A DNA stretch of 64,000 bases from Planctomycetota bacterium (lineage in GTDB: Bacteria > Planctomycetota > B15-G4), in assembly GCA_029245865.1 (NCBI GenBank), contig JAQWOM010000024.1:1-64000 (forward strand), read 5' to 3'. The notes under the pieces were generated by a model that worked only from the letters and a program-made list of their open reading frames with translations, was not told the origin of the DNA and did no database searches. A program made the translations under genes and the position numbers. The stretch's first letter is position 1, and each line of letters begins with the position of its first letter. Shown piece by piece: positions 1-64,000 of this stretch.

Positions 1-371
1 TCATGTTCGGGCGACAACCCTCGTCGATTGGCGGGCATCGTCCCTGCAAACACATCTCGGCCGTCATCCACATCACGGCCTGGGTTCAAGTCGTGCTTCC
101 CGAAGTCCAGCTTCACCTCATGCACGGCATCCACAAAAGACGGCGCGACGGTGTAGCCCGTGGCATCGAGGATGCGCGCGTCTTTCGGTGCGACAACATC
201 CGCCCCAACCTCTTCGATCAAGCCGTCTCGCACGACGATCACAACGCCGTCCAGAGCCTCTTCCCCGGGTGCCAGAATCACCTTGCCTCCGACGATCGCC
301 AGCGGCGGCTCTGGCCGCTCCGAAACGCCACCAAGCAAGGCAAAACAAAGCACTGCCAGAAGATTCAACAT
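1..371 (-). CDS. Amidohydrolase-like protein, N-terminal fragment
   Basis: The gene runs off the left edge of the window. The ATG at 371 is preceded by a good GAGGAG Shine-Dalgarno about 9 nt away. The product opens with a short hydrophobic signal-like segment (LLAVLCFALLGG). A composite beta-sandwich typical of imidazolonepropionase-like amidohydrolases follows (IVGGKVILAPG, VVIVVRDGLIEEVG, LDATGYTVAPSFVDA). In active members the next residues carry an HxH metal pair after 'PGFID'. Here the stretch reads FVDAVHEV, with a single histidine, so this copy may be a non-catalytic, exported paralogue. It lies 41 nt downstream of the kinase gene on the same strand. The family call is fairly sure; the activity is unknown because most of the protein is missing. 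Confidence 0.7.
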   Translation of the reverse strand, partial: MLNLLAVLCFALLGGVSERPEPPLAIVGGKVILAPGEEALDGVVIVVRDGLIEEVGADVVAPKDARILDATGYTVAPSFVDAVHEVKLDFGKHDLNPGRDVDDGRDVFAGTMPANRRGLSPEH

Positions 372-412
372 GACAACGACTCCTCGGGGAAGGGCGCGAG
401 CGTAGCGAACCC

Positions 413-2032
413 TCAGGCAGGCGGGCCAGCGGCCAACTCGCGCTCTCGTGCAGCACGGCGCTCACGGCGAGCCCTCGTCAGCGACTGGGCGGCCAGCACC
501 ACTTTTCTGGGAAGGGCCTGTCCAGCTCCTGCAAAAAAGCCATGGCTGAATCGGGCCAGATCTGTCCTCGTCACCCCCGCTGGAAGGTCACCCAACTGGC
601 CAAGCATTCTCGCCAGCGAACTCTCATCGTGCGGAGCCGTGCACTTCATATTGTCCAGGTCGATGAGTTGCACAGAGGGCATGCCGGGCGGCGGGTCGGT
701 TCGAAGATCGCCCGTCGACACGGCAGACCCTTCTCCGAGAAGCCAATTCTTGGTCGACATGTCGTCGTGACGGAGGCCCGCACGTGACAAAACTCCGACC
801 ACCCGACCGACCTCCCTGGCCACCGCATGCCTCAGAGCGACTTCCCGGTGCGGCTCGAGCTCGTCGGCAAAGACATCGAGAGGGCGCGCACCATGCACCG
901 CTTCGGTGACCGTGTGAGCCGAACCATCCGGTGCCTCGATCAAAGCCAGAGCCACGGGCGTGGGAACTCCAACGACCTGACAACGGCGCGACGCCTTCCA
1001 GGCACCCCTTGCCTTCCCGAAGCCGAGTCGACAACGCCACGAAGCCGAAGGGCTGCGATCGACATACTCCTTCACAACCCGCGCGCCCGCTTCGTCATCG
1101 CGCAGGCTGACACGACACCTGGGCGCATCACCCAGCAGCGCAGCCCCGCCCAGCCGCGTGGCCTCCCGGTGATGCTCGAGATCCTCCCGAAGAGACTCCA
1201 CCGGATAGCGACGAAGCCGATGCACTCGGCCCTCATGGTGAGCTTCACCGACAAACTCGGACGAGTTGCGCATGCAGCGAGCTGATCTCCCTCGCACATA
1301 ATCTTGCTGAAACAACTCCAGCGACCGACGAACCTGAGGAACGAGCTGATCGACCGGCTCTCCCCGCGCCCGCGCGTACTCGGCAATGAATCGCGGGGCC
1401 TCGTCCAGATCCAGCCAGCCCCTCATGGAATGCAGCAGATGAGCCAGATTGCCCATCCTCATCGCACGCGTGAGGCGCGGCACACGCCACATCGAATGAA
1501 GATCGATGATCAACAGGCGCCCCTCGGGATCCAGCAAGAGATTGCCCGCATGAAGATCGCGGTGAAGAACACGATGTTCATGCAACTTGGCCACCACATG
1601 CGCCGCCTGGCTGGCGAGCGACCAGGGGTCCCCCTCTCCTGAACCGAGAGCCTCCGACAGGGTCTGCGCCTGCGCCACGAGCCGGGCAATGAACCAGGCC
1701 TCCTGGAGCCGCAGTCCCTTGCGATGATCCGCGTACCCCAGCGGCTGCACGGTGGGCAGGTCCAGGGAACACAGGGACTCCATCGCCCGATACTCACGTT
1801 CCGCACGGCCCGGTGTCACCAGAGCACGCAAAGCATCCTTGGCCTGCACGCGGTAGTGCTTCACCAGCAAGCCACCGGCCACGTCGGGAATGCGCCACAC
1901 GGTGCGAGGGCGGTTCTCTTTCACCACCTCGCTCGACGACGGCAACTCACCCCGGACGAGCGCGGCAGAAAACGACCGCAGTTCGGCAGACGGAGGCACG
2001 GCCCAGACCCAGTCGACGCGACTCTTGCTCAT
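413..2032 (-). CDS. Tandem (double) lipopolysaccharide-type kinase, WaaP/Kdo kinase-like
   Basis: The product is about 539 residues with two kinase-like domains in one chain. Domain 1 has the catalytic loop HRDLHAGNLLL (about residues 157-167) and a DLH metal motif near 177. Domain 2 has HDDMSTKNW (about 422-430) and IDLDN near 457-461. These are the RIO/WaaP-type signatures of enzymes that phosphorylate LPS core sugars. The ATG at 2032 was chosen because the frame stays open to 2188 but the upstream residues are low quality and would run to the divergent glycosyltransferase start. That neighbour is WaaG-like, which supports a role in LPS-core phosphorylation at the inner membrane. Double-domain forms are less usual than single-domain WaaP. 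Substrate is inferred. Confidence 0.75.
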   Translation of the reverse strand: MSKSRVDWVWAVPPSAELRSFSAALVRGELPSSSEVVKENRPRTVWRIPDVAGGLLVKHYRVQAKDALRALVTPGRAEREYRAMESLCSLDLPTVQPLGYADHRKGLRLQEAWFIARLVAQAQTLSEALGSGEGDPWSLASQAAHVVAKLHEHRVLHRDLHAGNLLLDPEGRLLIIDLHSMWRVPRLTRAMRMGNLAHLLHSMRGWLDLDEAPRFIAEYARARGEPVDQLVPQVRRSLELFQQDYVRGRSARCMRNSSEFVGEAHHEGRVHRLRRYPVESLREDLEHHREATRLGGAALLGDAPRCRVSLRDDEAGARVVKEYVDRSPSASWRCRLGFGKARGAWKASRRCQVVGVPTPVALALIEAPDGSAHTVTEAVHGARPLDVFADELEPHREVALRHAVAREVGRVVGVLSRAGLRHDDMSTKNWLLGEGSAVSTGDLRTDPPPGMPSVQLIDLDNMKCTAPHDESSLARMLGQLGDLPAGVTRTDLARFSHGFFAGAGQALPRKVVLAAQSLTRARRERRAARERELAAGPPA

Positions 2033-2190
2033 GAGAGGACTCGGGGGCGGGCACGCCAACGTGACATCGCCCCATGATATCCATCCGGAACGACGGGTCG
2101 AGACAGCGGCCCCAGGTACCCCCGGGACACACAGATTCGCCACAAAACCTGCCATCGAACCCGTCCCATGGGGTTTGCTAGCCTCCATCG

Positions 2191-3405
2191 ATGCGATTGG
2201 CCCTTGTTTACAAGCGACTCTCGCTCCAAGGCGGCTCGGAGCGACATGTCTACATGCTCGCTCGAGACCTCATGGGTGCCGGGCACGAGGTGCATCTTTA
2301 CTGCAAAGAGCTCCACACCGACCCGCCACCTGGCCTTGAAGTTCACCGCATGCCCCGAATTCCTCTGGGAGCCAGCGTCGGACGACTCGCCTTCTCTGCC
2401 TGGGCTCGCCGAGCCGTGCAGCGCGACGCGGCCCGCCATGGCCCCTACGCCATCACCCACGGCTTCGGGCGAACCATGGGCCAGGATGTGTACCGCATGG
2501 GCGGCGGCTGCCACCCAACCTATCTCGACCATGCCCACGGCCTTGAACACCCGTTCTGGATACGGCGCCTCCTGCGTGGCGCGCCCTTGCAGCGCGTCAA
2601 GTCAGCCATCGAGACACGCATGCTCGGAGGACCATCGCCTCCGCACGTCATCACCAACAGTGAGATGAGTCGCGACGACATCATGCATCGCTATGGCCTC
2701 CCACAGGAAGTCATGCATGTCGTACGCAACGGCATCGACCTGGAACGATTCCATCCGCCCCGCGAGGGAGAACGCGAGGCTGTCCGTCGCGCCTGGGGCT
2801 TGCGGGAACAAGACGAGGTGCTGCTGTTCCTTGGCAACGCCTATTCTCGAAAAGGACTCGGGGTTCTTCTTCGCGCGACAGCCCTGTTGCGCGAAGAGCG
2901 ACCGAACTTGCGTCTCGTGGTTGGCGGGCAAGACCGGCGGGCACGCCGCTGGAAACGCATGGCTCAGGAACTCGGCCTGAAAGATTCGATCGTCTGGCTT
3001 GGCCCCATTGACTCCCCCGAAGCGTGTTATCGAGGCGCAGATCTCTACGTTTTACCCACGCTTTATGACCCGGCCGCAAACAGCACGCTCGAGGCACTTG
3101 CCTGCGGGCTTCCCGTGATCACCAGTGCCATGAATGGCGCAGCCGAGATCCTCGAGTCGGGCCTTCATGGATCGGTGCTCTTGACACCCATTCGCCCGTC
3201 CGACCTCAAAGCCTCGCTCTCCGAGTGGCTTGACCGAGCGCGATCCGAGCAGGTGCGACTGGACACGCGCCAACTTGCCAGCCAGTTCCCCGCGTACATC
3301 TCGTGCGAATCGACGCTGGACGTCTACCGCACAGTGCTCAAAGATAGAGCGAACCCGCACAACAGACAGCCTTCCCTTCAAGGCACAGAGGTGGCCGCGA
3401 CATGA
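2191..3405 (+). CDS. Glycosyltransferase family 4 (WaaG/RfaG-like, LPS core)
   Basis: A 404-residue GT-B enzyme. It starts with a typical GT4 N-terminal strand and acceptor loop (LALVYKRLSLQGGSERHV). The C-terminal donor-binding half contains LLFLGNAYSRKGLGVLLRA and the E-x7-E-like region PAANSTLEALACGLPVITS. The motif order resembles the LPS core glucosyltransferase WaaG, which adds a hexose to inner-core heptose on the cytoplasmic face. It is divergent from the double LPS kinase across 158 nt. It overlaps the next small gene by 4 nt (ATGA), so the two are probably co-translated. GT4 membership is very likely; the exact sugar is inference. Confidence 0.85.
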   Translation: MRLALVYKRLSLQGGSERHVYMLARDLMGAGHEVHLYCKELHTDPPPGLEVHRMPRIPLGASVGRLAFSAWARRAVQRDAARHGPYAITHGFGRTMGQDVYRMGGGCHPTYLDHAHGLEHPFWIRRLLRGAPLQRVKSAIETRMLGGPSPPHVITNSEMSRDDIMHRYGLPQEVMHVVRNGIDLERFHPPREGEREAVRRAWGLREQDEVLLFLGNAYSRKGLGVLLRATALLREERPNLRLVVGGQDRRARRWKRMAQELGLKDSIVWLGPIDSPEACYRGADLYVLPTLYDPAANSTLEALACGLPVITSAMNGAAEILESGLHGSVLLTPIRPSDLKASLSEWLDRARSEQVRLDTRQLASQFPAYISCESTLDVYRTVLKDRANPHNRQPSLQGTEVAAT

Positions 3406-3656
3406 CCGACTATTCGCCTTATCAGAAAGGTGTCATCAAGCGGTTTTACGAGCACCGCGACACCCTTGCTCTCCAAAAGCTGGCCGAGATTGTCTCGGAT
3501 CTCTACGTCGCGACCTCAGAAGCGAAGATCAAACGGACCTGGGGGCGCGTCGAGAAGCAACTGCTCGCAGCCGGTGTCCACAAGCACCAGGCCCAGGCTC
3601 TCGTCGCCGATCAAGACCTCGGCGCCCTTGCGAAGCTCATCGGCGAACTCAACTAG
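3402..3656 (+). CDS. Small conserved-looking protein of unknown function
   Basis: An 84-residue protein starting at an ATG that overlaps the glycosyltransferase stop in an ATGA arrangement, so translational coupling is likely. It is charged and predicted helical (YQKGVIKRFYEHRDTLALQKL, then KRTWGRVEKQLLAAG), with no signal peptide or membrane segment and no cysteines. The even composition and tight coupling support a real gene. I do not recognise a named domain. Its position suggests a role linked to the envelope glycosyltransferase, but nothing in the sequence proves that. Confidence 0.7.
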   Translation: MTDYSPYQKGVIKRFYEHRDTLALQKLAEIVSDLYVATSEAKIKRTWGRVEKQLLAAGVHKHQAQALVADQDLGALAKLIGELN

Positions 3657-3685
3657 CCAGAGTTCCCCGAAGAAAGCGAAGCCAA

Positions 3686-4900
3686 CTACGGCGTCGCCGC
3701 GAGTCCCTTGGAGGCTAGATAGCGCCCCAGTTCATGAAACTGTCGGTGCAGATCGTGCTCGGCCACATCGATCGGCGACTTGAAGTAACACGCCAGATGC
3801 TCAAGCGCCCCGCCCTCTCCATCCCGCATGGCGAGGTCGGTGAGACGCACCATGTCGAGCACGAGCGGTGCCGCCAGAATGGCGTCACAACCCTGCCAGA
3901 CGAACTGCATGGACATGCGGTGGTCGAGAAACCCTTCGAAGTGAATGAAATCCCACGCCGTCTTCCGGTCATCGAGAGATTCCACGTAGTCGATTCCGAC
4001 ATGCGTGTGCAGTGGGTAGCCCAGAATGCCCTGCAGCACGGCATCCTTGCTGCGCACCTTGCTCGCCAGATTGTCCTTGTGGGCCAGGATCTGACCATCC
4101 CGGTCGCCCAGGATGTTGTAGCCCTGCCAGCTCAGAACCTTGAGATTCCGGTACTTGAACATGGGTGCGAGCGCGCTTTTGACCAACGTCTCGCCGGTCT
4201 TTCCATCATCGCCCATGAACGGCAGGCCGGCTTTGATGGCCACCTCCCGAATCGCGGGGCACAGTGCGGCCGTGGACGGCGTGAAATTGATGTAGCCGCA
4301 CCCCTCTCGAAATGCTGCGTATGAGTAGAGCAAGCTCGGTCGGATGCGCTCGACCTGATCGCCATCCAGAACAGCTTCCAGTTCGGCGGCATCCTGAGGC
4401 AAAGCGGCGTGATCGACATCCGGCTCTGTGGAGGCCAGATTCACGACGACAACACGGTCAACCTTGGCTTCTGCACGGAACTCGGCGAGGTCGGCGCGAA
4501 TCTCGTCAACTGCTTGACGCAATCCATGGTGCGCGCGGACATGGCCTTCATCCGTCAGTCCTTCGATTGCCTGCCCGCAATGAATCGCGGTGCCAGGGCG
4601 AATGCGACTCGACATCTGTTCCAGTTCGGGTCGCAGCTTTTGAATGATCTCCAGATCAATCGAGCCACTTAACTTGGCGATCTGATAGGCGCTCGACCAG
4701 AAGTCGGACGAACGCACCTCGTGCCCACCAAAGACCATGTCTCCCACCGGGGCCAAGCCCAGTGGCTCGAACTCCGGCCTCAGTGTGGCGAGCCCCGCAT
4801 GGGACACCAGTCCACGGTCCATGGCGCGGGCTCCTACGGCAATGGTCGTCCCAATGCCGCCCAGAGCTCCAATCATCCAGATACCAAGGCGATCACTCAC
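3686..4900 (-). CDS. myo-inositol-1-phosphate (inositol-3-phosphate) synthase
   Basis: The product is 404 residues from a GTG start. It opens with a dinucleotide-binding loop GALGGIGTTIAVG (residues 11-23). It also contains the family block MGDDGKTGETLVKSALAPMF, which carries the catalytic-lysine region, and a conserved NILGDRDG segment. The enzyme converts glucose-6-phosphate to inositol-3-phosphate with internal NAD+ recycling. The short length fits the archaeal/bacterial form rather than the ~500-residue eukaryotic one. It is convergent with the glycosyltransferase operon and divergent from the MaoC-like gene. Relatives of this enzyme can occur with UbiA-type and nucleotide-pyrophosphatase genes; both families appear elsewhere in this window. 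Confidence 0.88.
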   Translation of the reverse strand: MSDRLGIWMIGALGGIGTTIAVGARAMDRGLVSHAGLATLRPEFEPLGLAPVGDMVFGGHEVRSSDFWSSAYQIAKLSGSIDLEIIQKLRPELEQMSSRIRPGTAIHCGQAIEGLTDEGHVRAHHGLRQAVDEIRADLAEFRAEAKVDRVVVVNLASTEPDVDHAALPQDAAELEAVLDGDQVERIRPSLLYSYAAFREGCGYINFTPSTAALCPAIREVAIKAGLPFMGDDGKTGETLVKSALAPMFKYRNLKVLSWQGYNILGDRDGQILAHKDNLASKVRSKDAVLQGILGYPLHTHVGIDYVESLDDRKTAWDFIHFEGFLDHRMSMQFVWQGCDAILAAPLVLDMVRLTDLAMRDGEGGALEHLACYFKSPIDVAEHDLHRQFHELGRYLASKGLAATP

Positions 4901-5008
4901 GAATTGGGGTCACTCCGATCGAGTCAGAACACAAAGGGCCGGGGATTCTACGTATCGGTTCCGACAAAGTCGTGGAGAGCGCGCCCCGATTCTGTTCATC
5001 ATGCCCTC

Positions 5009-5488
5009 ATGGCAGCCACTATGGACTACCCCGCGCATACATTTGACGAGCTTGAACCCGGGATTTGCTTCAAAACGGGCCCTCGGACGATCTCTCGGCG
5101 CGACATTGATCAATTTACAGAGCTCTCCGGCGATCGGACCGCGCTCCACTCGGATGAGGAATACGCCCGGCAAACGCCTCTGGGCGGCCTGGTGGCGCAC
5201 GGAGCACTGAACCTCGCCGCAGCAACTGGCCTCGCTTACCGCATGGGGGTCTTCGAGGGGACGGTGCTCGCCATCCGCTCTATGGATATTAAATACGACC
5301 GCCCCGTGCTTCCCGGGGATGCCCTGACCCTGCAGCTGACGGTGTCGGAAATCGACCCCAGACCACGCCCGGATCGTGGTCTCGTGGGCTTTGACGCCAA
5401 GTTGTTCAATCAGCGCGGCAAGGTCGTGCTCTCGGGTCTTTGGACTGTCCTGATGCGCCGAGCGGGCGCGCCACCAGCCGGCCAATGA
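5009..5488 (+). CDS. MaoC-like hotdog-fold dehydratase/hydratase
   Basis: A 159-residue single hotdog domain. It carries the hydratase-2 motif FTELSGDRTALHSDEEYA followed by GGLVAHGAL. The catalytic Asp (SGD) and His (ALH) of R-specific enoyl-CoA hydratases are both present. The usual 'NP' between them is replaced by 'TA', so the substrate may differ. The ATG at 5009 is chosen; an in-frame ATG at 5021 is an alternative, and the reading frame upstream is open but unconvincing. It is divergent from the inositol-phosphate synthase and stands alone. It probably acts on an acyl-thioester in the cytoplasm; the specific substrate cannot be read from sequence. Confidence 0.8.
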   Translation: MAATMDYPAHTFDELEPGICFKTGPRTISRRDIDQFTELSGDRTALHSDEEYARQTPLGGLVAHGALNLAAATGLAYRMGVFEGTVLAIRSMDIKYDRPVLPGDALTLQLTVSEIDPRPRPDRGLVGFDAKLFNQRGKVVLSGLWTVLMRRAGAPPAGQ

Positions 5489-5499
5489 CTTTATCTTAT

Positions 5500-5533
5500 T
5501 TGCTGGCAATGACTTAGGTTCGTACACCAGCAA
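5500..5533. repeat. 7-bp inverted repeat downstream of the MaoC-like gene
   Basis: TTGCTGG at 5500-5506 and CCAGCAA at 5527-5533 form a perfect inverted repeat with a 20-nt loop, 11 nt after the stop codon. It could be a weak terminator or a protein-binding site in the 170-nt gap before the next gene. There is no U-tract, so its role is uncertain. Confidence 0.35.
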
Positions 5534-5658
5534 TCACCGGCCCCGCCCTACTACATCTAGGGTTGCGTGCTTCGAACGGCCTGCATATGTTGTATGGCCA
5601 GCTGCGACGTCGACAGGCGGTCGAATCATGCGTTGCAGGGTCACTGGGAGGGATAGGA

Positions 5659-5913
5659 ATGGTGCGCAAGGAGAAATCTGCAGCGACAGCGTTCGTTGAA
5701 TCCGCTGAGCGCGTGGAATGGGTCGAAGTCGTTCTTCGGGACGGGCAGACCTATCAAGGCAACGTCATCAGAAATCCAATTCGACGCACGGGATCGGTCG
5801 TCAACGCTCTGGATGAGACTCGCTTTGACTTCTCGCTCGACGACGTACAGGCCGTACGTCGGGTCGGGGATCCACGGCACATGGACACAGCCTCGAACGC
5901 GTCTCTGAGCTAG
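5659..5913 (+). CDS. Small protein with possible Sm/SH3-like beta-barrel core
   Basis: An 84-residue product. The ATG at 5659 is chosen because it sits right behind a purine-rich Shine-Dalgarno (GGGAGGGATAGGA), although the frame is open further upstream. The core alternates hydrophobic residues: VEWVEVVLRDGQTYQGNVI, then FDFSLDDVQAVRRV. That pattern is similar to Sm/Hfq-like barrels, where a 'DG..Y.G.V' turn is followed by a later strand pair. I do not recognise a specific family, and the barrel idea is inference. It stands alone, followed by overlapping hairpins and then the HEAT-repeat gene. Confidence 0.6.
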   Translation: MVRKEKSAATAFVESAERVEWVEVVLRDGQTYQGNVIRNPIRRTGSVVNALDETRFDFSLDDVQAVRRVGDPRHMDTASNASLS

Positions 5914-5915
5914 CT

Positions 5916-5946
5916 CCTCGTCGCGAGACGAGGTCTCGTCGAGACC
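5916..5946. terminator. Two overlapping, mutually exclusive hairpins
   Basis: CCTCGTC/GACGAGG (5916-5922 and 5927-5933, 4-nt loop) is a perfect 7-bp stem starting 3 nt after the stop codon of the small gene. GGTCTC/GAGACC (5932-5937 and 5941-5946, 3-nt loop) is a second perfect stem that shares bases 5932-5933 with the first. There is no U-run. They may act as a transcript 3' end or as an alternative-fold element. The rest of 5947-6245 holds no gene that I can see. Confidence 0.45.
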
Positions 5947-6245
5947 GCGCGAGTCCAGAGAAGCCCACGTCGATGTGCGGCTTCTGGGGATCTTCTGCCC
6001 CCAGACAGGAAATGGACCGGAATTCTTGGCTCCGAAGCGCCCACAATTCGCGTTCGATTCCTGCCCTGGACACGTCTAAAAGGCTGGAGGAGGGCAACTC
6101 CAAGGGTTCGCTCCTTCTCCGGCACTGTCTTCCGGATCATTTCCGTTTATCATGTGGGGCACTTTCAGTTGACTGGCACGACTTCACGCCACGCCAGCAA
6201 CGAGCCATCCATCCCTACATTCTGACCACCCGCCCGGGGTTCTTC

Positions 6246-8183
6246 ATGCGCACTGCACTCTCAGCACTCCTCATCGTGGCCCTCGCGGCGACACCGGTTT
6301 TTGCACACGGCGGTCAATACAAAGGCCCTTCTGATGCAAGTGGTGGGAGCTCCAGCAGCGGCGGCACAGTGGCGCCCCCCACAAACCCCGGCGGCGCAGC
6401 GGCTCCCGGACCTGGCGCCGCGACGGCAGGTGGCGCCGCCACCGCAGGGGCGAACACGAGCGGTGGACGTGGCGCACGTGGAGGTTCCGACCGCAAGGCC
6501 AATGTCACCGGCGGCTCCAGCCTCACGGACGTCAAGGGTTACGAAGTCTGGGAGTTCTGGTGGGAGAACAACAAAGACCGCTTCCTGAACCTCAAGGCGC
6601 GCCTGACCAGCAACACCAATGTGTCGGGTAGCACAGGCGGCATCACGGGTCGCGGCCGAAAGATCCAGCAGGGCAGTTCGCGCCGTCCCAGCGACATCAT
6701 GATCCAGGCGGAAGTTCTTCCCGCGCTTCTTGAACTCGCGAAGGCTGCACAGGACCCCAACATTCTCGACTCGGCCATCTTGGCTCTCGGGCGAACGTCC
6801 AAAGAGGACAACGTTGACCAGGTCATCGAGGCTGCGATCCCGCTGCTGTCCCACAAGGTTTTGTCTTGCCAGGATGCTGCGACGCTCGCCCTGGGTGTGC
6901 TCGGCTCACCCAAGTCCGTCAAATCCCTCAAGGACATCCTTCAGGACAACTCCGAAGGGCGTCGCCTCACCGGTGGCGGTTCGGTGGACACCCTGCTGCG
7001 GGCACACGCGGCACTCGCTCTTGGCTTCATTGGTGATCCGGACTCAATCCAGACACTGCAAGACGTCGTGATTCGACTGGGCGACAAAGACAAGGACATC
7101 AAGGTCTGCGCCATCGTCGCCCTCGGGCTGATGCAGGATGACCTGAAGCCGGAAGTTGCAGCCTTCTTGACGGAGCAGTTGAAAGACAAGCGTATGGACC
7201 CGCTCATCGCCAGCTTCATTCCGACATCGCTCGGAAAGCTGGGCGACACGAGCGCCGTACAACCACTGCTCGAAATCTTCCAGAGCCGTGACGCAGACAA
7301 CCTGCTCGTGGAATCTGCAGCCATCGGACTCGGCCAGCTCGGCTCGGTCCAAGACGACAGCCTGATCGAAGTTCTCATCGACTACATCAAAGAGGGCAAG
7401 GATCAGCAGGCTCGGCACTTTGCCATCATCGCACTGGCCGAAATTGGCGCGCGGGATCCAGACCCCACCGGAAACGCCGAAATTCACCAGGCGATCTACG
7501 ACCAACTCGGCAAAGAAATCCAGGCCAAGGGCAAGAGCAAAGATCACCGCTCCTGGGCTGCCATTGCTGGCGCGATCTACAGTCGTAGCCAGGTCGATCG
7601 CCAGCCCGACTTCATCGTCAGGATTCAGACGGCCTACGAAAAAGAGAGCAACCCCTCCTACAAGAGCGCCTTCGCCGTATCTCTTGGTCTGTTGAATGAC
7701 TATTCATTCGCGGACCAGATCTTTGAAGACTTCAACAAGCGCAAGGAGATTGACTTCCGCGGTTATGCGGGCATTGCACTGGGCTTCATGAACTACACCC
7801 AGGCAAGCGATGCCTTGCGCGGGTTGTGCCAGAACAAAGGCACGACACCCACCTTGCGCTTGCAGGCAGCCACAGGCCTCGGCCTGATGAGAGACACCCA
7901 AGCTGTGGGCACGCTGATCGAGACCCTCAAGACAGCTCAGACCCTGGGCGTCAGCTCGGCAGTCGCCAAAGCCTTGGGGCTCATCGGTGACCGGGACTCC
8001 ATTGGACCGCTCAAAGAAGCCGCCATGAATGAGCGACTCCAGAAGCTCACCCGCGCTTTCGCCTGCGTGGCGCTCGGCATCGTGGGTGAAAAGACGGACC
8101 TACCCTGGAATGCCGTCATCAGCGCCAACAACAACTACCGGGGCAAGACGCCCTCCATCGAAGAGGTGCTCGACCTGCTCTGA
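6246..8183 (+). CDS. Secreted HEAT-repeat protein
   Basis: The product is 645 residues starting at the ATG followed by a clear signal peptide (MRTALSALLIVALAATPVFA). The frame is open upstream, but only this start gives the signal. A Gly/Ser/Ala/Pro-rich linker fills about residues 25-85. Many degenerate HEAT/Armadillo-type helical repeats follow (for example SAILALGRTSKEDNVDQVIEAAIPLL, AALALGFIGDPDSIQTLQ, GLGLMRDTQAVGTLIE). Such alpha-solenoids are protein-binding scaffolds; this one should act outside the inner membrane. The closing part (IVGEKTDLPWNAVISANNNY) is a C-terminal cap seen in exported planctomycete HEAT proteins. No enzymatic domain is visible. Confidence 0.85.
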   Translation: MRTALSALLIVALAATPVFAHGGQYKGPSDASGGSSSSGGTVAPPTNPGGAAAPGPGAATAGGAATAGANTSGGRGARGGSDRKANVTGGSSLTDVKGYEVWEFWWENNKDRFLNLKARLTSNTNVSGSTGGITGRGRKIQQGSSRRPSDIMIQAEVLPALLELAKAAQDPNILDSAILALGRTSKEDNVDQVIEAAIPLLSHKVLSCQDAATLALGVLGSPKSVKSLKDILQDNSEGRRLTGGGSVDTLLRAHAALALGFIGDPDSIQTLQDVVIRLGDKDKDIKVCAIVALGLMQDDLKPEVAAFLTEQLKDKRMDPLIASFIPTSLGKLGDTSAVQPLLEIFQSRDADNLLVESAAIGLGQLGSVQDDSLIEVLIDYIKEGKDQQARHFAIIALAEIGARDPDPTGNAEIHQAIYDQLGKEIQAKGKSKDHRSWAAIAGAIYSRSQVDRQPDFIVRIQTAYEKESNPSYKSAFAVSLGLLNDYSFADQIFEDFNKRKEIDFRGYAGIALGFMNYTQASDALRGLCQNKGTTPTLRLQAATGLGLMRDTQAVGTLIETLKTAQTLGVSSAVAKALGLIGDRDSIGPLKEAAMNERLQKLTRAFACVALGIVGEKTDLPWNAVISANNNYRGKTPSIEEVLDLL

Positions 8184-8211
8184 TCTCCTTCAGAGTGCGG
8201 CGAACCGGGCG

Positions 8212-10179
8212 TCAATTCAGCCTTCTGGAACGCCCGACCAGCACCAACAAAGCTGTCAGCCCTGCACCCAGTGCAGCCAAGACGCCAATCTGAACTCTGC
8301 CGCGTCGACCGGCGAGTCGCTCAGCTCGCTCCATGCTTGAGAGTGCGAGTTCAATGTTGGCCTGTGCCGTGACTGTTGTCCCACGCACGTCAGGGTTTTC
8401 TCTGCCGACCGCGGCCTCTGCAGCTCGGTACTCCTGGACGGCCTCCCCGAATCTCCCACGTTCAAAGGCAATGTTGCCAAGCAACAAATGCGCAGACGCC
8501 TGATTCTCCGGACTGGACTGAAGCACAACCTCTCGCAAGATCGCTTCAGCCGCAGACCAGCGCGTCTGAGCAATCCATTGCCTCGCGAGATCAAGTGACC
8601 CCGCATCGATCACGGGATTTTCCAGAGCCGATTCCTGCACGAGTTGCCCTTGCCAGCTTTCATGGGCAAGCGCTTCGACAGGGGCTCGCCCGTCGCGTAG
8701 CAAGACCTCCGACACGTCACCCACCGAAGACAGCACCTTGCTGCTCCAGAACCAGGAGAGTCCGCCGACACCGCCTTCCGGGGGCGGGAAGGCGACCTGG
8801 CTCAGAGCGGCCTCCCACTGAGCGGGCCTCGGAGCAGGGCCCCGAAACCCCATGAGGAGCATGTTCCGCGTTCCGGGAACACGCCCCATGACCGCATTGC
8901 CGAAAACCGCGTTGAAGGTGTGCGCCACGGCGCTCACGAGCGGGTCTTCGCGTCCAAGTCCGCCGAGGTTCAGAGCGGCCACACCGCCCTCCAGCAGGTG
9001 ATCACGGACGCTGGCGAAGAACTCCTCGGTGCACAGGTGCGCCGGCAGGTAGATCTGCTGCGCGTAAGCATCCATGAGAATCGCGCCGTAACGGGCGGAG
9101 TCCGCCACCAGGGCGATTCGACCGTCGACACCCTCGACCACATCGACGGCATCTGGCAGGTCAAACCAACGCCGGCCCAGCTCAACAATGCCCGAGTCAA
9201 TCTCCACACCACGCACGCGCACATCGGGATCGACTTCAAGAATCTGCCTTGCCATGGTTCCAGCAGCCAGGCCAATCACGAGAACATCGCGCTCTCCGTC
9301 GGCAGAACGTGGAGCCAAAAAAGCAGGCCCAAGAAAAGCGTCGAAGTACGTGCCTGACCAGAATTTCTCGGGATTGTAGAGGGAATGAAAACTGTCCAGG
9401 CCCTCGTTCAGTTGCAGCGCACGCGTGCCATCTTCCCACTCGACCACACGCGCCAGTTGATAGGGCGTCTCACGAGTTTCGAGCAGCGTCCCCTTCATGG
9501 GACCTGCGGCGGGTAGAAACGCCGCCGCCACGGGCAAGAGAAACAGGCCGAGCAGTGCCCCTGCCCCTCCCGTGCGGCGACCTTCCAGCCGCGCCACCAC
9601 AAGGGCCACCACCAGCAGCAAGGCGCCCGCCACACGCACGGCCCAGGACGAGCCCAGCGTGCCCAGCAAAAGGTGAGTGGCACCGAAGGTTCCCACCAGA
9701 CTTCCCAGGGTGCCTGCACCCAGGATTCTTCCGGTAACCCGCCCTGGCATTTGACGCACCTCCGTCGACACCTGCACGAGCCAAGGTGTCATGGCTCCCA
9801 GCACGAGCAACGGGAGACCCAGAGAGACCACGGAGACCAGCAGCGAGCCCCAGGTCACAAAGGGATACGCTTCAAGAAGAGGCAGTTCCGCAGGCATCAC
9901 TGCAGAACCGAGCCACGCCACGATGTCCGGAAGCGCAATCGACCAGCAGCCCGCCAGAAGCAAGAGCAGGGCCGGCCGCGGCCCTCGGCGCGCTTCTGCC
10001 CAGCGCCCCCCCAACCACTGACCGGCGGCAAGCGACGCGAGCACGACACCGATGACGCTGGTCCAGACAGGCTGGCTCTGCCCGAACCAGGGTGCCATGA
10101 GCCGGACCGCCATCAACTCCAGCACCATGACAACCGCGCCCGTCAGGGCAGCGATTGCGGCGAGCCATGCATTGCTCAA
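8212..10179 (-). CDS. Membrane protein fused to spermidine-synthase-like domain, with C-terminal TPR
   Basis: The product is 655 residues starting at a TTG that has a strong GGAGGA site 5 nt upstream. The N-terminal ~210 residues form several membrane helices (AALTGAVVMVLELMAVRLMAP and others). The middle holds a Rossmann methyltransferase-like core related to spermidine/spermine synthase: DVLVIGLAAGTMARQI, an acidic strand end VRGVEID, then YGAILMDAY. A TPR-like region follows (ASAHLLLGNIAFERGRFGEAV), then a final membrane helix near the C terminus. Such fusions are common in Planctomycetota and are usually annotated 'fused MFS/spermidine synthase'. Whether it makes polyamine is unproven. 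Confidence 0.8.
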   Translation of the reverse strand: MSNAWLAAIAALTGAVVMVLELMAVRLMAPWFGQSQPVWTSVIGVVLASLAAGQWLGGRWAEARRGPRPALLLLLAGCWSIALPDIVAWLGSAVMPAELPLLEAYPFVTWGSLLVSVVSLGLPLLVLGAMTPWLVQVSTEVRQMPGRVTGRILGAGTLGSLVGTFGATHLLLGTLGSSWAVRVAGALLLVVALVVARLEGRRTGGAGALLGLFLLPVAAAFLPAAGPMKGTLLETRETPYQLARVVEWEDGTRALQLNEGLDSFHSLYNPEKFWSGTYFDAFLGPAFLAPRSADGERDVLVIGLAAGTMARQILEVDPDVRVRGVEIDSGIVELGRRWFDLPDAVDVVEGVDGRIALVADSARYGAILMDAYAQQIYLPAHLCTEEFFASVRDHLLEGGVAALNLGGLGREDPLVSAVAHTFNAVFGNAVMGRVPGTRNMLLMGFRGPAPRPAQWEAALSQVAFPPPEGGVGGLSWFWSSKVLSSVGDVSEVLLRDGRAPVEALAHESWQGQLVQESALENPVIDAGSLDLARQWIAQTRWSAAEAILREVVLQSSPENQASAHLLLGNIAFERGRFGEAVQEYRAAEAAVGRENPDVRGTTVTAQANIELALSSMERAERLAGRRGRVQIGVLAALGAGLTALLVLVGRSRRLN

Positions 10180-10209
10180 ACGAGTCCTCCCCGGCAGTCC
10201 GGGATTTCG

Positions 10210-11592
10210 TCAGTCCTTGCTGGGCAGATTGGCATCCATGCCTTCGATGCGCTCACTCGCTGTGTACAGACCATAATCGCCCGAGTTGTTAAAGAAACGC
10301 GTCTCGAGCAGGTCACGCAGTGAGCGTTTGTAGATCTTGTCTTTCACCATGACTTCGCCGTTCACCGCAATGGTGACAGGCTTGTCCATGTCGACAATCT
10401 CGTCGTTGAGAAAGATGATCATCTCGAACACGTTGACGGTCTCGATGTCGACTTTGTTCGAACCAGGAGCCACGTGAACCTTGACGCTCGGAAAATCCGC
10501 GTCGTCGGGCTTTGCCGTCACGCGACGATTGATCACGGTCGCGGTGCACCAGTTGACACTCCCGAAGCGCACATCACCCAGCTTGTAAGAAAAGTCCGCC
10601 GGGTTCGGATCTTTCTGCCGAGCACCTAGCCACTCCTGGACCTTCACGAGTGAGTCCGCCGCGGGAGCCATGGACTCCCCCTCGACCTGAAGCACCTCGA
10701 CACTCACACCTTCCGATTCTGTCAGCGCCTCCAGCGACTCGGGCGCCGAATCCGCAGAGCCCTGCAGATACATCACCGGGATCTCTGCGAGGTTGCTGTA
10801 GATCACAGCCGGAGAGTCGACTGGCGAGGACCTGAGGAGCACTCCCGAGAAAAAGGGTGTCGTCCCGGCCAACTGCAGAGCATCGATTCCTGCTTCCCCC
10901 CAGCCGTCGAGAATCACTCGAGTTCGGTCGAAGGGCAGTTGCTCAAGCAACGTGCGATAAGCCGTGAACAGCACATACATGTTGTCATCGGCAGACCAAC
11001 TGCCCTCGGTCTCCAGTGACTCAGCCTTGCGCCCGGACCCTTTTTCGAGACCGATGGGTATCAAGACAATGAAGTTCTCGAGGAGAGCGCCAAATGCCTG
11101 CGTGGCCATCTCGCTCAGGCCGTCATCGAGATCTTTGCCCGTCAGACCAAGCGAAGACTTGAGACAGACAATGGCCGGCATGATCTCGCCACTCTTCACG
11201 CCCGCGGGGACCGACAACAACGACACGACGCGGCGTCCATCGCGATCCCACGGATCAGCAAACACGTGTCGGAAAAAACCTTTTCCGAAATCACTGCTCA
11301 ACGAACGATCAGGCTTCTTCGCAACTTCAAGTGCATAGTCCCAATCCCCCGTGTAAGCCAGCATGGAAAGATCGGCCTTCGCTTTCTTGCCCGCCTTGGA
11401 CATCGCCGTTTCCAGCTTGCCGAGCGCTTCAAGTTGGTTCTTGCGATCATCTTCGTCGAGAGCCGTGAAGAACGCGTCGATCTCCTTGCCCATCTTGGCG
11501 AGATCGCGATCAGAAACTCCGGAGCGCGCTTCGCCGTCACCTCCTTGGGGCAACATGAGCAGTGCAGGGATCAGTAGCAAACTCGCGATCAT
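10210..11592 (-). CDS. Secreted alpha/beta-hydrolase-like protein lacking the catalytic serine
   Basis: The product is 460 residues. The ATG is preceded by AGGAG at 7 nt spacing. It has a signal peptide (LLLIPALLMLPQG), then a lysine-rich helical segment, then an esterase/PHB-depolymerase-like core (IVLIPIGLEKG, VILDGWGEAGIDA, IPVMYLQGSAD). The nucleophile elbow should be G-x-S-x-G but reads GWGEAG, so the serine is absent. The C-terminal ~110 residues (VNVFEMIIFLNDEIVDM, VTIAVNGEVM) form an Ig-like domain seen in related exported planctomycete proteins. It is probably a binding protein or inactive esterase. It lies downstream of the TPR gene, separated by a 9-bp perfect hairpin. Confidence 0.7.
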   Translation of the reverse strand: MIASLLLIPALLMLPQGGDGEARSGVSDRDLAKMGKEIDAFFTALDEDDRKNQLEALGKLETAMSKAGKKAKADLSMLAYTGDWDYALEVAKKPDRSLSSDFGKGFFRHVFADPWDRDGRRVVSLLSVPAGVKSGEIMPAIVCLKSSLGLTGKDLDDGLSEMATQAFGALLENFIVLIPIGLEKGSGRKAESLETEGSWSADDNMYVLFTAYRTLLEQLPFDRTRVILDGWGEAGIDALQLAGTTPFFSGVLLRSSPVDSPAVIYSNLAEIPVMYLQGSADSAPESLEALTESEGVSVEVLQVEGESMAPAADSLVKVQEWLGARQKDPNPADFSYKLGDVRFGSVNWCTATVINRRVTAKPDDADFPSVKVHVAPGSNKVDIETVNVFEMIIFLNDEIVDMDKPVTIAVNGEVMVKDKIYKRSLRDLLETRFFNNSGDYGLYTASERIEGMDANLPSKD

Positions 11593-11647
11593 CGGAAGCT
11601 CTCCTGGTTAGCACCGCCACTCAGCGGGCGGCCTACTGGGGACGGAG

Positions 11648-11668
11648 ATTCGCAGGCGTCCTGCGAAT
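11648..11668. terminator. Perfect 9-bp hairpin between two secreted-protein genes
   Basis: ATTCGCAGG (11648-11656), loop CGT, and CCTGCGAAT (11660-11668) form a perfect 9-bp stem. Flanking GGAGA and TCTCC can extend it with an internal loop. It lies between two minus-strand genes, about 50 nt after the TPR stop codon. It is probably a processing site or a terminator lacking a U-tract, and would separate expression of the two neighbours. Confidence 0.5.
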
Positions 11669-11720
11669 TGACGAACTCTCCGCTAAACAAGTGTAGCGAG
11701 CCCGTGAAGCGGTTCACAAC

Positions 11721-13190
11721 TCATCGTGCACCTGGGTCAGGCAAACGCCCGGCCAAGAAGCGGAGATAGAGTGCGCGGTCGCGCTCAGGCTCCTCCGCAA
11801 GGAGTCCGTCAAGCAGATGGACGGCTTCAGCCCGCTGACCGGACGGATTTTTCAGATGCCATGCCGCAAGATTCTCGCGTGCGTCCTCGGAGCCTGGAAG
11901 CATGGCGGACTCCTCCAGGAGCTTGCGTGACAAGGCGAAATCTTTTGCACCAGCAGCCGATAAAGCAGCATCGTTGATGACATCCGCTCTCCCCGGAAGC
12001 AGAAGCATCACTTCTCTCCAGGCCTGCTGGGCCTCCTCGTGCCGCCCGGCCCGCCACAAGGTGATCGCACGATTGCGTGCCGCCCGCTCATCTCGAGCCT
12101 CGATGGCCCTCACCACCTCGTAAACAGCGAACGACTCTTCCCAACGTCGTGCGAGTCCCAACGAATCCGCGATGTCGAGCAAGACCGTATAGGCCTCCCA
12201 ATCACGCGCCGCCGCATGAGGCTGCATCAGAGCCACGGCCTCGATGTGTCGATCCAGTCGCATCAGGAGAAGCGCGTGCGCACGGTCAAATTCCGCCGTG
12301 CGCTCATGGCCGCGGCGCGCGACCTCTGCAAACGCACGCTCGGCTTCATCAATCTGGCCTAGCTCATCCAGCGCATGTGCCATCGCCCATGAAATCGTCA
12401 TCGACGGCTGTCCGTCTGACGCTTGCGCGAGTTGACGAAGTCGATCGAGTCGCAAAGCGGCATGCTCCCGATCCGGATAAATCGCCAGCAACACGCCAAA
12501 AAGACCTGCTGAATCTGCCCCTGCCTTCAGTGCGCGCTCCCAGGCCTCCGTCGCCTTCAAACGATCACCTACCGCCGCAAAGGCCTCTGACAAGGCAAGC
12601 GCGAATACGGCACGAGCAGGTTCAGCATCCGAGGCTCGCTGAAACCACGGGAGACTCCTGGAACCAGAGGCCTCTGCATCCTCTGCCGCGAACTCCGACA
12701 CAAAGCGAAGATCCCTGACCATCCAGCCCCTCAGAAATGCGGCATAGGCATCACCCTGCTCCGACCAGGATTTTTCGAGATCGACCATGAGCTGAGATCC
12801 ATGCCCGGCTTGCAACCGAGCGGCAAACCACCATTCGCGTGACGAGTCAGGCAAGTCGTCGGAACCCGCTTCCACAGCTCGACCCAGGAATTCGATCGAT
12901 CTGGCCAGGAGAGCCCGACCCAGGTTGCGCGAGAATTCATCGCCACCCATGAGCAGAATGGACTTCTCGTAACTTGCACGTCCGATCCAGGCGACAGCTG
13001 CGAGGTCCTCGGGATCCTCGAGCATTTGAAGCTCGGCCCGGTTCATGAGCTCATCCCACTGACCCGCGTCAGCCAGACCTTCGTAGCCCTCATTCGAGTC
13101 CTGCCCAATCGAGCCAGGCGTCAGACCCAACGCCATCGGCCCCACGAGCAACAACAGGGCAAACGTGAAGAGGCTGAATGAGAACGGCAC
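11721..13190 (-). CDS. Secreted TPR-repeat protein
   Basis: The product is 489 residues from a GTG start with an N-terminal signal peptide or anchor (FSLFTFALLLLVGPMALG). The body consists of tetratricopeptide-like helix pairs (for example ARAVFALALSEAFAAVGDRLKA, NRAITLWRAGRHEEAQQAWREV, NLAAWHLKNPSGQRAEAVHLL). TPR arrays are protein-interaction scaffolds; this one should act in the periplasm or at the membrane. It ends 8 nt before... purM lies upstream on the same strand, its stop 8 nt from this start, so the two may share a transcript. No partner can be named. Confidence 0.8.
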   Translation of the reverse strand: MPFSFSLFTFALLLLVGPMALGLTPGSIGQDSNEGYEGLADAGQWDELMNRAELQMLEDPEDLAAVAWIGRASYEKSILLMGGDEFSRNLGRALLARSIEFLGRAVEAGSDDLPDSSREWWFAARLQAGHGSQLMVDLEKSWSEQGDAYAAFLRGWMVRDLRFVSEFAAEDAEASGSRSLPWFQRASDAEPARAVFALALSEAFAAVGDRLKATEAWERALKAGADSAGLFGVLLAIYPDREHAALRLDRLRQLAQASDGQPSMTISWAMAHALDELGQIDEAERAFAEVARRGHERTAEFDRAHALLLMRLDRHIEAVALMQPHAAARDWEAYTVLLDIADSLGLARRWEESFAVYEVVRAIEARDERAARNRAITLWRAGRHEEAQQAWREVMLLLPGRADVINDAALSAAGAKDFALSRKLLEESAMLPGSEDARENLAAWHLKNPSGQRAEAVHLLDGLLAEEPERDRALYLRFLAGRLPDPGAR

Positions 13191-13198
13191 GTCAGGAA

Positions 13199-14260
13199 TT
13201 ACAGCTCACGACTGCCCTCGTAACGAACTCCTCGCTCAGCCGCCTCGAGATGCCCAACCAGCGTGGGCGTCGCCCCCCGCTTGCCAAGGTCGTCAAGGAC
13301 CCGATCTGCCTGCGATCTTTCGACCACAAGAATCATGCCCACGCCCATGTTGAATGTGCGATCCATCTCATCGCGGTCGACAGGCCCCAGCCGTGCCATC
13401 TCGGCGAAAAGCGGGGGAACCTCCCACGCATCACGATTCACCACCGCCCCCACGCCTTCTGGAAGCACCCGCGGGAGATTGTCGGTAAATCCGCCGCCCG
13501 TGATGTGAGCCAAGGCATGCAAACCCGAATCTTTCAACAACGGCCCCAGTTCAGGGAGGTAGCAACGATGCGTGGCGAGCAACGCATCACCCACCGAGCC
13601 CTCCAAGCCCGGCAGTGTGTCGTCCGGCGACAGACCCGCATTCTCAAAGAGAATCTTCTGCGCCAGTGAGTATCCGTTGGTATGCAAACCCGTTGACGGA
13701 AGGCCAATCAGCACATCGTTTGCGGTGACGCGCTCCGGACCCAACACATCAGCCCGATCTACAACACCGACGATGAACCCCGCCAGATCGAAGTCGCCCC
13801 GGCCGTAGAGCCCAGGCATCTCCGCAGTCTCGCCACCGATCAACGCCACGCCCTGCTCCTGGCAAGCGTTCGCAAAGCCAGACACAATCGACTCCACCAT
13901 CCCGGGCTCAAAGTGACCCGCGGCCACGTAGTCCATGAAGAACAGCGGGTGAGCGCCCATCACCAAGATGTCATCAATGCAGTGATTCACAAGGTCTGCG
14001 CCGACGGTATGAAACCGCTGCATCCGCCGCGCGACCATGAGCTTCGTCCCGACGCCATCCGTACTCGACACGAGCACAGGCTCTTTCATGTCACCGAAGT
14101 CTGCCTTGAACAGCGCTCCAAAGCTCCCCAGTCCGGTGAGCACGCGAGGATCCTTATGCGTCGCCTTGGCCATGTCGCCGACACTCTTCAGAGCCGTCGT
14201 CACGGCATCGATGTCGACACCTGCATCCTTGTAAGTGAGTGGTGATTTCTCGGCTACCAT
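13199..14260 (-). CDS. purM: Phosphoribosylformylglycinamidine cyclo-ligase (AIR synthetase)
   Basis: The product is 353 residues, the usual length for PurM. It starts with the conserved LTYKDAGVDIDA motif. It has the ATP-binding segment VLVSSTDGVGTKLMVA, then VNHCIDDILVMGAHPLFFMDY, GGETAEMPGLY and ITGGGFTDNLPRVLP. All of these are PurM signatures. The enzyme closes formylglycinamidine ribonucleotide to AIR in purine synthesis, in the cytoplasm. The start codon overlaps the end of the upstream NUDIX gene by 7 nt, so the two are co-transcribed and probably translationally coupled. Confidence 0.95.
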   Translation of the reverse strand: MVAEKSPLTYKDAGVDIDAVTTALKSVGDMAKATHKDPRVLTGLGSFGALFKADFGDMKEPVLVSSTDGVGTKLMVARRMQRFHTVGADLVNHCIDDILVMGAHPLFFMDYVAAGHFEPGMVESIVSGFANACQEQGVALIGGETAEMPGLYGRGDFDLAGFIVGVVDRADVLGPERVTANDVLIGLPSTGLHTNGYSLAQKILFENAGLSPDDTLPGLEGSVGDALLATHRCYLPELGPLLKDSGLHALAHITGGGFTDNLPRVLPEGVGAVVNRDAWEVPPLFAEMARLGPVDRDEMDRTFNMGVGMILVVERSQADRVLDDLGKRGATPTLVGHLEAAERGVRYEGSREL

Positions 14261-14760
14261 GCGCGCGATTCTCCGGTCCTGAGCCGTTCGAGAACGGCAC
14301 GGTTGTTTGCAAAGGCTATATCCCGAGGGAGTTCATCGAGGGACACCCAGGCCACCTCGGAGCACTCATCTCCCGGCTCCAGTTCACCGTCCACTTCCTC
14401 ACCTCCATAAACCACCAGGAGAGAAGGCTTGCGAGGATCGTCGGGAGTTGTGAAGACATCCACAAGCCCCGTGAGCTTGACGATCAAGCCCGTCTCCTCG
14501 CGGACCTCCCGGATGGCCGTGGCCTCGATGGTCTCATCGACCTCCTGATAGCCTGCCGGCAGGCCCCAGAGCCCTTCATATGGAGAGATCGTCCGACGGC
14601 ACAAGAGCACTTCACGCTCGCGGCAAACCGCCACAGCGGCCGCAGGAACGGGGTTCTCCCAGGCGATATGAGCACAGCTCGGACAAACCTGCCGGGACCG
14701 ACCCTCGATCTCCTGGGGCTGCAGACGGTCACCGCACGCGATGCAAAATCGGGGGAACAT
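14254..14760 (-). CDS. Zinc-ribbon NUDIX hydrolase
   Basis: The product is 168 residues. An N-terminal zinc ribbon (Cys6, Cys9, Cys26, Cys29) precedes a NUDIX domain. The NUDIX box is complete: GYQEVDETIEATAIREVREETG fits G-x5-E-x7-REV-x-EE-x-G, though the first glycine sits within a PAGYQE turn. Such proteins resemble NudC-like or ADP-ribose-pyrophosphatase-like housecleaning enzymes that split nucleoside diphosphate derivatives. The substrate cannot be told from sequence. It is the first gene of a short minus-strand unit with purM and is divergent from dxr. Confidence 0.85.
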   Translation of the reverse strand: MFPRFCIACGDRLQPQEIEGRSRQVCPSCAHIAWENPVPAAAVAVCREREVLLCRRTISPYEGLWGLPAGYQEVDETIEATAIREVREETGLIVKLTGLVDVFTTPDDPRKPSLLVVYGGEEVDGELEPGDECSEVAWVSLDELPRDIAFANNRAVLERLRTGESRAW

Positions 14761-14790
14761 CCGGCGGAGGATACCAGAGGGGCCTCGCGC

Positions 14791-14819
14791 TATAATCGCC
14801 GGGATTCCATCTGGAATCC
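14791..14819 (+). promoter_or_regulatory. Candidate dxr-rseP promoter -10 with a start-site dyad
   Basis: A perfect TATAAT lies at 14791-14796; no good -35 is visible at normal spacing. Immediately downstream, GGATTCCA (14802-14809) and TGGAATCC (14812-14819) form a perfect 8-bp inverted repeat with a 2-nt gap. If the -10 is real, transcription would start inside this dyad. It could then be an operator or a 5'-terminal stabilising hairpin of the dxr mRNA. Confidence 0.5.
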
Positions 14820-14870
14820 GAGGACAAGCCCTCGGTCCAGCGCTCGTTCTTGTCCCTGGTGGCTCTCACG

Positions 14871-16034
14871 GTGAAACGCATCCTCGTCCTTGGGTCGACC
14901 GGTTCCGTCGGCAAGCAGACCCTCGACGTACTTTCCGGGCTCCAGGAAACCCACCAGGTCGTGGGGCTCTCGGCCCACACCTCCGTCGACGCCCTGGCTT
15001 CCCAGGCCCGGGATGTGTCTGCCGAAGCCGTCTGCTTGACAGGCGCAGAGGCGACCAACGAACTGCGCCGCGACATCCAGCGGCTTCCCCCGGGCTGTCG
15101 GCTTCTCGAAGGTGCCGACGGGCTTGTTGAGCTCGTCGAATCCACCCAGCCGGACGTGGTCGTCTGCTCCATCACAGGAGCCGCGGGACTTCGCTCCTCG
15201 CTTGCAGCGGCCTCCTCGGGTGCCGTGGTGGCACTTGCCAACAAAGAGAGCCTGGTTCTCGCCGGCCATCTCATCAAAGAGGCGTGTGCCCGCTCAGGCT
15301 CCGTCCTGATTCCAGTCGACAGCGAGCACTCCGCCATTGCTCAGTGCCTTGAGGGGCAAGATCGCAACGGTTTACGGCGCATCATCCTTACAGCCTCGGG
15401 AGGGCCGTTTCGAGGCTGGGACAGCGCGGCGCTGGCCAGCGTCACAGTCGAGCAAGCGCTCAAGCACCCCTCATGGGAGATGGGTCCTCGCATCACGGTC
15501 GACAGTGCCACACTCATGAACAAAGGCCTTGAGGTCATCGAGGCGTGCCACCTCTTCGACGTGAGTCAGGACAAAGTCGACGTCGTTGTCCACCCCCAGA
15601 GCATCGTGCACTCCATGGTCGAATATGTAGACGGAGCACTGCTCGCACAACTCAGCCCACCGGATATGCGCTTGCCGATCCGCTATGCACTTGGCTATCC
15701 GGCCCGGCTCTCCAGCCCCGAGGGCCCTGCAGATCTCAATCGACTCAACGGACTCACATTCGAGTCTCCTGACCGCGAGACGTTTCGCTGCCTCTCCCTC
15801 GCCGAGCGAGCTGCGCGCGAAGGAGGACTGGCGGGAACCATCCTCAACGCCGCGAATGAGATTGCCGTCGAGGCCTTTCTCGCCGGACGCCTGCCCTTCC
15901 AGGAGATTCCTGACGTGGTTCAGGACGCCCTCGACACCTTTCCATCTCAACTCGATCCTGGACTGCAGTCGATCCTTGAAACGGACGCGGCTGTCCGCAC
16001 TCACTCAACGTCCATTCTCCAGCCGTCTCGTTAA
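14871..16034 (+). CDS. dxr: 1-deoxy-D-xylulose 5-phosphate reductoisomerase
   Basis: The GTG at 14871 is chosen because the protein then starts at MKRILVLGSTGSVGKQTLDV, the canonical NADPH-binding start of Dxr; a TTG at 14850 is also in frame. Length is 387 residues, as expected. Other signatures are VALANKESLVLAG, PVDSEHSAIAQCL, LTASGGPF, HPSWEMGPRITVDSATLMNK and VHPQSIVHSMVEY. The enzyme makes MEP in the non-mevalonate isoprenoid pathway. It is followed 8 nt later by rseP, a common arrangement, and then by a UbiA-family prenyltransferase, so the operon mixes isoprenoid supply and use. Confidence 0.96.
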   Translation: MKRILVLGSTGSVGKQTLDVLSGLQETHQVVGLSAHTSVDALASQARDVSAEAVCLTGAEATNELRRDIQRLPPGCRLLEGADGLVELVESTQPDVVVCSITGAAGLRSSLAAASSGAVVALANKESLVLAGHLIKEACARSGSVLIPVDSEHSAIAQCLEGQDRNGLRRIILTASGGPFRGWDSAALASVTVEQALKHPSWEMGPRITVDSATLMNKGLEVIEACHLFDVSQDKVDVVVHPQSIVHSMVEYVDGALLAQLSPPDMRLPIRYALGYPARLSSPEGPADLNRLNGLTFESPDRETFRCLSLAERAAREGGLAGTILNAANEIAVEAFLAGRLPFQEIPDVVQDALDTFPSQLDPGLQSILETDAAVRTHSTSILQPSR

Positions 16035-16042
16035 GAGCCTTC

Positions 16043-17881
16043 ATGCAAGACTTCGTCGCCAACGCCGGAACCATCCTTCTCGCTGTCTTCGGCATCAGCT
16101 TGCTGATCTTCGTTCACGAGGCCGGTCACTTCCTCGCGGCCCGTTTGTTCAAGGTTCGCGTCGAAGTGTTTTCGCTTGGGTTCGGCCCGCGTCTCTTCGG
16201 CTGGAATCACGGTGACACGGACTACCGCATCTCTGCCTTCCCGCTTGGTGGCTACGTCAAAATGGCCGGGGAATACAACGAATACACGGACGAGACCGAG
16301 CGAGCTCCCCAAGAGGATGACCTGAACAACAAGCCCATCTGGCAGCGCTTCATCATCTTTGCAGCGGGCCCGGCCGTGAATTTCCTGCTGGCCTTCGTCC
16401 TCTTCCCCATCGGGTTTGCCATCGGCGCCCCTTTCGTTGCGCCTGTCATCGGAGACATCGCACCTGGCGGATCTGCCTGGACAGCCGGCCTGCAACCCGG
16501 AGACGAGCTCGTCTCCGTCAATGACAACCGCGTGTACGGACTCTCCGACGTCTGGCTCGAAATCGCACTCAGCGACCCGAACGACACCACGGCTGTCGTC
16601 CGTCGCGACGGCAACTTGCTCGAGAGGCGATTCGCGCTGCAGCGCAGCGCCGACGACAGCCGGTACGACCTTGGCATCAGCGCCTTTCAGCTTCCGACTC
16701 TTCAGGTGAGAGAAGACGGCCCCGCAACGAAAGCAGGCCTTCAAGAGGGCGACATCCTCACGGGAGTTGAAGATCTGCAGATCGGCACCTTCGTCGAGGA
16801 GAGGCTGGTCACAACAACGATCGCGCTCTCGCAACTCGTGGGACGCCCGAAAGCCGCAACTCTGCATGTTGAACGCGACGGAGAGCCGCTCAGCTTCGTT
16901 GTCGAGCCCTCGCCCATCGAGATTGAAACCGCGACCCCCATGCTCGGAGCCGCCCCGGCCTCCACTCGAATCCACGGGCTCCGACGCGATGCAGAAGCGC
17001 CTAGCTTCCCACTGCACATGGACGACATCGTCATGCGCGTTGGAGAGGTTGATGTGGTCTCTGAGAAAGAGCTGCGCGCAGCCATTCACGCACTTCAAGC
17101 GACGGGTAATCCAGGCAGCCTCCATATTTTACGAGAGGGTACGGCACGTGAGATCCCTCTCGGTGAGCAACTCATGGCGAGCCTCCTCGAGCGCGATGTC
17201 AGCTTTACCCAAGACCTGACCGGCCCCCTCAGAATTCAGGTGGTTGATGAGGGCTCTCTCGATCAAGCAGGGATGCAAGACGGCGATCTCATTCTTTCAC
17301 TCAACGAGATGCCCCTGAGCAACTTCACCGAGCTCAAACGATTCATCGAGAGCCAGCCCAATCAGGTGGACTATACGGTGAACTTCATGCGCCACGGCGA
17401 TGAAGAACAGCTGACTGTCAGAGCAAGACCCTTGCTGGCCTACGACTTCGGCATAGCACCCACGACGCTCGAAGTCGTCTACGACATGAGCTTTCTGAGT
17501 GCCATGAAGGCCGGTTTTGACTCCTCGATCAACTCGATCCGAAACACCGCACTCACACTCGGGAAACTCTTCACGGGCGAGGTCGGCACCGAGAACCTGG
17601 GCGGCCCCATCGCCATCTCGGTGATCACATACGAGGCCGCTAAATGGGACTTCGCCAAGCTCTTGATGTTCCTGGCTGCCCTCTCGGTCAACCTGGGTCT
17701 CATCAACATCTTGCCCATACCTGTTCTCGATGGCGGCCAGATCATCTTCCTGTTGTGTGAAAAAGTGAAAGGCAGCCGACTGTCCGAGCGTTTCATGCAG
17801 AACGCACAACTCGCTGGCTTCGTGGCCATTCTCGCGCTGATGGTCTACGTCACCTTCAACGACTTCACGAACTTCATTTGA
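16043..17881 (+). CDS. rseP: RIP zinc metalloprotease (site-2 protease, RseP-like), enlarged
   Basis: An intramembrane protease with the zinc motif HEAGH (His25, Glu26, His29) in the first helix. The second zinc-site motif, NILPIPVLDGGQ, lies near the C terminus. RseP-type enzymes cut membrane-bound anti-sigma factors and signal peptides. At 612 residues it is well above the usual ~450. The extra length lies between the catalytic halves, where about four PDZ-like units can be seen (GSAWTAGLQPGDELVSVN; GPATKAGLQEGDILTGVE; FPLHMDDIVMRVGEVDV; GSLDQAGMQDGDLILSLN). It lies in an operon with dxr and overlaps the next gene by 4 nt. Confidence 0.92.
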   Translation: MQDFVANAGTILLAVFGISLLIFVHEAGHFLAARLFKVRVEVFSLGFGPRLFGWNHGDTDYRISAFPLGGYVKMAGEYNEYTDETERAPQEDDLNNKPIWQRFIIFAAGPAVNFLLAFVLFPIGFAIGAPFVAPVIGDIAPGGSAWTAGLQPGDELVSVNDNRVYGLSDVWLEIALSDPNDTTAVVRRDGNLLERRFALQRSADDSRYDLGISAFQLPTLQVREDGPATKAGLQEGDILTGVEDLQIGTFVEERLVTTTIALSQLVGRPKAATLHVERDGEPLSFVVEPSPIEIETATPMLGAAPASTRIHGLRRDAEAPSFPLHMDDIVMRVGEVDVVSEKELRAAIHALQATGNPGSLHILREGTAREIPLGEQLMASLLERDVSFTQDLTGPLRIQVVDEGSLDQAGMQDGDLILSLNEMPLSNFTELKRFIESQPNQVDYTVNFMRHGDEEQLTVRARPLLAYDFGIAPTTLEVVYDMSFLSAMKAGFDSSINSIRNTALTLGKLFTGEVGTENLGGPIAISVITYEAAKWDFAKLLMFLAALSVNLGLINILPIPVLDGGQIIFLLCEKVKGSRLSERFMQNAQLAGFVAILALMVYVTFNDFTNFI

Positions 17882-18837
17882 CCAGCAACGAAGTGGACCC
17901 ACGCGAAGCAAACCTTCGCCAGCCACCCGGTCATCAAGGCTTCATGGCCCTGCTCGAACTTCTTCGGGCCCCCTTGCTGCTCACCCCGATTTCCGATGTC
18001 GCGGCCGGCTGGGCCGTGGCGACCGCTCTTTGCGACTCCCCGACAACGCCACCTACCGGCGGAGAGTTGCGGCCCTTGATCGCTGCCTCCGCATGTGGCG
18101 TCTTTCTGCTCGGCGCAGGCATGGCCCAGAATGCGCTCTCAGATCGAGCTGACGACTCTGCGCGCAAGCCCAGTCGCCCGCTTCCACGTGGGGCCATCAC
18201 CCTCCGCATGGCCCAGTTCACCTTTGGGTTGCTCACCCTGGGCGCCCTCGCCGCGAGTCTTGCGGCTCCAGGTACGCTCGTGATCACACTCGCGATCATC
18301 TCTCTCACAGCGGCCTACCACTATGTCTTGAAGCCACATCGAGTGGCAGGCTGCCTGTCCCTTGGAGTGCTCCGAGGCCTCGACATGCTCCTGGGTGCGA
18401 CCGCAGCCACAGCCGGGTTGCAGGCACTCCAAGAACTTCCGATCACGGCTTTCTCACCCTTCGTGATCTGTGCGATCTATGCCCTTTATGTCACCGGCGC
18501 TGCGCTTCACGCGTCGACAGATGACGAAGCAGAGGGCGGCATCTGGAGCCGGGTAGGACTCACGCTCGACATGCTCCTGCTACTCGCTCTGGGCTGGATG
18601 GCAACCACAGCGCCCGGGAGCAGCGACCCCTCACTTCTCTTTGCACTGGCGGCGATTCGACTTGCCATTGCCTGGAAAACTCAACCCCGCCCTCGGGTGA
18701 CAGGCGTCGCCCTCTCCAACGTTTATCTACTTGGCGCGGGCGTTTGCTACGGCGCGGGTGATGTGCAACTCGGAACGACGGTGCTCGTCATGTTCCTGGT
18801 TTCCCGGCTCCTCATGCGACGCTTCCCACCGAGTTGA
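17878..18837 (+). CDS. UbiA-family prenyltransferase (EboC-like)
   Basis: The product is 319 residues with about eight or nine hydrophobic helices. The aspartate-rich prenyl-diphosphate motif appears as NALSDRADD, followed by KPSRPLPRG; this is the first UbiA signature in a slightly divergent form. A second polar region, ASTDDEAEGG, may be the second Asp site. UbiA enzymes transfer prenyl chains to small acceptors in the membrane. The start is a TTG overlapping the rseP stop by 4 nt; an internal ATG at 17944 is an alternative. Resemblance to EboC-type proteins is noted, not proven. The acceptor is unknown. Confidence 0.75.
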   Translation: MTSNEVDPREANLRQPPGHQGFMALLELLRAPLLLTPISDVAAGWAVATALCDSPTTPPTGGELRPLIAASACGVFLLGAGMAQNALSDRADDSARKPSRPLPRGAITLRMAQFTFGLLTLGALAASLAAPGTLVITLAIISLTAAYHYVLKPHRVAGCLSLGVLRGLDMLLGATAATAGLQALQELPITAFSPFVICAIYALYVTGAALHASTDDEAEGGIWSRVGLTLDMLLLLALGWMATTAPGSSDPSLLFALAAIRLAIAWKTQPRPRVTGVALSNVYLLGAGVCYGAGDVQLGTTVLVMFLVSRLLMRRFPPS

Positions 18838-18857
18838 CCGGTTCGCGTCCCGCGGCT

Positions 18858-20186
18858 TCAGGAGCCTGGGCCACGCTCCTCGGTCAACGACTCGCGCAAC
18901 CAGATCAACGCAGCCTCTCGGTCGACGAGATCTCCCTCGAGTTGGCGATCCTCGACAGCGCGCAGCAACTCGCCGACCCGCGGTCCTGGCGCCACACCCA
19001 TCGCCAAGATATCGATCCCCTGCACCAGGGGCGGAGGGACGAGCGCTTCCTCGGCCAGTTGGGCGCGCATGGCGTCGATGGTCGGCAAGGCGCTCAATTG
19101 GCCGTGACTCGCACCACAGTCTGCCCGGTAAAGAAGCATCAGGTCCTCGAAATGATCCTGTGCCATGAAACGCCTCAACGTCGAGGAGCGCATGTTCGGA
19201 ACATTCATGAACTGAAGGTGGTCTTTCACCAGCGCAACAACATGCCGCCGAGAGTCTCGACTCAAGCGCAATCGCTCGCAGATGGCATCTGCCATCTCCG
19301 CACCCAGATCGACATGCCCGTCGAATCGAATGCGGTCTTCACCCACACGAAACGTGGGTGGTTTTCCCACATCGTGCAAGAGAGTCCCCAGCGCCAGTTC
19401 CGGTGACACCGGCTCCGGCCCGAGTCCCTCAAGAGCCAACAGCGTGTGAATCCACACATCGCCTTCCGGATGGTACTCCGGTGGTTGTTCGACTCCGTGC
19501 ATCGCCGAGATCTCTGGCAACACAAGAGGCAGCAACGCTGTTTCATCCAAGAGTTCGACCGCTCGGCGACGACCACCCGACGCAAGCATCTTGAACAGTT
19601 CCTCGCGCACCCTCTCGAGCGCAATGCGGCGCAAGCCCTCGGCCCCAGCACGCATGGCCGAAGCGGTTTCGGGTTCGAGCTCAAAGCCAAGGCAACTGGC
19701 GAAACGAACACCCCGCAACAGCCGCAAGGAATCCTCCTCGAAGCGTTCAGCTGGATCTCCGATGGCCCGCACCACGCCTGCCGCGAGATCTGCCTGCCCA
19801 CCGACCCAGTCGAACACCTCGCCGGTGAATGGATCTTCAACCAGACCATTGATCGTGAAGTCTCGACGCAAAACGTCGTCTTCAAGCGTTGCAGCCTGGA
19901 CGCTCTCGGGATGCCGACCGTCTGCGCCCCCAACATCTGTACGGAACGTCGCCACGTCATAGACCTCGCCTCGGTGCACCACCTTGATCACACCGAACGA
20001 CTCACCCACCGGAATGGTTTTCTCAAACAACGCCATGACCTGACCCGGCGTCGCCGAGGTCGCAATGTCGACATCACCTTCGCATCGCCCCAGCAGTCGA
20101 TCCCTCACTGCTCCACCTGCGAACACCACCTGGTAACCCGCATCACGCAGGCGCTCCGCCACTGGCCGGGCCTCATTTCGACTCAT
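18858..20186 (-). CDS. CCA tRNA nucleotidyltransferase / poly(A) polymerase family protein with HD domain
   Basis: The product is 442 residues. The class II nucleotidyltransferase head shows VVFAGGAVRDRLLGR and the metal pair in GDVDIATSATP. The conserved LRRDFTINGL and RFEEDSLRLLRGVRFA follow. A C-terminal HD-type region (LLHDVGKPPTFR) is present. This layout is typical of bacterial CCA-adding enzymes that repair tRNA 3' ends. A second, different member of the same superfamily lies at 28460-30673. Splitting CCA addition and poly(A) addition between two genes is a plausible reading, but sequence alone does not assign which does which. Confidence 0.88.
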   Translation of the reverse strand: MSRNEARPVAERLRDAGYQVVFAGGAVRDRLLGRCEGDVDIATSATPGQVMALFEKTIPVGESFGVIKVVHRGEVYDVATFRTDVGGADGRHPESVQAATLEDDVLRRDFTINGLVEDPFTGEVFDWVGGQADLAAGVVRAIGDPAERFEEDSLRLLRGVRFASCLGFELEPETASAMRAGAEGLRRIALERVREELFKMLASGGRRRAVELLDETALLPLVLPEISAMHGVEQPPEYHPEGDVWIHTLLALEGLGPEPVSPELALGTLLHDVGKPPTFRVGEDRIRFDGHVDLGAEMADAICERLRLSRDSRRHVVALVKDHLQFMNVPNMRSSTLRRFMAQDHFEDLMLLYRADCGASHGQLSALPTIDAMRAQLAEEALVPPPLVQGIDILAMGVAPGPRVGELLRAVEDRQLEGDLVDREAALIWLRESLTEERGPGS

Positions 20187-20305
20187 CTGAAAAACGCCTT
20201 CATCTCATGATTATCGCAAAGCGAGTAGACACCGAGATCCTCCCTCTCTTGCCAACCTTGCTCGCAAAACGAGAGGCCTCCGCTCAAGGGGAGCTGACTG
20301 CTAAT

Positions 20306-20863
20306 ATGACGCCCCCTCGAGGAGCTCGCCCGAAGGTGTCGCGCTATTACGGAATCGTTCTGCTCATAGCACTCCTGCTGCTGGCGGTGGCCCTCAGGCA
20401 AAGAGCCGTCCATCGATCGGAGCGAATCCGCGCCAACGAACTCGTCATGACCGAGCGCTTCGACGGCTTGGTAGGAGTCCTGCAAAGCAGCATCACCGAG
20501 CGAGACCCTCCCACGAGGCGTCTGGCTCGACTGGCCGAACAGCCGGGGCTTGTTGCCCTTCAGGGCGTCGGAGACGACCGCAGTGCGTTTGCGGAAGGCG
20601 AGTTCTATGTCTACGGACTCGGACTCACCAGCATCGTGGACCCGGAAACAGGTCGCCGCGGATCGGGATGGGTTCTGCGCGCCTGGCCACGCATTTTTGG
20701 CGTCACAGGCGACATCGAGTTTCACAGCGATCACAGAGGAGAGATCTGGCACGGGCAGAACGAAGTGGGACGCAGCGGGACTCAAGAAGGATTCCCTCCC
20801 TCGTTTCCCGAAAAAACCATCGGCCAAGCCCGACAGGCCACGTGGTGGCACTCCCCCCGGTGA
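20306..20863 (+). CDS. Membrane-anchored DUF2950-like/pseudopilin-like protein
   Basis: The product is 185 residues. The ATG at 20306 is preceded by AAGGGGAG about 12 nt upstream and is followed by one strong membrane helix (YYGIVLLIALLLLAVAL). The rest should be periplasmic. The segment YVYGLGLTS then WVLRAWPRIFGVTGDIEFHSDHRGEI recalls the closing part of DUF2950-type exported proteins ('WP..YGVTG...F'). I am not certain of that match. It is divergent from the CCA-transferase gene and convergent with a HEAT-repeat gene. No enzymatic residue pattern is visible. Confidence 0.6.
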   Translation: MTPPRGARPKVSRYYGIVLLIALLLLAVALRQRAVHRSERIRANELVMTERFDGLVGVLQSSITERDPPTRRLARLAEQPGLVALQGVGDDRSAFAEGEFYVYGLGLTSIVDPETGRRGSGWVLRAWPRIFGVTGDIEFHSDHRGEIWHGQNEVGRSGTQEGFPPSFPEKTIGQARQATWWHSPR

Positions 20864-20891
20864 TTCGATCCAGGCGGGTCGCCTCTGACCC

Positions 20892-22556
20892 TCATAGATA
20901 GTTCCAGAACAGAAGGTAGGCCCGGTCTCGCACCTGCTGATCCTCGGCGACCTGCGCCACCCGCCGGAGCGTTCCCTCGCGATCTCCTCCCCGAACCCGA
21001 ACAATAGAGTCCAGCGCGTACTGACGCACCACTGGGTCGAGAGACATGTCCATGGAGATCTGCTCGATCACCGGCAAGCTCTCGGCGCCTCCGACCTGCG
21101 AAGCGAGTAGCAAGTAAAGCCCTGCGCCTCGGTTTGAGCCAACTTCGGTTTGAAGTCGACGCAAACCCTGATCACCAAGCCGTGAAAGCTGACTCATCAG
21201 GTCGAGTACGCCTACCGGATTCGTGCCGTCTATGACATAGCTCACAATCACATCTGCGCCACGCACCGGGTCCACCGAGGCCAGCAAGCGACACAACAAC
21301 AGTCGCTCGATGTCACCGAGATCAGGCTGCGCCAGTCGCTCGTAGGCTAGCTCTGCGAATTCCGGTCCGAGTTCACCACCTTCGCGATCCACACGCTCCA
21401 CTGTCTGCGACAAAAAGGGTCCGACCGCCGTTTGAATCTCGTTTCGCGTGCGCTCCACACCCCATGGATGCCCCATCCCGAAGAGCAAATCGAGCGATTC
21501 CGACTGAGCCGGATGCGTGGGGTCCTGTCCCATGCGTTCGATGAGTTCGACCGCCAAGGGCGCACTGCTATGCCCTTCGCGAATGGCCAGATTCATGATG
21601 GACATCAACATCAGGACCGGCTGCCGCTCTCTGCGGTCAACGATCTTGCGCCAGGAGTCCACTCCGAGGATTTGCCCCGAACGTGCGGCCATGTGGGTTC
21701 CGTTGATCCGCTCCGCCATGTCATCGCTCACCATCATCCGCTCCAACTCCTCGATGGAACGGGTGTCGCCGTGCGTTGCGAGCGTCGCCAGCGCTTCGAT
21801 CCCTACGGCGTAATCGGCTTGATCTGTGATACTCCTCAACACCGACAAAACCCGCGGGTCGGTCGGAACATCCGCCAGCGCATTAAAGAAACGGATCTCA
21901 GGGTCATGCGGCCGCTCTTCGAGATCAGCCAGCATGTAGGCAAGTGCTTCAAGGTCTCCGTTGCGCACTCGAGTCACGAGAGCAGATCGTGCGGCATCTC
22001 TCACATCGAGTTCGGCGTCGTTGCGGCGCTCCAGAATGGCACCCAGGGCAACCGAAGAGGGGTGCTGCCCAAGCACTCGAAGCGCTGCCTTGGAGACCAG
22101 ACCGTTGGGCGACAACCCGCACCGGGTGAGCTCTTCCATGACCCCCGGCGTGTCTTCCGAGTCATAGGCCAGCATGGAAACAAGCTTGGACAGGTGAATC
22201 ATGTCGTGGTCGGGGAGGGCCTCCATCCGGGACAGCACCTCTTTCGCCAGACCACGCGGGTGCTCCTCCAGAGTGGCGATCGAGGCCCGGATCGCGTCGT
22301 GGCTGCCCCACGAGAGGCGGTCGAGCGACCGGAGGACCTCGTCCTGTCCGCCGCGCTGGACCACCCAGCCAGGGGGATCCAGCAACTCCAGCCGTGGGAG
22401 CCCCAGCAAGGCTGCAGCCACATCTGGCCCGACAGCAGCCGACCCAGGCAACATATAGGGCCCGCTGGCGATGCCTGCCTCATCCCGGCCAGGCATGAGG
22501 AAAGCCAGCCCCAGGAGGAGCAGTATCAGGATGGCGGGGAGAAATGATGAGCGCAT
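20892..22556 (-). CDS. Exported HEAT-repeat protein
   Basis: The product is 554 residues. The ATG at 22556 is used because it gives a typical signal or anchor sequence (MRSSFLPAILILLLLGLAFL); the frame continues upstream but less plausibly. The mature part is an alpha-solenoid of HEAT-like repeats (KAALRVLGQHPSSVALGAIL, DAARSALVTRVRNGDLEALA, VGIEALATLATHGDTRSIEE, QYALDSIVRVRGGDREGTLR). It probably works as a periplasmic scaffold. It is divergent from the small lipoprotein gene, whose promoter lies in the 141-nt gap. No catalytic motif is visible. Confidence 0.8.
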   Translation of the reverse strand: MRSSFLPAILILLLLGLAFLMPGRDEAGIASGPYMLPGSAAVGPDVAAALLGLPRLELLDPPGWVVQRGGQDEVLRSLDRLSWGSHDAIRASIATLEEHPRGLAKEVLSRMEALPDHDMIHLSKLVSMLAYDSEDTPGVMEELTRCGLSPNGLVSKAALRVLGQHPSSVALGAILERRNDAELDVRDAARSALVTRVRNGDLEALAYMLADLEERPHDPEIRFFNALADVPTDPRVLSVLRSITDQADYAVGIEALATLATHGDTRSIEELERMMVSDDMAERINGTHMAARSGQILGVDSWRKIVDRRERQPVLMLMSIMNLAIREGHSSAPLAVELIERMGQDPTHPAQSESLDLLFGMGHPWGVERTRNEIQTAVGPFLSQTVERVDREGGELGPEFAELAYERLAQPDLGDIERLLLCRLLASVDPVRGADVIVSYVIDGTNPVGVLDLMSQLSRLGDQGLRRLQTEVGSNRGAGLYLLLASQVGGAESLPVIEQISMDMSLDPVVRQYALDSIVRVRGGDREGTLRRVAQVAEDQQVRDRAYLLFWNYL

Positions 22557-22634
22557 AAGAGCCGATCCGGTGTTGTTCAGTGTAGCCTTGCCGGGCACCG
22601 TGTTGCCTCATCAGACTCTTGTCCTATCCCTACT

Positions 22635-22663
22635 TTGACACTTACCGAGGGCCTTGCTACGTT
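22635..22663 (+). promoter_or_regulatory. Sigma-70-type promoter of the small lipoprotein gene
   Basis: TTGACA (22635-22640) is followed after 17 nt by TACGTT (22658-22663), which matches the -10 consensus at positions 1, 2 and 6. The ATG of the lipoprotein lies 35 nt further on, preceded by an AAGGA ribosome site. Confidence 0.6.
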
Positions 22664-22697
22664 TCTGGCCCCCTGAATCCATTCCAAGGATCTCGAC

Positions 22698-22928
22698 ATG
22701 ACTTCCAAGCTACTCCGTCGTTCGGCTCTTGCTCTGGCCCTCCTGGTCTTGACGACTGGCTGTCTGTCGCCTTTCTCTGACCATGGCCAGGACGTCCGCA
22801 ACGCCTGGGGCCGTGCCGGCCACAACGCCCACCGCCGGTGGGACAAGTACGTGCTTGGCCTGGACTGGGATGATCCGACGATCGAATGGGTGGACCCGTC
22901 TTACGCCACGGGCCCCATGCACCGCTGA
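22698..22928 (+). CDS. Small lipoprotein
   Basis: A 76-residue protein with a clear lipoprotein signal: positively charged start, hydrophobic stretch ALALALLVLTTGC, and a lipobox ending in Cys. A ribosome site AAGGA precedes the ATG, and a promoter with a perfect -35 lies upstream. The mature ~55 residues are rich in Trp, Asp and His (NAWGRAGHNAHRRWDKYVLGLDWDDP). No known family is recognised. It is likely anchored in the outer or inner membrane. It lies upstream of a TPR lipoprotein on the same strand, so the two may be expressed together. Confidence 0.75.
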   Translation: MTSKLLRRSALALALLVLTTGCLSPFSDHGQDVRNAWGRAGHNAHRRWDKYVLGLDWDDPTIEWVDPSYATGPMHR

Positions 22929-23026
22929 CACCCTGAGTGAGCCCCTGCTCACTCTCAATCGATTCAATCGATGAGGCGGCGCTGACCCGCCGACTCGTGC
23001 GCTCTTCTTCGCGGGACAGGGTAAGG

Positions 23027-24151
23027 ATGACGCTCATGCTGTCACGCTCGCTCCTGTTTGCGTTGCTGGGGCTGTCCTTGCTGACCGCCTGTGGGGCTGC
23101 CAGCCGAGCACGCTTTGCGAACATCGAGATTTCAAAATCTCGCGGCTCACCCGAAATCCTTGCCGAGGTGAGGGGTTATGAACCCCTGCTTCCCGGCATC
23201 TGGGCCTACTCCGTGGCGGCTGCCGCCAACAACGGTTCCCCAGAAGAGGCTCTGCGCCTTCTGGAACGCGGCCTGACCTTCCAGCCACGCGACACCGACC
23301 TCCAACTCATGAGAGTCAATCTGCTCATGAGCATGGGGCGAGCTCAGGAAGGGAGCGAGGCCATTGCCGCGGGACTTGCCTCCATGCCCATCCCCCAGGC
23401 CGAAGCCTGGCTGCGCGCCGCACGCATCGGCGAGTTGCTCGCCATGAATGACCTCGAGGCAGCCGAAGCCGAGACCATCATTCTCGGCGGCGTCAGAGAT
23501 GTCCCCCCCTCCATGGTCGCTGCCAGCTGGGCGCAAATCGCCCTGGTGGCCGAGATTCTCGGCCAACGCGAGCGAGCCGATGCGGCGATGGACCTGAGTC
23601 TCGATCGAGGACCAGGCGCCCGTCCCGCACTGCTCGAAGCGACTGTCATGGCCCCGGAGCGCCAAGCCGCCGATCGCAATCTCCGGCGCCGTAGCGCCTT
23701 GCGCCATCCAAACAACGTCGACATGGCTCTTTCGCTCATCGTGGATCAGATGGTGGCTGGCGAACTCTCCGAAGCAGAAGCAGCCATCTCTGACCTCCCA
23801 GAGCCAGTCCCCGCCCGTCTGGCTCAGGAAATTTTTGCTCTGCACGCCCGCATCGTCCTGCTTCAGGAAAGAACGCAGGAGGGGCTTGCTCTGCTCACGG
23901 AGCAACTCAACCAGAACCCTGGCAACAGCTTCGCCCTCGAGGTCTTGCTCGAAGCCTGGCTGAATCGCGAGCAATTCCAGGATCAGGAAGTCTACGAGGT
24001 GCTCGAACAGTGCTGGCAACGACTCCGCCCGGGACCGACCCGAAGCAAAATCGAAGCAGCCCTCCAGGAAGTCATGTCACGCATCCGAAACGAAGAGGCC
24101 GAAAGGCCGCTTCCGCCGACGAACTCACTTCCCCCGAACGCGCAGAACTGA
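23027..24151 (+). CDS. TPR-containing lipoprotein
   Basis: The product is 374 residues from the ATG at 23027; an ATG at 23036 is also possible. An AAGG ribosome site lies just upstream. A lipoprotein signal ends at LSLLTAC. The remainder is TPR-like helices (AAAANNGSPEEALRLLERGL, LMSMGRAQEGSEAIAAGLA, LQERTQEGLALLTEQLNQ). TPR lipoproteins often act in envelope assembly or in exopolysaccharide systems. It follows the small lipoprotein gene after about 100 nt and is convergent with miaA. The frame is open upstream but gives no signal peptide. Confidence 0.78.
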   Translation: MTLMLSRSLLFALLGLSLLTACGAASRARFANIEISKSRGSPEILAEVRGYEPLLPGIWAYSVAAAANNGSPEEALRLLERGLTFQPRDTDLQLMRVNLLMSMGRAQEGSEAIAAGLASMPIPQAEAWLRAARIGELLAMNDLEAAEAETIILGGVRDVPPSMVAASWAQIALVAEILGQRERADAAMDLSLDRGPGARPALLEATVMAPERQAADRNLRRRSALRHPNNVDMALSLIVDQMVAGELSEAEAAISDLPEPVPARLAQEIFALHARIVLLQERTQEGLALLTEQLNQNPGNSFALEVLLEAWLNREQFQDQEVYEVLEQCWQRLRPGPTRSKIEAALQEVMSRIRNEEAERPLPPTNSLPPNAQN

Positions 24152-24164
24152 GTCACGGCGCGAC

Positions 24165-25085
24165 TCAGTCCAGGCAGAGACACTCTCCGACACGCGCGGC
24201 GAGATCTTCTTCTGACTCGCCCGGACGAACGTCCACCCACTGAATCTCGGGAAAGGACGACAAGAACATGCGCTGCTTGCGCACGAGTTGACGTGTTCTG
24301 ATCGCAATGCGCTCGATGGCCGCCTCCTGAGTCATGCGCCCCGCAAGAACCTCCTGAGCCTCTGCGTAGCCAATGGACTGCCCTGCTTCCCGCCCAAAGG
24401 GCGAATGCGCAAGCAGCGCCGTCACCTCGTCCAGGAACCCCTCGTCAAACATCCGGGACACGCGACTCCGCACCCGTCGCTCATGCTCGGGCGCTTCATG
24501 ACGTAGCGCCACGACCAGAAACTGCCCCTCGAGGGGCCGAACCGTCTCTTCTCTCTGCCAGTCGGAGAGTGGACGCCCGGTGAGTCGGTGAACCTCGAGA
24601 CCGCGCACCAGGCGTTTCTTGTCGCCAGGAAACAGCCGACCCTCCAGTTCGGGATCGACTTCAGCGAGTTGCTCGCGGAAGTGTGCCTCTCCCTCACGCT
24701 CCCAGAGCGCTTCCAGCTCTGCTTCCAGTGCTGCGTTCCCAGGTGGTACCGGAACAATTCCGCGCAGGAGCAGACGCAAGTAGAGCGGAGTCCCCCCGGC
24801 AAAAAGCAGAGACTGCTCCGTCTGATTCGCAAGCTCCGCCGCCTGACCGACCCAACGACCAGCCGAATACCTCTCGTCGTGACCCACGAGATCGAGAAGT
24901 CGCCAATCGAGCTCTTCGATCAACGCTCTGGGCGGCTTATCGGTGCCAATGTCCATGCCACGATAAACCTTCATCGAGTCCATCGAGAGCGGGAGCAAGT
25001 CATGCCGGCGACAGAGGCTCGCCGCAACGGCTTTCTTGCCACTTGCCGTCCCACCCACCAAGACGCGGTGAGTTAGCTTCCGCAC
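24165..25085 (-). CDS. miaA: tRNA dimethylallyltransferase with an altered P-loop
   Basis: The product is 306 residues, typical for MiaA, which adds a dimethylallyl group to A37 of tRNAs reading U-starting codons. The order of motifs is right: P-loop, MDSMKVYRGMDIGTDKPP, AGGTPLYLRLLLRG, GDKKRLVRGLEVHRLTG and a C-terminal GYAEAQEVLAG. Two positions differ from the family: the P-loop reads GGTASGKK (Lys18 where Thr/Ser is expected) and 'DSMQVYR' reads DSMKVYR. The GTG start overlaps the upstream M16 peptidase gene by 13 nt. Identity is firm; activity may be altered. Confidence 0.9.
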   Translation of the reverse strand: MRKLTHRVLVGGTASGKKAVAASLCRRHDLLPLSMDSMKVYRGMDIGTDKPPRALIEELDWRLLDLVGHDERYSAGRWVGQAAELANQTEQSLLFAGGTPLYLRLLLRGIVPVPPGNAALEAELEALWEREGEAHFREQLAEVDPELEGRLFPGDKKRLVRGLEVHRLTGRPLSDWQREETVRPLEGQFLVVALRHEAPEHERRVRSRVSRMFDEGFLDEVTALLAHSPFGREAGQSIGYAEAQEVLAGRMTQEAAIERIAIRTRQLVRKQRMFLSSFPEIQWVDVRPGESEEDLAARVGECLCLD

Positions 25086-26353
25086 GGCCTCACCAGGGAC
25101 ACCGCAAACGCATCCTCACGGAAGTGCTCGCGGAGTCGATTGTCGAGTTCTTCCACGGTGAGCTGCTCCACCAGTTCCAGCGCTGCGAACGGCTTCAAAC
25201 CATGGAAATGCTCCGAGAGCATTCCAAAGGCAATATTTTCCGTCGAATCCAGCGAACGCAAAATCATGCCATGTATTTTTCGGCGCACTCGTTCGAGTGC
25301 CGCGACCCCCAGCCCCTCATGGCGCGCCTTCGCGAGCGTCTCTCGAAGACGGTCTTCGAGTTGATCCGGCTCGTCGGTGTCGCCTCCAAGAGTCGAAAAT
25401 CCAAAGCTTGGCTCTCCGGAGTAAGAGGCTGAAAAGCTCTCGTCCACCAAGCCGTCAGAATAGAGTGACTGATAAGCATCGCTTGCTCGACCAAACAGAG
25501 CATCCAGAACAATCCGCGAGCAGAGTTGCCGCCGAGCCACCTCAAGTGGCCCCCCACCCAGCACTGTCTCCTTCACGCCCAGCAACAAGCGAGGTCGTGA
25601 GACGGACAGTTCTTCTTCGTGACGATCAGAAGTTGGAAGCAGCTCTTCCTCGGGGTTGGTACGCACATGCGGGGCCAACTCATCGAGAGGCCGTGTTGCC
25701 TGATCGCGTTCGACCACTTCGGCGACGACCTCCGGGTCCAGTGCGCCCGAGAGAGAGAGGCACATGTTGCGCGGGTGATAGAACAACTTGTAGCAACGGT
25801 GCAATGTCGCCGCATCAATCTCCGCGATCGACTCGACGCTCCCGGCAATGTTGTCCCGGACGGGGTGCGATGCATACAGACAGCGCAGCAGCCCGAAGAA
25901 AATGCGCCAGTCCGGATCATCGTCATACATCCGGATTTCTTGCGCGATGATCCCCTGCTCTTTTTGCACGAGTTCATCGGTGAACCATGGTGTCTGAACA
26001 AAAGAGAGCAGCAGCTCGAGACAAGCCGAGACCTCGTTCATCGACGAAAAAATGTATGTCGTTCCGCTAAAGCCGGTCATGGCATTCGTACTGGCGCCCA
26101 GGGCGCTGAACCGGTCTGACACATCGCCCATCTGATCCTCGAACAACTTGTGTTCAAGGAAGTGAGCAAGTCCCTCCGGAATCACTTGACCTTGCCCATT
26201 GCCCACTCGATCAACGGAGCCAAAGTTTGTTCCCAGCGCGCCGAATGTTCCGACGAACTCGGGACGGGGATTCACAAGGACACGCAACCCTCGACTGGAG
26301 AAACCTCCCAAGATCGTCTCAGAAAGGCTGTTCTCAATCGGCTCGAGTTTCAT
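25073..26353 (-). CDS. M16 zinc peptidase, catalytic member of a pair (YmfH-like)
   Basis: The product is 426 residues. The inverted zinc motif HFLEH (HxxEH) is present within EGLAHFLEHKLFED. The expected downstream acidic segment also occurs (ELVQKEQGIIAQEIRMYDDDP). The order resembles the Bacillus YmfH/AlbF-type M16 peptidases. It overlaps the next upstream gene by 4 nt (ATGA). That gene encodes a second M16 protein with no zinc motif, a standard pairing of active and inactive subunits. The substrate is unknown; related pairs process peptides. No signal peptide is seen. Confidence 0.88.
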   Translation of the reverse strand: MKLEPIENSLSETILGGFSSRGLRVLVNPRPEFVGTFGALGTNFGSVDRVGNGQGQVIPEGLAHFLEHKLFEDQMGDVSDRFSALGASTNAMTGFSGTTYIFSSMNEVSACLELLLSFVQTPWFTDELVQKEQGIIAQEIRMYDDDPDWRIFFGLLRCLYASHPVRDNIAGSVESIAEIDAATLHRCYKLFYHPRNMCLSLSGALDPEVVAEVVERDQATRPLDELAPHVRTNPEEELLPTSDRHEEELSVSRPRLLLGVKETVLGGGPLEVARRQLCSRIVLDALFGRASDAYQSLYSDGLVDESFSASYSGEPSFGFSTLGGDTDEPDQLEDRLRETLAKARHEGLGVAALERVRRKIHGMILRSLDSTENIAFGMLSEHFHGLKPFAALELVEQLTVEELDNRLREHFREDAFAVSLVRPCGS

Positions 26354-27618
26354 TCGGCGTTACCGTGAAGGACAAACGTGGAGTCTAGAGTGCACTCGGC
26401 AGCCACAGCGGCAATCTCCGCGGGTTTGACGGCCTCGAGTTGATCGAGAGCCTGCTCAGGAGTGGTGGCGCGGCCGCTCATCAGGCCCGCCAGGCGAAAT
26501 CCAAGTGAACCGCCGGCAGAGTCTCGAAGGACACTCAGGCGGCGACGCTGCGCCCGAACAGACAAGTCGAACTCTTCCTCCTCCACCCCCTCGGTTCCCA
26601 GCCGTTGGAGTTCCTCGAGCACAAGCTCCCGCACCCTCTCGACATGTGCATCGTCCATTCCCGCCTGCACGATCAGAGTGGCGCTGTCGAGCATGGCCGA
26701 TGAACCGCACCCGTACGCGAGGCTCTCAGCTTCACGGACGCGCTTGAAAAGACGCGAATGCGAGCCTCCACCCAGCACAAGAGACATCAGCTGGCATGCG
26801 GCTCCCGGCAAGCGTGTGGGTGGCAGGCGAAAGCCCATCGCCAGGCGGCTCTGCGCCAAGGGCTGACTCTCTTCTACGACGCGAGCAGCCCTTGCAGGGG
26901 ATCCAGGCGCAGCCGTAGGGCTGGCAGGCACCGCACGGGCACGAACACCTGAAAGTTGCTCAGCCGTCTCCAGAGCCTGTTCGGGGGTGATGTCCCCCAC
27001 AATCATCAGTCGAGCCGGAGCCTCAGTCCTGACGAAGTCCCAGGCCTCGTGAACCTGGCCTTCCGTCAGCGCCCGAGCCTCCTCGGCCTCCCCCCAGGAG
27101 TGGAGTGCAAAAGGCGTCCCCTCGTGCATGACCTCGACCAGACGTCGGTAGGCATACAGGGGCTTGTCATCGACCAACGCCTCGATGGAGCGAGCCAAGT
27201 TGACCCGCTCCTGGTCGAGGTGATCCGGGCGAAAAGCCCCCTTCACCAGCGGTGGCTTCTGCAGGACCTCGGCCAGCAGATCGAGCGCTCTCACATAAAG
27301 AGGGCCATCGAATGAGAACTCATCGGCAATGGTTTCCACACCAAATCGCAGAAGCTGGCGGGTCCCATGGGCGGTCACCCCTGCCAGCAGGTCGGTGTTG
27401 TAGAGCTCTTCGCACCGTGCCGAGAGGGCCGCCAGATCAGGAAATCTGGCCGTTCCACGCGTCAGAAGGTCGGGCAAAATGGCTCGAGCCGTCCGCCCCG
27501 TATCGAGAGGGGCTTCTAGAAGCCAATGCAGGTGGACTGCCTTGAAACGGGCGGTCTGCTGCAGATGGACCTCGACACCCCCTGGGGTCCCGAGAAGCTC
27601 CAGGGGCGCGTTTGTCAT
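26350..27618 (-). CDS. M16 peptidase-like protein, non-catalytic partner (YmfF-like)
   Basis: The product is 422 residues from the ATG at 27618; the open frame further upstream has no M16 character. M16-like structure is visible (HWLLEAPLDTGRTARAILPDLL, ERVNLARSIEALVDDK, MIVGDITPEQALETAEQL, LMSLVLGGGSHSRLFKRVRE). The HxxEH zinc motif is missing at its expected place near residue 45, where the sequence reads LPDLLTRGTARF. It is therefore likely the inactive half of a heterodimer with the gene it overlaps by 4 nt. It is the first gene of the minus-strand unit M16-M16-miaA and is divergent from the btpA remnant. Confidence 0.85.
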   Translation of the reverse strand: MTNAPLELLGTPGGVEVHLQQTARFKAVHLHWLLEAPLDTGRTARAILPDLLTRGTARFPDLAALSARCEELYNTDLLAGVTAHGTRQLLRFGVETIADEFSFDGPLYVRALDLLAEVLQKPPLVKGAFRPDHLDQERVNLARSIEALVDDKPLYAYRRLVEVMHEGTPFALHSWGEAEEARALTEGQVHEAWDFVRTEAPARLMIVGDITPEQALETAEQLSGVRARAVPASPTAAPGSPARAARVVEESQPLAQSRLAMGFRLPPTRLPGAACQLMSLVLGGGSHSRLFKRVREAESLAYGCGSSAMLDSATLIVQAGMDDAHVERVRELVLEELQRLGTEGVEEEEFDLSVRAQRRRLSVLRDSAGGSLGFRLAGLMSGRATTPEQALDQLEAVKPAEIAAVAAECTLDSTFVLHGNAE

Positions 27619-27714
27619 GGGATGGAGAGAACTCACGTGGCGTCGACCAACATGTGAGGACGATAGCGGATGGCCGCCTCTGTGACGAGATAGCAGACAA
27701 GCTGGATTGGCCGG

Positions 27715-27742
27715 TTGCTCCAGACGCTCAGGAGCGCATAAT
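27715..27742 (+). promoter_or_regulatory. Candidate promoter for the btpA remnant and pcnB-like gene
   Basis: TTGCTC (27715-27720), a 16-nt spacer, then CATAAT (27737-27742). Both boxes are recognisable but imperfect. It lies 38 nt before the likely original btpA start, so it could still drive the downstream polymerase gene. Confidence 0.4.
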
Positions 27743-27779
27743 CCGCGGTGTGCAAGGTGTCCCATCAGCCTCGACGGCT

Positions 27780-28463
27780 GTGACCTCCCTGCGAGTCTGC
27801 TCCCGTCCGTGGTTGATCGGCGTGCTGCATCTGCCGGCCCTCCCCGGAGCGCCGGGGGCTGCTATCCCGATCGAAGACGTAGCACGGCACGCTTTCGAGG
27901 ACGCACTCATCCTCCAGGACCTGGGTTTCACCGACCTCGTGGTCGAGAATATAACGATGTTCCATTTCCTGCCGGCGACGCAGCCCCCGAAACCATCGCT
28001 TCGATGGTCGTCGCGGCGCGAACTGTCGGCGAAGCCACCAGAATCCCTCTCGGGATCCCATGGCTTTCGGAACGGTGCCCTGGCAAGTCTCAGGGTCACC
28101 GTGGCGTCGCATGCGAACCTCCTCGAGGTGAGCGTTCTCACAAGAGCAACGATCACGGACCAGCGACTGATACAGGACCAAGCCGATGTACTGCTGAGAA
28201 GGCGGGAAGCACTGGAAGCGGATCTCATGATTCTGGCAAACGTCGAAAGCCAACATGCGACCTCGCAAAATCGGTGCTCCCGCTCTCAACGACCCGTCGG
28301 CTCTGCCCCTGCTTTGACGACCAGTGGCATCACCCCGGACACCTTGCGCGCAACCCTGAATGGCTGTGCCGGCACGTTTGTCGGCAGCGCACTCAGGAGA
28401 GACGAGTCGGATCGAATCGAATGGATTCGGTCCGCGACCTACGCAGAGCGCATAACTCGATGA
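27780..28463 (+). pseudogene. btpA: BtpA-family protein, frameshifted remnant
   Basis: A BtpA-like sequence can be pieced together only by changing reading frame several times. From the GTG at 27780 it reads PWLIGVLHLPALPGAPG to FTDLVVEN. Near 27950 it moves to another frame: NDVPFPAGDAAPETIASM to IPLGI. Near 28057 it returns: RNGALASLRV, TITDQRLIQDQADVLLRRRE, DLMILANVE. Near 28255 the third frame gives KIGAPALNDPSALPLL then a stop. The end (TSGITPDTLRATLNGCAGTFVGSALRRD) is again in the first frame. Roughly 35-45 codons seem deleted before it. The last stop (TGA) overlaps the ATG of the next gene, a leftover of coupling. BtpA proteins are TIM-barrel-like. Confidence 0.8.
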
Positions 28464-30673
28464 GTCCAGATCCTGTTCGCCACGCGAACACCATCATTTT
28501 TCCGGCCAGCCTTGACCCGCAGGCCGTCTCCGTCGTCCGTAAACTTCGCGAAGCTGGCTACGAGTCCTATCTCGTGGGTGGCTGCGTCAGGGACTTACTG
28601 CTCGGACACATCCCCAAAGACTTTGACGCATCCACCGAGGCTCGCCCTCGCCAGATCCGTCGAGTTTTCCGCAATTGCCGGATCATCGGGCGGCGGTTCA
28701 AGCTCGCGCACGTCCACTTTGGCAGCCACATCATTGAGGTCGCCACCTTCCGCAAGAATCCGAGCTCAGTAGGCGCCCCCCCCGACTCCAACCAGCACGA
28801 CGCCGACGCTGAAAAAGACGAGCCCGTTCAAGATTCAGACCATGGCGATGCAGCAGAAAGCCCTCACTCGGACGACCTGCTCATCACGCGGGACAACGTC
28901 TACGGCACAGCAGAAGAAGACACGCTGAGGCGCGACTTCACGATCAACGCACTGCTTTACGACGTCCTCACGGACGAAGTCATCGACTACGTCGGTGGCG
29001 TCGATGACATCGGCAACAAAATCCTGAGAACCATCGGCGATCCCACGGTTCGCATCGCAGAAGATCCGGTTCGCATGCTGCGCGCCGTAAAATTCACTGC
29101 GCGACTCGGGCTAAAGATGGACCCATCGCTTGATGCAGCCATGCACGCATCTGCAGAGCAGATCGATCGCAGCGCGCCACCTCGCGTGCTCGAAGAGATC
29201 TACAAAATGATGACGTGCGGCGCAGCAAGCCGCGCACTTGAGTTACTCTTGGACTACGGCTTGCTCGAGCGCCTCCTGCCAGAACTTGCCGAACACTGGA
29301 CGAAACATCCTGAAGAGTGTCGGCGACTTGGTGCCGCACTCGATCATGTGGATCGAGCCAAGCGCGGAGTCGATAACTCCTTTGTTTTGGCGCTTCTCTT
29401 TCATGACGTCTGGCGCAGCGTGCTCAGCAACTCCGAGCGCCTGGATCCACTCATCGCAGCACGAGATCTCATGGCCCCTGCGGCCCTGCGCATGAACATC
29501 CCACGCAGAGACGTCGCCGCAGCGACGCAACTCATGCTGAACCAGTCTCGCCTCGAGCGCAGTCGACGAGGACGCCGTTTCCGTATGAAAGAGTTCCTGG
29601 CTCGCGACACCACCGTCGTAGCCCTCGATCTACTCTACGTACGCAGCCTGGCTGGACTTGCTGATCCGGAGTGCCATGCACGCTGGTGCATGAGGTTGGC
29701 AGACCATTTCGGCCACGAGACGGTCCCCGGCCATCCGAATCTCACATCCACGCCGTCTGAATCAGCCGAGCCGGCTCGCAAGCGTCCCCGTCGTCGGAGC
29801 GGACGGCGCCGCGGAGGCTCTCGCGCCAGCCAACAGGAACGCCCCCACGAGCAGGCAGAAAAAAGCTCGTCCGAACGCAAAGGCGGCGCACCGCAACACA
29901 GACAAAGCTCTCGCGCTCACAGCGCGCAGCCATCCCAGGACCGCGGGCCGCCCCCCCCGCCTCCGAGCAAACCCAAAGAGGTCGAAGCTAAAACTCCGTC
30001 CGCCTCCACACCGACTCGCAAGACGTCTTCTGCTGGATTCGCGGGGCGCCTCAAGGGATTTTTCAAGCGAGTGGTTGGGCGATCAACTGGAGAAGGCAGC
30101 GAAACCTCTTCGCCCCCCACCGGCAGTACAGCGCAATCCCACTCCAACTCACGGGGGTCAGGCCAGGCTCAGACTTCAGGACAGCAGACATCGTCCGGAA
30201 ACGAAGAGGCTGCGCACGGCAAGCAAAAAGATCCAGGCAGCTCCACAGCATCAACCGGTTCTCAACAAGGCGAAGGTGCAGCCCCATCCGGCCGACGACG
30301 CTCACGGCGCCGGCGAAGGCGTGGAGGAAGGGGCCGCAACAATCAGACACAGGGCGCGAGCGAGACGAAATCGCCGACGGCCACGGAAACCAAAAATACG
30401 CCTTCCTCGAAGGCATCATCGGAGAACGACACCGAGTCCAAGCGCCGCCCCGAGCGAAAAAACAACAGCCGTGGAGATTCTTCCAATAAATCTTCAGGCG
30501 GATCGGGGCGTCGACGAGGTCGCCGCGGAGGTCGCTCTTCCGGCAGCGACCGCAACAAATCGTCCAGAGCGAGTACGGCCGACTCCAAGAGTCAGTCCAG
30601 CAAGTCCAAGTCCTCGGACAAGGAAGACTCAGGCCGGCATCCCGAAGATATCGAAGACACCTTTGACTGGTGA
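28460..30673 (+). CDS. Poly(A) polymerase I-like nucleotidyltransferase with long basic disordered tail
   Basis: The product is 737 residues. The head is a class II nucleotidyltransferase: YLVGGCVRDLLLGHIPKDFDAST contains the GG..R and DxD catalytic motifs, followed by RRFKLAHV, LRRDFTINALLYD, RIAEDPVRMLRAVKFTARL and ERLLPEL. The order fits PcnB, which adds 3' poly(A) tails to RNA. A charged insert sits near residues 115-145. From about 430 to the end the chain is low-complexity: Arg-, Ser-, Gly- and Lys-rich with RRRSRRRRRRGGRGRN and GRRRGRRGGRSSGS, reminiscent of RGG-type RNA-binding tails. The ATG overlaps the btpA-remnant stop by 4 nt. Confidence 0.85.
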   Translation: MSPDPVRHANTIIFPASLDPQAVSVVRKLREAGYESYLVGGCVRDLLLGHIPKDFDASTEARPRQIRRVFRNCRIIGRRFKLAHVHFGSHIIEVATFRKNPSSVGAPPDSNQHDADAEKDEPVQDSDHGDAAESPHSDDLLITRDNVYGTAEEDTLRRDFTINALLYDVLTDEVIDYVGGVDDIGNKILRTIGDPTVRIAEDPVRMLRAVKFTARLGLKMDPSLDAAMHASAEQIDRSAPPRVLEEIYKMMTCGAASRALELLLDYGLLERLLPELAEHWTKHPEECRRLGAALDHVDRAKRGVDNSFVLALLFHDVWRSVLSNSERLDPLIAARDLMAPAALRMNIPRRDVAAATQLMLNQSRLERSRRGRRFRMKEFLARDTTVVALDLLYVRSLAGLADPECHARWCMRLADHFGHETVPGHPNLTSTPSESAEPARKRPRRRSGRRRGGSRASQQERPHEQAEKSSSERKGGAPQHRQSSRAHSAQPSQDRGPPPPPPSKPKEVEAKTPSASTPTRKTSSAGFAGRLKGFFKRVVGRSTGEGSETSSPPTGSTAQSHSNSRGSGQAQTSGQQTSSGNEEAAHGKQKDPGSSTASTGSQQGEGAAPSGRRRSRRRRRRGGRGRNNQTQGASETKSPTATETKNTPSSKASSENDTESKRRPERKNNSRGDSSNKSSGGSGRRRGRRGGRSSGSDRNKSSRASTADSKSQSSKSKSSDKEDSGRHPEDIEDTFDW

Positions 30674-30694
30674 GGCGACCTCGCAAAGGCCTGG

Positions 30695-31435
30695 TCAGTG
30701 CGGATTGAAGGTCTCGGCGTCGTAACGAAAACACGTCTGACAGGCCAGCGCATCCAGTCCGTGAACAGTGGCCACCCGCTCGGCGCGAGAGATTTCAAAT
30801 CGGTGACCTTGTCGAAGGTGAACCGTCCGCCGATCGTTGTCATGCGTAAGGACTCCCGGCCCCCGAGTCACATCAACACGCACCACGCGACTTGAATCGA
30901 GTACGACCGGAGGCAGGGCTGCGCGCGTGCAGTTGTTGAATGCGATTCCGATGCCCTCCTCGAATCGCTGCCTCGTGAGCGTGTGATAGTAGCCCGTGCT
31001 GCCGAATGGCGTGGCCAGCACAACTCCGTCACCAGTGGTTTCAGAGCCCAACTCGACATCATCCACAAACAAACGAAACCTAAGTGCCAGCGCAGGATTG
31101 TCATTTCGCAACACGACATCGTTAAGTGCAAAGAAACGAGACTCACCCAGAGAGCACTGCAACATCTCAAGTTTCGAGCACTCCAGCTCATCTCGCCGGT
31201 AACGATCGAGAATCGAGTCAAGCGAGTGCTGCTCGCACAACTGAGCGCCTTTGCCCAACCGTGCGGGGATTTTCGGAATTTCTGGCCACATTCGCTCGGC
31301 CCGAAGCAACGTTCCGTCACCACCGTGACAAAGAACGACCGCGGGGTTTCGTTCGACCACCTCGAAGCCAGCGGCTTCGGCACACGCGATCGCACGCGTG
31401 CGATCATCCCCTGCGATGAGCATACGCGGCTTCAT
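30695..31435 (-). CDS. nadK: NAD kinase, short form
   Basis: The product is 246 residues, shorter than the usual ~290. The diacylglycerol/NAD-kinase signature LCHGGDGTLLRAE includes GGDGT at 38-42. Further motifs are FALNDVVLRND and GVVLATPFGSTGYYH, the NAD-binding segment. NadK phosphorylates NAD to NADP in the cytoplasm. The N-terminal Rossmann lobe before the GGDGT motif is only about 37 residues, so part of it is reduced. It lies 1 nt downstream of the phosphodiesterase gene on the same strand and is convergent with the polymerase gene. Confidence 0.88.
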   Translation of the reverse strand: MKPRMLIAGDDRTRAIACAEAAGFEVVERNPAVVLCHGGDGTLLRAERMWPEIPKIPARLGKGAQLCEQHSLDSILDRYRRDELECSKLEMLQCSLGESRFFALNDVVLRNDNPALALRFRLFVDDVELGSETTGDGVVLATPFGSTGYYHTLTRQRFEEGIGIAFNNCTRAALPPVVLDSSRVVRVDVTRGPGVLTHDNDRRTVHLRQGHRFEISRAERVATVHGLDALACQTCFRYDAETFNPH

Positions 31436-31436
31436 C

Positions 31437-32846
31437 TCACTCCTCCGCGTGACCTTGCCCGCCCTGCACTTTCGCGCCGGTCAGCGTTGACAAGATGATC
31501 GAGTGCACGTCTGTGTGTCGCAACGACTGACCCTCCGGACGAACCACACCCGGCGATCCCATGATGACCGGCCACAGAGAGCGGTCCTGGGGCCGATGCC
31601 CATGGCTCCCACGCACCATGCTCGGGTCGAGAGAAATCACGTCGAGTAGATTGCGGAAACCCAGACGCCGAGCAAGCAAGCGTTGAGCAATGCGGAGCTT
31701 GGGCAGGCTCAGAGAAGGATCGAGGAACAATTCTGCGGGGTCGTATCCAGGCTTTCGATGGATGTCCACCGTACGCGCGTAATCCGGTGCCCTCTGGTCA
31801 TCGAGCCAGAAGGGATAGGCGAACCAGGCATCGGGCGTCGCTTCGACCACAAGCTCACCTGATCTTGGATGATCCAGACCTGCTTCCGCACGAGCTTTGC
31901 CCTCGAGCACGCGGGCCACTCCTTCGAGCCCTTCAATCGTCGCGCGCACCTGCGGCAAATCGGCTGGATCCGCAACATAGACATGCGCCACCTGGTGGTC
32001 GCACACAGCAAAAGCACGGCTTGCCCCGGCGTCGAGTGTCTCGCCCACGGAAGACTGCCAGAGCGCCGTGAGCAGGCCCGCCTTGCGCAAGGCGCGGTTG
32101 GGGTACACCACCTGGTTCACAGCACCGATTCCATATTCCGAAACCACAAGAATGTCCATGCCTGCCGTTTCAGCGGCATCAATCAAACGCCCCGCCTCGG
32201 CATCAACCTGCGCTGCGTGCGCGGCGACATCCGGTCCATCTGGACCCTGGATCTGCAACACATAGTCCAGGTGTGGAAGGTAGCCGAACAAGATGTCCGG
32301 ACGATCCTCGTGCAACACATCCAAGCAGGCATCTGTGATCCAGCGCGTCGAACTGATGTCAGTCGCAGGCCCCCAGAACCGGAACAGTGGAAAGGGCCCC
32401 AACCGTTCCTCTAATCGCGATCGAAGCTCAGCAGGGGTCGTGTACACACCCGGAATCTTGCGCCCGTCTGCCGGATATTCCGGACGCGGGGTCACGGACA
32501 TATCGGCAGACGAGTACATGTTGAACCACCAGAACATCTGGGCCACCCGAAGGTCCGGCCGTGTGGCACGCGCCGATTCCCAGACCGGAGCAGCCTGGAC
32601 CAGCCGGTTGGACTGACGCCAGAACAACACTTCCGACAAATCGTGGAAGTACCAGCCATTCCCGACGATGCCATGCTGATTCGGATCGCACCCAGTCAGC
32701 ATAGAGGCCTGGGCCGTGCAGGTGACGGCGGGGAAGGCCGGCTCAAGCACGCTTTGCCAACCGGCCCCAGCAAGTGCAGCAAGCCGGGGACCTACGAGAG
32801 ATGGCACCAGGCCCACGACATCGAGAACCAGCAGTCCGGGCGGCAT
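31437..32846 (-). CDS. Alkaline-phosphatase-superfamily phosphodiesterase / nucleotide pyrophosphatase (EboF-like)
   Basis: The product is 469 residues without a signal peptide. Metal and nucleophile motifs of nucleotide pyrophosphatases are visible: the first Asp in LLVLDVVG, Thr42 in FPAVTCTAQASMLTG, then LPHLDYVLQ and VVSEYGIGAVNQ. The segment HGIVGNGWYFHDLSEVLFW with MFWWFNMYSSADMSVTPRP is characteristic of the EboF-type group, as far as I recall that family. It should hydrolyse a phosphodiester or pyrophosphate bond of a small soluble metabolite. It lies upstream of nadK and is divergent from the radical-SAM operon. EboF resemblance is from memory, not a search. Confidence 0.8.
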   Translation of the reverse strand: MPPGLLVLDVVGLVPSLVGPRLAALAGAGWQSVLEPAFPAVTCTAQASMLTGCDPNQHGIVGNGWYFHDLSEVLFWRQSNRLVQAAPVWESARATRPDLRVAQMFWWFNMYSSADMSVTPRPEYPADGRKIPGVYTTPAELRSRLEERLGPFPLFRFWGPATDISSTRWITDACLDVLHEDRPDILFGYLPHLDYVLQIQGPDGPDVAAHAAQVDAEAGRLIDAAETAGMDILVVSEYGIGAVNQVVYPNRALRKAGLLTALWQSSVGETLDAGASRAFAVCDHQVAHVYVADPADLPQVRATIEGLEGVARVLEGKARAEAGLDHPRSGELVVEATPDAWFAYPFWLDDQRAPDYARTVDIHRKPGYDPAELFLDPSLSLPKLRIAQRLLARRLGFRNLLDVISLDPSMVRGSHGHRPQDRSLWPVIMGSPGVVRPEGQSLRHTDVHSIILSTLTGAKVQGGQGHAEE

Positions 32847-32984
32847 CCTCGAAGCATAGCGAACCGGAGGCCTCCACTCGCGCGCCGGCTCGGAGGGTTA
32901 CCATGCAGAGCGACCCCCGGTGCCCGACGCCTCGGCCACTACCCCCTTCCGAAACGGAGAGAGCCAACCCTTGAAGAGCCCCTC

Positions 32985-33944
32985 GTGCTGACGGACAGGC
33001 TCCTGAGCGCCGTGGCCAGCCGCTATCTGGGAAAACCGGATCTGGCCGAATTTCTGAGCATTCGCTTCCCCGACCTGCCGAGCGTGCTCTCGGGAGCTCG
33101 GAACGAAGTGGCGCGCCTCCTCGGATGGGATGGGTCAGCTCGACTCACCACCCTCAACGTGGAGCTCACCAGCCGCTGCAACGCAGCCTGTAGCTACTGC
33201 GACGTCAATCGACAGCTCGGGCGCCCCAACCAAGACCTGGACCTGAGCCTCTACGCCCGCTTACTGGAGTGCAGCCCAACGCTCGAGGCTGTCCTCCCCT
33301 TCCAGTGGGGCGAGCCTCTGCTGTATCCGGCGCTCGACGAAGCACTCGCTCTGTCAACACGACGAGGCCTGCGAAGCTATCTCACGACCAATGGGCTTCT
33401 GCTCGATGGCGATCGCTTTCGACAGCTTGCTGCGACAGGCCTCGACCGACTCACGGTATCTCTCGACGGAGACGCCTCCGATCACCTAGCCCGCCGCGGC
33501 TACGACCAGACGGCCGTCATCGAGCAACTCGCGGAAGCGCGACAGGCTCAGATGCGCGACGGGCTGAAAACCAAACTGGACATCTCCATGGTTGTCGACG
33601 AAAGCGTGGCCGCAAGCATGCCCGATTTTCGTAAACGACTTTCGCCGCTCTGCGACCGACTACAATTCATCCCGCGCATGATTCAAGGAGAGCGAACCCA
33701 GAGCTGCCGTGAACCGTCCCGAGGAGTGCTCGTGGTGCTAAGCGACGGAAGCGTGACCACCTGCTGTGCGGATGTGCGCGGAGAGCTGGCGCTCGGACAT
33801 CTGAACGATGGCGATCCGGCGAGCCTCTACAACGGCCCTCGCTGGCGGGCTCTCCGGAAACAACATCGCAAGGGCGATCTACCAGTTACCTGCAAGAACT
33901 GCGCCGAGTGCAACGTCCCAGGCGTGAGCCCACGATTCTCATGA
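32985..33944 (+). CDS. Radical SAM/SPASM-type enzyme (first of two)
   Basis: The product is 319 residues from the GTG at 32985; the long upstream open frame is non-coding in character. The cluster-binding motif is CNAACSYC (Cys65, Cys69, Cys72). Next come FQWGEPLLYP and SLDGDASDHLARRG, typical of the radical-SAM barrel. The C-terminal region holds CC at VTTCCADVR and CKNCAEC, plus LGHLNDGDPASLYNG, a SPASM-like auxiliary cluster. Such enzymes modify peptides or small metabolites by radical chemistry. It is the first gene of an operon and overlaps the GT9 gene by 4 nt. No precursor peptide gene is visible beside it. Confidence 0.88.
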   Translation: MLTDRLLSAVASRYLGKPDLAEFLSIRFPDLPSVLSGARNEVARLLGWDGSARLTTLNVELTSRCNAACSYCDVNRQLGRPNQDLDLSLYARLLECSPTLEAVLPFQWGEPLLYPALDEALALSTRRGLRSYLTTNGLLLDGDRFRQLAATGLDRLTVSLDGDASDHLARRGYDQTAVIEQLAEARQAQMRDGLKTKLDISMVVDESVAASMPDFRKRLSPLCDRLQFIPRMIQGERTQSCREPSRGVLVVLSDGSVTTCCADVRGELALGHLNDGDPASLYNGPRWRALRKQHRKGDLPVTCKNCAECNVPGVSPRFS

Positions 33945-35122
33945 ACGCCCGCAGCCGACTCTACGACGCACTCAAATCCGTCGACACACTCGCCGGGGCA
34001 TTCACGACCCGGTACCTCTGCAGTCCACGGCGCCCCATGCCAGCGGCCCCACAGGATGTCCTCGCCATCAGGCTCTGGGGGCTAGGGAACCTGGCGCTGC
34101 TCGCCCCACAGTTCCACGCAGCACGTGGATCCCACCGTGTGCGCCTGCTCACCCTCGAACGCAACGGCGACTTCGTCACGCAGCACACACCATGGATTAA
34201 GCCTCTCTTGCTGCCCGACCCCGCATCACTGCGCTTTGCCCCGCGCTTGGCACGCATCCTGAGAAACCTGCGGCGTGACTCACCCGAAGTGATCATCGAC
34301 TTCGAACAGTTCCTTCGATTGCCTCTCTGGGCCGTGCGCACGGCCACTGGAGCTCCGAGCGTTGGGCTGAACACTCCTGGGCAGGGCCGCCTTCCCCTTC
34401 TAGACCAAGTCGTTCCCTACGACCCGACACGACACGTCGCAGACACCTTTGCCGCGCTGTGGGATGCGGCGGGCCTCCCGGCTGCAAACGGCCCGGGCCC
34501 ATTGAACGTCGCCCCGAGCGCACTGCCGGCCTCGATCGCCGCCAAGCTCGACAGGAATTCAGCCCGCCGCCCCCTTGTCGTGTTGCATCCCGGATCCGGT
34601 GATCATTTCCCGGGCCGTCGCTGGCCCCCCGAACGCTTCGGCCAACTTGCTAGCCGGCTGGCACAACGCGCTTCTGCTCAAATTGTCATCACAGGCCTGC
34701 CCGACGAACGCCGCCTCATCCGGAGAGTTCGTGAGTCTCTCGGCTCCACAGCACACCTCGATCTCTCCGGCGAACTGGACACGAGCGGGTTGGTGGCCCT
34801 TCTGGCTCGCGCCAATCTCTTGATCACCAATGACACAGGACCTCTTCACCTCGCCGATGCAGTGGGAACCCTGGCTGTCGCCCTTTATGGCCCCAACACG
34901 CCACACCGTTACGGCCCCCGCAAAGCGGGGTCGCGCGCAGTCTTCGCAGACCTCCCGTGCAGCCCATGCCTGGACGACAGAAGCATGAAGCGATCGAAGT
35001 GCGAACATTTCGCATGCATGGAAGCTGTGAACGTCGACGTGGTCGAAAAGATCTCTCTCGAGCTTCTCGAACAGCAACTCCCTCACCCGCACCGGGAGAG
35101 CCTTCATGCTGTCAGTCGTTGA
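33941..35122 (+). CDS. Glycosyltransferase family 9 (heptosyltransferase-like)
   Basis: The product is 393 residues. The ATG overlaps the stop of the radical-SAM gene (ATGA). The N-terminal half has LAIRLWGLGNLALLAPQF, typical of ADP-heptose:LPS heptosyltransferases. The C-terminal half has VVLHPGSGDHFPGRRWPPERF and LITNDTGPLHLADAVG, the donor-binding signatures of GT9. The donor heptose could come from GmhA/GmhB at 49-50 kb. Its position between two radical-SAM genes is unusual for an LPS-core enzyme. GT9 membership is clear; the acceptor is unknown. Confidence 0.85.
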   Translation: MNARSRLYDALKSVDTLAGAFTTRYLCSPRRPMPAAPQDVLAIRLWGLGNLALLAPQFHAARGSHRVRLLTLERNGDFVTQHTPWIKPLLLPDPASLRFAPRLARILRNLRRDSPEVIIDFEQFLRLPLWAVRTATGAPSVGLNTPGQGRLPLLDQVVPYDPTRHVADTFAALWDAAGLPAANGPGPLNVAPSALPASIAAKLDRNSARRPLVVLHPGSGDHFPGRRWPPERFGQLASRLAQRASAQIVITGLPDERRLIRRVRESLGSTAHLDLSGELDTSGLVALLARANLLITNDTGPLHLADAVGTLAVALYGPNTPHRYGPRKAGSRAVFADLPCSPCLDDRSMKRSKCEHFACMEAVNVDVVEKISLELLEQQLPHPHRESLHAVSR

Positions 35123-36161
35123 AACGGCTCATCGATACATGGCGCTGGCACGCGCCGTCTTGCGGGCACGTCGCGCCGCTTATGATCCTTTCAAACTGAC
35201 CTGGATTCTGACCGAGGCATGCTCGCAGCGCTGCCAGACCTGCAATTTATGGGCCACGGATCCGCATTCCGGGCCCGATCTTCCCACCATTCAGAAGGTC
35301 CTCAAAGCCAACCCGCAAATCACCTGGCTCAACTTATCCGGTGGCGACATGGTCGAACGCCCCGATGCACCCAGCATCATGGAGGCTGTCACATCCGAGC
35401 TTCCCAACCTCGCGCTGCTCGACTTCCCCACTGCGGGGCAAGATCTCGAGGCCACACTTGCAGCCCTCGCCCCCGCTCTCGAGTCGGCCGTACCGCGCAT
35501 CTACGTGACCGTGAGCCTCGACGGGCCAGACGACATTCATGACACCGTACGCCGATCAAAAGGTTCCGCTGCGCGCGCACGCGCGACTCTCAGAAAGCTC
35601 CAGACCATTCGCAGAAAAGGCTTTTCTGCCGTGGCGGGCATGACGCTCTCGCGACATAACGTACCCGAGCAAATGCCTGCCGACCCCAGCAGCCTTTTGC
35701 CGAACCAGCTGCCACTGGACAGCATTCATCTCAACCTGGCCCACCACTCGTCCCACTACTACCGCAATCTTTCTGACGTCGCTCCTCCGGTCGAAAGCAC
35801 GCAGAGCCTCATCGAAGCCGTTGAATCCGGACGCAAGAAACGTTTCTCGCCACTGGCGTTCATGGAGGCTCGTTATTGGTCCATAGCCAAGAAATACCTG
35901 AAGAACGGCGACGTCGGAGGCCGGTGCGGTGCCCTCCGCGCCAGCGTCTATCTGGCAGCAGATCTCACCGTCTATCCGTGCTCCATCTTTGACCGCCCGC
36001 TGGGCAACTTGGCTGATGTCGGCTATTCACTCAGGCGCATCAACACTCTCGAAGAAGCTGCGCCCACCCTGGCCAAGGTCGATGCGCGCAGTTGCCCGGG
36101 CTGCTGGTCACCCTGCGAGGCCTTTCCCACCTTGCTTGTTGGCCTAGGAAACCCGCTGTGA
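35106..36161 (+). CDS. Radical SAM enzyme (second of two)
   Basis: The product is 351 residues. The cluster motif CSQRCQTC has Cys39, Cys43 and Cys46. TWLNLSGGDMVE corresponds to the 'GGE' SAM-binding loop, with Asp in place of Glu. IYVTVSLDGPDDIHDTVRR follows. Additional cysteines near the end (GGRCGALR, VYPCSIF, SCPGCWSPC) suggest an auxiliary SPASM-like site. It overlaps the GT9 gene by 17 nt and the next gene by 4 nt (GTGA). It is not a close copy of the first radical-SAM protein in this operon. The reaction is unknown; its neighbours suggest modification of a glycan or a glycosylated molecule. Confidence 0.85.
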   Translation: MLSVVETAHRYMALARAVLRARRAAYDPFKLTWILTEACSQRCQTCNLWATDPHSGPDLPTIQKVLKANPQITWLNLSGGDMVERPDAPSIMEAVTSELPNLALLDFPTAGQDLEATLAALAPALESAVPRIYVTVSLDGPDDIHDTVRRSKGSAARARATLRKLQTIRRKGFSAVAGMTLSRHNVPEQMPADPSSLLPNQLPLDSIHLNLAHHSSHYYRNLSDVAPPVESTQSLIEAVESGRKKRFSPLAFMEARYWSIAKKYLKNGDVGGRCGALRASVYLAADLTVYPCSIFDRPLGNLADVGYSLRRINTLEEAAPTLAKVDARSCPGCWSPCEAFPTLLVGLGNPL

Positions 36162-37897
36162 TCGGAAAGCTCGCGGCCCTGATCCTTCTTGCCATCCTGG
36201 CCCATGCTCTCAGCCTCTCCGGAGGCTTTGTTTACGACGACCATCGATTCGTCGAACAGAACCCGGCACTCGGCGAAGTGACCCTCGGGGATGCTGTGCT
36301 CGATGCGTCGACACACACCTCGGATCGCGACCGTGATGTCTACAGGCCCTTGCGCCTGATCAGCCATGCATGGGACGCCCGCCACTGGGGACTTGACCCA
36401 TTTGGCTTCCACGTGCACTCGCTCGTTCTCCACGTCCTCAACGTGATTCTGGCTTTTTTCGTGCTGCGCCACCTCCTCGCCCCCGAGGGCACCACGCCCG
36501 CCATCCTGGGAGCGGGGCTACTCGCCGTTCATCCACTGGGTGTTGAAGTGGTGGGATGGATTTCGAGTCGAGGCGATCTCTACGCGCTTGGCTTCGGGCT
36601 GCTCGCGCTGGGCCTCGCCACGGGTTGGTGGAAGAGTCGCGCCGCGCTGGTCGGTGCGGCTCTCGCGGCATTCCTCGCAACCATGGCCAAAGAGTCGGCA
36701 GCCATCCTGCCCGTGGTGGCCTGGCTGCATGGAGTCTTACTTCGACGAACGCCTCGCGACACCGGCCACTTCCGAAACCTGCGTGCAGGGCCCTGGGTGA
36801 TGCTTGTTGGAGTAGGCGCCTGCTTTGTCCTCAGACAGATTGCCGTGTCGGGCGCCTCGCCCGTGCAAACAGCACCCCATGGGGGCGATCTTCTTTCGCA
36901 GGCTGGCTGGGCACTCTTTGGACTCTCCCGCACGCTGGGCGCGCTTGTGTTTCCTACCGGCCTGTCCGTGGAATACCCCCAAGACACCTGGGCCCTTGAT
37001 CCGCTCCCGATCTGGCTCCGCCCCACCACCCTGCTCGGCTTGCTGGCAATTGTGACCCCCTTTGCCTTCGCGCGACGGGGACATCCACGCGCCGCCTTTT
37101 TGAGTGCCTGGGTGTTGCTTGCCTACCTCCCCTCCAGCAGCTTGCTGGTCACTTTGCGCGAACTCGTCAATGACCGGGCCGCCTACCCGATGCTGCCTGC
37201 CGCAGGAGCTTTGCTGGGTCTCGCCTGCAGAGGTCGCCGTCCACTGGCCTGGTGCCTCTTGCTCTGCCTTGGCCTCCCGCTCGCCCTCGCATCAAGTGCA
37301 CGCTCCACGGTCTTCCGAAATGACAAAACACTCTGGACCGACGTCCTCGTGCACCACCAGGACTCCGTACGCGCTCATCTTGGCCTTGCCGAACTCGCAA
37401 CCGAGGAGCCAAGTCAACGCTTCCACCTCACCCGAGCAGCGGAGAACAGCAGACCCGGCAGCAAACTTCAGGCGATTGCCATGTCCCGGCTCGGCGAACA
37501 TCTCTTGCTTCAGACAAACGACCCACCGCAGGCCATCCCCGTCCTTGAACAGGCCTGGGCAGCCAGCAAGCACTGGGAAGGCCGCGATCGAACAGCACCA
37601 AAGTCACGCGCACTCGCCGCAGCACTCGCCCAAGCGCTCGAAGAGGTGGGCCGCTCGAACGAAGCCGAAGTCGTACTCTCCACAGCGATCAGCGAGGCTC
37701 CCGAACCCACGATGCTGCTCGTCAAGCGAGTTCAGATCCGCCTTGTACGAGCACTTCGGTCTGGCGACGCGTCCGACGTGACGGACCTCATGGAGAGCAT
37801 CGAGGATGCCGAACGCAGAGCGCCCAACCATCCACTTGTTCAGCCTCTTCGAGAACTGGCACGCCAACGACTCGGAGAGTCGGCGCTCGAACGCTGA
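36158..37897 (+). CDS. TMTC-like membrane glycosyltransferase with C-terminal repeats
   Basis: The product is 579 residues from a GTG start overlapping the radical-SAM stop. About nine or ten membrane helices fill residues 1-390. The first loop reads GGFVYDDHRFVEQNPAL, which matches the conserved 'YDD' acidic loop of GT-C O-mannosyltransferases of the TMTC/DUF1736 kind. HPLGVEVVGWISSRGDLYA also fits that family. The remaining ~180 residues are TPR-like (RAHLGLAELATEEPSQRFH, ALAQALEEVGRSNEAEVVL). TMTC enzymes transfer sugars from lipid-linked donors outside the cytoplasm. It is the last gene of the operon. Confidence 0.8.
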   Translation: MIGKLAALILLAILAHALSLSGGFVYDDHRFVEQNPALGEVTLGDAVLDASTHTSDRDRDVYRPLRLISHAWDARHWGLDPFGFHVHSLVLHVLNVILAFFVLRHLLAPEGTTPAILGAGLLAVHPLGVEVVGWISSRGDLYALGFGLLALGLATGWWKSRAALVGAALAAFLATMAKESAAILPVVAWLHGVLLRRTPRDTGHFRNLRAGPWVMLVGVGACFVLRQIAVSGASPVQTAPHGGDLLSQAGWALFGLSRTLGALVFPTGLSVEYPQDTWALDPLPIWLRPTTLLGLLAIVTPFAFARRGHPRAAFLSAWVLLAYLPSSSLLVTLRELVNDRAAYPMLPAAGALLGLACRGRRPLAWCLLLCLGLPLALASSARSTVFRNDKTLWTDVLVHHQDSVRAHLGLAELATEEPSQRFHLTRAAENSRPGSKLQAIAMSRLGEHLLLQTNDPPQAIPVLEQAWAASKHWEGRDRTAPKSRALAAALAQALEEVGRSNEAEVVLSTAISEAPEPTMLLVKRVQIRLVRALRSGDASDVTDLMESIEDAERRAPNHPLVQPLRELARQRLGESALER

Positions 37898-37942
37898 GCG
37901 CCCCTTGCCCGGTCTAGACCTTCAACCGGGCCTGGCGGGGCG
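37898..37942. terminator. Long two-part hairpin between convergent genes
   Basis: GCCCGGT (37907-37913) and ACCGGGC (37925-37931) form a perfect 7-bp stem. It is flanked by CGCCCC (37899-37904) and GGGGCG (37937-37942), a second 6-bp stem with a small internal loop. It starts right after the operon stop and fills the 47-nt gap between convergent genes, so it is a likely bidirectional terminator, though without a U-tract. Confidence 0.6.
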
Positions 37943-37944
37943 AA

Positions 37945-38526
37945 TCAGCCGTCGGTCGTCTCAGGCGGGCTCTCGGCCGAGCCGGGCGCGTCGTTCGCAC
38001 TCTTGCTTCCGCCGCCACCCTCGTTGGGATTGACCACCTTCTTCTGGGTGCCTGGCCGCTTGCCACCCAGCGTGATGGGTGTCTGGCCCTTGGGCAACTT
38101 ACGCATGGTCGGCTGTGCAGCCGCGTTCTTCGGCGTCTTCATATCCCTCAGAAGCGGAACAGCCGCCCGCTTCTTGTATGTGGCCTTCATGTAGAGCGGC
38201 TCGCCGTAGCGCCCCACTCCTTCGATCAACTCAGGGTGGACCAGCATGGGTGTGCCACCATCATCGATCACCTTGATTGCGCCGTTCTTGAGGACCTTTC
38301 CGGTCCGCTTGTACTCTTCGAGTTCCTCCCGGGCATCTGCAAGATTCTTGGCCAATTTGCGTTCGTGGGGAGTGATCTGCATCACCTTGGGCGTCTTCTG
38401 AACTGGGGCCGCCACCACAGCCGGATCGGCTTCGATACGTGAGTCGCCGGTGGCCATGTAGGCAACACCGCCAATCAAACCTGCGATTCCAAACAAGACA
38501 ACGGCCGAGAGCGGAGAGTTTTTCAC
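37945..38526 (-). CDS. Membrane-anchored protein with disordered tail, function unknown
   Basis: The product is 193 residues with one N-terminal membrane helix (SAVVLFGIAGLIGGVAYMA). A charged helix (ERKLAKNLADAREELEEYKRT) and a segment IKVIDDGGTPMLVHPELIEG follow. The last ~70 residues are Pro-, Lys-, Gly- and Ser-rich (LGGKRPGTQKKVVNPNEGGGG) and likely disordered. I do not recognise a family. It is convergent with the radical-SAM operon and divergent from the DUF1573 gene. It should sit in the inner membrane with most of the chain outside the cytoplasm, but orientation is inferred. Confidence 0.65.
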   Translation of the reverse strand: MKNSPLSAVVLFGIAGLIGGVAYMATGDSRIEADPAVVAAPVQKTPKVMQITPHERKLAKNLADAREELEEYKRTGKVLKNGAIKVIDDGGTPMLVHPELIEGVGRYGEPLYMKATYKKRAAVPLLRDMKTPKNAAAQPTMRKLPKGQTPITLGGKRPGTQKKVVNPNEGGGGSKSANDAPGSAESPPETTDG

Positions 38527-38721
38527 GAGAGAAGCACCTCGTCAGGCAATCAAGAGTTCAAGGATTCAAGCAATGGGCGGGGCAAGCAAGCAATCATCGG
38601 GCTGCGATTTGCCCCTCGAGAGGGATAATCAGTCGAAGTATACCACCGACCTGACTCAGCGGCCTTTTCGGGGAAACCCTGAAGCCCCCTGGACATGTCG
38701 GGAAACCGGATCCGTCACGTT

Positions 38722-38739
38722 GGTACGATGGCACGTACC
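38722..38739. promoter_or_regulatory. Dyad upstream of the DUF1573 gene, possible operator
   Basis: GGTACG (38722-38727) and CGTACC (38734-38739) form a perfect 6-bp inverted repeat with a 6-nt gap, about 38 nt before the DUF1573 start codon. It is in the right place for a repressor or activator site. The rest of 38527-38776 contains no gene that I can see. Confidence 0.4.
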
Positions 38740-38776
38740 TTTCTGACAGGCCGAAAAGATCACAATTCAGCGACTT

Positions 38777-39919
38777 ATGGAGCCCTCCCGCATGTCCACC
38801 CCATTGCTCAGTGCCCTCACTCTCTGGGCGGCTCCATTTTTCCTGGTGACCACCCTGGTGGCCGCCCAGGAGGCCCCGATCACCGGTCCCGCCGCACCGA
38901 AGGCCTCTGGCAAACCCCATCTGACTGCCGAGCCGTCCCACGTGGAATTTGGAGACGCTTTTCAGGGTGAACTTCTGAACCAGGAGGTGGTGGTTCGCAA
39001 CTCGGGAACGGGAAACTTTCCACTCGCGACGATTCAAACCAGTTGTGGTTGCACCGCCGCTCGCATCATTGGCCCCGACGGCACCGAGTACCCCACTCGG
39101 GGACCAGGCAACGAGCCCATCCTCGTCTTGCACCCTGATGAAGAGATGAAGGTCATGGTGGAGTTCAACACCGCGGGCAAGAGTGGCGATGTCAGCCAGA
39201 GCATGAAACTGCACCCAGCCGACCCGAGTCTTGAGCCACTCGAAGTCGACGTACACATCCGAGTGACGAAAGCCCTTCAGGTCACACCCGCCTGGCTCAA
39301 CCTCAACAAGATTCCCAAGACGGGACCGCTGGAAGAAATCGTCCTCGTTGAGTCTGTCGAGATCGGGGACTGGGACATCACCGGATTCAAGAATCAGACC
39401 GAAGGCATTCCCCTTCCAGACTGGATGCAGTTCGAAGTTCTCGACCAGGAGGGATCGCGGCGCCGCGTCCGCGTGAGCCTCGGCAACGACCGGCCTGTCG
39501 GAGCGATTTCGACTCGCGTGGCCATTCAGATTGACCATGAGCGCATCAAGCAAGTTGACTTCGCCGTATCAGCCATCGTTGAGCCCAACGTCAGCTTCAA
39601 CACGGAAAGCAGCTCGTTTCAAGACAGCGTGAATTTCGAGCATGTGAATGCGGATGACAAAGTCACGCGCACGATCAAAGTCCTCAACAAGGACCCGAGT
39701 GTTCCGTACATGCTCGAAGGCGTCGACATCCTCACCAGCCAGAAGGATTTCTTCGAAACGGAGATACGAACTCTTGACGAGGGAGTCTCCTACGAGATTG
39801 ACATCACCGTAGATGGCGCCATTGGAGCGCCGTTTTTCCGTGGGAGTCTCGTGCTAAGGGCAGAGCACCCTGACCTGCCGAGCAAGATGATTCCGTTCCA
39901 CGGCTGGGTGCAAAAGTAG
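38777..39919 (+). CDS. Secreted DUF1573-domain protein
   Basis: The product is 380 residues; the ATG at 38792 would also give the signal peptide (LSALTLWAAPFFLVTTLVAA). The DUF1573 hallmark appears after it: VEFGDAFQGELLNQEVVVRNSGTG then TIQTSCGCTAARI, with the conserved Cys-Gly-Cys. The rest is beta-rich, with Ig-like repeats (LSLNKIPKTG-type strands, VGAISTRVAIQIDHERIKQ, EDVE). Such proteins are common in Planctomycetota and Bacteroidota and probably bind other envelope components. The sulfatase-like gene begins 5 nt later, so the two are one operon. Confidence 0.82.
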   Translation: MEPSRMSTPLLSALTLWAAPFFLVTTLVAAQEAPITGPAAPKASGKPHLTAEPSHVEFGDAFQGELLNQEVVVRNSGTGNFPLATIQTSCGCTAARIIGPDGTEYPTRGPGNEPILVLHPDEEMKVMVEFNTAGKSGDVSQSMKLHPADPSLEPLEVDVHIRVTKALQVTPAWLNLNKIPKTGPLEEIVLVESVEIGDWDITGFKNQTEGIPLPDWMQFEVLDQEGSRRRVRVSLGNDRPVGAISTRVAIQIDHERIKQVDFAVSAIVEPNVSFNTESSSFQDSVNFEHVNADDKVTRTIKVLNKDPSVPYMLEGVDILTSQKDFFETEIRTLDEGVSYEIDITVDGAIGAPFFRGSLVLRAEHPDLPSKMIPFHGWVQK

Positions 39920-39924
39920 CCAGC

Positions 39925-41532
39925 GTGAAGGTGGAATCTGAGCAAACCTCACCCGAAGCCACACACTCGGGCTTCTCGTCGAGCTTGCTGGCGGTTGTGA
40001 TTGGCGTCGCAGTCCTGGCTGCAGGCTGGTATCTCTCCAAAGAGCAAAAGATGACGATTCTCGTGGTGTCGCTCGACACCACGCGCTGGGATCACCTCAC
40101 GGCCTACGGCTACGACAAACAAACCACTCCGACCCTGGCCCGCCTTGCGGAAGAGGGGACGCGATTTACGAACGCTCGGTCGACCACGTCCTGGACTCTT
40201 CCCTCGCACATGTCCCTGTTCACCGGACTGCCAGCGGACGTACACAACGTCACCATCGACTTCCAGGTTCTCGACACCGGGCGTCGCACGATGGGGCAAG
40301 TCTTCCAGGACAATGGATTCCACACGGTTGGAATCTATTCGGCTCCCTACCTCCACGGCCGATTCGGGTTTGACCGAGGCATGGACTTTTACGAATCCGC
40401 CACCCGGCTGCCCATGGTGTATGACCTCCCACCGGAGCAGATGTCCCGCAAAGAACGCATGGAGCAACTCGAGTTCGCATCTCACCGAGAAGTCACGAGC
40501 ACTCGGGTTCGTAATCGCGCTCTACAATCGATCAAAAACCAGGAAACGCGCCCCAAAGCGTTCATGTTCCTGCACTTCTTCGACCCTCACTATGACTACA
40601 TGGCACCGCCCGAGATTTCACAGAAGTTTGTGGATCCCGGATACAGGGGGCCGGTCAACGGTGAAGGCGTGACGGGAATCCCCAGCGGGATTCCAAAGAA
40701 AGACATGGCGCAACTCATGGCCCTCTATGACGCCGAGATTCGCTTCGTTGACGAGAATCTGAACACGGTGTTGCAGTCACTCGAAGACTCGGGGCGCATC
40801 GGCTCGACAGTCGTGGTCGTCACCGCTGACCACGGCGAAGAATTCTTCGAGGATGGAAAGATCGGACACCGCATGGGGCTCCGCGAGGAGGTCATCCGAG
40901 TCCCTCTCATTTTCTGGGGACCTGGAATCATTCCGGAAGGCCAGGTCATCGACGACGAGGTCGCTCTCTACGACATCCTCCCGACCCTCATGGACTACGC
41001 CGGCATCCCCGACGACCCCCTGGTCTACGGCCGCAGCCTCCGACCGCTCATCGACGGCGACTCGCTCGCAAAGCGCCCGTCGCATTCTGCGCTGACCTTC
41101 CTTCACCGCGAGGGCCCCGACTACTACACCCGTCATGATGCCATTGTGTACGAAGGCATGAAGTATGTGCGCCGGGTGCGAGTCCCCTGGTCGCCGGACA
41201 ATCCGACCATGATCACCAACCCGCCCGATCTCGACTCCACGGAGGTCGAGATTTATGACCTGGCTGCAGACCCTGGCGAGCAGCACAATCTGTACTCCCT
41301 TCGCGGCCAGGATCCACGCGTCGAAGGCATCATCCGCGAGTTCGAAGCCGAGACCACGCGTCAGTTGAACGCGCTGCAGACATTCAGCCCCGAAGGCATG
41401 CCGGCCTCGGATGGATTTCAGCCCGAGAGCTACGAGCAACACCTGGAGATTCTCAGGGGGCTCGGCTACCTCTCCCCTGTCGAAGAGGCAACAGACGAAA
41501 GCTCACAGGAAGAGCCCGCCAGCGCTCGCTAA
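39925..41532 (+). CDS. Membrane-anchored sulfatase-fold hydrolase with Thr at the nucleophile site
   Basis: The product is 535 residues from a GTG start. One membrane helix lies near residues 21-38 (LLAVVIGVAVLAAGWYL). The alkaline-phosphatase/sulfatase fold is clear: VVSLDTTRWDHLTAYGY (Asp51 metal ligand), TSWTLPSHMSLFTGLPADVHNV, VVVTADHGEEFFEDGKIGHRMGL and GRSLRPLIDG. In FGly sulfatases the nucleophile motif is C-x-P-x-R; here it is Thr91-Leu-Pro-Ser-His95. Neither Cys nor Ser is at the key place, so it may instead be a Thr-nucleophile phosphatase or phosphodiesterase of the same superfamily. It is paired with the DUF1573 gene. Confidence 0.85.
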   Translation: MKVESEQTSPEATHSGFSSSLLAVVIGVAVLAAGWYLSKEQKMTILVVSLDTTRWDHLTAYGYDKQTTPTLARLAEEGTRFTNARSTTSWTLPSHMSLFTGLPADVHNVTIDFQVLDTGRRTMGQVFQDNGFHTVGIYSAPYLHGRFGFDRGMDFYESATRLPMVYDLPPEQMSRKERMEQLEFASHREVTSTRVRNRALQSIKNQETRPKAFMFLHFFDPHYDYMAPPEISQKFVDPGYRGPVNGEGVTGIPSGIPKKDMAQLMALYDAEIRFVDENLNTVLQSLEDSGRIGSTVVVVTADHGEEFFEDGKIGHRMGLREEVIRVPLIFWGPGIIPEGQVIDDEVALYDILPTLMDYAGIPDDPLVYGRSLRPLIDGDSLAKRPSHSALTFLHREGPDYYTRHDAIVYEGMKYVRRVRVPWSPDNPTMITNPPDLDSTEVEIYDLAADPGEQHNLYSLRGQDPRVEGIIREFEAETTRQLNALQTFSPEGMPASDGFQPESYEQHLEILRGLGYLSPVEEATDESSQEEPASAR

Positions 41533-41571
41533 AATTATCTCGCCGGTGACTCGACCTGCGTTTACCCAGCG

Positions 41572-42081
41572 TCAGTCAGAGAGCTTGACCGAATCACCGC
41601 CACGCGAAATGACCTCGCCCAGCGCCAGTTCAGCTTGCTTCAGCACGCTGTCAAAAAAGATGGACTCATCTCCATCTTGAGTCGAAACGCCCACGCTGAC
41701 ACTGACCGGGTGCCTTCGATCATCAACATTGACGTCGAGCTTGGAGACGCGATCGTGCAGGCGCTGAGCCAAGAGAGTGGCTCCGGCTGCATCCGTGTGA
41801 GGAAGCACGACGACAAACCGCTCGCCGAGACGGCCCACAAAATCGCAACTACGGGAGTGACGGTTCAAAAGATCGGCCACCGAATCTTCAATGCGATCTC
41901 GAACATCAGCACCGTGAAGGTCACCTAATCCACCGAGTCGGTCGATCTCCAGCAGAATGCATGACAACTCGTACTGATAGCGGCGAGCTCGCGAAAACTC
42001 GATTTTCAGCAGGTGCAGAATCTGGGTGTACGAGAAAAGTCCCGTGCCCGCGTCGTTGTCTTTCACTCGCTCGTCTCTCAC
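41572..42081 (-). CDS. Degenerate GGDEF-domain protein
   Basis: The product is about 169 residues from the GTG at 42081. The frame stays open to 42216, but that part overlaps a strong terminator hairpin, so the later start is preferred. The diguanylate-cyclase fold is recognisable: LKIEFSRARRYQYELSCILLEID, then DFVGRLGERFVVVLPHTDAAG and VSVSVGVSTQDGD. The GGDEF motif reads LGERF: the catalytic Glu is replaced by Arg and the first Gly by Leu. It is therefore unlikely to make c-di-GMP, and may bind GTP or act as a partner. No receiver or sensor domain is visible at the N terminus. Confidence 0.75.
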   Translation of the reverse strand: MRDERVKDNDAGTGLFSYTQILHLLKIEFSRARRYQYELSCILLEIDRLGGLGDLHGADVRDRIEDSVADLLNRHSRSCDFVGRLGERFVVVLPHTDAAGATLLAQRLHDRVSKLDVNVDDRRHPVSVSVGVSTQDGDESIFFDSVLKQAELALGEVISRGGDSVKLSD

Positions 42082-42178
42082 AACCTGACTATCGTCCGTA
42101 GGAGCCGCTCGCTGAAGACCAAGCCCCCTGTATCGGATGCGCAGCCATTGTCCTGAGCGGACACATGCGAACAGGCAT

Positions 42179-42218
42179 AAAAAAAGTTGGTCCTGCCCGT
42201 TTCCGGACAGGACCAACT
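42179..42218 (-). terminator. Strong intrinsic terminator, minus strand
   Basis: AGTTGGTCCTG and CAGGACCAACT (42185-42195 and 42208-42218) form a perfect 11-bp stem, with three more inner base pairs after one mismatch. On the minus strand the stem is followed by seven T residues (A7 at 42179-42185 on the plus strand, one of them in the stem). This is the clearest rho-independent terminator in the window. It lies over 300 nt past the nearest upstream gene stop. Confidence 0.85.
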
Positions 42219-42336
42219 GGATCAGTTCGGTGGCCTATAGGGCTGGAGATGGCGGTTGGGGAGGGGAAAAACGGCTCTAGCCCCACGAGCCACCCACGTC
42301 ATTTCGATCGTGAGTCAAGCCATAGCCGACTCGGGG
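42179..42336 (-). ncRNA. Candidate small structured RNA (~155 nt)
   Basis: Between the promoter-like boxes at 42343-42371 and the strong terminator at 42179-42218 there is about 155 nt with no credible reading frame. It can fold: GGTGGC/GCCACC (42229-42234 with 42289-42294) encloses GGGCT/AGCCC (42240-42244 with 42279-42283). A terminator ~330 nt beyond the preceding gene stop, with its own upstream promoter, is what an independent sRNA would look like. It does not resemble 6S, SRP RNA or tmRNA by eye. Existence is inferred; no expression evidence is available. Confidence 0.5.
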
Positions 42337-42342
42337 ACACAC

Positions 42343-42371
42343 ATCTTGCGTCATGCAACAGGGGCTGTCAA
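42343..42371 (-). promoter_or_regulatory. Candidate promoter of the small RNA
   Basis: On the minus strand a perfect -35 TTGACA (42371-42366) is followed after 17 nt by CAAGAT (42348-42343), a weak -10 matching the consensus at three positions. It would start transcription near 42336, in front of the structured region and terminator. Confidence 0.45.
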
Positions 42372-42432
42372 CTCGCCCACATTCTTTCTACAGGCTATCC
42401 ACAAAGTGTTCAAAACCTTTCGGGTGGGGTCG

Positions 42433-42461
42433 AAAAAGCACTCTAGACCGACTTTCAGTGC
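42433..42461 (-). terminator. Weak terminator of the 42544-43578 gene
   Basis: GCACT/AGTGC (42438-42442 and 42457-42461) form a 5-bp stem with a 14-nt loop. On the minus strand five T residues follow (A5 at 42433-42437). It lies about 85 nt after the stop of the gene starting at 43578. The short stem makes it weak. Confidence 0.35.
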
Positions 42462-42543
42462 GGAAATCGCCAGAAGAGACCGAGGCCCCTCGTAATGAAT
42501 CCACATCCTCAAGCACCTAAAAGCCTGACGGCGCCCAGCCCGC

Positions 42544-43578
42544 TCAGCGGGGGATCTCCGGGTCGTCAGCCCCGTCCACTCCTGCGTCTCCACCCAGCAA
42601 TTCACGGCGCAATTCCTGATAGTCCTCGCGCCCCCGAAGGCTCTCCAGGTCACCGTCTTCATCCATCCAGGCCACGTCCAGAAAACCCGCCTCTGCGGCG
42701 GCCTGAAGTTCCCTCAGAGCCTCTTCGGGCCTGCCGGTCAAAGCCGCAATGCAGGCCAGATTGTAGTGAGCCATGCGTACATCGGCCCCCTCCAGATTTG
42801 CCGTCAACGCCCGAAACCACTCGGCGGCGGAGACGTAATCATCAAACTGCTGATAGTGGTATCCGATGTCGAACCAGATCGTCCGACCAAGAAAAGTTTG
42901 GAAATCCCGAAAGGTTTTCACGAGCGGATCGAGAAGTGAAACTCGCCGGGCCCACACGTAGCGCTCGAGAACTCGGATGCGCTCCAGAATGGGAGCGGGC
43001 TGTCCGTCTTTGGCGAGTGCAAAGCGCGCATACCTCGAGAGATCCACATCCAACTCGCGCCGATACGTGACCTCGTCAAGGGGGCGTGGAGTCTGCCGCT
43101 GAAACTCACGGTAGGCTCGTGAATACTCCACGTTGAATTCGACCTCGGGGTCGAGGAGCAACGGCTGCAGCGCCTCAAGCAAGCGCTCACCATCGGCTGA
43201 CTCCTGAAGAGCCATCACCGCCATGATGCGAATCGTGTGATGCACAGACCCGTCCTGTGCAACTCGCACAAGCTCATCAAATCGATTCTGCACCCGCTCG
43301 AATTGCCCGTCGTAAAAACCTGGAACACCGCCATCGCGGAGAATTTTCGCGAGTTCGAATGCAACATCGGGTACGTCATCCTTGGCGCTCGGCTGACGCC
43401 GCTCCGTCCCGCGTTCCAGATACCACCGCGAGGAATCACTCGTTCCCTGCTCGCTGAGGACTCGCGTCTCGGGCAGCCCCTCCGTCGTTTTTGAAGCAGG
43501 ACTCTCGCCCGAAGACTGCCCGAAAAGACTCGCGACGCTCAGCAAGAACCCCGCCGCCGCGGATGCCGGCCGCATCAT
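42544..43578 (-). CDS. Secreted TPR/helical-repeat protein
   Basis: The product is 344 residues with a short signal sequence (AAAGFLLSVASLFGQ). A HEAT-like helical stretch (HHTIRIMAVMALQESADGERL) is followed by a TPR-like C-terminal part (AHYNLACIAALTGRPEEALRELQAAAEAGFLD). No catalytic motif is seen. It overlaps tyrS by 4 nt on the same strand, downstream of it, so it may be made from the tyrS transcript. The role is unknown; it is one of several exported repeat proteins in the window. The 325 nt downstream, up to the GGDEF gene, contains the candidate small RNA. Confidence 0.72.
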   Translation of the reverse strand: MMRPASAAAGFLLSVASLFGQSSGESPASKTTEGLPETRVLSEQGTSDSSRWYLERGTERRQPSAKDDVPDVAFELAKILRDGGVPGFYDGQFERVQNRFDELVRVAQDGSVHHTIRIMAVMALQESADGERLLEALQPLLLDPEVEFNVEYSRAYREFQRQTPRPLDEVTYRRELDVDLSRYARFALAKDGQPAPILERIRVLERYVWARRVSLLDPLVKTFRDFQTFLGRTIWFDIGYHYQQFDDYVSAAEWFRALTANLEGADVRMAHYNLACIAALTGRPEEALRELQAAAEAGFLDVAWMDEDGDLESLRGREDYQELRRELLGGDAGVDGADDPEIPR

Positions 43579-44768
43579 GGAACGACCACTCGGTGAAACT
43601 TCCTCTTGCCCACCTGAATCACATACGTGCCACCACCAGCGAGATGCTGCTGTTCATCCGAGACGCGCTGGTCGTCCACGCGAACACCACCTCCCTTGAT
43701 CAGCCTGCGTGCCTCAGAGGCCGAACTCACAAGCCCCACCCGCTGAAGTGCCTTCACGAGCCAGACTCCCTGCCCGTCCACCAGCATCTCCGGAGGAAGG
43801 CTCGACTCCTCGATTTCATCGGGTAGACCTTTGTCGCGAAAGATCCGGTCAAACTCTTCGGAAGCACTCTTCGCCGCAGCTTCCCCGTGATACAGCCGGG
43901 TCAAAGCAAGGGCCAGAGCTCCCTTGGCCTCTCGCGGCGAACCCTCCAGCCATTTCAGGATCTCTTCTTCCGAAAGGTCTGTTGCCAGGCGGAAATAGTC
44001 AGGCATCAAGGCGTCGGGAACGCTCATGGCTTTTCCGAACAGATCGCGCGGAGGGTCTGTAAGTCCGATGGCATTTCCCAGGCTCTTCGACATCTTCTGC
44101 ACCCCGTCGAGCCCCGGCAGCAAAGGCAAGGTGATGCAAACCTGAGGGGCTTGCTCGGCGTCGCGCATCAGTTCGCGTCCGACAAGCAAGTTGAAAGTCT
44201 GATCCGTCCCACCGATTTCGATGTCGGCTCGGACCTCGACAGAATCACGAGCCTGCATGAGCGGATACAAGAACTCGTGCATGCTGATCGGGACACCTGC
44301 CTTGTGCCGCTCAGAAAAAGTGTCGCGTTCCAGCATCCGCGCCACGGTCATGGAACCGCAAAGACGCACGGCGTCCATGAAGCCCATGTGGTCGAACCAA
44401 CTGCTGTTACGCACGACCTCGACCTGTTTCATATCCAAGATCAACCCCGCCTGAGCGAGGTACGTCTCGGCATGAGCATCAACCTCATCGCGCGTCAGTT
44501 GAGGCCGCGTAGCATTCTTGCCGGTAGGATCCCCGACCATGGCCGTGGCATCGCCGACGATCAGAACAGCCAGATGACCGAGATCCTGAAGCCGCCTCAG
44601 GTACCGAAGCTGCACCGAGTGACCGACATGCAAATCAGGCGAACTCGGATCGACCCCCAACTTCACGCGCAGCGGGCGCCCTTCCTTCAACTTACGGGCA
44701 AGGTCCTCTTGGGTGTGACATGTTACGGTCCCCGCGAGGATGGAATCGAGTGAACTGACCTCCGTCAT
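43575..44768 (-). CDS. tyrS: Tyrosyl-tRNA synthetase
   Basis: The product is 397 residues, a class I aminoacyl-tRNA synthetase. The HIGH motif appears as HVGH (47-50) in LGVDPSSPDLHVGHSVQL, and KMSKSLGN is intact. Tyr-binding segments include LIVGDATAMVGDPTGK and ADIEIGGTDQTFNLLVGREL. An S4 RNA-binding domain forms the C terminus (ASEARRLIKGGGVRVDDQRV). It loads tyrosine on tRNA-Tyr. The sequence type resembles the second bacterial TyrRS group rather than the E. coli form, by its motifs. It overlaps the lipoprotein gene upstream and the repeat-protein gene downstream, each by 4 nt. Confidence 0.95.
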   Translation of the reverse strand: MTEVSSLDSILAGTVTCHTQEDLARKLKEGRPLRVKLGVDPSSPDLHVGHSVQLRYLRRLQDLGHLAVLIVGDATAMVGDPTGKNATRPQLTRDEVDAHAETYLAQAGLILDMKQVEVVRNSSWFDHMGFMDAVRLCGSMTVARMLERDTFSERHKAGVPISMHEFLYPLMQARDSVEVRADIEIGGTDQTFNLLVGRELMRDAEQAPQVCITLPLLPGLDGVQKMSKSLGNAIGLTDPPRDLFGKAMSVPDALMPDYFRLATDLSEEEILKWLEGSPREAKGALALALTRLYHGEAAAKSASEEFDRIFRDKGLPDEIEESSLPPEMLVDGQGVWLVKALQRVGLVSSASEARRLIKGGGVRVDDQRVSDEQQHLAGGGTYVIQVGKRKFHRVVVP

Positions 44769-45613
44769 GGACCGGCCTCTTCAAGGTTTGGCTGCTGCAG
44801 GAGCCAGGTTTCCCAAGCATAGAGACTGCGGCCGTTGGTCACCCCTGTCAGGAAGTGTAATGCGCCAAATCCAGCCTCTCTCTCGGCAGCATTCAGAGAG
44901 GCCAAAGAGTTGATTAAGCGCTGGATCACGCGCAGACGCCTTTCAGGAGGACTGGAGGCTGCCCGCAAGAACAACTCTGCAGGATCTCGCCCCTCCCCTT
45001 CCTGGAACCACTCGGCCAGCGTGCCCCCGGGAGCCCTGGCAACTGTTTCGACGGCGATCGGTGGGAAATCCATACGTGAGCCAGCTGAGCGCACCTCGTC
45101 TCCAACCACGTCAAGAGGATGAAATCGTGCGCTGAGTTCGACCCGACGCGCCAGCACTCGGGGCTGCGGAGCGTCCAGTTCAATCTCAAACAAACGTCGA
45201 AGCGGCGCGCCTCGACTCGCCTCCCCACTCTCACCAAACAATGTCGGCCTGCTCTTCCGGCCGCCAAAAGAGGTTGGAGACAAACCAACGAAATCTTTCC
45301 AGGAGACCGTCAACTGAATCAGTGCGTCATCCAGAGGCCCGCCGCCAGGCCTCTGGCCGATGACCTGAAAGACACCTGGTGTCTTCGGCTCGATGACAAC
45401 TTCCAACTCGAGACGCGTGGCAATCTCGTCATCACCCCCGCCAGCTCTTGCCTCCAGGGTGTTCAGCGTCTCCACCACTCCCACAGGAGGCAGTTCACCG
45501 CTATCCGACGAGCCTCCGAAGAGGGCGCGGCACGACGGCGCCGAGAGCAGCAAGAGCACGCTCAGGCCCCAGGCCATTGAGCGTGTCACCTTGCCGAGCC
45601 CGAGTTTCAGCAC
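44765..45613 (-). CDS. Lipoprotein of unknown function
   Basis: The product is 282 residues. The lipoprotein signal reads WGLSVLLLLSAPSC, with the Cys of the lipobox near residue 28. The mature part is beta-rich (ATRLELEVVIEPKTPGVFQVIG, RRLFEIELDAPQPRVLARRVELSARF) and ends in a helical region (ERRLRVIQRLINSLASLNAAERE). No family is recognised. It is upstream of tyrS and overlaps it by 4 nt. rpsA lies upstream across a 54-nt gap. It should be anchored in the envelope; its link with tRNA charging is probably only transcriptional. Confidence 0.7.
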   Translation of the reverse strand: MLKLGLGKVTRSMAWGLSVLLLLSAPSCRALFGGSSDSGELPPVGVVETLNTLEARAGGGDDEIATRLELEVVIEPKTPGVFQVIGQRPGGGPLDDALIQLTVSWKDFVGLSPTSFGGRKSRPTLFGESGEASRGAPLRRLFEIELDAPQPRVLARRVELSARFHPLDVVGDEVRSAGSRMDFPPIAVETVARAPGGTLAEWFQEGEGRDPAELFLRAASSPPERRLRVIQRLINSLASLNAAEREAGFGALHFLTGVTNGRSLYAWETWLLQQPNLEEAGP

Positions 45614-45667
45614 GCGAGCGACTCCTTACCCAAGAGGTCCCACACGAAGAGAGACAGACGGAGGCCT

Positions 45668-47588
<1,921 letters not shown>

Positions 47589-47596
<8 letters not shown>

Positions 47597-47633
47597 AGAA
47601 TGAGGTCATGCACGACCAATTTCGTGGTCGCAC
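47589..47633 (-). promoter_or_regulatory. rpsA leader hairpin and overlapping six-codon frame
   Basis: On the minus strand a 9-bp stem (47633-47625 with 47618-47610, two G-U pairs, 6-nt loop) lies just before the rpsA ATG. Directly after it, an ATG at 47609 opens a six-codon frame (M-T-S-F-Y-D, stop) that overlaps the rpsA start in a different frame. No Shine-Dalgarno is visible. The arrangement suggests translational control of S1, which represses its own mRNA in E. coli. The function here is inferred. Confidence 0.45.
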
Positions 47634-47738
47634 GCACCGAGTGCTGATGGACGGGGGGATTCCCGTCTCTGGATCTTCCCGGCGTGAAGAGAAAGCCCGT
47701 TAGCTTAGGGAACCAGCCCATTCGGCGCGAGGGATTCT

Positions 47739-49289
47739 TCAGTCGAGACGAGAGGCCTCGCGAACCATGCCTGAGAGCCGGCCCACCACTTGCTCCAGCG
47801 ACAGCTCAGACGTGTCGAGCAGCGTGGCCCCCTCTGCTCGAGCCAGAGGGGCATGGAGACGCCCGCTGTCGCGTGCATCACGGTCTGCGAGAGCCGTCGA
47901 GACCTCGGACAAAGTTGCCCCCTCGCCCGGATTCTGGGCGAGCCGCCGCTGAGCCCTCACCTCGGGCCGCGCATCGAGAAAGACACGCACAGCGGCCTCA
48001 GGAAAGACAATTGTCGCCATATCACGCCCCTCAGCCACCAGACCGGGCCCCATCCGACCGGCTGACCGCTGGATGGGCAGGAGAACCTCCCGCACACCCG
48101 GCTGCGCACTCACCTTGGACACCACAGCCGAAACACCCACGCTGCGCAAAAGGGAATCAGGAACCAGCTCGCCGGCCAGTGTCACCTGCCCACCCTCGCT
48201 GAGACCCAACTCCAGGCTCTGCGCAAGAGGAGCCAGGTCATCAGCCCCCGGATCCAGACCGGCAGCCAATGCCTGGGCGGCCACCGTCCGGTACAGCGCG
48301 CCGGAATCCAGCAGAGGGAATCCCAGTCGACGCGCCAGTTCCCGGGCCACCGAGCTCTTCCCGCTGCCGGCAGGTCCATCGATGGTCACAACAATTGGCC
48401 CGGGAGTGGCGGGTGCGAACCGAGCGTCAACTGGATGCAAAAGAAGGCGCCCCTCCTCAAGAGTGGCGTGACTGCCCGTTCGCTCAAAATCCGCCATGAC
48501 CACCAACCGGCCGCCCGACAATGCCGTCCCAAGAGAGACATCTCGGGCCTCATGCACATGTCCGCAGACAACAACATCGACTCCCGTATGAAGCACTTCG
48601 ACAACTTCTGAGTCGACAATCGCCATGGTCATCTGACTCTTCGTGCCCGTTGTTCGGGTGGCATCGTGGACCAGTCGGTGAGCCAGGTTGTCGAGAAGTC
48701 GTCGCGGCAACCTGGCAAACATCCAGCGCATGACTTTCGCGCGCAAAATCTTATGCAACCGCTGAAAACCCACATCTCGAGTGCAGAAAGCATCTCCATG
48801 CATCAACCGAACACGCTGGCCATGCACAGAGATGTCGAGCGTCTCGCGGTAGACCTCAACCCCGCACGCCTCTTCCAGCTCAGAGCCCATCAGAAAGTCG
48901 TGGTTCCCATGTAGAAGCACGACTCGAATACCGCTCTGGGTCGCGCCCCGCAAGGCCTCAAGGAATGGCGCCAAGCCGGCCTCTTCAAGTGACTGCTTTC
49001 CGAGCCAGGCGCGAAAAACATCGCCGAGCAGAAACAGTGCGTCAGCACGCTGCTCCCGGACATGGGCAATAAACTGACAAGCACGTTCAACTCCCGCCGG
49101 ATCGCCCTCGTGGAGATGAAAATCCGACGCAAACCAGGCCCTCCGCGGAGAACTGCCCCGACCGAATTCCCGAGAACGATCGGAATCATCGATTCCGACC
49201 TTTCCGCGGGGCGACAAATGTGTGATCGACAAGTGGAGTTGTCTCGTCGTTGGGATGGGCTGGCCGGTCCAGTAGACTGCCCCAGACAT
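47739..49289 (-). CDS. Fusion: UDP-2,3-diacylglucosamine hydrolase-like phosphatase + cytidylate kinase
   Basis: One 516-residue frame. Residues ~50-270 are a calcineurin-type phosphatase: Asp56-x-His58 (SDFHLHEG), GDV at 89-91, GNHD at 128-131, HGD at 164-166, GHVH at 243-246. This matches LpxH, which splits UDP-diacylglucosamine in lipid A synthesis. Residues ~297-516 are cytidylate kinase: P-loop DGPAGSGKSS (304-313), DSGALYRTVA and AEGRDMATIVFP. Two unrelated pathways are thus joined. The ATG at 49289 overlaps the divergent gmhA start in one CATG; TTG codons at 49232 or 49217 are alternative starts. rpsA lies downstream. Confidence 0.88.
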   Translation of the reverse strand: MSGAVYWTGQPIPTTRQLHLSITHLSPRGKVGIDDSDRSREFGRGSSPRRAWFASDFHLHEGDPAGVERACQFIAHVREQRADALFLLGDVFRAWLGKQSLEEAGLAPFLEALRGATQSGIRVVLLHGNHDFLMGSELEEACGVEVYRETLDISVHGQRVRLMHGDAFCTRDVGFQRLHKILRAKVMRWMFARLPRRLLDNLAHRLVHDATRTTGTKSQMTMAIVDSEVVEVLHTGVDVVVCGHVHEARDVSLGTALSGGRLVVMADFERTGSHATLEEGRLLLHPVDARFAPATPGPIVVTIDGPAGSGKSSVARELARRLGFPLLDSGALYRTVAAQALAAGLDPGADDLAPLAQSLELGLSEGGQVTLAGELVPDSLLRSVGVSAVVSKVSAQPGVREVLLPIQRSAGRMGPGLVAEGRDMATIVFPEAAVRVFLDARPEVRAQRRLAQNPGEGATLSEVSTALADRDARDSGRLHAPLARAEGATLLDTSELSLEQVVGRLSGMVREASRLD

Positions 49290-49902
49290 GGCGACTCAAG
49301 CCGACACCCACGATGAAGTCCAGGACGAGCTCCAGAGGGTCATCAGCGCTACATTTGATGACCATCTCAAGCTGCTCGAAACGTCTTCGAAGGAATTGCC
49401 TGCGGCCATCGAAGCGGCAGCTCGCATCTTAATCCATGCCTACCTCAACGGTGGCAAGGCCATCCTTTTTGGCAATGGCGGCAGCATGTCGGATGCCCAG
49501 CACATCGAAGGCGAGCTGGTAAATCGATTTTCGGTCGATCGGCCTGGCGTGGCCGCAGTTGCCCTGGGCAGCCCCGCCAGTCTCACAGCGACTGCCAATG
49601 ATTACAGCTATGACGACATGTTTGCGCGAATGCTGGTGGCTCACCACCGCCCCGGAGACGTGGCTGTCGGCTTGTCCACGAGCGGGAACTCAACAAACGT
49701 CGTCCGTGCTCTCGAGCAAGCGCGCTCTCTTGGGGCGCCATGCATCGCCTTGACTGGCGATGGCGGAGGACAGTGTCGTGGCATTGCAGACGCATTGATC
49801 GCGGTCCCGTCCCAAGAGACCCCCCGGATCCAGGAAGTCCACATCACGGTGGGCCACATGCTCTGCGACCTCGTCGAACGAGCCATCGTCGGACGCGACT
49901 GA
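49288..49902 (+). CDS. gmhA: Sedoheptulose-7-phosphate isomerase
   Basis: The product is 204 residues, a SIS-domain protein. GNGGSMSDAQHIEGELVNRF (residues ~63-82) is the GmhA signature, and AVGLSTSGNSTNVVRAL is the phosphate-binding SIS loop. VHITVGHMLCDLVE carries a conserved C-terminal His. It converts sedoheptulose-7-phosphate to D-glycero-manno-heptose-7-phosphate, the first step to ADP-heptose for LPS. It is divergent from the LpxH-Cmk gene, and the two start codons share one CATG. gmhB begins 2 nt after its stop. Confidence 0.92.
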   Translation: MATQADTHDEVQDELQRVISATFDDHLKLLETSSKELPAAIEAAARILIHAYLNGGKAILFGNGGSMSDAQHIEGELVNRFSVDRPGVAAVALGSPASLTATANDYSYDDMFARMLVAHHRPGDVAVGLSTSGNSTNVVRALEQARSLGAPCIALTGDGGGQCRGIADALIAVPSQETPRIQEVHITVGHMLCDLVERAIVGRD

Positions 49903-49903
49903 A

Positions 49904-50503
49904 GTGTCAGCACGCAACGCCGAGACAAGCGAGCTGAGGCCAGCCGTCTTTCTTGATCGCGATGGAACCCTCATCGAGGAACGCAGTTATCCGACGCGCC
50001 CCGAAGACATCGTGCCACTCCCGGGAGTGGGCGAGGCTCTCCAGCGTCTGGCATCTGCGGGCTTTCTTCGAATCGTACTCACCAATCAGTCAGCCGTGGC
50101 GCGTGGCATGTTGACTGAAAAGGGGTTGGCGATTCTGCACGAGGGCCTCGTCCAGCAACTGAGCACGCACGGCGGTGGGCTCGAGGCCATCTACTATTGT
50201 CCCCACCATCCCGACGGCATTGCCGCGGGCTACAACCACGTTTGCTCTTGTAGAAAACCGAAGCGCGGGCTGCTCGACCTTGCGATGAGAGAGCATTCGA
50301 TCGACCTCTCCCGCTCGATCTTCATCGGCGACAGTCGTCGTGATCTGTTTCTTGATGCAGGCCCCTCGGCCGGGCGTCTGCTCGTAGAAACAGGACACTC
50401 CCTGGAGGACTGCAGCGGAGCCGACGCCGTGGTCCCCTCCATCGTGGAAGCCGTTGACTGGGTCATCGAGCGCTTCGCGCCGGGGCAACTCGATCGCGGT
50501 TGA
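49904..50503 (+). CDS. gmhB: D,D-heptose 1,7-bisphosphate phosphatase
   Basis: The product is 199 residues, a HAD-family phosphatase. The nucleophile motif is FLDRDGTLIEE, with the DxD pair. LTNQSAVARG, YYCPHHPDG with CSCRKPKRGLL (the zinc-binding Cys/His loop of GmhB) and FIGDSRRDLFLDA follow. It removes the C7 phosphate in ADP-heptose synthesis. The GTG start lies 2 nt after the gmhA stop, so the pair is co-translated. The heptose could serve the GT9 enzyme at 33941. A hairpin follows the stop. Confidence 0.92.
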   Translation: MSARNAETSELRPAVFLDRDGTLIEERSYPTRPEDIVPLPGVGEALQRLASAGFLRIVLTNQSAVARGMLTEKGLAILHEGLVQQLSTHGGGLEAIYYCPHHPDGIAAGYNHVCSCRKPKRGLLDLAMREHSIDLSRSIFIGDSRRDLFLDAGPSAGRLLVETGHSLEDCSGADAVVPSIVEAVDWVIERFAPGQLDRG

Positions 50504-50542
50504 GGCCCAGTAGCAACAGCAGTCGGGCAGAATCTGCGGCCA

Positions 50543-50573
50543 AGCCCCTTTTGCCATGCATCGCAAAAGGGCT
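50543..50573. terminator. Hairpin between convergent gmhB and FemAB-like genes
   Basis: AGCCCCTTTTGC (50543-50554) pairs with GCAAAAGGGCT (50563-50573) with a single bulged C and an 8-nt loop. It lies in the 89-nt gap between convergent genes, so it may stop transcription from both sides. There is no long U-tract outside the stem. Confidence 0.6.
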
Positions 50574-50592
50574 CGAGCAAGTCGCAGTCAAC

Positions 50593-51621
50593 TCAGGGCA
50601 CGTGCCTCATGAGTGCGGGCCCCACGAGTCGGGCAGCCCACATGGGAAGCTGCGACAGCACCCGTTGTGGGATCGCCATCTTGGGGTTGCTGGGCGTGAT
50701 TGCAGAGGCCTTCCCCCCCGACGGGAAATAGAACTCGTATTCGAGTGGCGTGGGCTTGAATCCCATGTGCTGCTTGAAAGCGGCTGGACCCGAGTCCTTC
50801 CGACTGCGGCCGAAGTCGAAGATGCGGTAGCCCTTGAGCACAGAGTCTTCCATCAGCGACGCGTACAGCGCGTTGTTCACGCCGAGGCGCCCCGCTCCAG
50901 GCACTGCACCCGAGTAATACGGGTAGACCACGGAGGCTGACCCGAGGCTCAGCACAGCCGCGAGTAAGTCGCCACCGCCGGCCACACCGTGGAGAAAGGC
51001 GCGATTCCCGTAGAGAGCCATGAGCCGTCGGAAATGACCTTTCCGAAAGACGGGTGAACCGAGGCTGCGCTTGTTTAGGCAGTAGAGTTCGTAGAAATCG
51101 TTGAACAGATGCTCGCCTTCTACAAACTCAAGGCCGTGCTTGTTGCGAGCTTTGCGCACTTCGGCCCGCGCCTTACGCGGAATCGTACCGAGAACATCGT
51201 CCGGTGACTCAGGCAACTCTTTCCGATACGACTCGTAGTTCGACTCTGCCGATCGCCCGGTAACCGCTGGCCCGAGGTAGCGCGTCTCGATGTAACGAAC
51301 ATGCGTGTTACGCGCGATGATGCGCGCAGCTTCATCAAGCGCTCCGATGGCCTCTGAATCGCTGGCCAAAATGCCGCCATAAACGCCGAATGGCACCGAG
51401 ACGAGGCGTCGGCCTGTGATGGGTGCCGCCACAAGTGCAAGCGGCAAGACACCGCGAATCTCCCGCCCGACCCAGGCCACCAATGTGCGCGGTTCAAATC
51501 CGGCAGTCGAGTTGACCAGATCTAGCCAACGAGTCTCGTGAAAGGGGGTCCCTTGGGGATGCGCCAACACATACCGATCGACAGCCCGCGAGTAGCGGAT
51601 GTCCAGCAATTCAACTTTCAC
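50593..51621 (-). CDS. FemAB-like N-acyltransferase, exosortase (XrtA)-system type
   Basis: The product is 342 residues from a GTG overlapping the upstream stop (GTGA); the frame stays open upstream but lacks family features. Paired GNAT-like domains of the FemAB group are suggested by HETRWLDLVNSTAGFEPRTLVAWVG, VPFGVYGGILASD and IPRKARAEVRKARNKHGLEFVEG. The end, FDFGRSRKDSGPAAFKQHMGFKPTPLEYEF, is typical of the FemAB proteins of PEP-CTERM/XrtA exopolysaccharide loci. Such proteins transfer amino-acyl or acyl groups to sugars or peptides. It is the last gene of a unit with one GT39-like and two GT2 genes. Confidence 0.8.
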   Translation of the reverse strand: MKVELLDIRYSRAVDRYVLAHPQGTPFHETRWLDLVNSTAGFEPRTLVAWVGREIRGVLPLALVAAPITGRRLVSVPFGVYGGILASDSEAIGALDEAARIIARNTHVRYIETRYLGPAVTGRSAESNYESYRKELPESPDDVLGTIPRKARAEVRKARNKHGLEFVEGEHLFNDFYELYCLNKRSLGSPVFRKGHFRRLMALYGNRAFLHGVAGGGDLLAAVLSLGSASVVYPYYSGAVPGAGRLGVNNALYASLMEDSVLKGYRIFDFGRSRKDSGPAAFKQHMGFKPTPLEYEFYFPSGGKASAITPSNPKMAIPQRVLSQLPMWAARLVGPALMRHVP

Positions 51622-53045
51622 CGGTTGCCCCGCAGACCGGTCGGCTTCTTTGACGGCTTCAGTCGCTGAGACCTCCGATAAATCACGTAGCGGTTGTCGT
51701 GCCGTGCCAGCGGCGGAGGCACTCTGCCCACCTTGGTGATCTCGGTGAAAGACTCTTCCAGCCATCGCAACAAGTCGTCGTGATACACAGAACCAAGTCG
51801 ACTCAACTTCAAGGCGACCCAGATCTCGGATTGATTTCTGAGGAAATCGTGACGTTTCTTCTCGTCAACAAACGATTCCTCGATAACTACGGTATCGGCA
51901 AAACCCGGCTCGGCATGTAGATAGACCTGAAGAGTTGCATGTTCATCGGCGACCACGATGTCCGAGGAGCTTCCATTTTGAACCAGGAATGCGGCCACGG
52001 CCCGCAAATCATGGCGATCGCCATCTCGTTGGTATGCGACCAGGGATGGAATAAAAGCCCCGACAGCCAGCACAGCCAACGCCCATCCCAACAGTGGGCG
52101 TCGAACGGCGACAGCCTCCCAGCCGCGCCCTGCCAACAGCAGGGCGGCCGGCACCGCGCACATGGCGTACCTCTGATGGACCGAGAGCCCAGACAAAGAG
52201 ATTGCCAGAAGAAGAAGCGGTGGCAGGCCGGCTGAGAGGAGCAGCGTCGAGCCACTGCCACGTCGGTCGGCCCACGCGCTGGGCAGGCCCAGCAACGCGA
52301 GAAGGCCCACCATCGGGCCGAGGTTGTATCCGAGCCCACTCAGAAAATGAGTGAAGCTGTAGCGGCCCGGGTCAAGGCCAGCATAAGCCCGCAATGCGAC
52401 GGTTCGCGTTGAGCCACCATCAAAAAACCAGACCAGCGCGATGCACAGAACCGCGGCGGATCCGAGCCCCCACAGCACTCGCCATCGGACAGGGGGAAGA
52501 AAGAGCGGCGCCAGCAGTCCGGGCCCAAGTAGCAGGGCCGTCGGATGACAAAGAACCGCCAGAGCCCAGGCGAGCGCAGCCCTCCCGGGTCGGCAACCCT
52601 GCCCCGGGAGCGCCCAGAGCGTGGCAAGCGTCACGCACAACAAGAGAGGCGAATAAAAGCGGGCCATCTGAGCGTGGTAGATGAGCCAGGGCGACAGGGC
52701 CGCCAAGGCAGAAGCCGCCAACGCGACCCGCGGAGAAATCACATCTCGGCGCATCCGCAGCAACGCCACCACCGCCAGCAGTCCGCAAACCGCAGGCGCC
52801 GACCGCACCACCACTTCGCTGAGACCGAACACGCTGACGGAGAGCAAAATCAGCAGATAGCCCAACGGATGGCTGCGTGCTCCATGGGGCCAGTCCTCTC
52901 CTGCCAGCATTTTTTGAACGTCATGCCAGCTGTAGAACTCGTCCCCGTCCAGACTCCATTCACCGAGAGTCGCGAATCTCAGCCAGGCCGCGAGGCCCAC
53001 GATCAGGAGGGTTGCGCCCCAACCTACCCGCTCAAGACGGCTCAA
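51618..53045 (-). CDS. GT39/ArnT-like membrane glycosyltransferase
   Basis: The product is 475 residues with about ten membrane helices. An acidic first loop after helix 1 (EWSLDGDEFYSWHDVQKML) is the usual catalytic signature of GT-C enzymes such as ArnT/PMT. ARSHPLGYLLILLSVSVFG and HAQMARFYSPLLL fit the family. The end is a soluble domain with a basic tail. It should transfer sugar from a polyprenyl-phosphate donor on the outer face of the inner membrane. The start is a TTG overlapping the upstream gene (TTGA). The two GT2 genes upstream could make its lipid-linked donor. Confidence 0.8.
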   Translation of the reverse strand: MSRLERVGWGATLLIVGLAAWLRFATLGEWSLDGDEFYSWHDVQKMLAGEDWPHGARSHPLGYLLILLSVSVFGLSEVVVRSAPAVCGLLAVVALLRMRRDVISPRVALAASALAALSPWLIYHAQMARFYSPLLLCVTLATLWALPGQGCRPGRAALAWALAVLCHPTALLLGPGLLAPLFLPPVRWRVLWGLGSAAVLCIALVWFFDGGSTRTVALRAYAGLDPGRYSFTHFLSGLGYNLGPMVGLLALLGLPSAWADRRGSGSTLLLSAGLPPLLLLAISLSGLSVHQRYAMCAVPAALLLAGRGWEAVAVRRPLLGWALAVLAVGAFIPSLVAYQRDGDRHDLRAVAAFLVQNGSSSDIVVADEHATLQVYLHAEPGFADTVVIEESFVDEKKRHDFLRNQSEIWVALKLSRLGSVYHDDLLRWLEESFTEITKVGRVPPPLARHDNRYVIYRRSQRLKPSKKPTGLRGNR

Positions 53046-54139
53046 TGTGCCCCGCCACCCTCGCCGGGATCGGATTCTGTCGGGATCCGTTCAATCCGCG
53101 GCACATGGGCAAGCTGCTCATCTTTTTTGGCAGCCCCCCCGACTTCAGCGATCACCCGAGGCTCACCACCGGGCCCGAGTTCGCGCTCCACCGTGTAATC
53201 TCGAACATTGTGTGAACTCGTGAAGATAATGATCTCTCCGACCAGCCCGAGGGCGAAGATTTGTACGCCCAAAACAATGAGGGCCATGCCCGCGACAAGT
53301 GAAGCACGATTACGCGTCGAATCTGCAGGGCTCCATTCGAGCAAGTAGTCCAAGCTCAACCACATGCAGATGATCACACCCAACAATGCGCAGATCCCGC
53401 CAGCCATTCCGAAAAACCGAAGCGGCTTGCGTGTGAAGCGCGTGATGAACATCAAGGCCACCACATCCAGGACTCGGCGCACGTAGACGCCTAATCCGAA
53501 AAATCCTTGCCGCCCTCTTTCCCGAAGATGCCGAACACGCACTTCCCCCACCTTGAAACCCTGTCGGTGTGCGAGGACAGGAAGGAAGCGCGAAACATTC
53601 CCCTCCACAAGCACTTCGTCGATGACGCAGCGACGCATACCTGTCAGTCCGCAGTTCAGATCATGCAATCGCACGCCAGTGAGCGCGCTCATGGCTCGGT
53701 TGTACAGCCAGGACTGAACGCGATTGGTGATCGGGTCAACGCGCGGAACACGCCAGCCCGCCACCAGGTCGAAACCGCCCTCCAAGGCTTCCAACACGTG
53801 GTGGATGTCGCCTGGATCCAGCTGCATATAAGAGGGGAGGGAAACCACAAGGCGTCCGTAAGCGGTGCGGTAGCCCACGGCAAGCGCTCGCTCTTCACCA
53901 AACGGCTGGTTGAAGTGAGCGAACCTGACCGGAGCTCCCGGTGGAATGAGAGAGCGGATACGCTCAGTGCGCTCCTCACCAAGCCCGTCGAGCACGCAGA
54001 CAAATTCGTAGCGAACCCCGCGCTCCTCGAATTCTGCGCTGTACTGGCGAATGATCTCGCCGAGGTCCGGACAATCATCCACGAGTGCCAGGACGGCGCT
54101 GACGTCGACCTCACTCTCAAGCTGACTCACAGGAAACAT
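53042..54139 (-). CDS. GT2 polyprenyl-phosphate glycosyltransferase (second)
   Basis: The product is 365 residues. The ATG has GAGAGGA directly upstream. The catalytic domain is DPM1/ArnC-like: AVLALVDDCPDLGEIIRQY, ALAVGYRTAYGRLVVSLPSYMQLDPGD and VAGWRVPRVDPITNRVQSW. In most GT2 enzymes a DxD occurs at 'DGDG'; here the place reads MQLDPGD. The C-terminal part has two membrane helices (FFGMAGGICALLGVIICMWL, MALIVLGVQIFALGLVGEI) and a charged tail. It overlaps its upstream GT2 paralogue by 13 nt. Confidence 0.8.
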   Translation of the reverse strand: MFPVSQLESEVDVSAVLALVDDCPDLGEIIRQYSAEFEERGVRYEFVCVLDGLGEERTERIRSLIPPGAPVRFAHFNQPFGEERALAVGYRTAYGRLVVSLPSYMQLDPGDIHHVLEALEGGFDLVAGWRVPRVDPITNRVQSWLYNRAMSALTGVRLHDLNCGLTGMRRCVIDEVLVEGNVSRFLPVLAHRQGFKVGEVRVRHLRERGRQGFFGLGVYVRRVLDVVALMFITRFTRKPLRFFGMAGGICALLGVIICMWLSLDYLLEWSPADSTRNRASLVAGMALIVLGVQIFALGLVGEIIIFTSSHNVRDYTVERELGPGGEPRVIAEVGGAAKKDEQLAHVPRIERIPTESDPGEGGGAH

Positions 54140-55074
54140 TCCTCTCTGGCCATGGGCGCATACGCAGTCTCACGTGCCGAACTGCTTCGCAGCGCAAGTT
54201 CGCACAGCAGCCCCATCATGAGGAAGTAAAACGATAGGCAGTAACAGAGCGTGCCGATCGCGGGCAAGATGACTGTGGAAGAGTCAACCAGTTCCAGAGT
54301 CCCGGTGTCGACGAATGCCACGAAGCTCAATCCCAGCGCGATCATGAAGGTGAAGATGCCAAGCAGCCCAAAATAGTGCATCGGGTGACCGCTAAATCTT
54401 ACGAGCAACCGCAGCACAACCATGTCCGTGAGAAGTTTCCAGGTGCGGCCGATCCCGTACTTGGAGACGCCGTCTCGCCTGGGGTGGTGCCGGACCACTT
54501 GCTCTCCGACTCGTGCGCCTACTGCAGCGGCTAGCCCCGGAATGAATCGGTGCATGTCGGAATAAAGGTGCAACTTGCGGATGATCCCGGCGCGATAGAC
54601 TTTGAGAGTGCAACCAAAGTCGTGCAATCTCACGCCTGTGATCTCAGCCAGCAGCCAGTTGGCGATGACAGAGGGAATCACGCGGCTCATCACATTGTCC
54701 TGTCGGTTCTTTCGCCAACCGCTCACGATGTCGTATCCCTCATCCAACTGAGCCAAGAGATCGGGGATGTCCATCGGGTCGTTTTGGCCGTCTCCGTCCA
54801 TCGTGACCAACACATCACCTCGAGCCGCGTGAAAACCGGCCGCCATGGCTGATGTTTGCCCGAAGTTCCGCTGAAGACGTAATACGTGCAGATAACGGCT
54901 CTTGAGGCGGTGTTTCTCCAGTTCCTCAAATGTACCGTCGCGGCTTCCATCATCGACGACGATGATCTCAGACTCCCGCGGGATGCTGTCCAGGGCCTTT
55001 TCAACGTCATCAAGAAGCGGACCGATAGAGCCCACTTCATTATAAACGGGGATGATGACAGACAGCGTGACCAC
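54127..55074 (-). CDS. GT2 polyprenyl-phosphate glycosyltransferase (first)
   Basis: The product is 315 residues from a GTG start. It has the standard start VTLSVIIPVYNEVGSIGPLL, then IIVVDDGSRDGTFEEL, VLVTMDGDGQNDPMDIP (DxD site), GWRKNRQDNVMSRVIPSVIANWL and GVSKYGIGRTWKLL. Two membrane helices near the end (FGLLGIFTFMIALGLSF, LCYCLSFYFLMMGLL) match ArnC/GtrB-type enzymes that make lipid-phosphate sugars. It is the first gene of the GT2-GT2-GT39-FemAB unit and is divergent from the sensor-kinase-like gene across 67 nt. Confidence 0.88.
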   Translation of the reverse strand: MVTLSVIIPVYNEVGSIGPLLDDVEKALDSIPRESEIIVVDDGSRDGTFEELEKHRLKSRYLHVLRLQRNFGQTSAMAAGFHAARGDVLVTMDGDGQNDPMDIPDLLAQLDEGYDIVSGWRKNRQDNVMSRVIPSVIANWLLAEITGVRLHDFGCTLKVYRAGIIRKLHLYSDMHRFIPGLAAAVGARVGEQVVRHHPRRDGVSKYGIGRTWKLLTDMVVLRLLVRFSGHPMHYFGLLGIFTFMIALGLSFVAFVDTGTLELVDSSTVILPAIGTLCYCLSFYFLMMGLLCELALRSSSARETAYAPMAREECFL

Positions 55075-55141
55075 CAGGCGCTCGATGCATGCTCTACTTA
55101 GGACCGTTTCAGACCGGCATCGTACCCCGACCGTCCCTCAC

Positions 55142-56173
55142 ATGAATGCCATGTCGGTGGTCCTCTTTGCCTCAACCCGGCATCCCGACCTTCAGGCGCT
55201 CGTGAGCGCCCTCGAGGCCGGCGTAGGGCCTACACATGTAGCGCTCTCGGCCAAAGAGGCCTTCCAGGCGTGGGAAGCGGCCCCTCGCTCCCTGCTCTTG
55301 CTGGACCTTCGCGGAGGAGATGAGGAGGGGCTACAGGCAGCCCAAAGCCTTCGAAAGGCCTGCTCTCGTGCCCGATCGCTGTGCTTGCTGCCTACAGGGC
55401 TCGGGCCGGCTCCTGAGGCCGATGGGGTCCTGAGGCCCCCTATTTTCCTCGATGAGGTCGTTCGATGGTGCTCCAGGGCGTCCCTGGGCCCCCTGGGCGA
55501 AGAAATTCTTGCGGATATGGCGGCTGGCCTGAGCCATGAAATAGGGAACCCCTTGACCTCACTTTTGCTCCAGATCGAGCTGCTGAAGGCCGATCCGAGC
55601 CTGAAGAAAGTTGCTGAGCACCTGACCCCCCTCGAGGAATCCGCTCGACGCATCCAGACCGTTGTCGAAGACGTGACCCGGGCAGCACTCCGTCAACCCG
55701 TCCGGGTCAACGACATCCGCCTGGAGCAATTTCTGAAACAGACGTCTCAATGCCTCGGAGAACGTTCGCCAGAGCTAATGGATAAACTAGAGATCACGTG
55801 CGAAGACACCGCGATTCACGTCGATGGCGGGCTGCTGTCCGGCGCGCTGGCAGACGTGTGGGAATATCTCTTTCGAGCAGGCGAGGGCCACGAGACGCTG
55901 AGCGTGAAAGGTGCTGCTGTCGCCTCCGGCCCCGTGAGAATTCGCCATCGAGCTCACACTCCCCGACTGCCCACCGACGCCGCCGCCCGGCTCTTCACAC
56001 CGCTCTGGGCTCGCCAGGCTCTTGGACTCCCCGAGGGACTCAGCCTGACCACAGCGCGCAACGCATTCCGGCGACATGGCGGCGACATGCGAGCTCGATC
56101 CGACGGGGAGCAGCTCATCGTGGAAGCCATTCTTCCGGCAACAACTCAAACATCATTGAGCTTCAAAAAATGA
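55142..56173 (+). CDS. Degenerate hybrid sensor histidine kinase
   Basis: The product is 343 residues from the ATG at 55142; 55151 is also possible. The N-terminal ~105 residues look like a receiver domain with LLLLDLRGGDEEG, but the acidic pair normally near the N terminus is missing. A HisKA domain follows with an intact H-box AGLSHEIGNPLTSLLLQIEL. The C-terminal ATPase domain is degenerate: no N-box is seen, and the G2 region reads GLPEGLSLTTA instead of GTGLGLA. It may still take part in signalling as a phosphate acceptor or dimer partner. It is followed after 31 nt by the giant TPR gene and lies within the exopolysaccharide-type region. Confidence 0.78.
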   Translation: MNAMSVVLFASTRHPDLQALVSALEAGVGPTHVALSAKEAFQAWEAAPRSLLLLDLRGGDEEGLQAAQSLRKACSRARSLCLLPTGLGPAPEADGVLRPPIFLDEVVRWCSRASLGPLGEEILADMAAGLSHEIGNPLTSLLLQIELLKADPSLKKVAEHLTPLEESARRIQTVVEDVTRAALRQPVRVNDIRLEQFLKQTSQCLGERSPELMDKLEITCEDTAIHVDGGLLSGALADVWEYLFRAGEGHETLSVKGAAVASGPVRIRHRAHTPRLPTDAAARLFTPLWARQALGLPEGLSLTTARNAFRRHGGDMRARSDGEQLIVEAILPATTQTSLSFKK

Positions 56174-56204
56174 TGATTCTACGCCCCCTCCTGGAGGTTG
56201 CGGA

Positions 56205-59200
56205 ATGGTGAGCCGCCGCCGTCGACGCATTCGCCACACACTCCTCCCTTCCCTGGCGGTCACCTTCGTCGTGTTGGTGGGTCTCTTTGTGTACCGAGCT
56301 GTTCGCATCGAGCCAGCAGACATCATCTCCACGGCTATCGAGGTCCGAAAAGGCGATCCACAAAATGGCATCGAGCGGAACCCGACCGCTGCCATCAACA
56401 TGCTCGAACGCGTCCTCGACAGCGACCCCGAAAACTACGACGCGACGCTCGAGGCAGCGCTGGCCTGGGGCGCACTGCGGGACTACGACACCGCAACCCG
56501 TCTCCTTGAACAGGCCGCTGTCCTTGCGAGCGCCGCAGGAGACCTCGCTGCGCAAGTCAGGCCACTCAAGATTGGAGTGAACTACTTCATTAGCGATGGC
56601 CAGTTCGACATGGCCATCCAGTGGGCCCAGGACATCGTCGCCCTTCAACCCAACAACAAGATGCATGCTTTGAACCTTGGGTTGGCACACTACAACAGTT
56701 CGCTTGCAACCCAGAACATCGTGCTCGAAAGGCACATTCCCAAAGGTCTGGCTGCTGAAGACGAGGGAATCGCTTCTGCGCAAGCCATCGAAGTATATGT
56801 CACGGACCTGTGGGGCAGTCCCGATGTTGACGATCTACTCGACACACTGGGTGCCACCGCCGACAAAAATTTCCGTGCAGAGACCAAGTCACTCCTTCTG
56901 AGCACGAGACAGCGCTTCCTCAGCGCCGCGCAAGCATTTGCGACTTACCCCGACTCGGCAAAGTTTGACCCCGTTGTCGCCAAGGGCTATGTCGAGTTGC
57001 TGCGACGCTCGGGGCGCATCTACGACGCACACATCGAAGCGGCCATTTCGCTACGTCAACCGAATCTCAACTTGGCTCTCCGGCGCTCCATGCTCGAGAC
57101 GCAAGCGCAGTGCTTGGTCGCCTTGGAAGAGTTTGATGGCGCGGCAAGCCTCTACGAGCAAATCGTCGAAGAGTCGCGAGCAATGGGCATTCCGGTTGCC
57201 GCCTCCTACATGCACGCGCTCATTGAGGCCCAGGTCTGGGCAGAGCAATGGGACTGGATTCTCGAGAACTACCCAGACCTAGCACGGCTCCTGAACAACG
57301 ACATCTTCTTGCAGTATGCCCACGCGCGAGCCCTACTGGCCACGGGCCAAGTTGAAGACGCAGTAGTACAGATCGGCCAGCCCTTCTCGATGATCAGCCT
57401 GGGCACTCGGATGCCCATGAGCATCCTCGGCTCGCCCGACCGAAGGCGGAGCATTCTGCTACTCGCTTATGAGCTCTACAACACGGCAGGAAGCACGACA
57501 GCCCTCACAGCGCTCGACAGCCTGATCGATCACTTTCCGAGTGACTCAGAAGGGCTCAACGCTCGCATCAGCGTGCAACAGAATCGCGATCGCGATGAGC
57601 TCGCCATGGGCGACGCTTTCGATCTGCTTACAAGCAATCGCCGCGACCCCGACGACTTCCAGCAGTGGCTAGAGATCGCGAACGAGCTGTCTCTTCAACG
57701 CTACAGCCTGACTCTTGAAGAGCGGGCCATCGCATTGATCGAGTTCGATCTGCGCGGGGCCGAAGACGCGGACCCTGAGGAATCAGAGCCCTCGGAAAGC
57801 GGGGCTCCCGAGTTCGCCACGAAACGACCGACCAACCCCAAGGCGAACTACCTGCCCAAAGACCCAGCTCTGGCCTGGACCGTCATTCGCGAACGCATTC
57901 CCTACGACCAGCTAGAACGCGCACGCAATGACCTTCGGCAACTGTCACAGATGTATCCACAGGTGCAGGAGTTCCGCTTCCAACTGGGCAAACTTCTCCT
58001 ACGCCAAGGACTCTTCGAGTCTGCTATTGCAGAGTTCCACCAGATTCTTTTGCAAATCCCGACAGACACGGAAACGCTGGACCTCACCACGCGCCTTGAG
58101 TTCGCATTGGGCAATTCCAAAGCAGCCGCGGACTTGCTCAACAAAATGATCCTGGCAGAGCCCTTGGGTGTCGGCGCAGAGCGCTACGGACAGCACTTGC
58201 TGAGGAGTGGGCGCCCTGCCGACGCGAACGAACTCTTTAAGCGCCTGTTCCGCTGGAAAAGCTTTGAGCCTGGTCGCAATCTTTACATCATGTCAGCCCA
58301 TGCGTTCCTGGCACTGGGAGACATTGAGCGCGCAACCACTCTGCTGATCGCACTCAGCAAGCAATACCCTTACAACGAAGATGTCGCGCTGCTCGGGCTT
58401 GAGGTCGGTCTTCAATCCGAAGACATCGGCTTGTTTAGCAGCGCCATCACACACATTCGGCCGCTCGTCAGTGGGCTCCTACCCGACCAGGTCAGCCACC
58501 TATCGAGCACCCTCCTGAAATCTAAATACAACCAGGAACTGCTCGATACATTCCCCGAAAACATCCGCGGCCTTCCTGCGCTGAAATCAGCTCTCCGCCC
58601 TCTTGCGGAAGCAGCCAAGGCAACAGGCGATGTGGATTCAGCTGATCAACTGCTGGAGCAGTTGAATGACGCCGAGTCGCTGCGCGATCGCTTTCTTTTG
58701 CTGGCTCTCGACAATCGGATTCAAGAAGCCAGTCGCCGAATGAGGCTGTCGCACGCCACACAAGAACAACAACAAGATCGTCAGCTGTGCCTCCTCGCAG
58801 CAGCCTCCATGACAGATTTTCAAACGCTGTACGACATGACGCCCGTTTCGACGCTGCGATCCATGGGGCTTGACCAAGAACTCAACCCGGAAAGTCTCGA
58901 ATTGCTTGATGCGGTGCTCCGCATCGCACCGAGCGCCGACAATCTCGATGAGGTCGTTCCACCCGAAGTGATCACGGATCCCTTCGCCACCTACCCCAGC
59001 GCGGGAGCCGATGTTGCAGCCCTTCTGGAGCATCTAAAAAAAGATCCTGAGCGGACAGCCGACACGATGAGGTCGATCACACTGCTGCTGCTCGCCAACG
59101 AGCGATCTTTCTGGTCACGAGAATCTCGTCTCTTGGGACAGCAGATTCACGAGCACATTCCAGAACTCGTGACCGTCTCTCGCCATCTTGCACGACAATC

Positions 59201-60485
59201 TCTTCGCGCGGGACGACCTAACGACGCACTTGAAATTTTGAAAACGCTCCTCGACCCGGCGAATCCTGATCCGCAGGCGCTCCTACTGTTCATGGAGGCA
59301 GCAGAAGCCATCGGGCACGACGAGTGGGGTCTCTCGCTTGCCTTCAACGCCAAGCAGAATGACACCGTACGCTTGATCCTCGCCGAAGCGCTTCTTGAGA
59401 GAGAGTTCCTCGAAGAAGCTCTCCCTCATTTCCGCACGTACCTGAAGGGACAACCCGAGGATCCACGTGCGATCTCCGGAATCATTCAGGGCATGGCCGC
59501 ACTCGACAAAACGACAGGCACGGTCGAATGGATAAGCAAAGCGCTCGAGAGCCATCCACACGACGAATCACTTGCTCATGATTCCATTGACTCGCTCTCG
59601 CTGCTCTCCAAGCTCAATGAAGAGGCCATCCAACAGCTACAGAGACTCGGCGCAGAGAATCCAGACAACGTCCATGCCTACGAGCCCCTAGCTCTTTACT
59701 ACGTCGAAAACGAACTCGCTGACCACCTCATCTTTCTGCTTGATGTGTTCTCCGAACAATTGCAGGAAAGCCAGGCTCCGCTCTGGTCAGAACAAGCGAA
59801 AAGTGAAGCCTCTGCAGCACGCGCCTTGGCACGCATCGCCCGTGAATCGGGCCTCAATGACAAAGCGCGGGACCTCAACAGTCTTGCCCTGCGGTTGGAA
59901 CCGGGCTCTATCGAACTTTTCAGAGACCTCGCCGCTCTTGAGCTAGCCGAAGGCAACCTCAGGACCGCCCGGCGATACCTGGAGGCCGTGAGCATCATCC
60001 AACCCAATGACAGAGAAAGCCCTCTGGCGCTCGCACGCCTGCTCTTTGAACAGGTTGGTCAGCCACATGTTGCAGCCGATGTCATTCGACAATCCTACGG
60101 CCTTCAACTGATGCCACCAGCAGCCGTCGAGATCCTCGCGGCTGAGTTGTACCTGCGCAACAAACCCGAAGAAGCCCTGAAGATCTTCCATAAGATCCGG
60201 CATCACCCACAGGTGACCTCTGACACACTGCTGACCGTCGGTCGCATTGCCTTTGCCTCCGGACTCGACGAAGAGGCCAGAGCCATTTTTAATCAGTTCC
60301 TTCAGACAGCAGACAGCCAAGATTCAGCCCGCGAAAGGGTCAAGAGCCTCCTCGCTCTTTCTCACGTCGAAGCCGACGGAGAAGAAGAGCCTGAAGACTC
60401 GGAGCCTCCTGAGCGTGAGGCAGCGGCCTCGTCACGGGCTCCCGGCGCCAAGGCACCCACGGGCACCCGAACCTCCGGTCAATAG
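56205..60485 (+). CDS. Giant membrane-anchored TPR protein (1426 residues)
   Basis: The ATG follows a good GGAGG ribosome site. An Arg-rich start and one membrane helix (LPSLAVTFVVLVGLFVYRAV) anchor the chain. Nearly all the rest is TPR-like helix pairs (NMLERVLDSDPENYDATLEAA, FRFQLGKLLLRQGLFESAIAEF, ARQSLRAGRPNDALEILKTLL, RDLAALELAEGNLRTARRYLE). An acidic spacer lies near residue 525, and a disordered Glu/Ser/Pro-rich tail ends the protein. Large TPR proteins called PrsT occur in XrtA/PEP-CTERM exopolysaccharide loci, and this one could be a distant equivalent. The nearby kinase-like gene fits that too, but the link is inference. Confidence 0.82.
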   Translation: MVSRRRRRIRHTLLPSLAVTFVVLVGLFVYRAVRIEPADIISTAIEVRKGDPQNGIERNPTAAINMLERVLDSDPENYDATLEAALAWGALRDYDTATRLLEQAAVLASAAGDLAAQVRPLKIGVNYFISDGQFDMAIQWAQDIVALQPNNKMHALNLGLAHYNSSLATQNIVLERHIPKGLAAEDEGIASAQAIEVYVTDLWGSPDVDDLLDTLGATADKNFRAETKSLLLSTRQRFLSAAQAFATYPDSAKFDPVVAKGYVELLRRSGRIYDAHIEAAISLRQPNLNLALRRSMLETQAQCLVALEEFDGAASLYEQIVEESRAMGIPVAASYMHALIEAQVWAEQWDWILENYPDLARLLNNDIFLQYAHARALLATGQVEDAVVQIGQPFSMISLGTRMPMSILGSPDRRRSILLLAYELYNTAGSTTALTALDSLIDHFPSDSEGLNARISVQQNRDRDELAMGDAFDLLTSNRRDPDDFQQWLEIANELSLQRYSLTLEERAIALIEFDLRGAEDADPEESEPSESGAPEFATKRPTNPKANYLPKDPALAWTVIRERIPYDQLERARNDLRQLSQMYPQVQEFRFQLGKLLLRQGLFESAIAEFHQILLQIPTDTETLDLTTRLEFALGNSKAAADLLNKMILAEPLGVGAERYGQHLLRSGRPADANELFKRLFRWKSFEPGRNLYIMSAHAFLALGDIERATTLLIALSKQYPYNEDVALLGLEVGLQSEDIGLFSSAITHIRPLVSGLLPDQVSHLSSTLLKSKYNQELLDTFPENIRGLPALKSALRPLAEAAKATGDVDSADQLLEQLNDAESLRDRFLLLALDNRIQEASRRMRLSHATQEQQQDRQLCLLAAASMTDFQTLYDMTPVSTLRSMGLDQELNPESLELLDAVLRIAPSADNLDEVVPPEVITDPFATYPSAGADVAALLEHLKKDPERTADTMRSITLLLLANERSFWSRESRLLGQQIHEHIPELVTVSRHLARQSLRAGRPNDALEILKTLLDPANPDPQALLLFMEAAEAIGHDEWGLSLAFNAKQNDTVRLILAEALLEREFLEEALPHFRTYLKGQPEDPRAISGIIQGMAALDKTTGTVEWISKALESHPHDESLAHDSIDSLSLLSKLNEEAIQQLQRLGAENPDNVHAYEPLALYYVENELADHLIFLLDVFSEQLQESQAPLWSEQAKSEASAARALARIARESGLNDKARDLNSLALRLEPGSIELFRDLAALELAEGNLRTARRYLEAVSIIQPNDRESPLALARLLFEQVGQPHVAADVIRQSYGLQLMPPAAVEILAAELYLRNKPEEALKIFHKIRHHPQVTSDTLLTVGRIAFASGLDEEARAIFNQFLQTADSQDSARERVKSLLALSHVEADGEEEPEDSEPPEREAAASSRAPGAKAPTGTRTSGQ

Positions 60486-60514
60486 CTCCGACTCGAGCCG
60501 GCGGCCCCCCTGCG

Positions 60515-61390
60515 TTAACCCAGCGTGTCGGGATCTAGACGGCGATCGCTCGACACCGGAATCTCGCCAATCGGGCCAAATTCATAACGGTCGAGTAGGC
60601 GCTCTAACTTGGCCGCAACCCGTTCGATGCCAAAGTAGTGCCTGATGGTTCGCAAGCCACCCAGCTTGTAGCGAGGCTGGCCGGCGTCAAGTTCCCACGG
60701 GTGCAAGTAAATCACCCCTGCCTCACCATCTGACTCCGAACGCGCCAAAGCACCGTCGACAAGGGCGAGCGGGAGCAAGCGCAAATACCCCCCTCCGGCT
60801 GCGGGCCAACGGCGCCCCAAAGCCGGACGCGTGAGCAATGGATATTCACGGAGCGGTGGCGACCCTCTCATGTCGAGATGAACGGCATGCCACGGAAAGC
60901 CTGGATCGCCGTACCGATCGTGTCGCACCGGAAACACACTGCTGTCCCAACTGTGTCCCGCGTGGGCCAGCATGGGCAAGCCCCAGCGCGTTCCTCGTCC
61001 GATAGAAAACGTGGAAGCACGAAACCCCTCAACCGCCTGACCGGAAACATCCTGAAGGAGGCCGCGGGCCCGGCGGACGTCTTGATCAAATCCATCGCGA
61101 CCTAGATCACCAACCATCTTGTGGCTGTAACCGTGAGAAGCCAACTCATGGCCAGCTTCGACAATGCGCCTCACCACGCCAGGTGTTCGTTCAGCCACGA
61201 GGCCAAGTACGAAGAATGTGGCGCGGAGGCCGCGCGCATTCAGAGCCTCCAGAATGCCATCCGTCACAGATTCAACTCTTGTGCTCTGTTTCGCCCATGA
61301 CTCGGGAGGCGTCACCTCCCACATGTTCAGCGCATGAAAAGCTTCTTCAATATCGAAAGACAGCCCGTGGCGAATGCGATCAACCGTCAT
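60515..61390 (-). CDS. Polysaccharide deacetylase, XrtA-associated (DUF3473 type)
   Basis: The product is 291 residues. The ATG at 61390 overlaps the stop of the upstream glycosyltransferase (ATGA). The NodB fold is clear: HGLSFDIEEAFHALNMW (catalytic Asp motif), LRATFFVLGLVAERTP, ELASHGYSHKMVGDL (metal-binding HGYSH) and a FRASTFSIGRGTRWGLPML block. The end (VIYLHPWELDAGQPRYK) with the PxxxR-type run GLRTIRHYFGIERV matches the DUF3473 extension seen in PEP-CTERM/XrtA loci. It removes acetyl groups from a glycan, probably the exported polysaccharide. Confidence 0.88.
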   Translation of the reverse strand: MTVDRIRHGLSFDIEEAFHALNMWEVTPPESWAKQSTRVESVTDGILEALNARGLRATFFVLGLVAERTPGVVRRIVEAGHELASHGYSHKMVGDLGRDGFDQDVRRARGLLQDVSGQAVEGFRASTFSIGRGTRWGLPMLAHAGHSWDSSVFPVRHDRYGDPGFPWHAVHLDMRGSPPLREYPLLTRPALGRRWPAAGGGYLRLLPLALVDGALARSESDGEAGVIYLHPWELDAGQPRYKLGGLRTIRHYFGIERVAAKLERLLDRYEFGPIGEIPVSSDRRLDPDTLG

Positions 61391-62526
61391 GACGACGACC
61401 CTTCGACGCATTCCAAGGCAATGTTTTCAACGCGCTCAGCATTTGCATCCCACGTGTAACGCTGGCCCTCAAGTCTTTGACGCGCTTGCTGCCCCATCTC
61501 GACTCGCATGGTTCGCTCCTTGGCCAGCTGTGCAACAGCCGCACACATCTCCTCAGGAACACCCGGCTCAAAGAGCAGTGCATCCGAACCGTGAGTTAAG
61601 ACCTCTCGCAGGTTTGCCTGATTCGGCGCCACAATCGCCTTGCCGGCCGCCATGTATTCAAAGAGCTTGAGTGGGGAAGCCCAGGCTGTCGCCGCGGGCT
61701 GAACGCAAATATCCATTGAGCGAACGAGAGAGGGAATCGCTGTCCGTGGCACGGCGCCTGTGATCCGCACTCGATCCGAAACGCCCCTTTCTTTTGCGCG
61801 ACTCTCGATAGAAGTCTCAGAGGGCCCTGTGCCGACCAACAGGAGTCGACTGGAAGGCGGAAGGAGGCCGTCTGCAAGCCCGTCAACAAGGGCCTCGATG
61901 CCATGCCACGGGCGAAAAAACCCCGTGAAACCCACCACGACTTCATCGCCCTCGTGTTGATCTTCCATGGGGTACAGCGAGAGATCTGCTCCATTAGGAA
62001 TCACCCGGATTCGATCCGCCGGCACTCCCGTAGAAATGAGCATGTCAGCCAGGACTTGTGTCACGACCAGCAAGCGATCGGCCTGGCGAAAAACGCTGCG
62101 CTCAGAGGCCTCGGCCCACTTCTGGAGAACCAGTGTTTCATGAACGCTGCGCTCGGTAGCCAGTGGTGAGTTCACCTCAAGCAGCAAAGGAATGCCCAGG
62201 CCGCGTGCAGCACGCACTCCAGCAGTGTTGGACAAGGCATGGCGTTCATAAAGGACATCTGCTTTGCATGCGCGCCCCACTTCAACAAGCCGGCGGGCCA
62301 TCAAAGGTCCGTAAGCGTGCTCAGCGAGTTCATAGGTGACCCGAGGTAAGCGCGCCAACAGCTTACCGACGGCTCCTCCTTCCGAACCCATCTCGCCATC
62401 GTCGCCTTTCGAAAGGGCCCACTCCACCACCGCATGATCCCGACGCCTCAGCGCCGCGATCAACTCCCGGATGTGTACAGCCTGCCCATCTCGTGACTTC
62501 GTACGATGGTGATACAAAATGTTCAT
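61387..62526 (-). CDS. Glycosyltransferase family 4, exosortase-system type (A)
   Basis: The product is 379 residues of GT-B fold. The start MNILYHHRTKSRDGQAVHIREL is typical of the GT4 group in PEP-CTERM/XrtA loci. RIRVIPNGADLSLYP and VVVGFTGFFRPWHGIEALVDGL form the donor domain, then LKLFEYMAAGKAIVAPNQAN carries the E-x7-E-like site. It adds a sugar to a lipid-linked or growing glycan at the cytoplasmic side of the membrane. It overlaps both neighbours by 4 nt. The sugar identity is unknown. Confidence 0.86.
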   Translation of the reverse strand: MNILYHHRTKSRDGQAVHIRELIAALRRRDHAVVEWALSKGDDGEMGSEGGAVGKLLARLPRVTYELAEHAYGPLMARRLVEVGRACKADVLYERHALSNTAGVRAARGLGIPLLLEVNSPLATERSVHETLVLQKWAEASERSVFRQADRLLVVTQVLADMLISTGVPADRIRVIPNGADLSLYPMEDQHEGDEVVVGFTGFFRPWHGIEALVDGLADGLLPPSSRLLLVGTGPSETSIESRAKERGVSDRVRITGAVPRTAIPSLVRSMDICVQPAATAWASPLKLFEYMAAGKAIVAPNQANLREVLTHGSDALLFEPGVPEEMCAAVAQLAKERTMRVEMGQQARQRLEGQRYTWDANAERVENIALECVEGSSS

Positions 62527-63722
62527 GCCGACACGGCCTCTGCCACGACTCGCTCAAAGACATCATGCATGCCATCAAGGGTCGGGTCCCATCCGAATCG
62601 ATCAGCCCACAAGCGCGCCGCGCCGGCATCAAGTTGATTCATGTCGGACAACCCTCTCACGAGTCCCTCTACGGTAGGCTCCACCAGCTTTCCGGCCGTA
62701 CAGTCACGAAGGATCTCGGGCGTTCCCCAGACCTTGGTTGCGATGATGGGCGTCCCACAAGCCAGACCTTCGAGAACCACATTGGGCCAGCCCTCGCGGC
62801 TGGACGCGAGTACCTGAACATCCGCCGCTCGATACCAGAGTGGCAAGGCCTCAGGCGCTACCGGGCCTACAAACTGAATCAGATGTTCGACACCATGCCG
62901 CCGAGCGAGCTGCGCCAGTGGCACGACATCTCCGCCACCCACCAACACAAGGCGATGTGGCTCAGCCGACGAGCCGAACGCTCGAGCGAAAGCTTCGATC
63001 AGTAAATGCTGCCCTTTGCGTTCCACGAGATGCCCAACACACAGCACGACTTTCCCATCCCCCGGGAGACCGACCTGCTTCCGGGCCTCCTGCTGCGAGC
63101 CGGGGTGAAACCGCTCGAGGTCTACACCGTTGCGCAAGGTCGTCACGCGGCCTGCAGGTGCCCCCAGGTCGAGCGCCACTTCGCGGAGAGCGTCAGCGAC
63201 GCAAATAACATGGTCGACACTCTTCAGCATCGTCTCTAGTTGCGGGCGCACTGAATCAATTTGCGGGATGAGATTGAGGTCAGTGCCGCGGCATGTGAGA
63301 ACCATCGGCAGACGACGGCCAAGCGCCCGAGACAGTTCGTCACGCAACTGCCATGCAGCGACTCCATCGGGGTAAGCGTAGTGCACATCGAGCACATCGG
63401 GTTGAGTCCGCTTCACATGCTCTAACAAAGAGCGTTTGACCCCACGTGCCATCAGCGAAGCGCGCCATCCATCACCAAATCCAGGTGGGCTGAGAAATCG
63501 AGGATGTTCAACAGCGAGACCTTCAACCGTCTCTTCCGATGCGATGCGTCGGTAGCGAGTCCAGCGACGCGGACCGACGGGAGGCGCCAAGGGCACGGGA
63601 GCTACAATGGCTGCACTCCCACCGTGACGTGACAGATAGCGCTCCAGGCGTGTCTTCACGAACACACCATGGTGGGGTTCGATTCGATTCGGGAAAAGCG
63701 TACTGAAGACGAGCAGCTTCAC
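62523..63722 (-). CDS. Glycosyltransferase family 4 (B)
   Basis: The product is 399 residues from a GTG start. Features are LVFSTLFPNRIEPHHGVFVK (GT4 N-terminal lobe), VDHVICVADALREVALDLG, TLRNGVDLERFHPG, VVLCVGHLVERKGQHLLIEAF and LASSREGWPNVVLEGLACGTPII. The last is the nucleotide-sugar-binding site. It resembles EpsE-type polysaccharide transferases. It overlaps the downstream GT4 gene by 4 nt, and its own start overlaps the stop of the amidotransferase gene by 4 nt, so it belongs to the same polysaccharide unit. Confidence 0.88.
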   Translation of the reverse strand: MKLLVFSTLFPNRIEPHHGVFVKTRLERYLSRHGGSAAIVAPVPLAPPVGPRRWTRYRRIASEETVEGLAVEHPRFLSPPGFGDGWRASLMARGVKRSLLEHVKRTQPDVLDVHYAYPDGVAAWQLRDELSRALGRRLPMVLTCRGTDLNLIPQIDSVRPQLETMLKSVDHVICVADALREVALDLGAPAGRVTTLRNGVDLERFHPGSQQEARKQVGLPGDGKVVLCVGHLVERKGQHLLIEAFARAFGSSAEPHRLVLVGGGDVVPLAQLARRHGVEHLIQFVGPVAPEALPLWYRAADVQVLASSREGWPNVVLEGLACGTPIIATKVWGTPEILRDCTAGKLVEPTVEGLVRGLSDMNQLDAGAARLWADRFGWDPTLDGMHDVFERVVAEAVSA

Positions 63723-64000
63723 GACGTCACCGTAGGAAACGCGTGACGCTGAAACGCATCAAGCACAACAACGAACCAGACTTCCGCAGTTCGATCGACT
63801 TTTCCGGACAGGTGCTCATTGACAGACCTTGAGGCCTGCTTGAAGTCCAATAAATCGAAGACAGGGCCCGAAGGGTCCGCCAGGATCTCCCCGAGAATGG
63901 GAGCAAGTGGCCCCGCCAGCCAATCGCCCACCGGCAAATGGAACCCTTGCTTCGGGCGATCGAGTACCGAGGAAGGAACCCGCCCACGGAGACTCTGTTT
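63719..64000 (-). CDS. Asparagine-synthase-type amidotransferase, C-terminal fragment
   Basis: Only the last ~93 codons lie in the window; the gene continues past the right edge. The frame reads SLRGRVPSSVLDRPKQGFH, then LPVGDWLAGPLAPILGEIL, matching the conserved 'R-PKxGF-xPxxxW' end of glutamine-dependent asparagine synthases. In exosortase (XrtA) polysaccharide loci a homologue of this family is a regular member and probably amidates a sugar or peptide rather than making asparagine. Its stop overlaps the start of the next GT4 gene by 4 nt, so it belongs to the unit. The N-terminal glutaminase part is not visible here. Confidence 0.85.
   Translation of the reverse strand, partial: KQSLRGRVPSSVLDRPKQGFHLPVGDWLAGPLAPILGEILADPSGPVFDLLDFKQASRSVNEHLSGKVDRTAEVWFVVVLDAFQRHAFPTVTS

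Follow-up and report, generated by a model that had tools for sequence, protein, structure and literature searches.

Genes of the cassette and their arrangement

The window, that is the whole stretch of 64,000 nucleotides of Planctomycetota DNA analysed here, contains four closely packed genes on the forward strand. RS1 (32985–33944, GTG start) encodes a radical-SAM protein, GT9 (33941–35122) a glycosyltransferase of family 9, RS2 (35106–36161) a second radical-SAM protein of another subfamily than RS1, and the last gene (36158–37897, GTG start) a membrane glycosyltransferase of the TMTC-like GT-C type whose C-terminus carries TPR. The three junctions overlap by 4, 17 and 4 nt, respectively. 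An independent gene call based on codon usage gave identical coordinates for the four genes. The four-gene operon with overlaps of 4–17 nt, described in the earlier note, is real.

Two genes downstream on the same strand are regarded as accessory and not as core members. One (38792–39919) encodes a DUF1573/Ig-like protein by Pfam and is syntenic with the cassette in the family and gene order of the window (loci L066–L069, L074, L077 and L079). The other (39925–41532) encodes a sulfatase-superfamily protein (Pfam Sulfatase), is also syntenic, and adjoins the cassette in some families only. Its nucleophile site is the Thr of TLPSH, and six syntenic copies read T[LM]P[SA]H. The purC/purE/mtnA-like, pantothenate kinase, dihydroorotase-like, Big_5 and protein kinase genes of the flanks change between families and were not counted in the cassette. 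A third radical SAM, RS3, which belongs to the cassettes of other families, had been overlooked in the earlier note.

Sequence and structural features of the encoded enzymes

RS1 matched Pfam Radical_SAM at 56.8 bits and SPASM at 35.7 bits, the latter above the Pfam cut-off. The window copy of RS2 matched Radical_SAM at 21.1 bits, below the cut-off of 29.5, while the two RS2 orthologues tested scored 36.5 and 70.9 bits. CNAACSYC of RS1 and CSQRCQTC of RS2 are both CX3CX2C motifs that show no variation among the aligned cassette copies. Both families thus combine the motif and the domain of the radical-SAM superfamily. The motif cysteines of RS1 (C65, C69 and C72) and its auxiliary cysteines (241, 260, 261, 303 and 306) are conserved in 36–37 of 37 sequences; those of RS2 (C39, C43 and C46; auxiliary 274, 292, 330, 333 and 337) are conserved in 25–26 of 26.

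The earlier note treated the enzymes as radical-SAM/SPASM proteins; Twitch-like is the better description. The SPASM motif has seven cysteines and two auxiliary clusters (PMC6231123). RS1, RS2 and RS3 have five conserved C-terminal cysteines each, and these follow the Twitch pattern for one auxiliary cluster, with a Cys on either side of a hairpin and, past the last helix, CX2C or CXC (C241-C260-C303xxC306 in RS1, C274-C292-C330xxC333 in RS2 and C273-C291-C323xxC326 in RS3). From their sequences, the three C-termini fit a Twitch-like domain with a single predicted auxiliary cluster, not a full SPASM domain.

The AF2 model of RS1 had a pLDDT of 93.5. When it was searched against the PDB by fold, BtrN came first, followed by BlsE, and DesII was among the top ten. 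By sequence, the best solved relatives of RS1 were BtrN (E-values of 1e-21 and 9e-22), with which its C-terminus aligns, and then cytosylglucuronate decarboxylase. The latter was the best solved match of RS3 (2e-27), with SkfB second and nearly as good. RS2 was closest among solved structures to SkfB, a peptide enzyme (sactisynthase). RS1 and RS3 also matched the archaeal tetraether synthase GDGT-MAS (7tol; 7e-13 and 3e-13). The apparent kinship between RS1 and the BtrN family, which is defined by 2-DOIA dehydrogenation in a butirosin-type pathway, is one of fold and sequence only, and similarity within the SPASM/Twitch group predicts the reaction poorly (PMC6231123). A viperin-like defence role was rejected at 41.9 bits against a cut-off of 180 for the pVip model NF038283; the PADLOC pVip match (53 bits) lies over the radical-SAM core.

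GT9 matched Pfam Glyco_transf_9 at 94.3 bits. Its N-terminal K..DR..G segment is conserved, and four C-terminal cysteines are invariant; its best PDB match was 3tov, and WaaF (1psw) was also matched. The earlier note had suggested that the GT9 donor could come from gmhA and gmhB, which are indeed present in the window at 49288–49902 and 49904–50503. However, the cassette GT9 scored 90 bits against the heptosyltransferase-II model TIGR02195, below its cut-off of 134.6, whereas two further GT9 genes in this genome exceeded it, and both have an ADP-heptose synthase domain as their neighbour. Neither gmhA nor gmhB was found in any other cassette stretch examined. An ADP-heptose donor from these two genes was rejected on these grounds.

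In the fourth gene of the cassette Pfam finds TPR only. TPR matches occur in TMTC-like members, and 11 of these did not match Pfam TMTC_DUF1736 at E≤0.1. The DD, RP and KE motifs and the D of RxD are invariant in 26 of 26 members; human TMTCs carry the same DD, RP, KE and RxD motifs (Table 4, PMC7801869). Of the motifs that define this type of GT-C enzyme (DD, YRP, RxD, KE, DW and ERxxY), DW is partly kept, and SHK of SHKSYRP is absent or only partly kept. The AF2 model (pLDDT 91.6) retrieved ArnT (5f15) as top PDB match and then a chain of the OST-A complex, with one match at E≤0.001. The protein thus has a predicted GT-C membrane domain, the core motifs and a TPR tail, and all four gene identities proposed at first, two different radical SAMs around a GT9 followed by a TMTC-like protein with a TPR tail, were confirmed.

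Conservation and neighbourhood of the cassette

Of the Planctomycetota loci, 23 had 5 kb or more of sequence downstream of RS1 and were considered testable. GT9, RS2 and the TMTC-like GT-C adjoin RS1 on the same strand in all 23, in two different gene orders across the phylum. RS3 is also present in 18 of the 23; it is found outside the window's own family, which lacks it. RS1 was found in 41 of the 392 Planctomycetota genomes sampled (about 1 in 10), and two Omnitrophota carry portions of the cassette. Distances within the cassette's protein families correlate from one family to another, and the observed value was reached in 0 of 500 permutations. Genomes G005 and G173 lack RS1 and the window's family lacks RS3, and therefore not every step is always needed. 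No description of the cassette was found in a search of the open-access literature.

The grouping had been called a chance one in the event that homologues usually stood singly in unrelated contexts. Each protein family does have further members in the genome, which holds 41 radical-SAM matches and several TMTC-like genes, but this test did not refute the grouping. The grouping is functional and not due to chance, because all testable loci keep it across many Planctomycetota families despite gene-order rearrangement; we give an accidental association practically no credence.

Several neighbours in relatives speak for a glycosylation pathway. In two genomes a NodU-type carbamoyltransferase separates RS1 from GT9, in others it adjoins the cassette, and deacetylase-like genes are also neighbours in relatives. 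As read from sequence, one Omnitrophota genome encodes GT9 as a fusion with a methyltransferase-like domain, and in another a GT4-like gene stands beside RS1-RS2. In G049, RS2 overlaps a PMT_2 GT-C gene. A sister cassette elsewhere in the window's genome has the order radical SAM, GT9, radical SAM, GT-C; its GT9 is related to that of the cassette, and its two radical SAMs differ from RS1 and RS2, one being clearly of the B12-binding type. Against such a pathway, the cassette includes no polyprenyl-phosphate-sugar synthase.

Possible functions and comparison with known systems

The radical-SAM enzymes might modify a peptide or protein, by RiPP-like crosslinks or epimerisation, which both glycosyltransferases would then glycosylate. 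The matches of RS2 and RS3 to SkfB and the abundance of RiPP maturases in the SPASM/Twitch group speak for this, but models of RiPP maturases scored far below their cut-offs and neither a precursor nor a RiPP recognition element was found. The lack of a visible precursor peptide, already pointed out from the window, extends to the cassettes compared: among 631 small ORFs outside cassette genes, none was conserved, and those that recur look like antisense shadows of conserved genes in the flanks. The RS1 model has helices only before the core and thus no winged-helix recognition element, and the 40–55 or so residues before the CX3CX2C motif of RS2 and RS3 are too short for one. We consider this reading unlikely.

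Quite unlikely is a glycolipid, in which the radical SAMs would edit or join lipid tails while GT9 and GT-C build the headgroup. Lipid acceptors are possible for both types of glycosyltransferase and GDGT-MAS is matched by RS1 and RS3, yet BtrN and cytosylglucuronate decarboxylase are the better matches of these two enzymes and no recurring lipid-synthesis genes were recognised beside the cassette. It is very improbable that RS1 and RS2 serve to mature a metalloenzyme or sulfatase-type enzyme, in a system like that of tungsten oxidoreductases or anSME, with the glycosyltransferases as bystanders. The best NCBIfam names of RS1 are metalloenzyme maturases and a sulfatase-like gene lies downstream, but RS1 reached 71.5 bits against a cut-off of 380, and the glycosyltransferases are constant partners of the cassette. 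Formylglycine maturation of the sulfatase-like protein was rejected, since its TLPSH site is not the Cys/Ser-x-Pro/Ala-x-Arg of anSME targets.

That radical chemistry is paired with glycan transfer, as first suggested, is the best reading because of the resemblance to BtrN and BlsE, the motifs and fold of the GT-C protein, and the carbamoyltransferase, GT4-like and deacetylase-like neighbours. A conserved glycosylation cassette with radical editing of a sugar is the most likely explanation, which we hold at about even odds; we infer that the radical SAMs act on a sugar, in which sequence the steps follow, and what serves as donor, product and acceptor. GT9 would work on the cytoplasmic face, where it attaches a sugar, donated by a nucleotide sugar, to a small or lipid-linked acceptor. 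RS1 and RS2, joined by RS3 in most lineages, would generate 5′-deoxyadenosyl radicals, each with one auxiliary Fe-S cluster as electron acceptor, and edit the carbon skeleton of this sugar or cyclitol by dehydrogenation, decarboxylation, deoxygenation or epimerisation. In the periplasm, the GT-C enzyme would then transfer a polyprenyl-phosphate-linked sugar to a surface acceptor, most likely a protein, bound by the TPR tail.

More tentatively, the cassette could represent a new way for bacteria to modify surface (glyco)proteins: a sugar would be made or edited by three radical-SAM reactions and presented outside the cell by an O-glycosyltransferase system of the TMTC type. The same genome would hold a parallel version that uses one or more B12-binding radical SAMs. 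If the glycosylation reading is right, it would tie the large, mostly uncharacterised radical-SAM superfamily to surface glycosylation, offer a testable class of substrates for three orthologous enzyme families, give bacterial TMTC-like GT-C proteins a functional handle, and predict that uncultured Planctomycetota carry unusual surface sugars.

Among known systems, the cassette GT9 shares its family and the DTGP.HLA motif with the WaaF/RfaF heptosyltransferases, but falls below the heptosyltransferase-II cut-off and is distinct from the two GT9 genes that pass it. With TMTC1-4 and ArnT the GT-C protein shares the DD, (Y/W)RP, D of RxD, KE and DR elements, the GT-C fold and the C-terminal TPR; it differs from TMTC1-4 in SHK of SHKSYRP, which is absent or only partly kept, and in having no detectable TMTC_DUF1736. 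SkfB and the SPASM/Twitch RiPP maturases have a similar Twitch-like five-cysteine C-terminus, whereas the cassette enzymes have no RRE-sized N-terminal domain and no precursor peptide. BtrN (2-deoxy-scyllo-inosamine dehydrogenase) and BlsE (cytosylglucuronate decarboxylase) are carbohydrate-acting radical SAMs, the top matches of RS1 by sequence and fold and, for the BlsE type, of RS3 by sequence. RS1 has their CX3CX2C core and single-auxiliary-cluster cysteine pattern. At about 20% identity, the cassette enzyme differs from them in one extra conserved Cys and an N-terminal helical extension, and it is encoded in a glycosyltransferase operon, whereas BtrN and BlsE belong to antibiotic clusters.

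Overlapping genes and their conservation

The cassette lies on the forward strand and begins with a radical-SAM gene, RS1 (32985-33944; GTG start; Pfam Radical_SAM and SPASM), followed by a glycosyltransferase gene, GT9 (33941-35122; Pfam Glyco_transf_9), a second radical-SAM gene, RS2 (35106-36161), and a TMTC-like gene (36158-37897; GTG start; Pfam TPR only), which encodes a membrane glycosyltransferase (GT-C). Successive genes overlap by 4, 17 and 4 nt. The same four genes were returned by an independent codon-usage gene call, confirming the operon described in the earlier note, and this call flanked them with a phosphodiesterase gene that diverges to the left and a 193-aa gene that converges from the right. 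The window copy of RS2 is below the Pfam Radical_SAM threshold, which both orthologues tested (n = 2) exceeded. The 3.33-Mb genome contains 41 radical-SAM matches.

RS1 and RS2 were used as queries against 58 related genomes, and RS1 against 392 genomes of the phylum at E≤1e-50, where it was present in 41. The surroundings of RS1 and RS2 were fetched and scanned with profiles made from the cassette proteins. Nearly all genomes were MAGs, as are the named Planctomycetota relatives, and some contain frameshifts or short contigs. Shorter loci end near contig ends, and only those whose sequence extends 5 kb or more beyond RS1 on the downstream side were counted. RS1, GT9, RS2 and the TMTC-like gene occurred together, on a single strand throughout, in 23/23 such loci, and a third radical-SAM gene, RS3, was additionally present in 18. 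Of the five loci in which RS3 was undetected, four belong to the window's family (the window itself and L066-L068), and in the fifth (L153) a stretch with a broken reading frame ends in sequence resembling RS3. An RS3 profile search of the six genomes of the window's family detected nothing beyond weak matches to other radical-SAM genes. Several families share the arrangement RS1-RS3-GT9-TMTC-RS2, and RS1-GT9-RS2-RS3-TMTC is the arrangement in family f19 and in the order to which the window belongs; RS1 is missing from the cassette in G005, a genome of the window's family, and in G173. Two Omnitrophota genomes contain RS1 and RS2, one of them also GT9. The cassette genes are therefore not usually found singly in unrelated contexts, the finding that would have made the operon a chance grouping. 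Inter-locus distances of the five protein families were correlated (Spearman 0.39-0.80; observed value reached by 0/500 permutations), which shows co-inheritance and not function, since the permutation ignores shared ancestry.

Related gene pairings and neighbours

In GT9 a K..DR..G segment is conserved at the N-terminal end, and C340, C343, C354 and C359 at the C-terminus are invariant in 31 aligned copies. A GT9 profile search of the phylum gave tiers, with matches above ~385 bits largely cassette copies and the others more distant. A sister cassette on another contig of the window's genome (G000:C34, L168:6286-14970) encodes a radical SAM, a GT9 (281 bits to the cassette profile), a second radical SAM and a 1222-aa PMT_2/TPR/FG-GAP protein, in an order repeated in G002, G003 and G005. 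Pfam detected a B12-binding domain in its first radical SAM; the second has none at the Pfam cut-off used and is homologous to the first by profile. In other genomes (e.g. L207, L210, L211, L216, L222) a GT9 adjoins this second type. The sister cassette and these neighbours indicate a recurrent coupling between GT9s of this subfamily and radical-SAM enzymes.

Outside the cassette, RS1 relatives (~30% identity) lie in other contexts, e.g. beside a WbqC-like gene. One RS2 relative overlaps a PMT_2-type GT-C gene in G049, and another, in G033, is surrounded by glycosyltransferases and radical SAMs of the B12-binding type. The window's genome also carries an RS2-like gene that shares 4 nt with a GT2 gene (G000:C15, L173:6482-8700), with similar copies in G001, G002 and G004; consecutive genes for a radical SAM, a heptosyltransferase-II-type GT9 and an ADP-heptose synthase domain (G000:C9, L169:6182-9011); and a radical-SAM gene with, ~2.3 kb away on the opposite strand, a different TMTC-like gene (G000:C28:91390-95369), several genomes of the family showing a similar spacing.

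Upstream of RS1, several families (L161:10159-15334 and syntenic loci) encode two large Big_5-type proteins, possible acceptors, whose N-termini resemble signal peptides or those of lipoproteins. In the window, a sulfatase-superfamily protein (39925-41532) carries Thr where the nucleophile would be Cys/Ser, as do its syntenic copies, and a surface-polysaccharide region (50593-63722) encodes an XrtA/PEP-CTERM-associated FemAB protein that passes its cut-off, two ArnC-like GT2s and two GT4-like proteins.

Proposed pathway and substrates

The cassette is best read as a glycan pathway, in which the radical-SAM enzymes would edit a sugar by radical chemistry and GT-C would transfer it on the export side. 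This reading is supported by NodU/CmcH-type carbamoyltransferase genes that separate RS1 from GT9 in two genomes (L149:4460-6241, L104:10958-12646), by NodU-type genes beside the cassette in further genomes, and by an Omnitrophota GT9 between RS1 and RS2 (L105:9037-11175), fused to what appears from its sequence to be a SAM-dependent methyltransferase domain. With this context and the relatives of RS1, the pairing of radical chemistry with glycan transfer in the earlier note stands as the best reading; the sugar itself is a putative substrate.

The radical-SAM enzymes might instead modify a peptide, edit a lipid or mature a metalloenzyme. Against a peptide, comparison of 631 small ORFs around the cassettes revealed no conserved one, the recurring ORFs apparently shadowing conserved flanking genes on the antisense strand, in agreement with the earlier observation that no precursor is visible; the N-terminus of the RS1 model consists of helices only, without a winged-helix RiPP recognition element. 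For a sugar, we infer the substrate, since function does not track sequence clusters in the SPASM/Twitch group (PMC6231123).

The proposal that the GT9 donor comes from gmhA/gmhB was not borne out. Both genes lie ~11 kb past the cassette in the window and were found in no other fetched cassette locus. The cassette GT9 is under the heptosyltransferase-II cut-off, whereas two other GT9s of the genome pass it, each beside an ADP-heptose synthase domain.

Comparison with characterised enzymes

RS1, RS2 and RS3 each have a CX3CX2C core and five conserved C-terminal cysteines, absent from no more than one of the 37, 26 and 23 sequences, respectively. At the C-terminus two cysteines 17-18 residues apart are followed, 31-42 residues later, by CX2C, a spacing that agrees with a predicted Twitch domain holding a single auxiliary cluster but not with the SPASM motif of seven cysteines as defined in PMC6231123; the window's two enzymes remain radical-SAM proteins, but are better described as Twitch-like than as SPASM enzymes. 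All NCBIfam models scored far under their cut-offs for RS1 and RS2, which therefore represent uncharacterised families. Among solved structures, RS1 is nearest to BtrN (9e-22), whose substrate is an aminocyclitol, and then to cytosylglucuronate decarboxylase. The latter is the best relative of RS3 (2e-27), with SkfB a close second, and SkfB is the best relative of RS2. Structures were modelled for RS1 and GT-C. The RS1 AlphaFold2 model (pLDDT 93.5) matched BtrN and BlsE best, the first ten folds including DesII (a sugar deaminase), MoaA and SuiB.

The GT-C model (pLDDT 91.6) matched ArnT best in the PDB (E 4.7e-4), followed by an OST-A complex chain. Since these E-values are weak and many remaining matches are to the TPR tail, motifs outweigh fold as evidence for GT-C. 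Compared with the TMTC motifs listed in PMC7801869, SHK is not retained in the window copy and the DW site is D or E in 18/26 cassette proteins, but the core motifs are kept: all 26 share, without exception, DD, the RP of YRP, the D of RxD and KE, and the arginine of DRxxY is retained in all 25 with a residue at that site.
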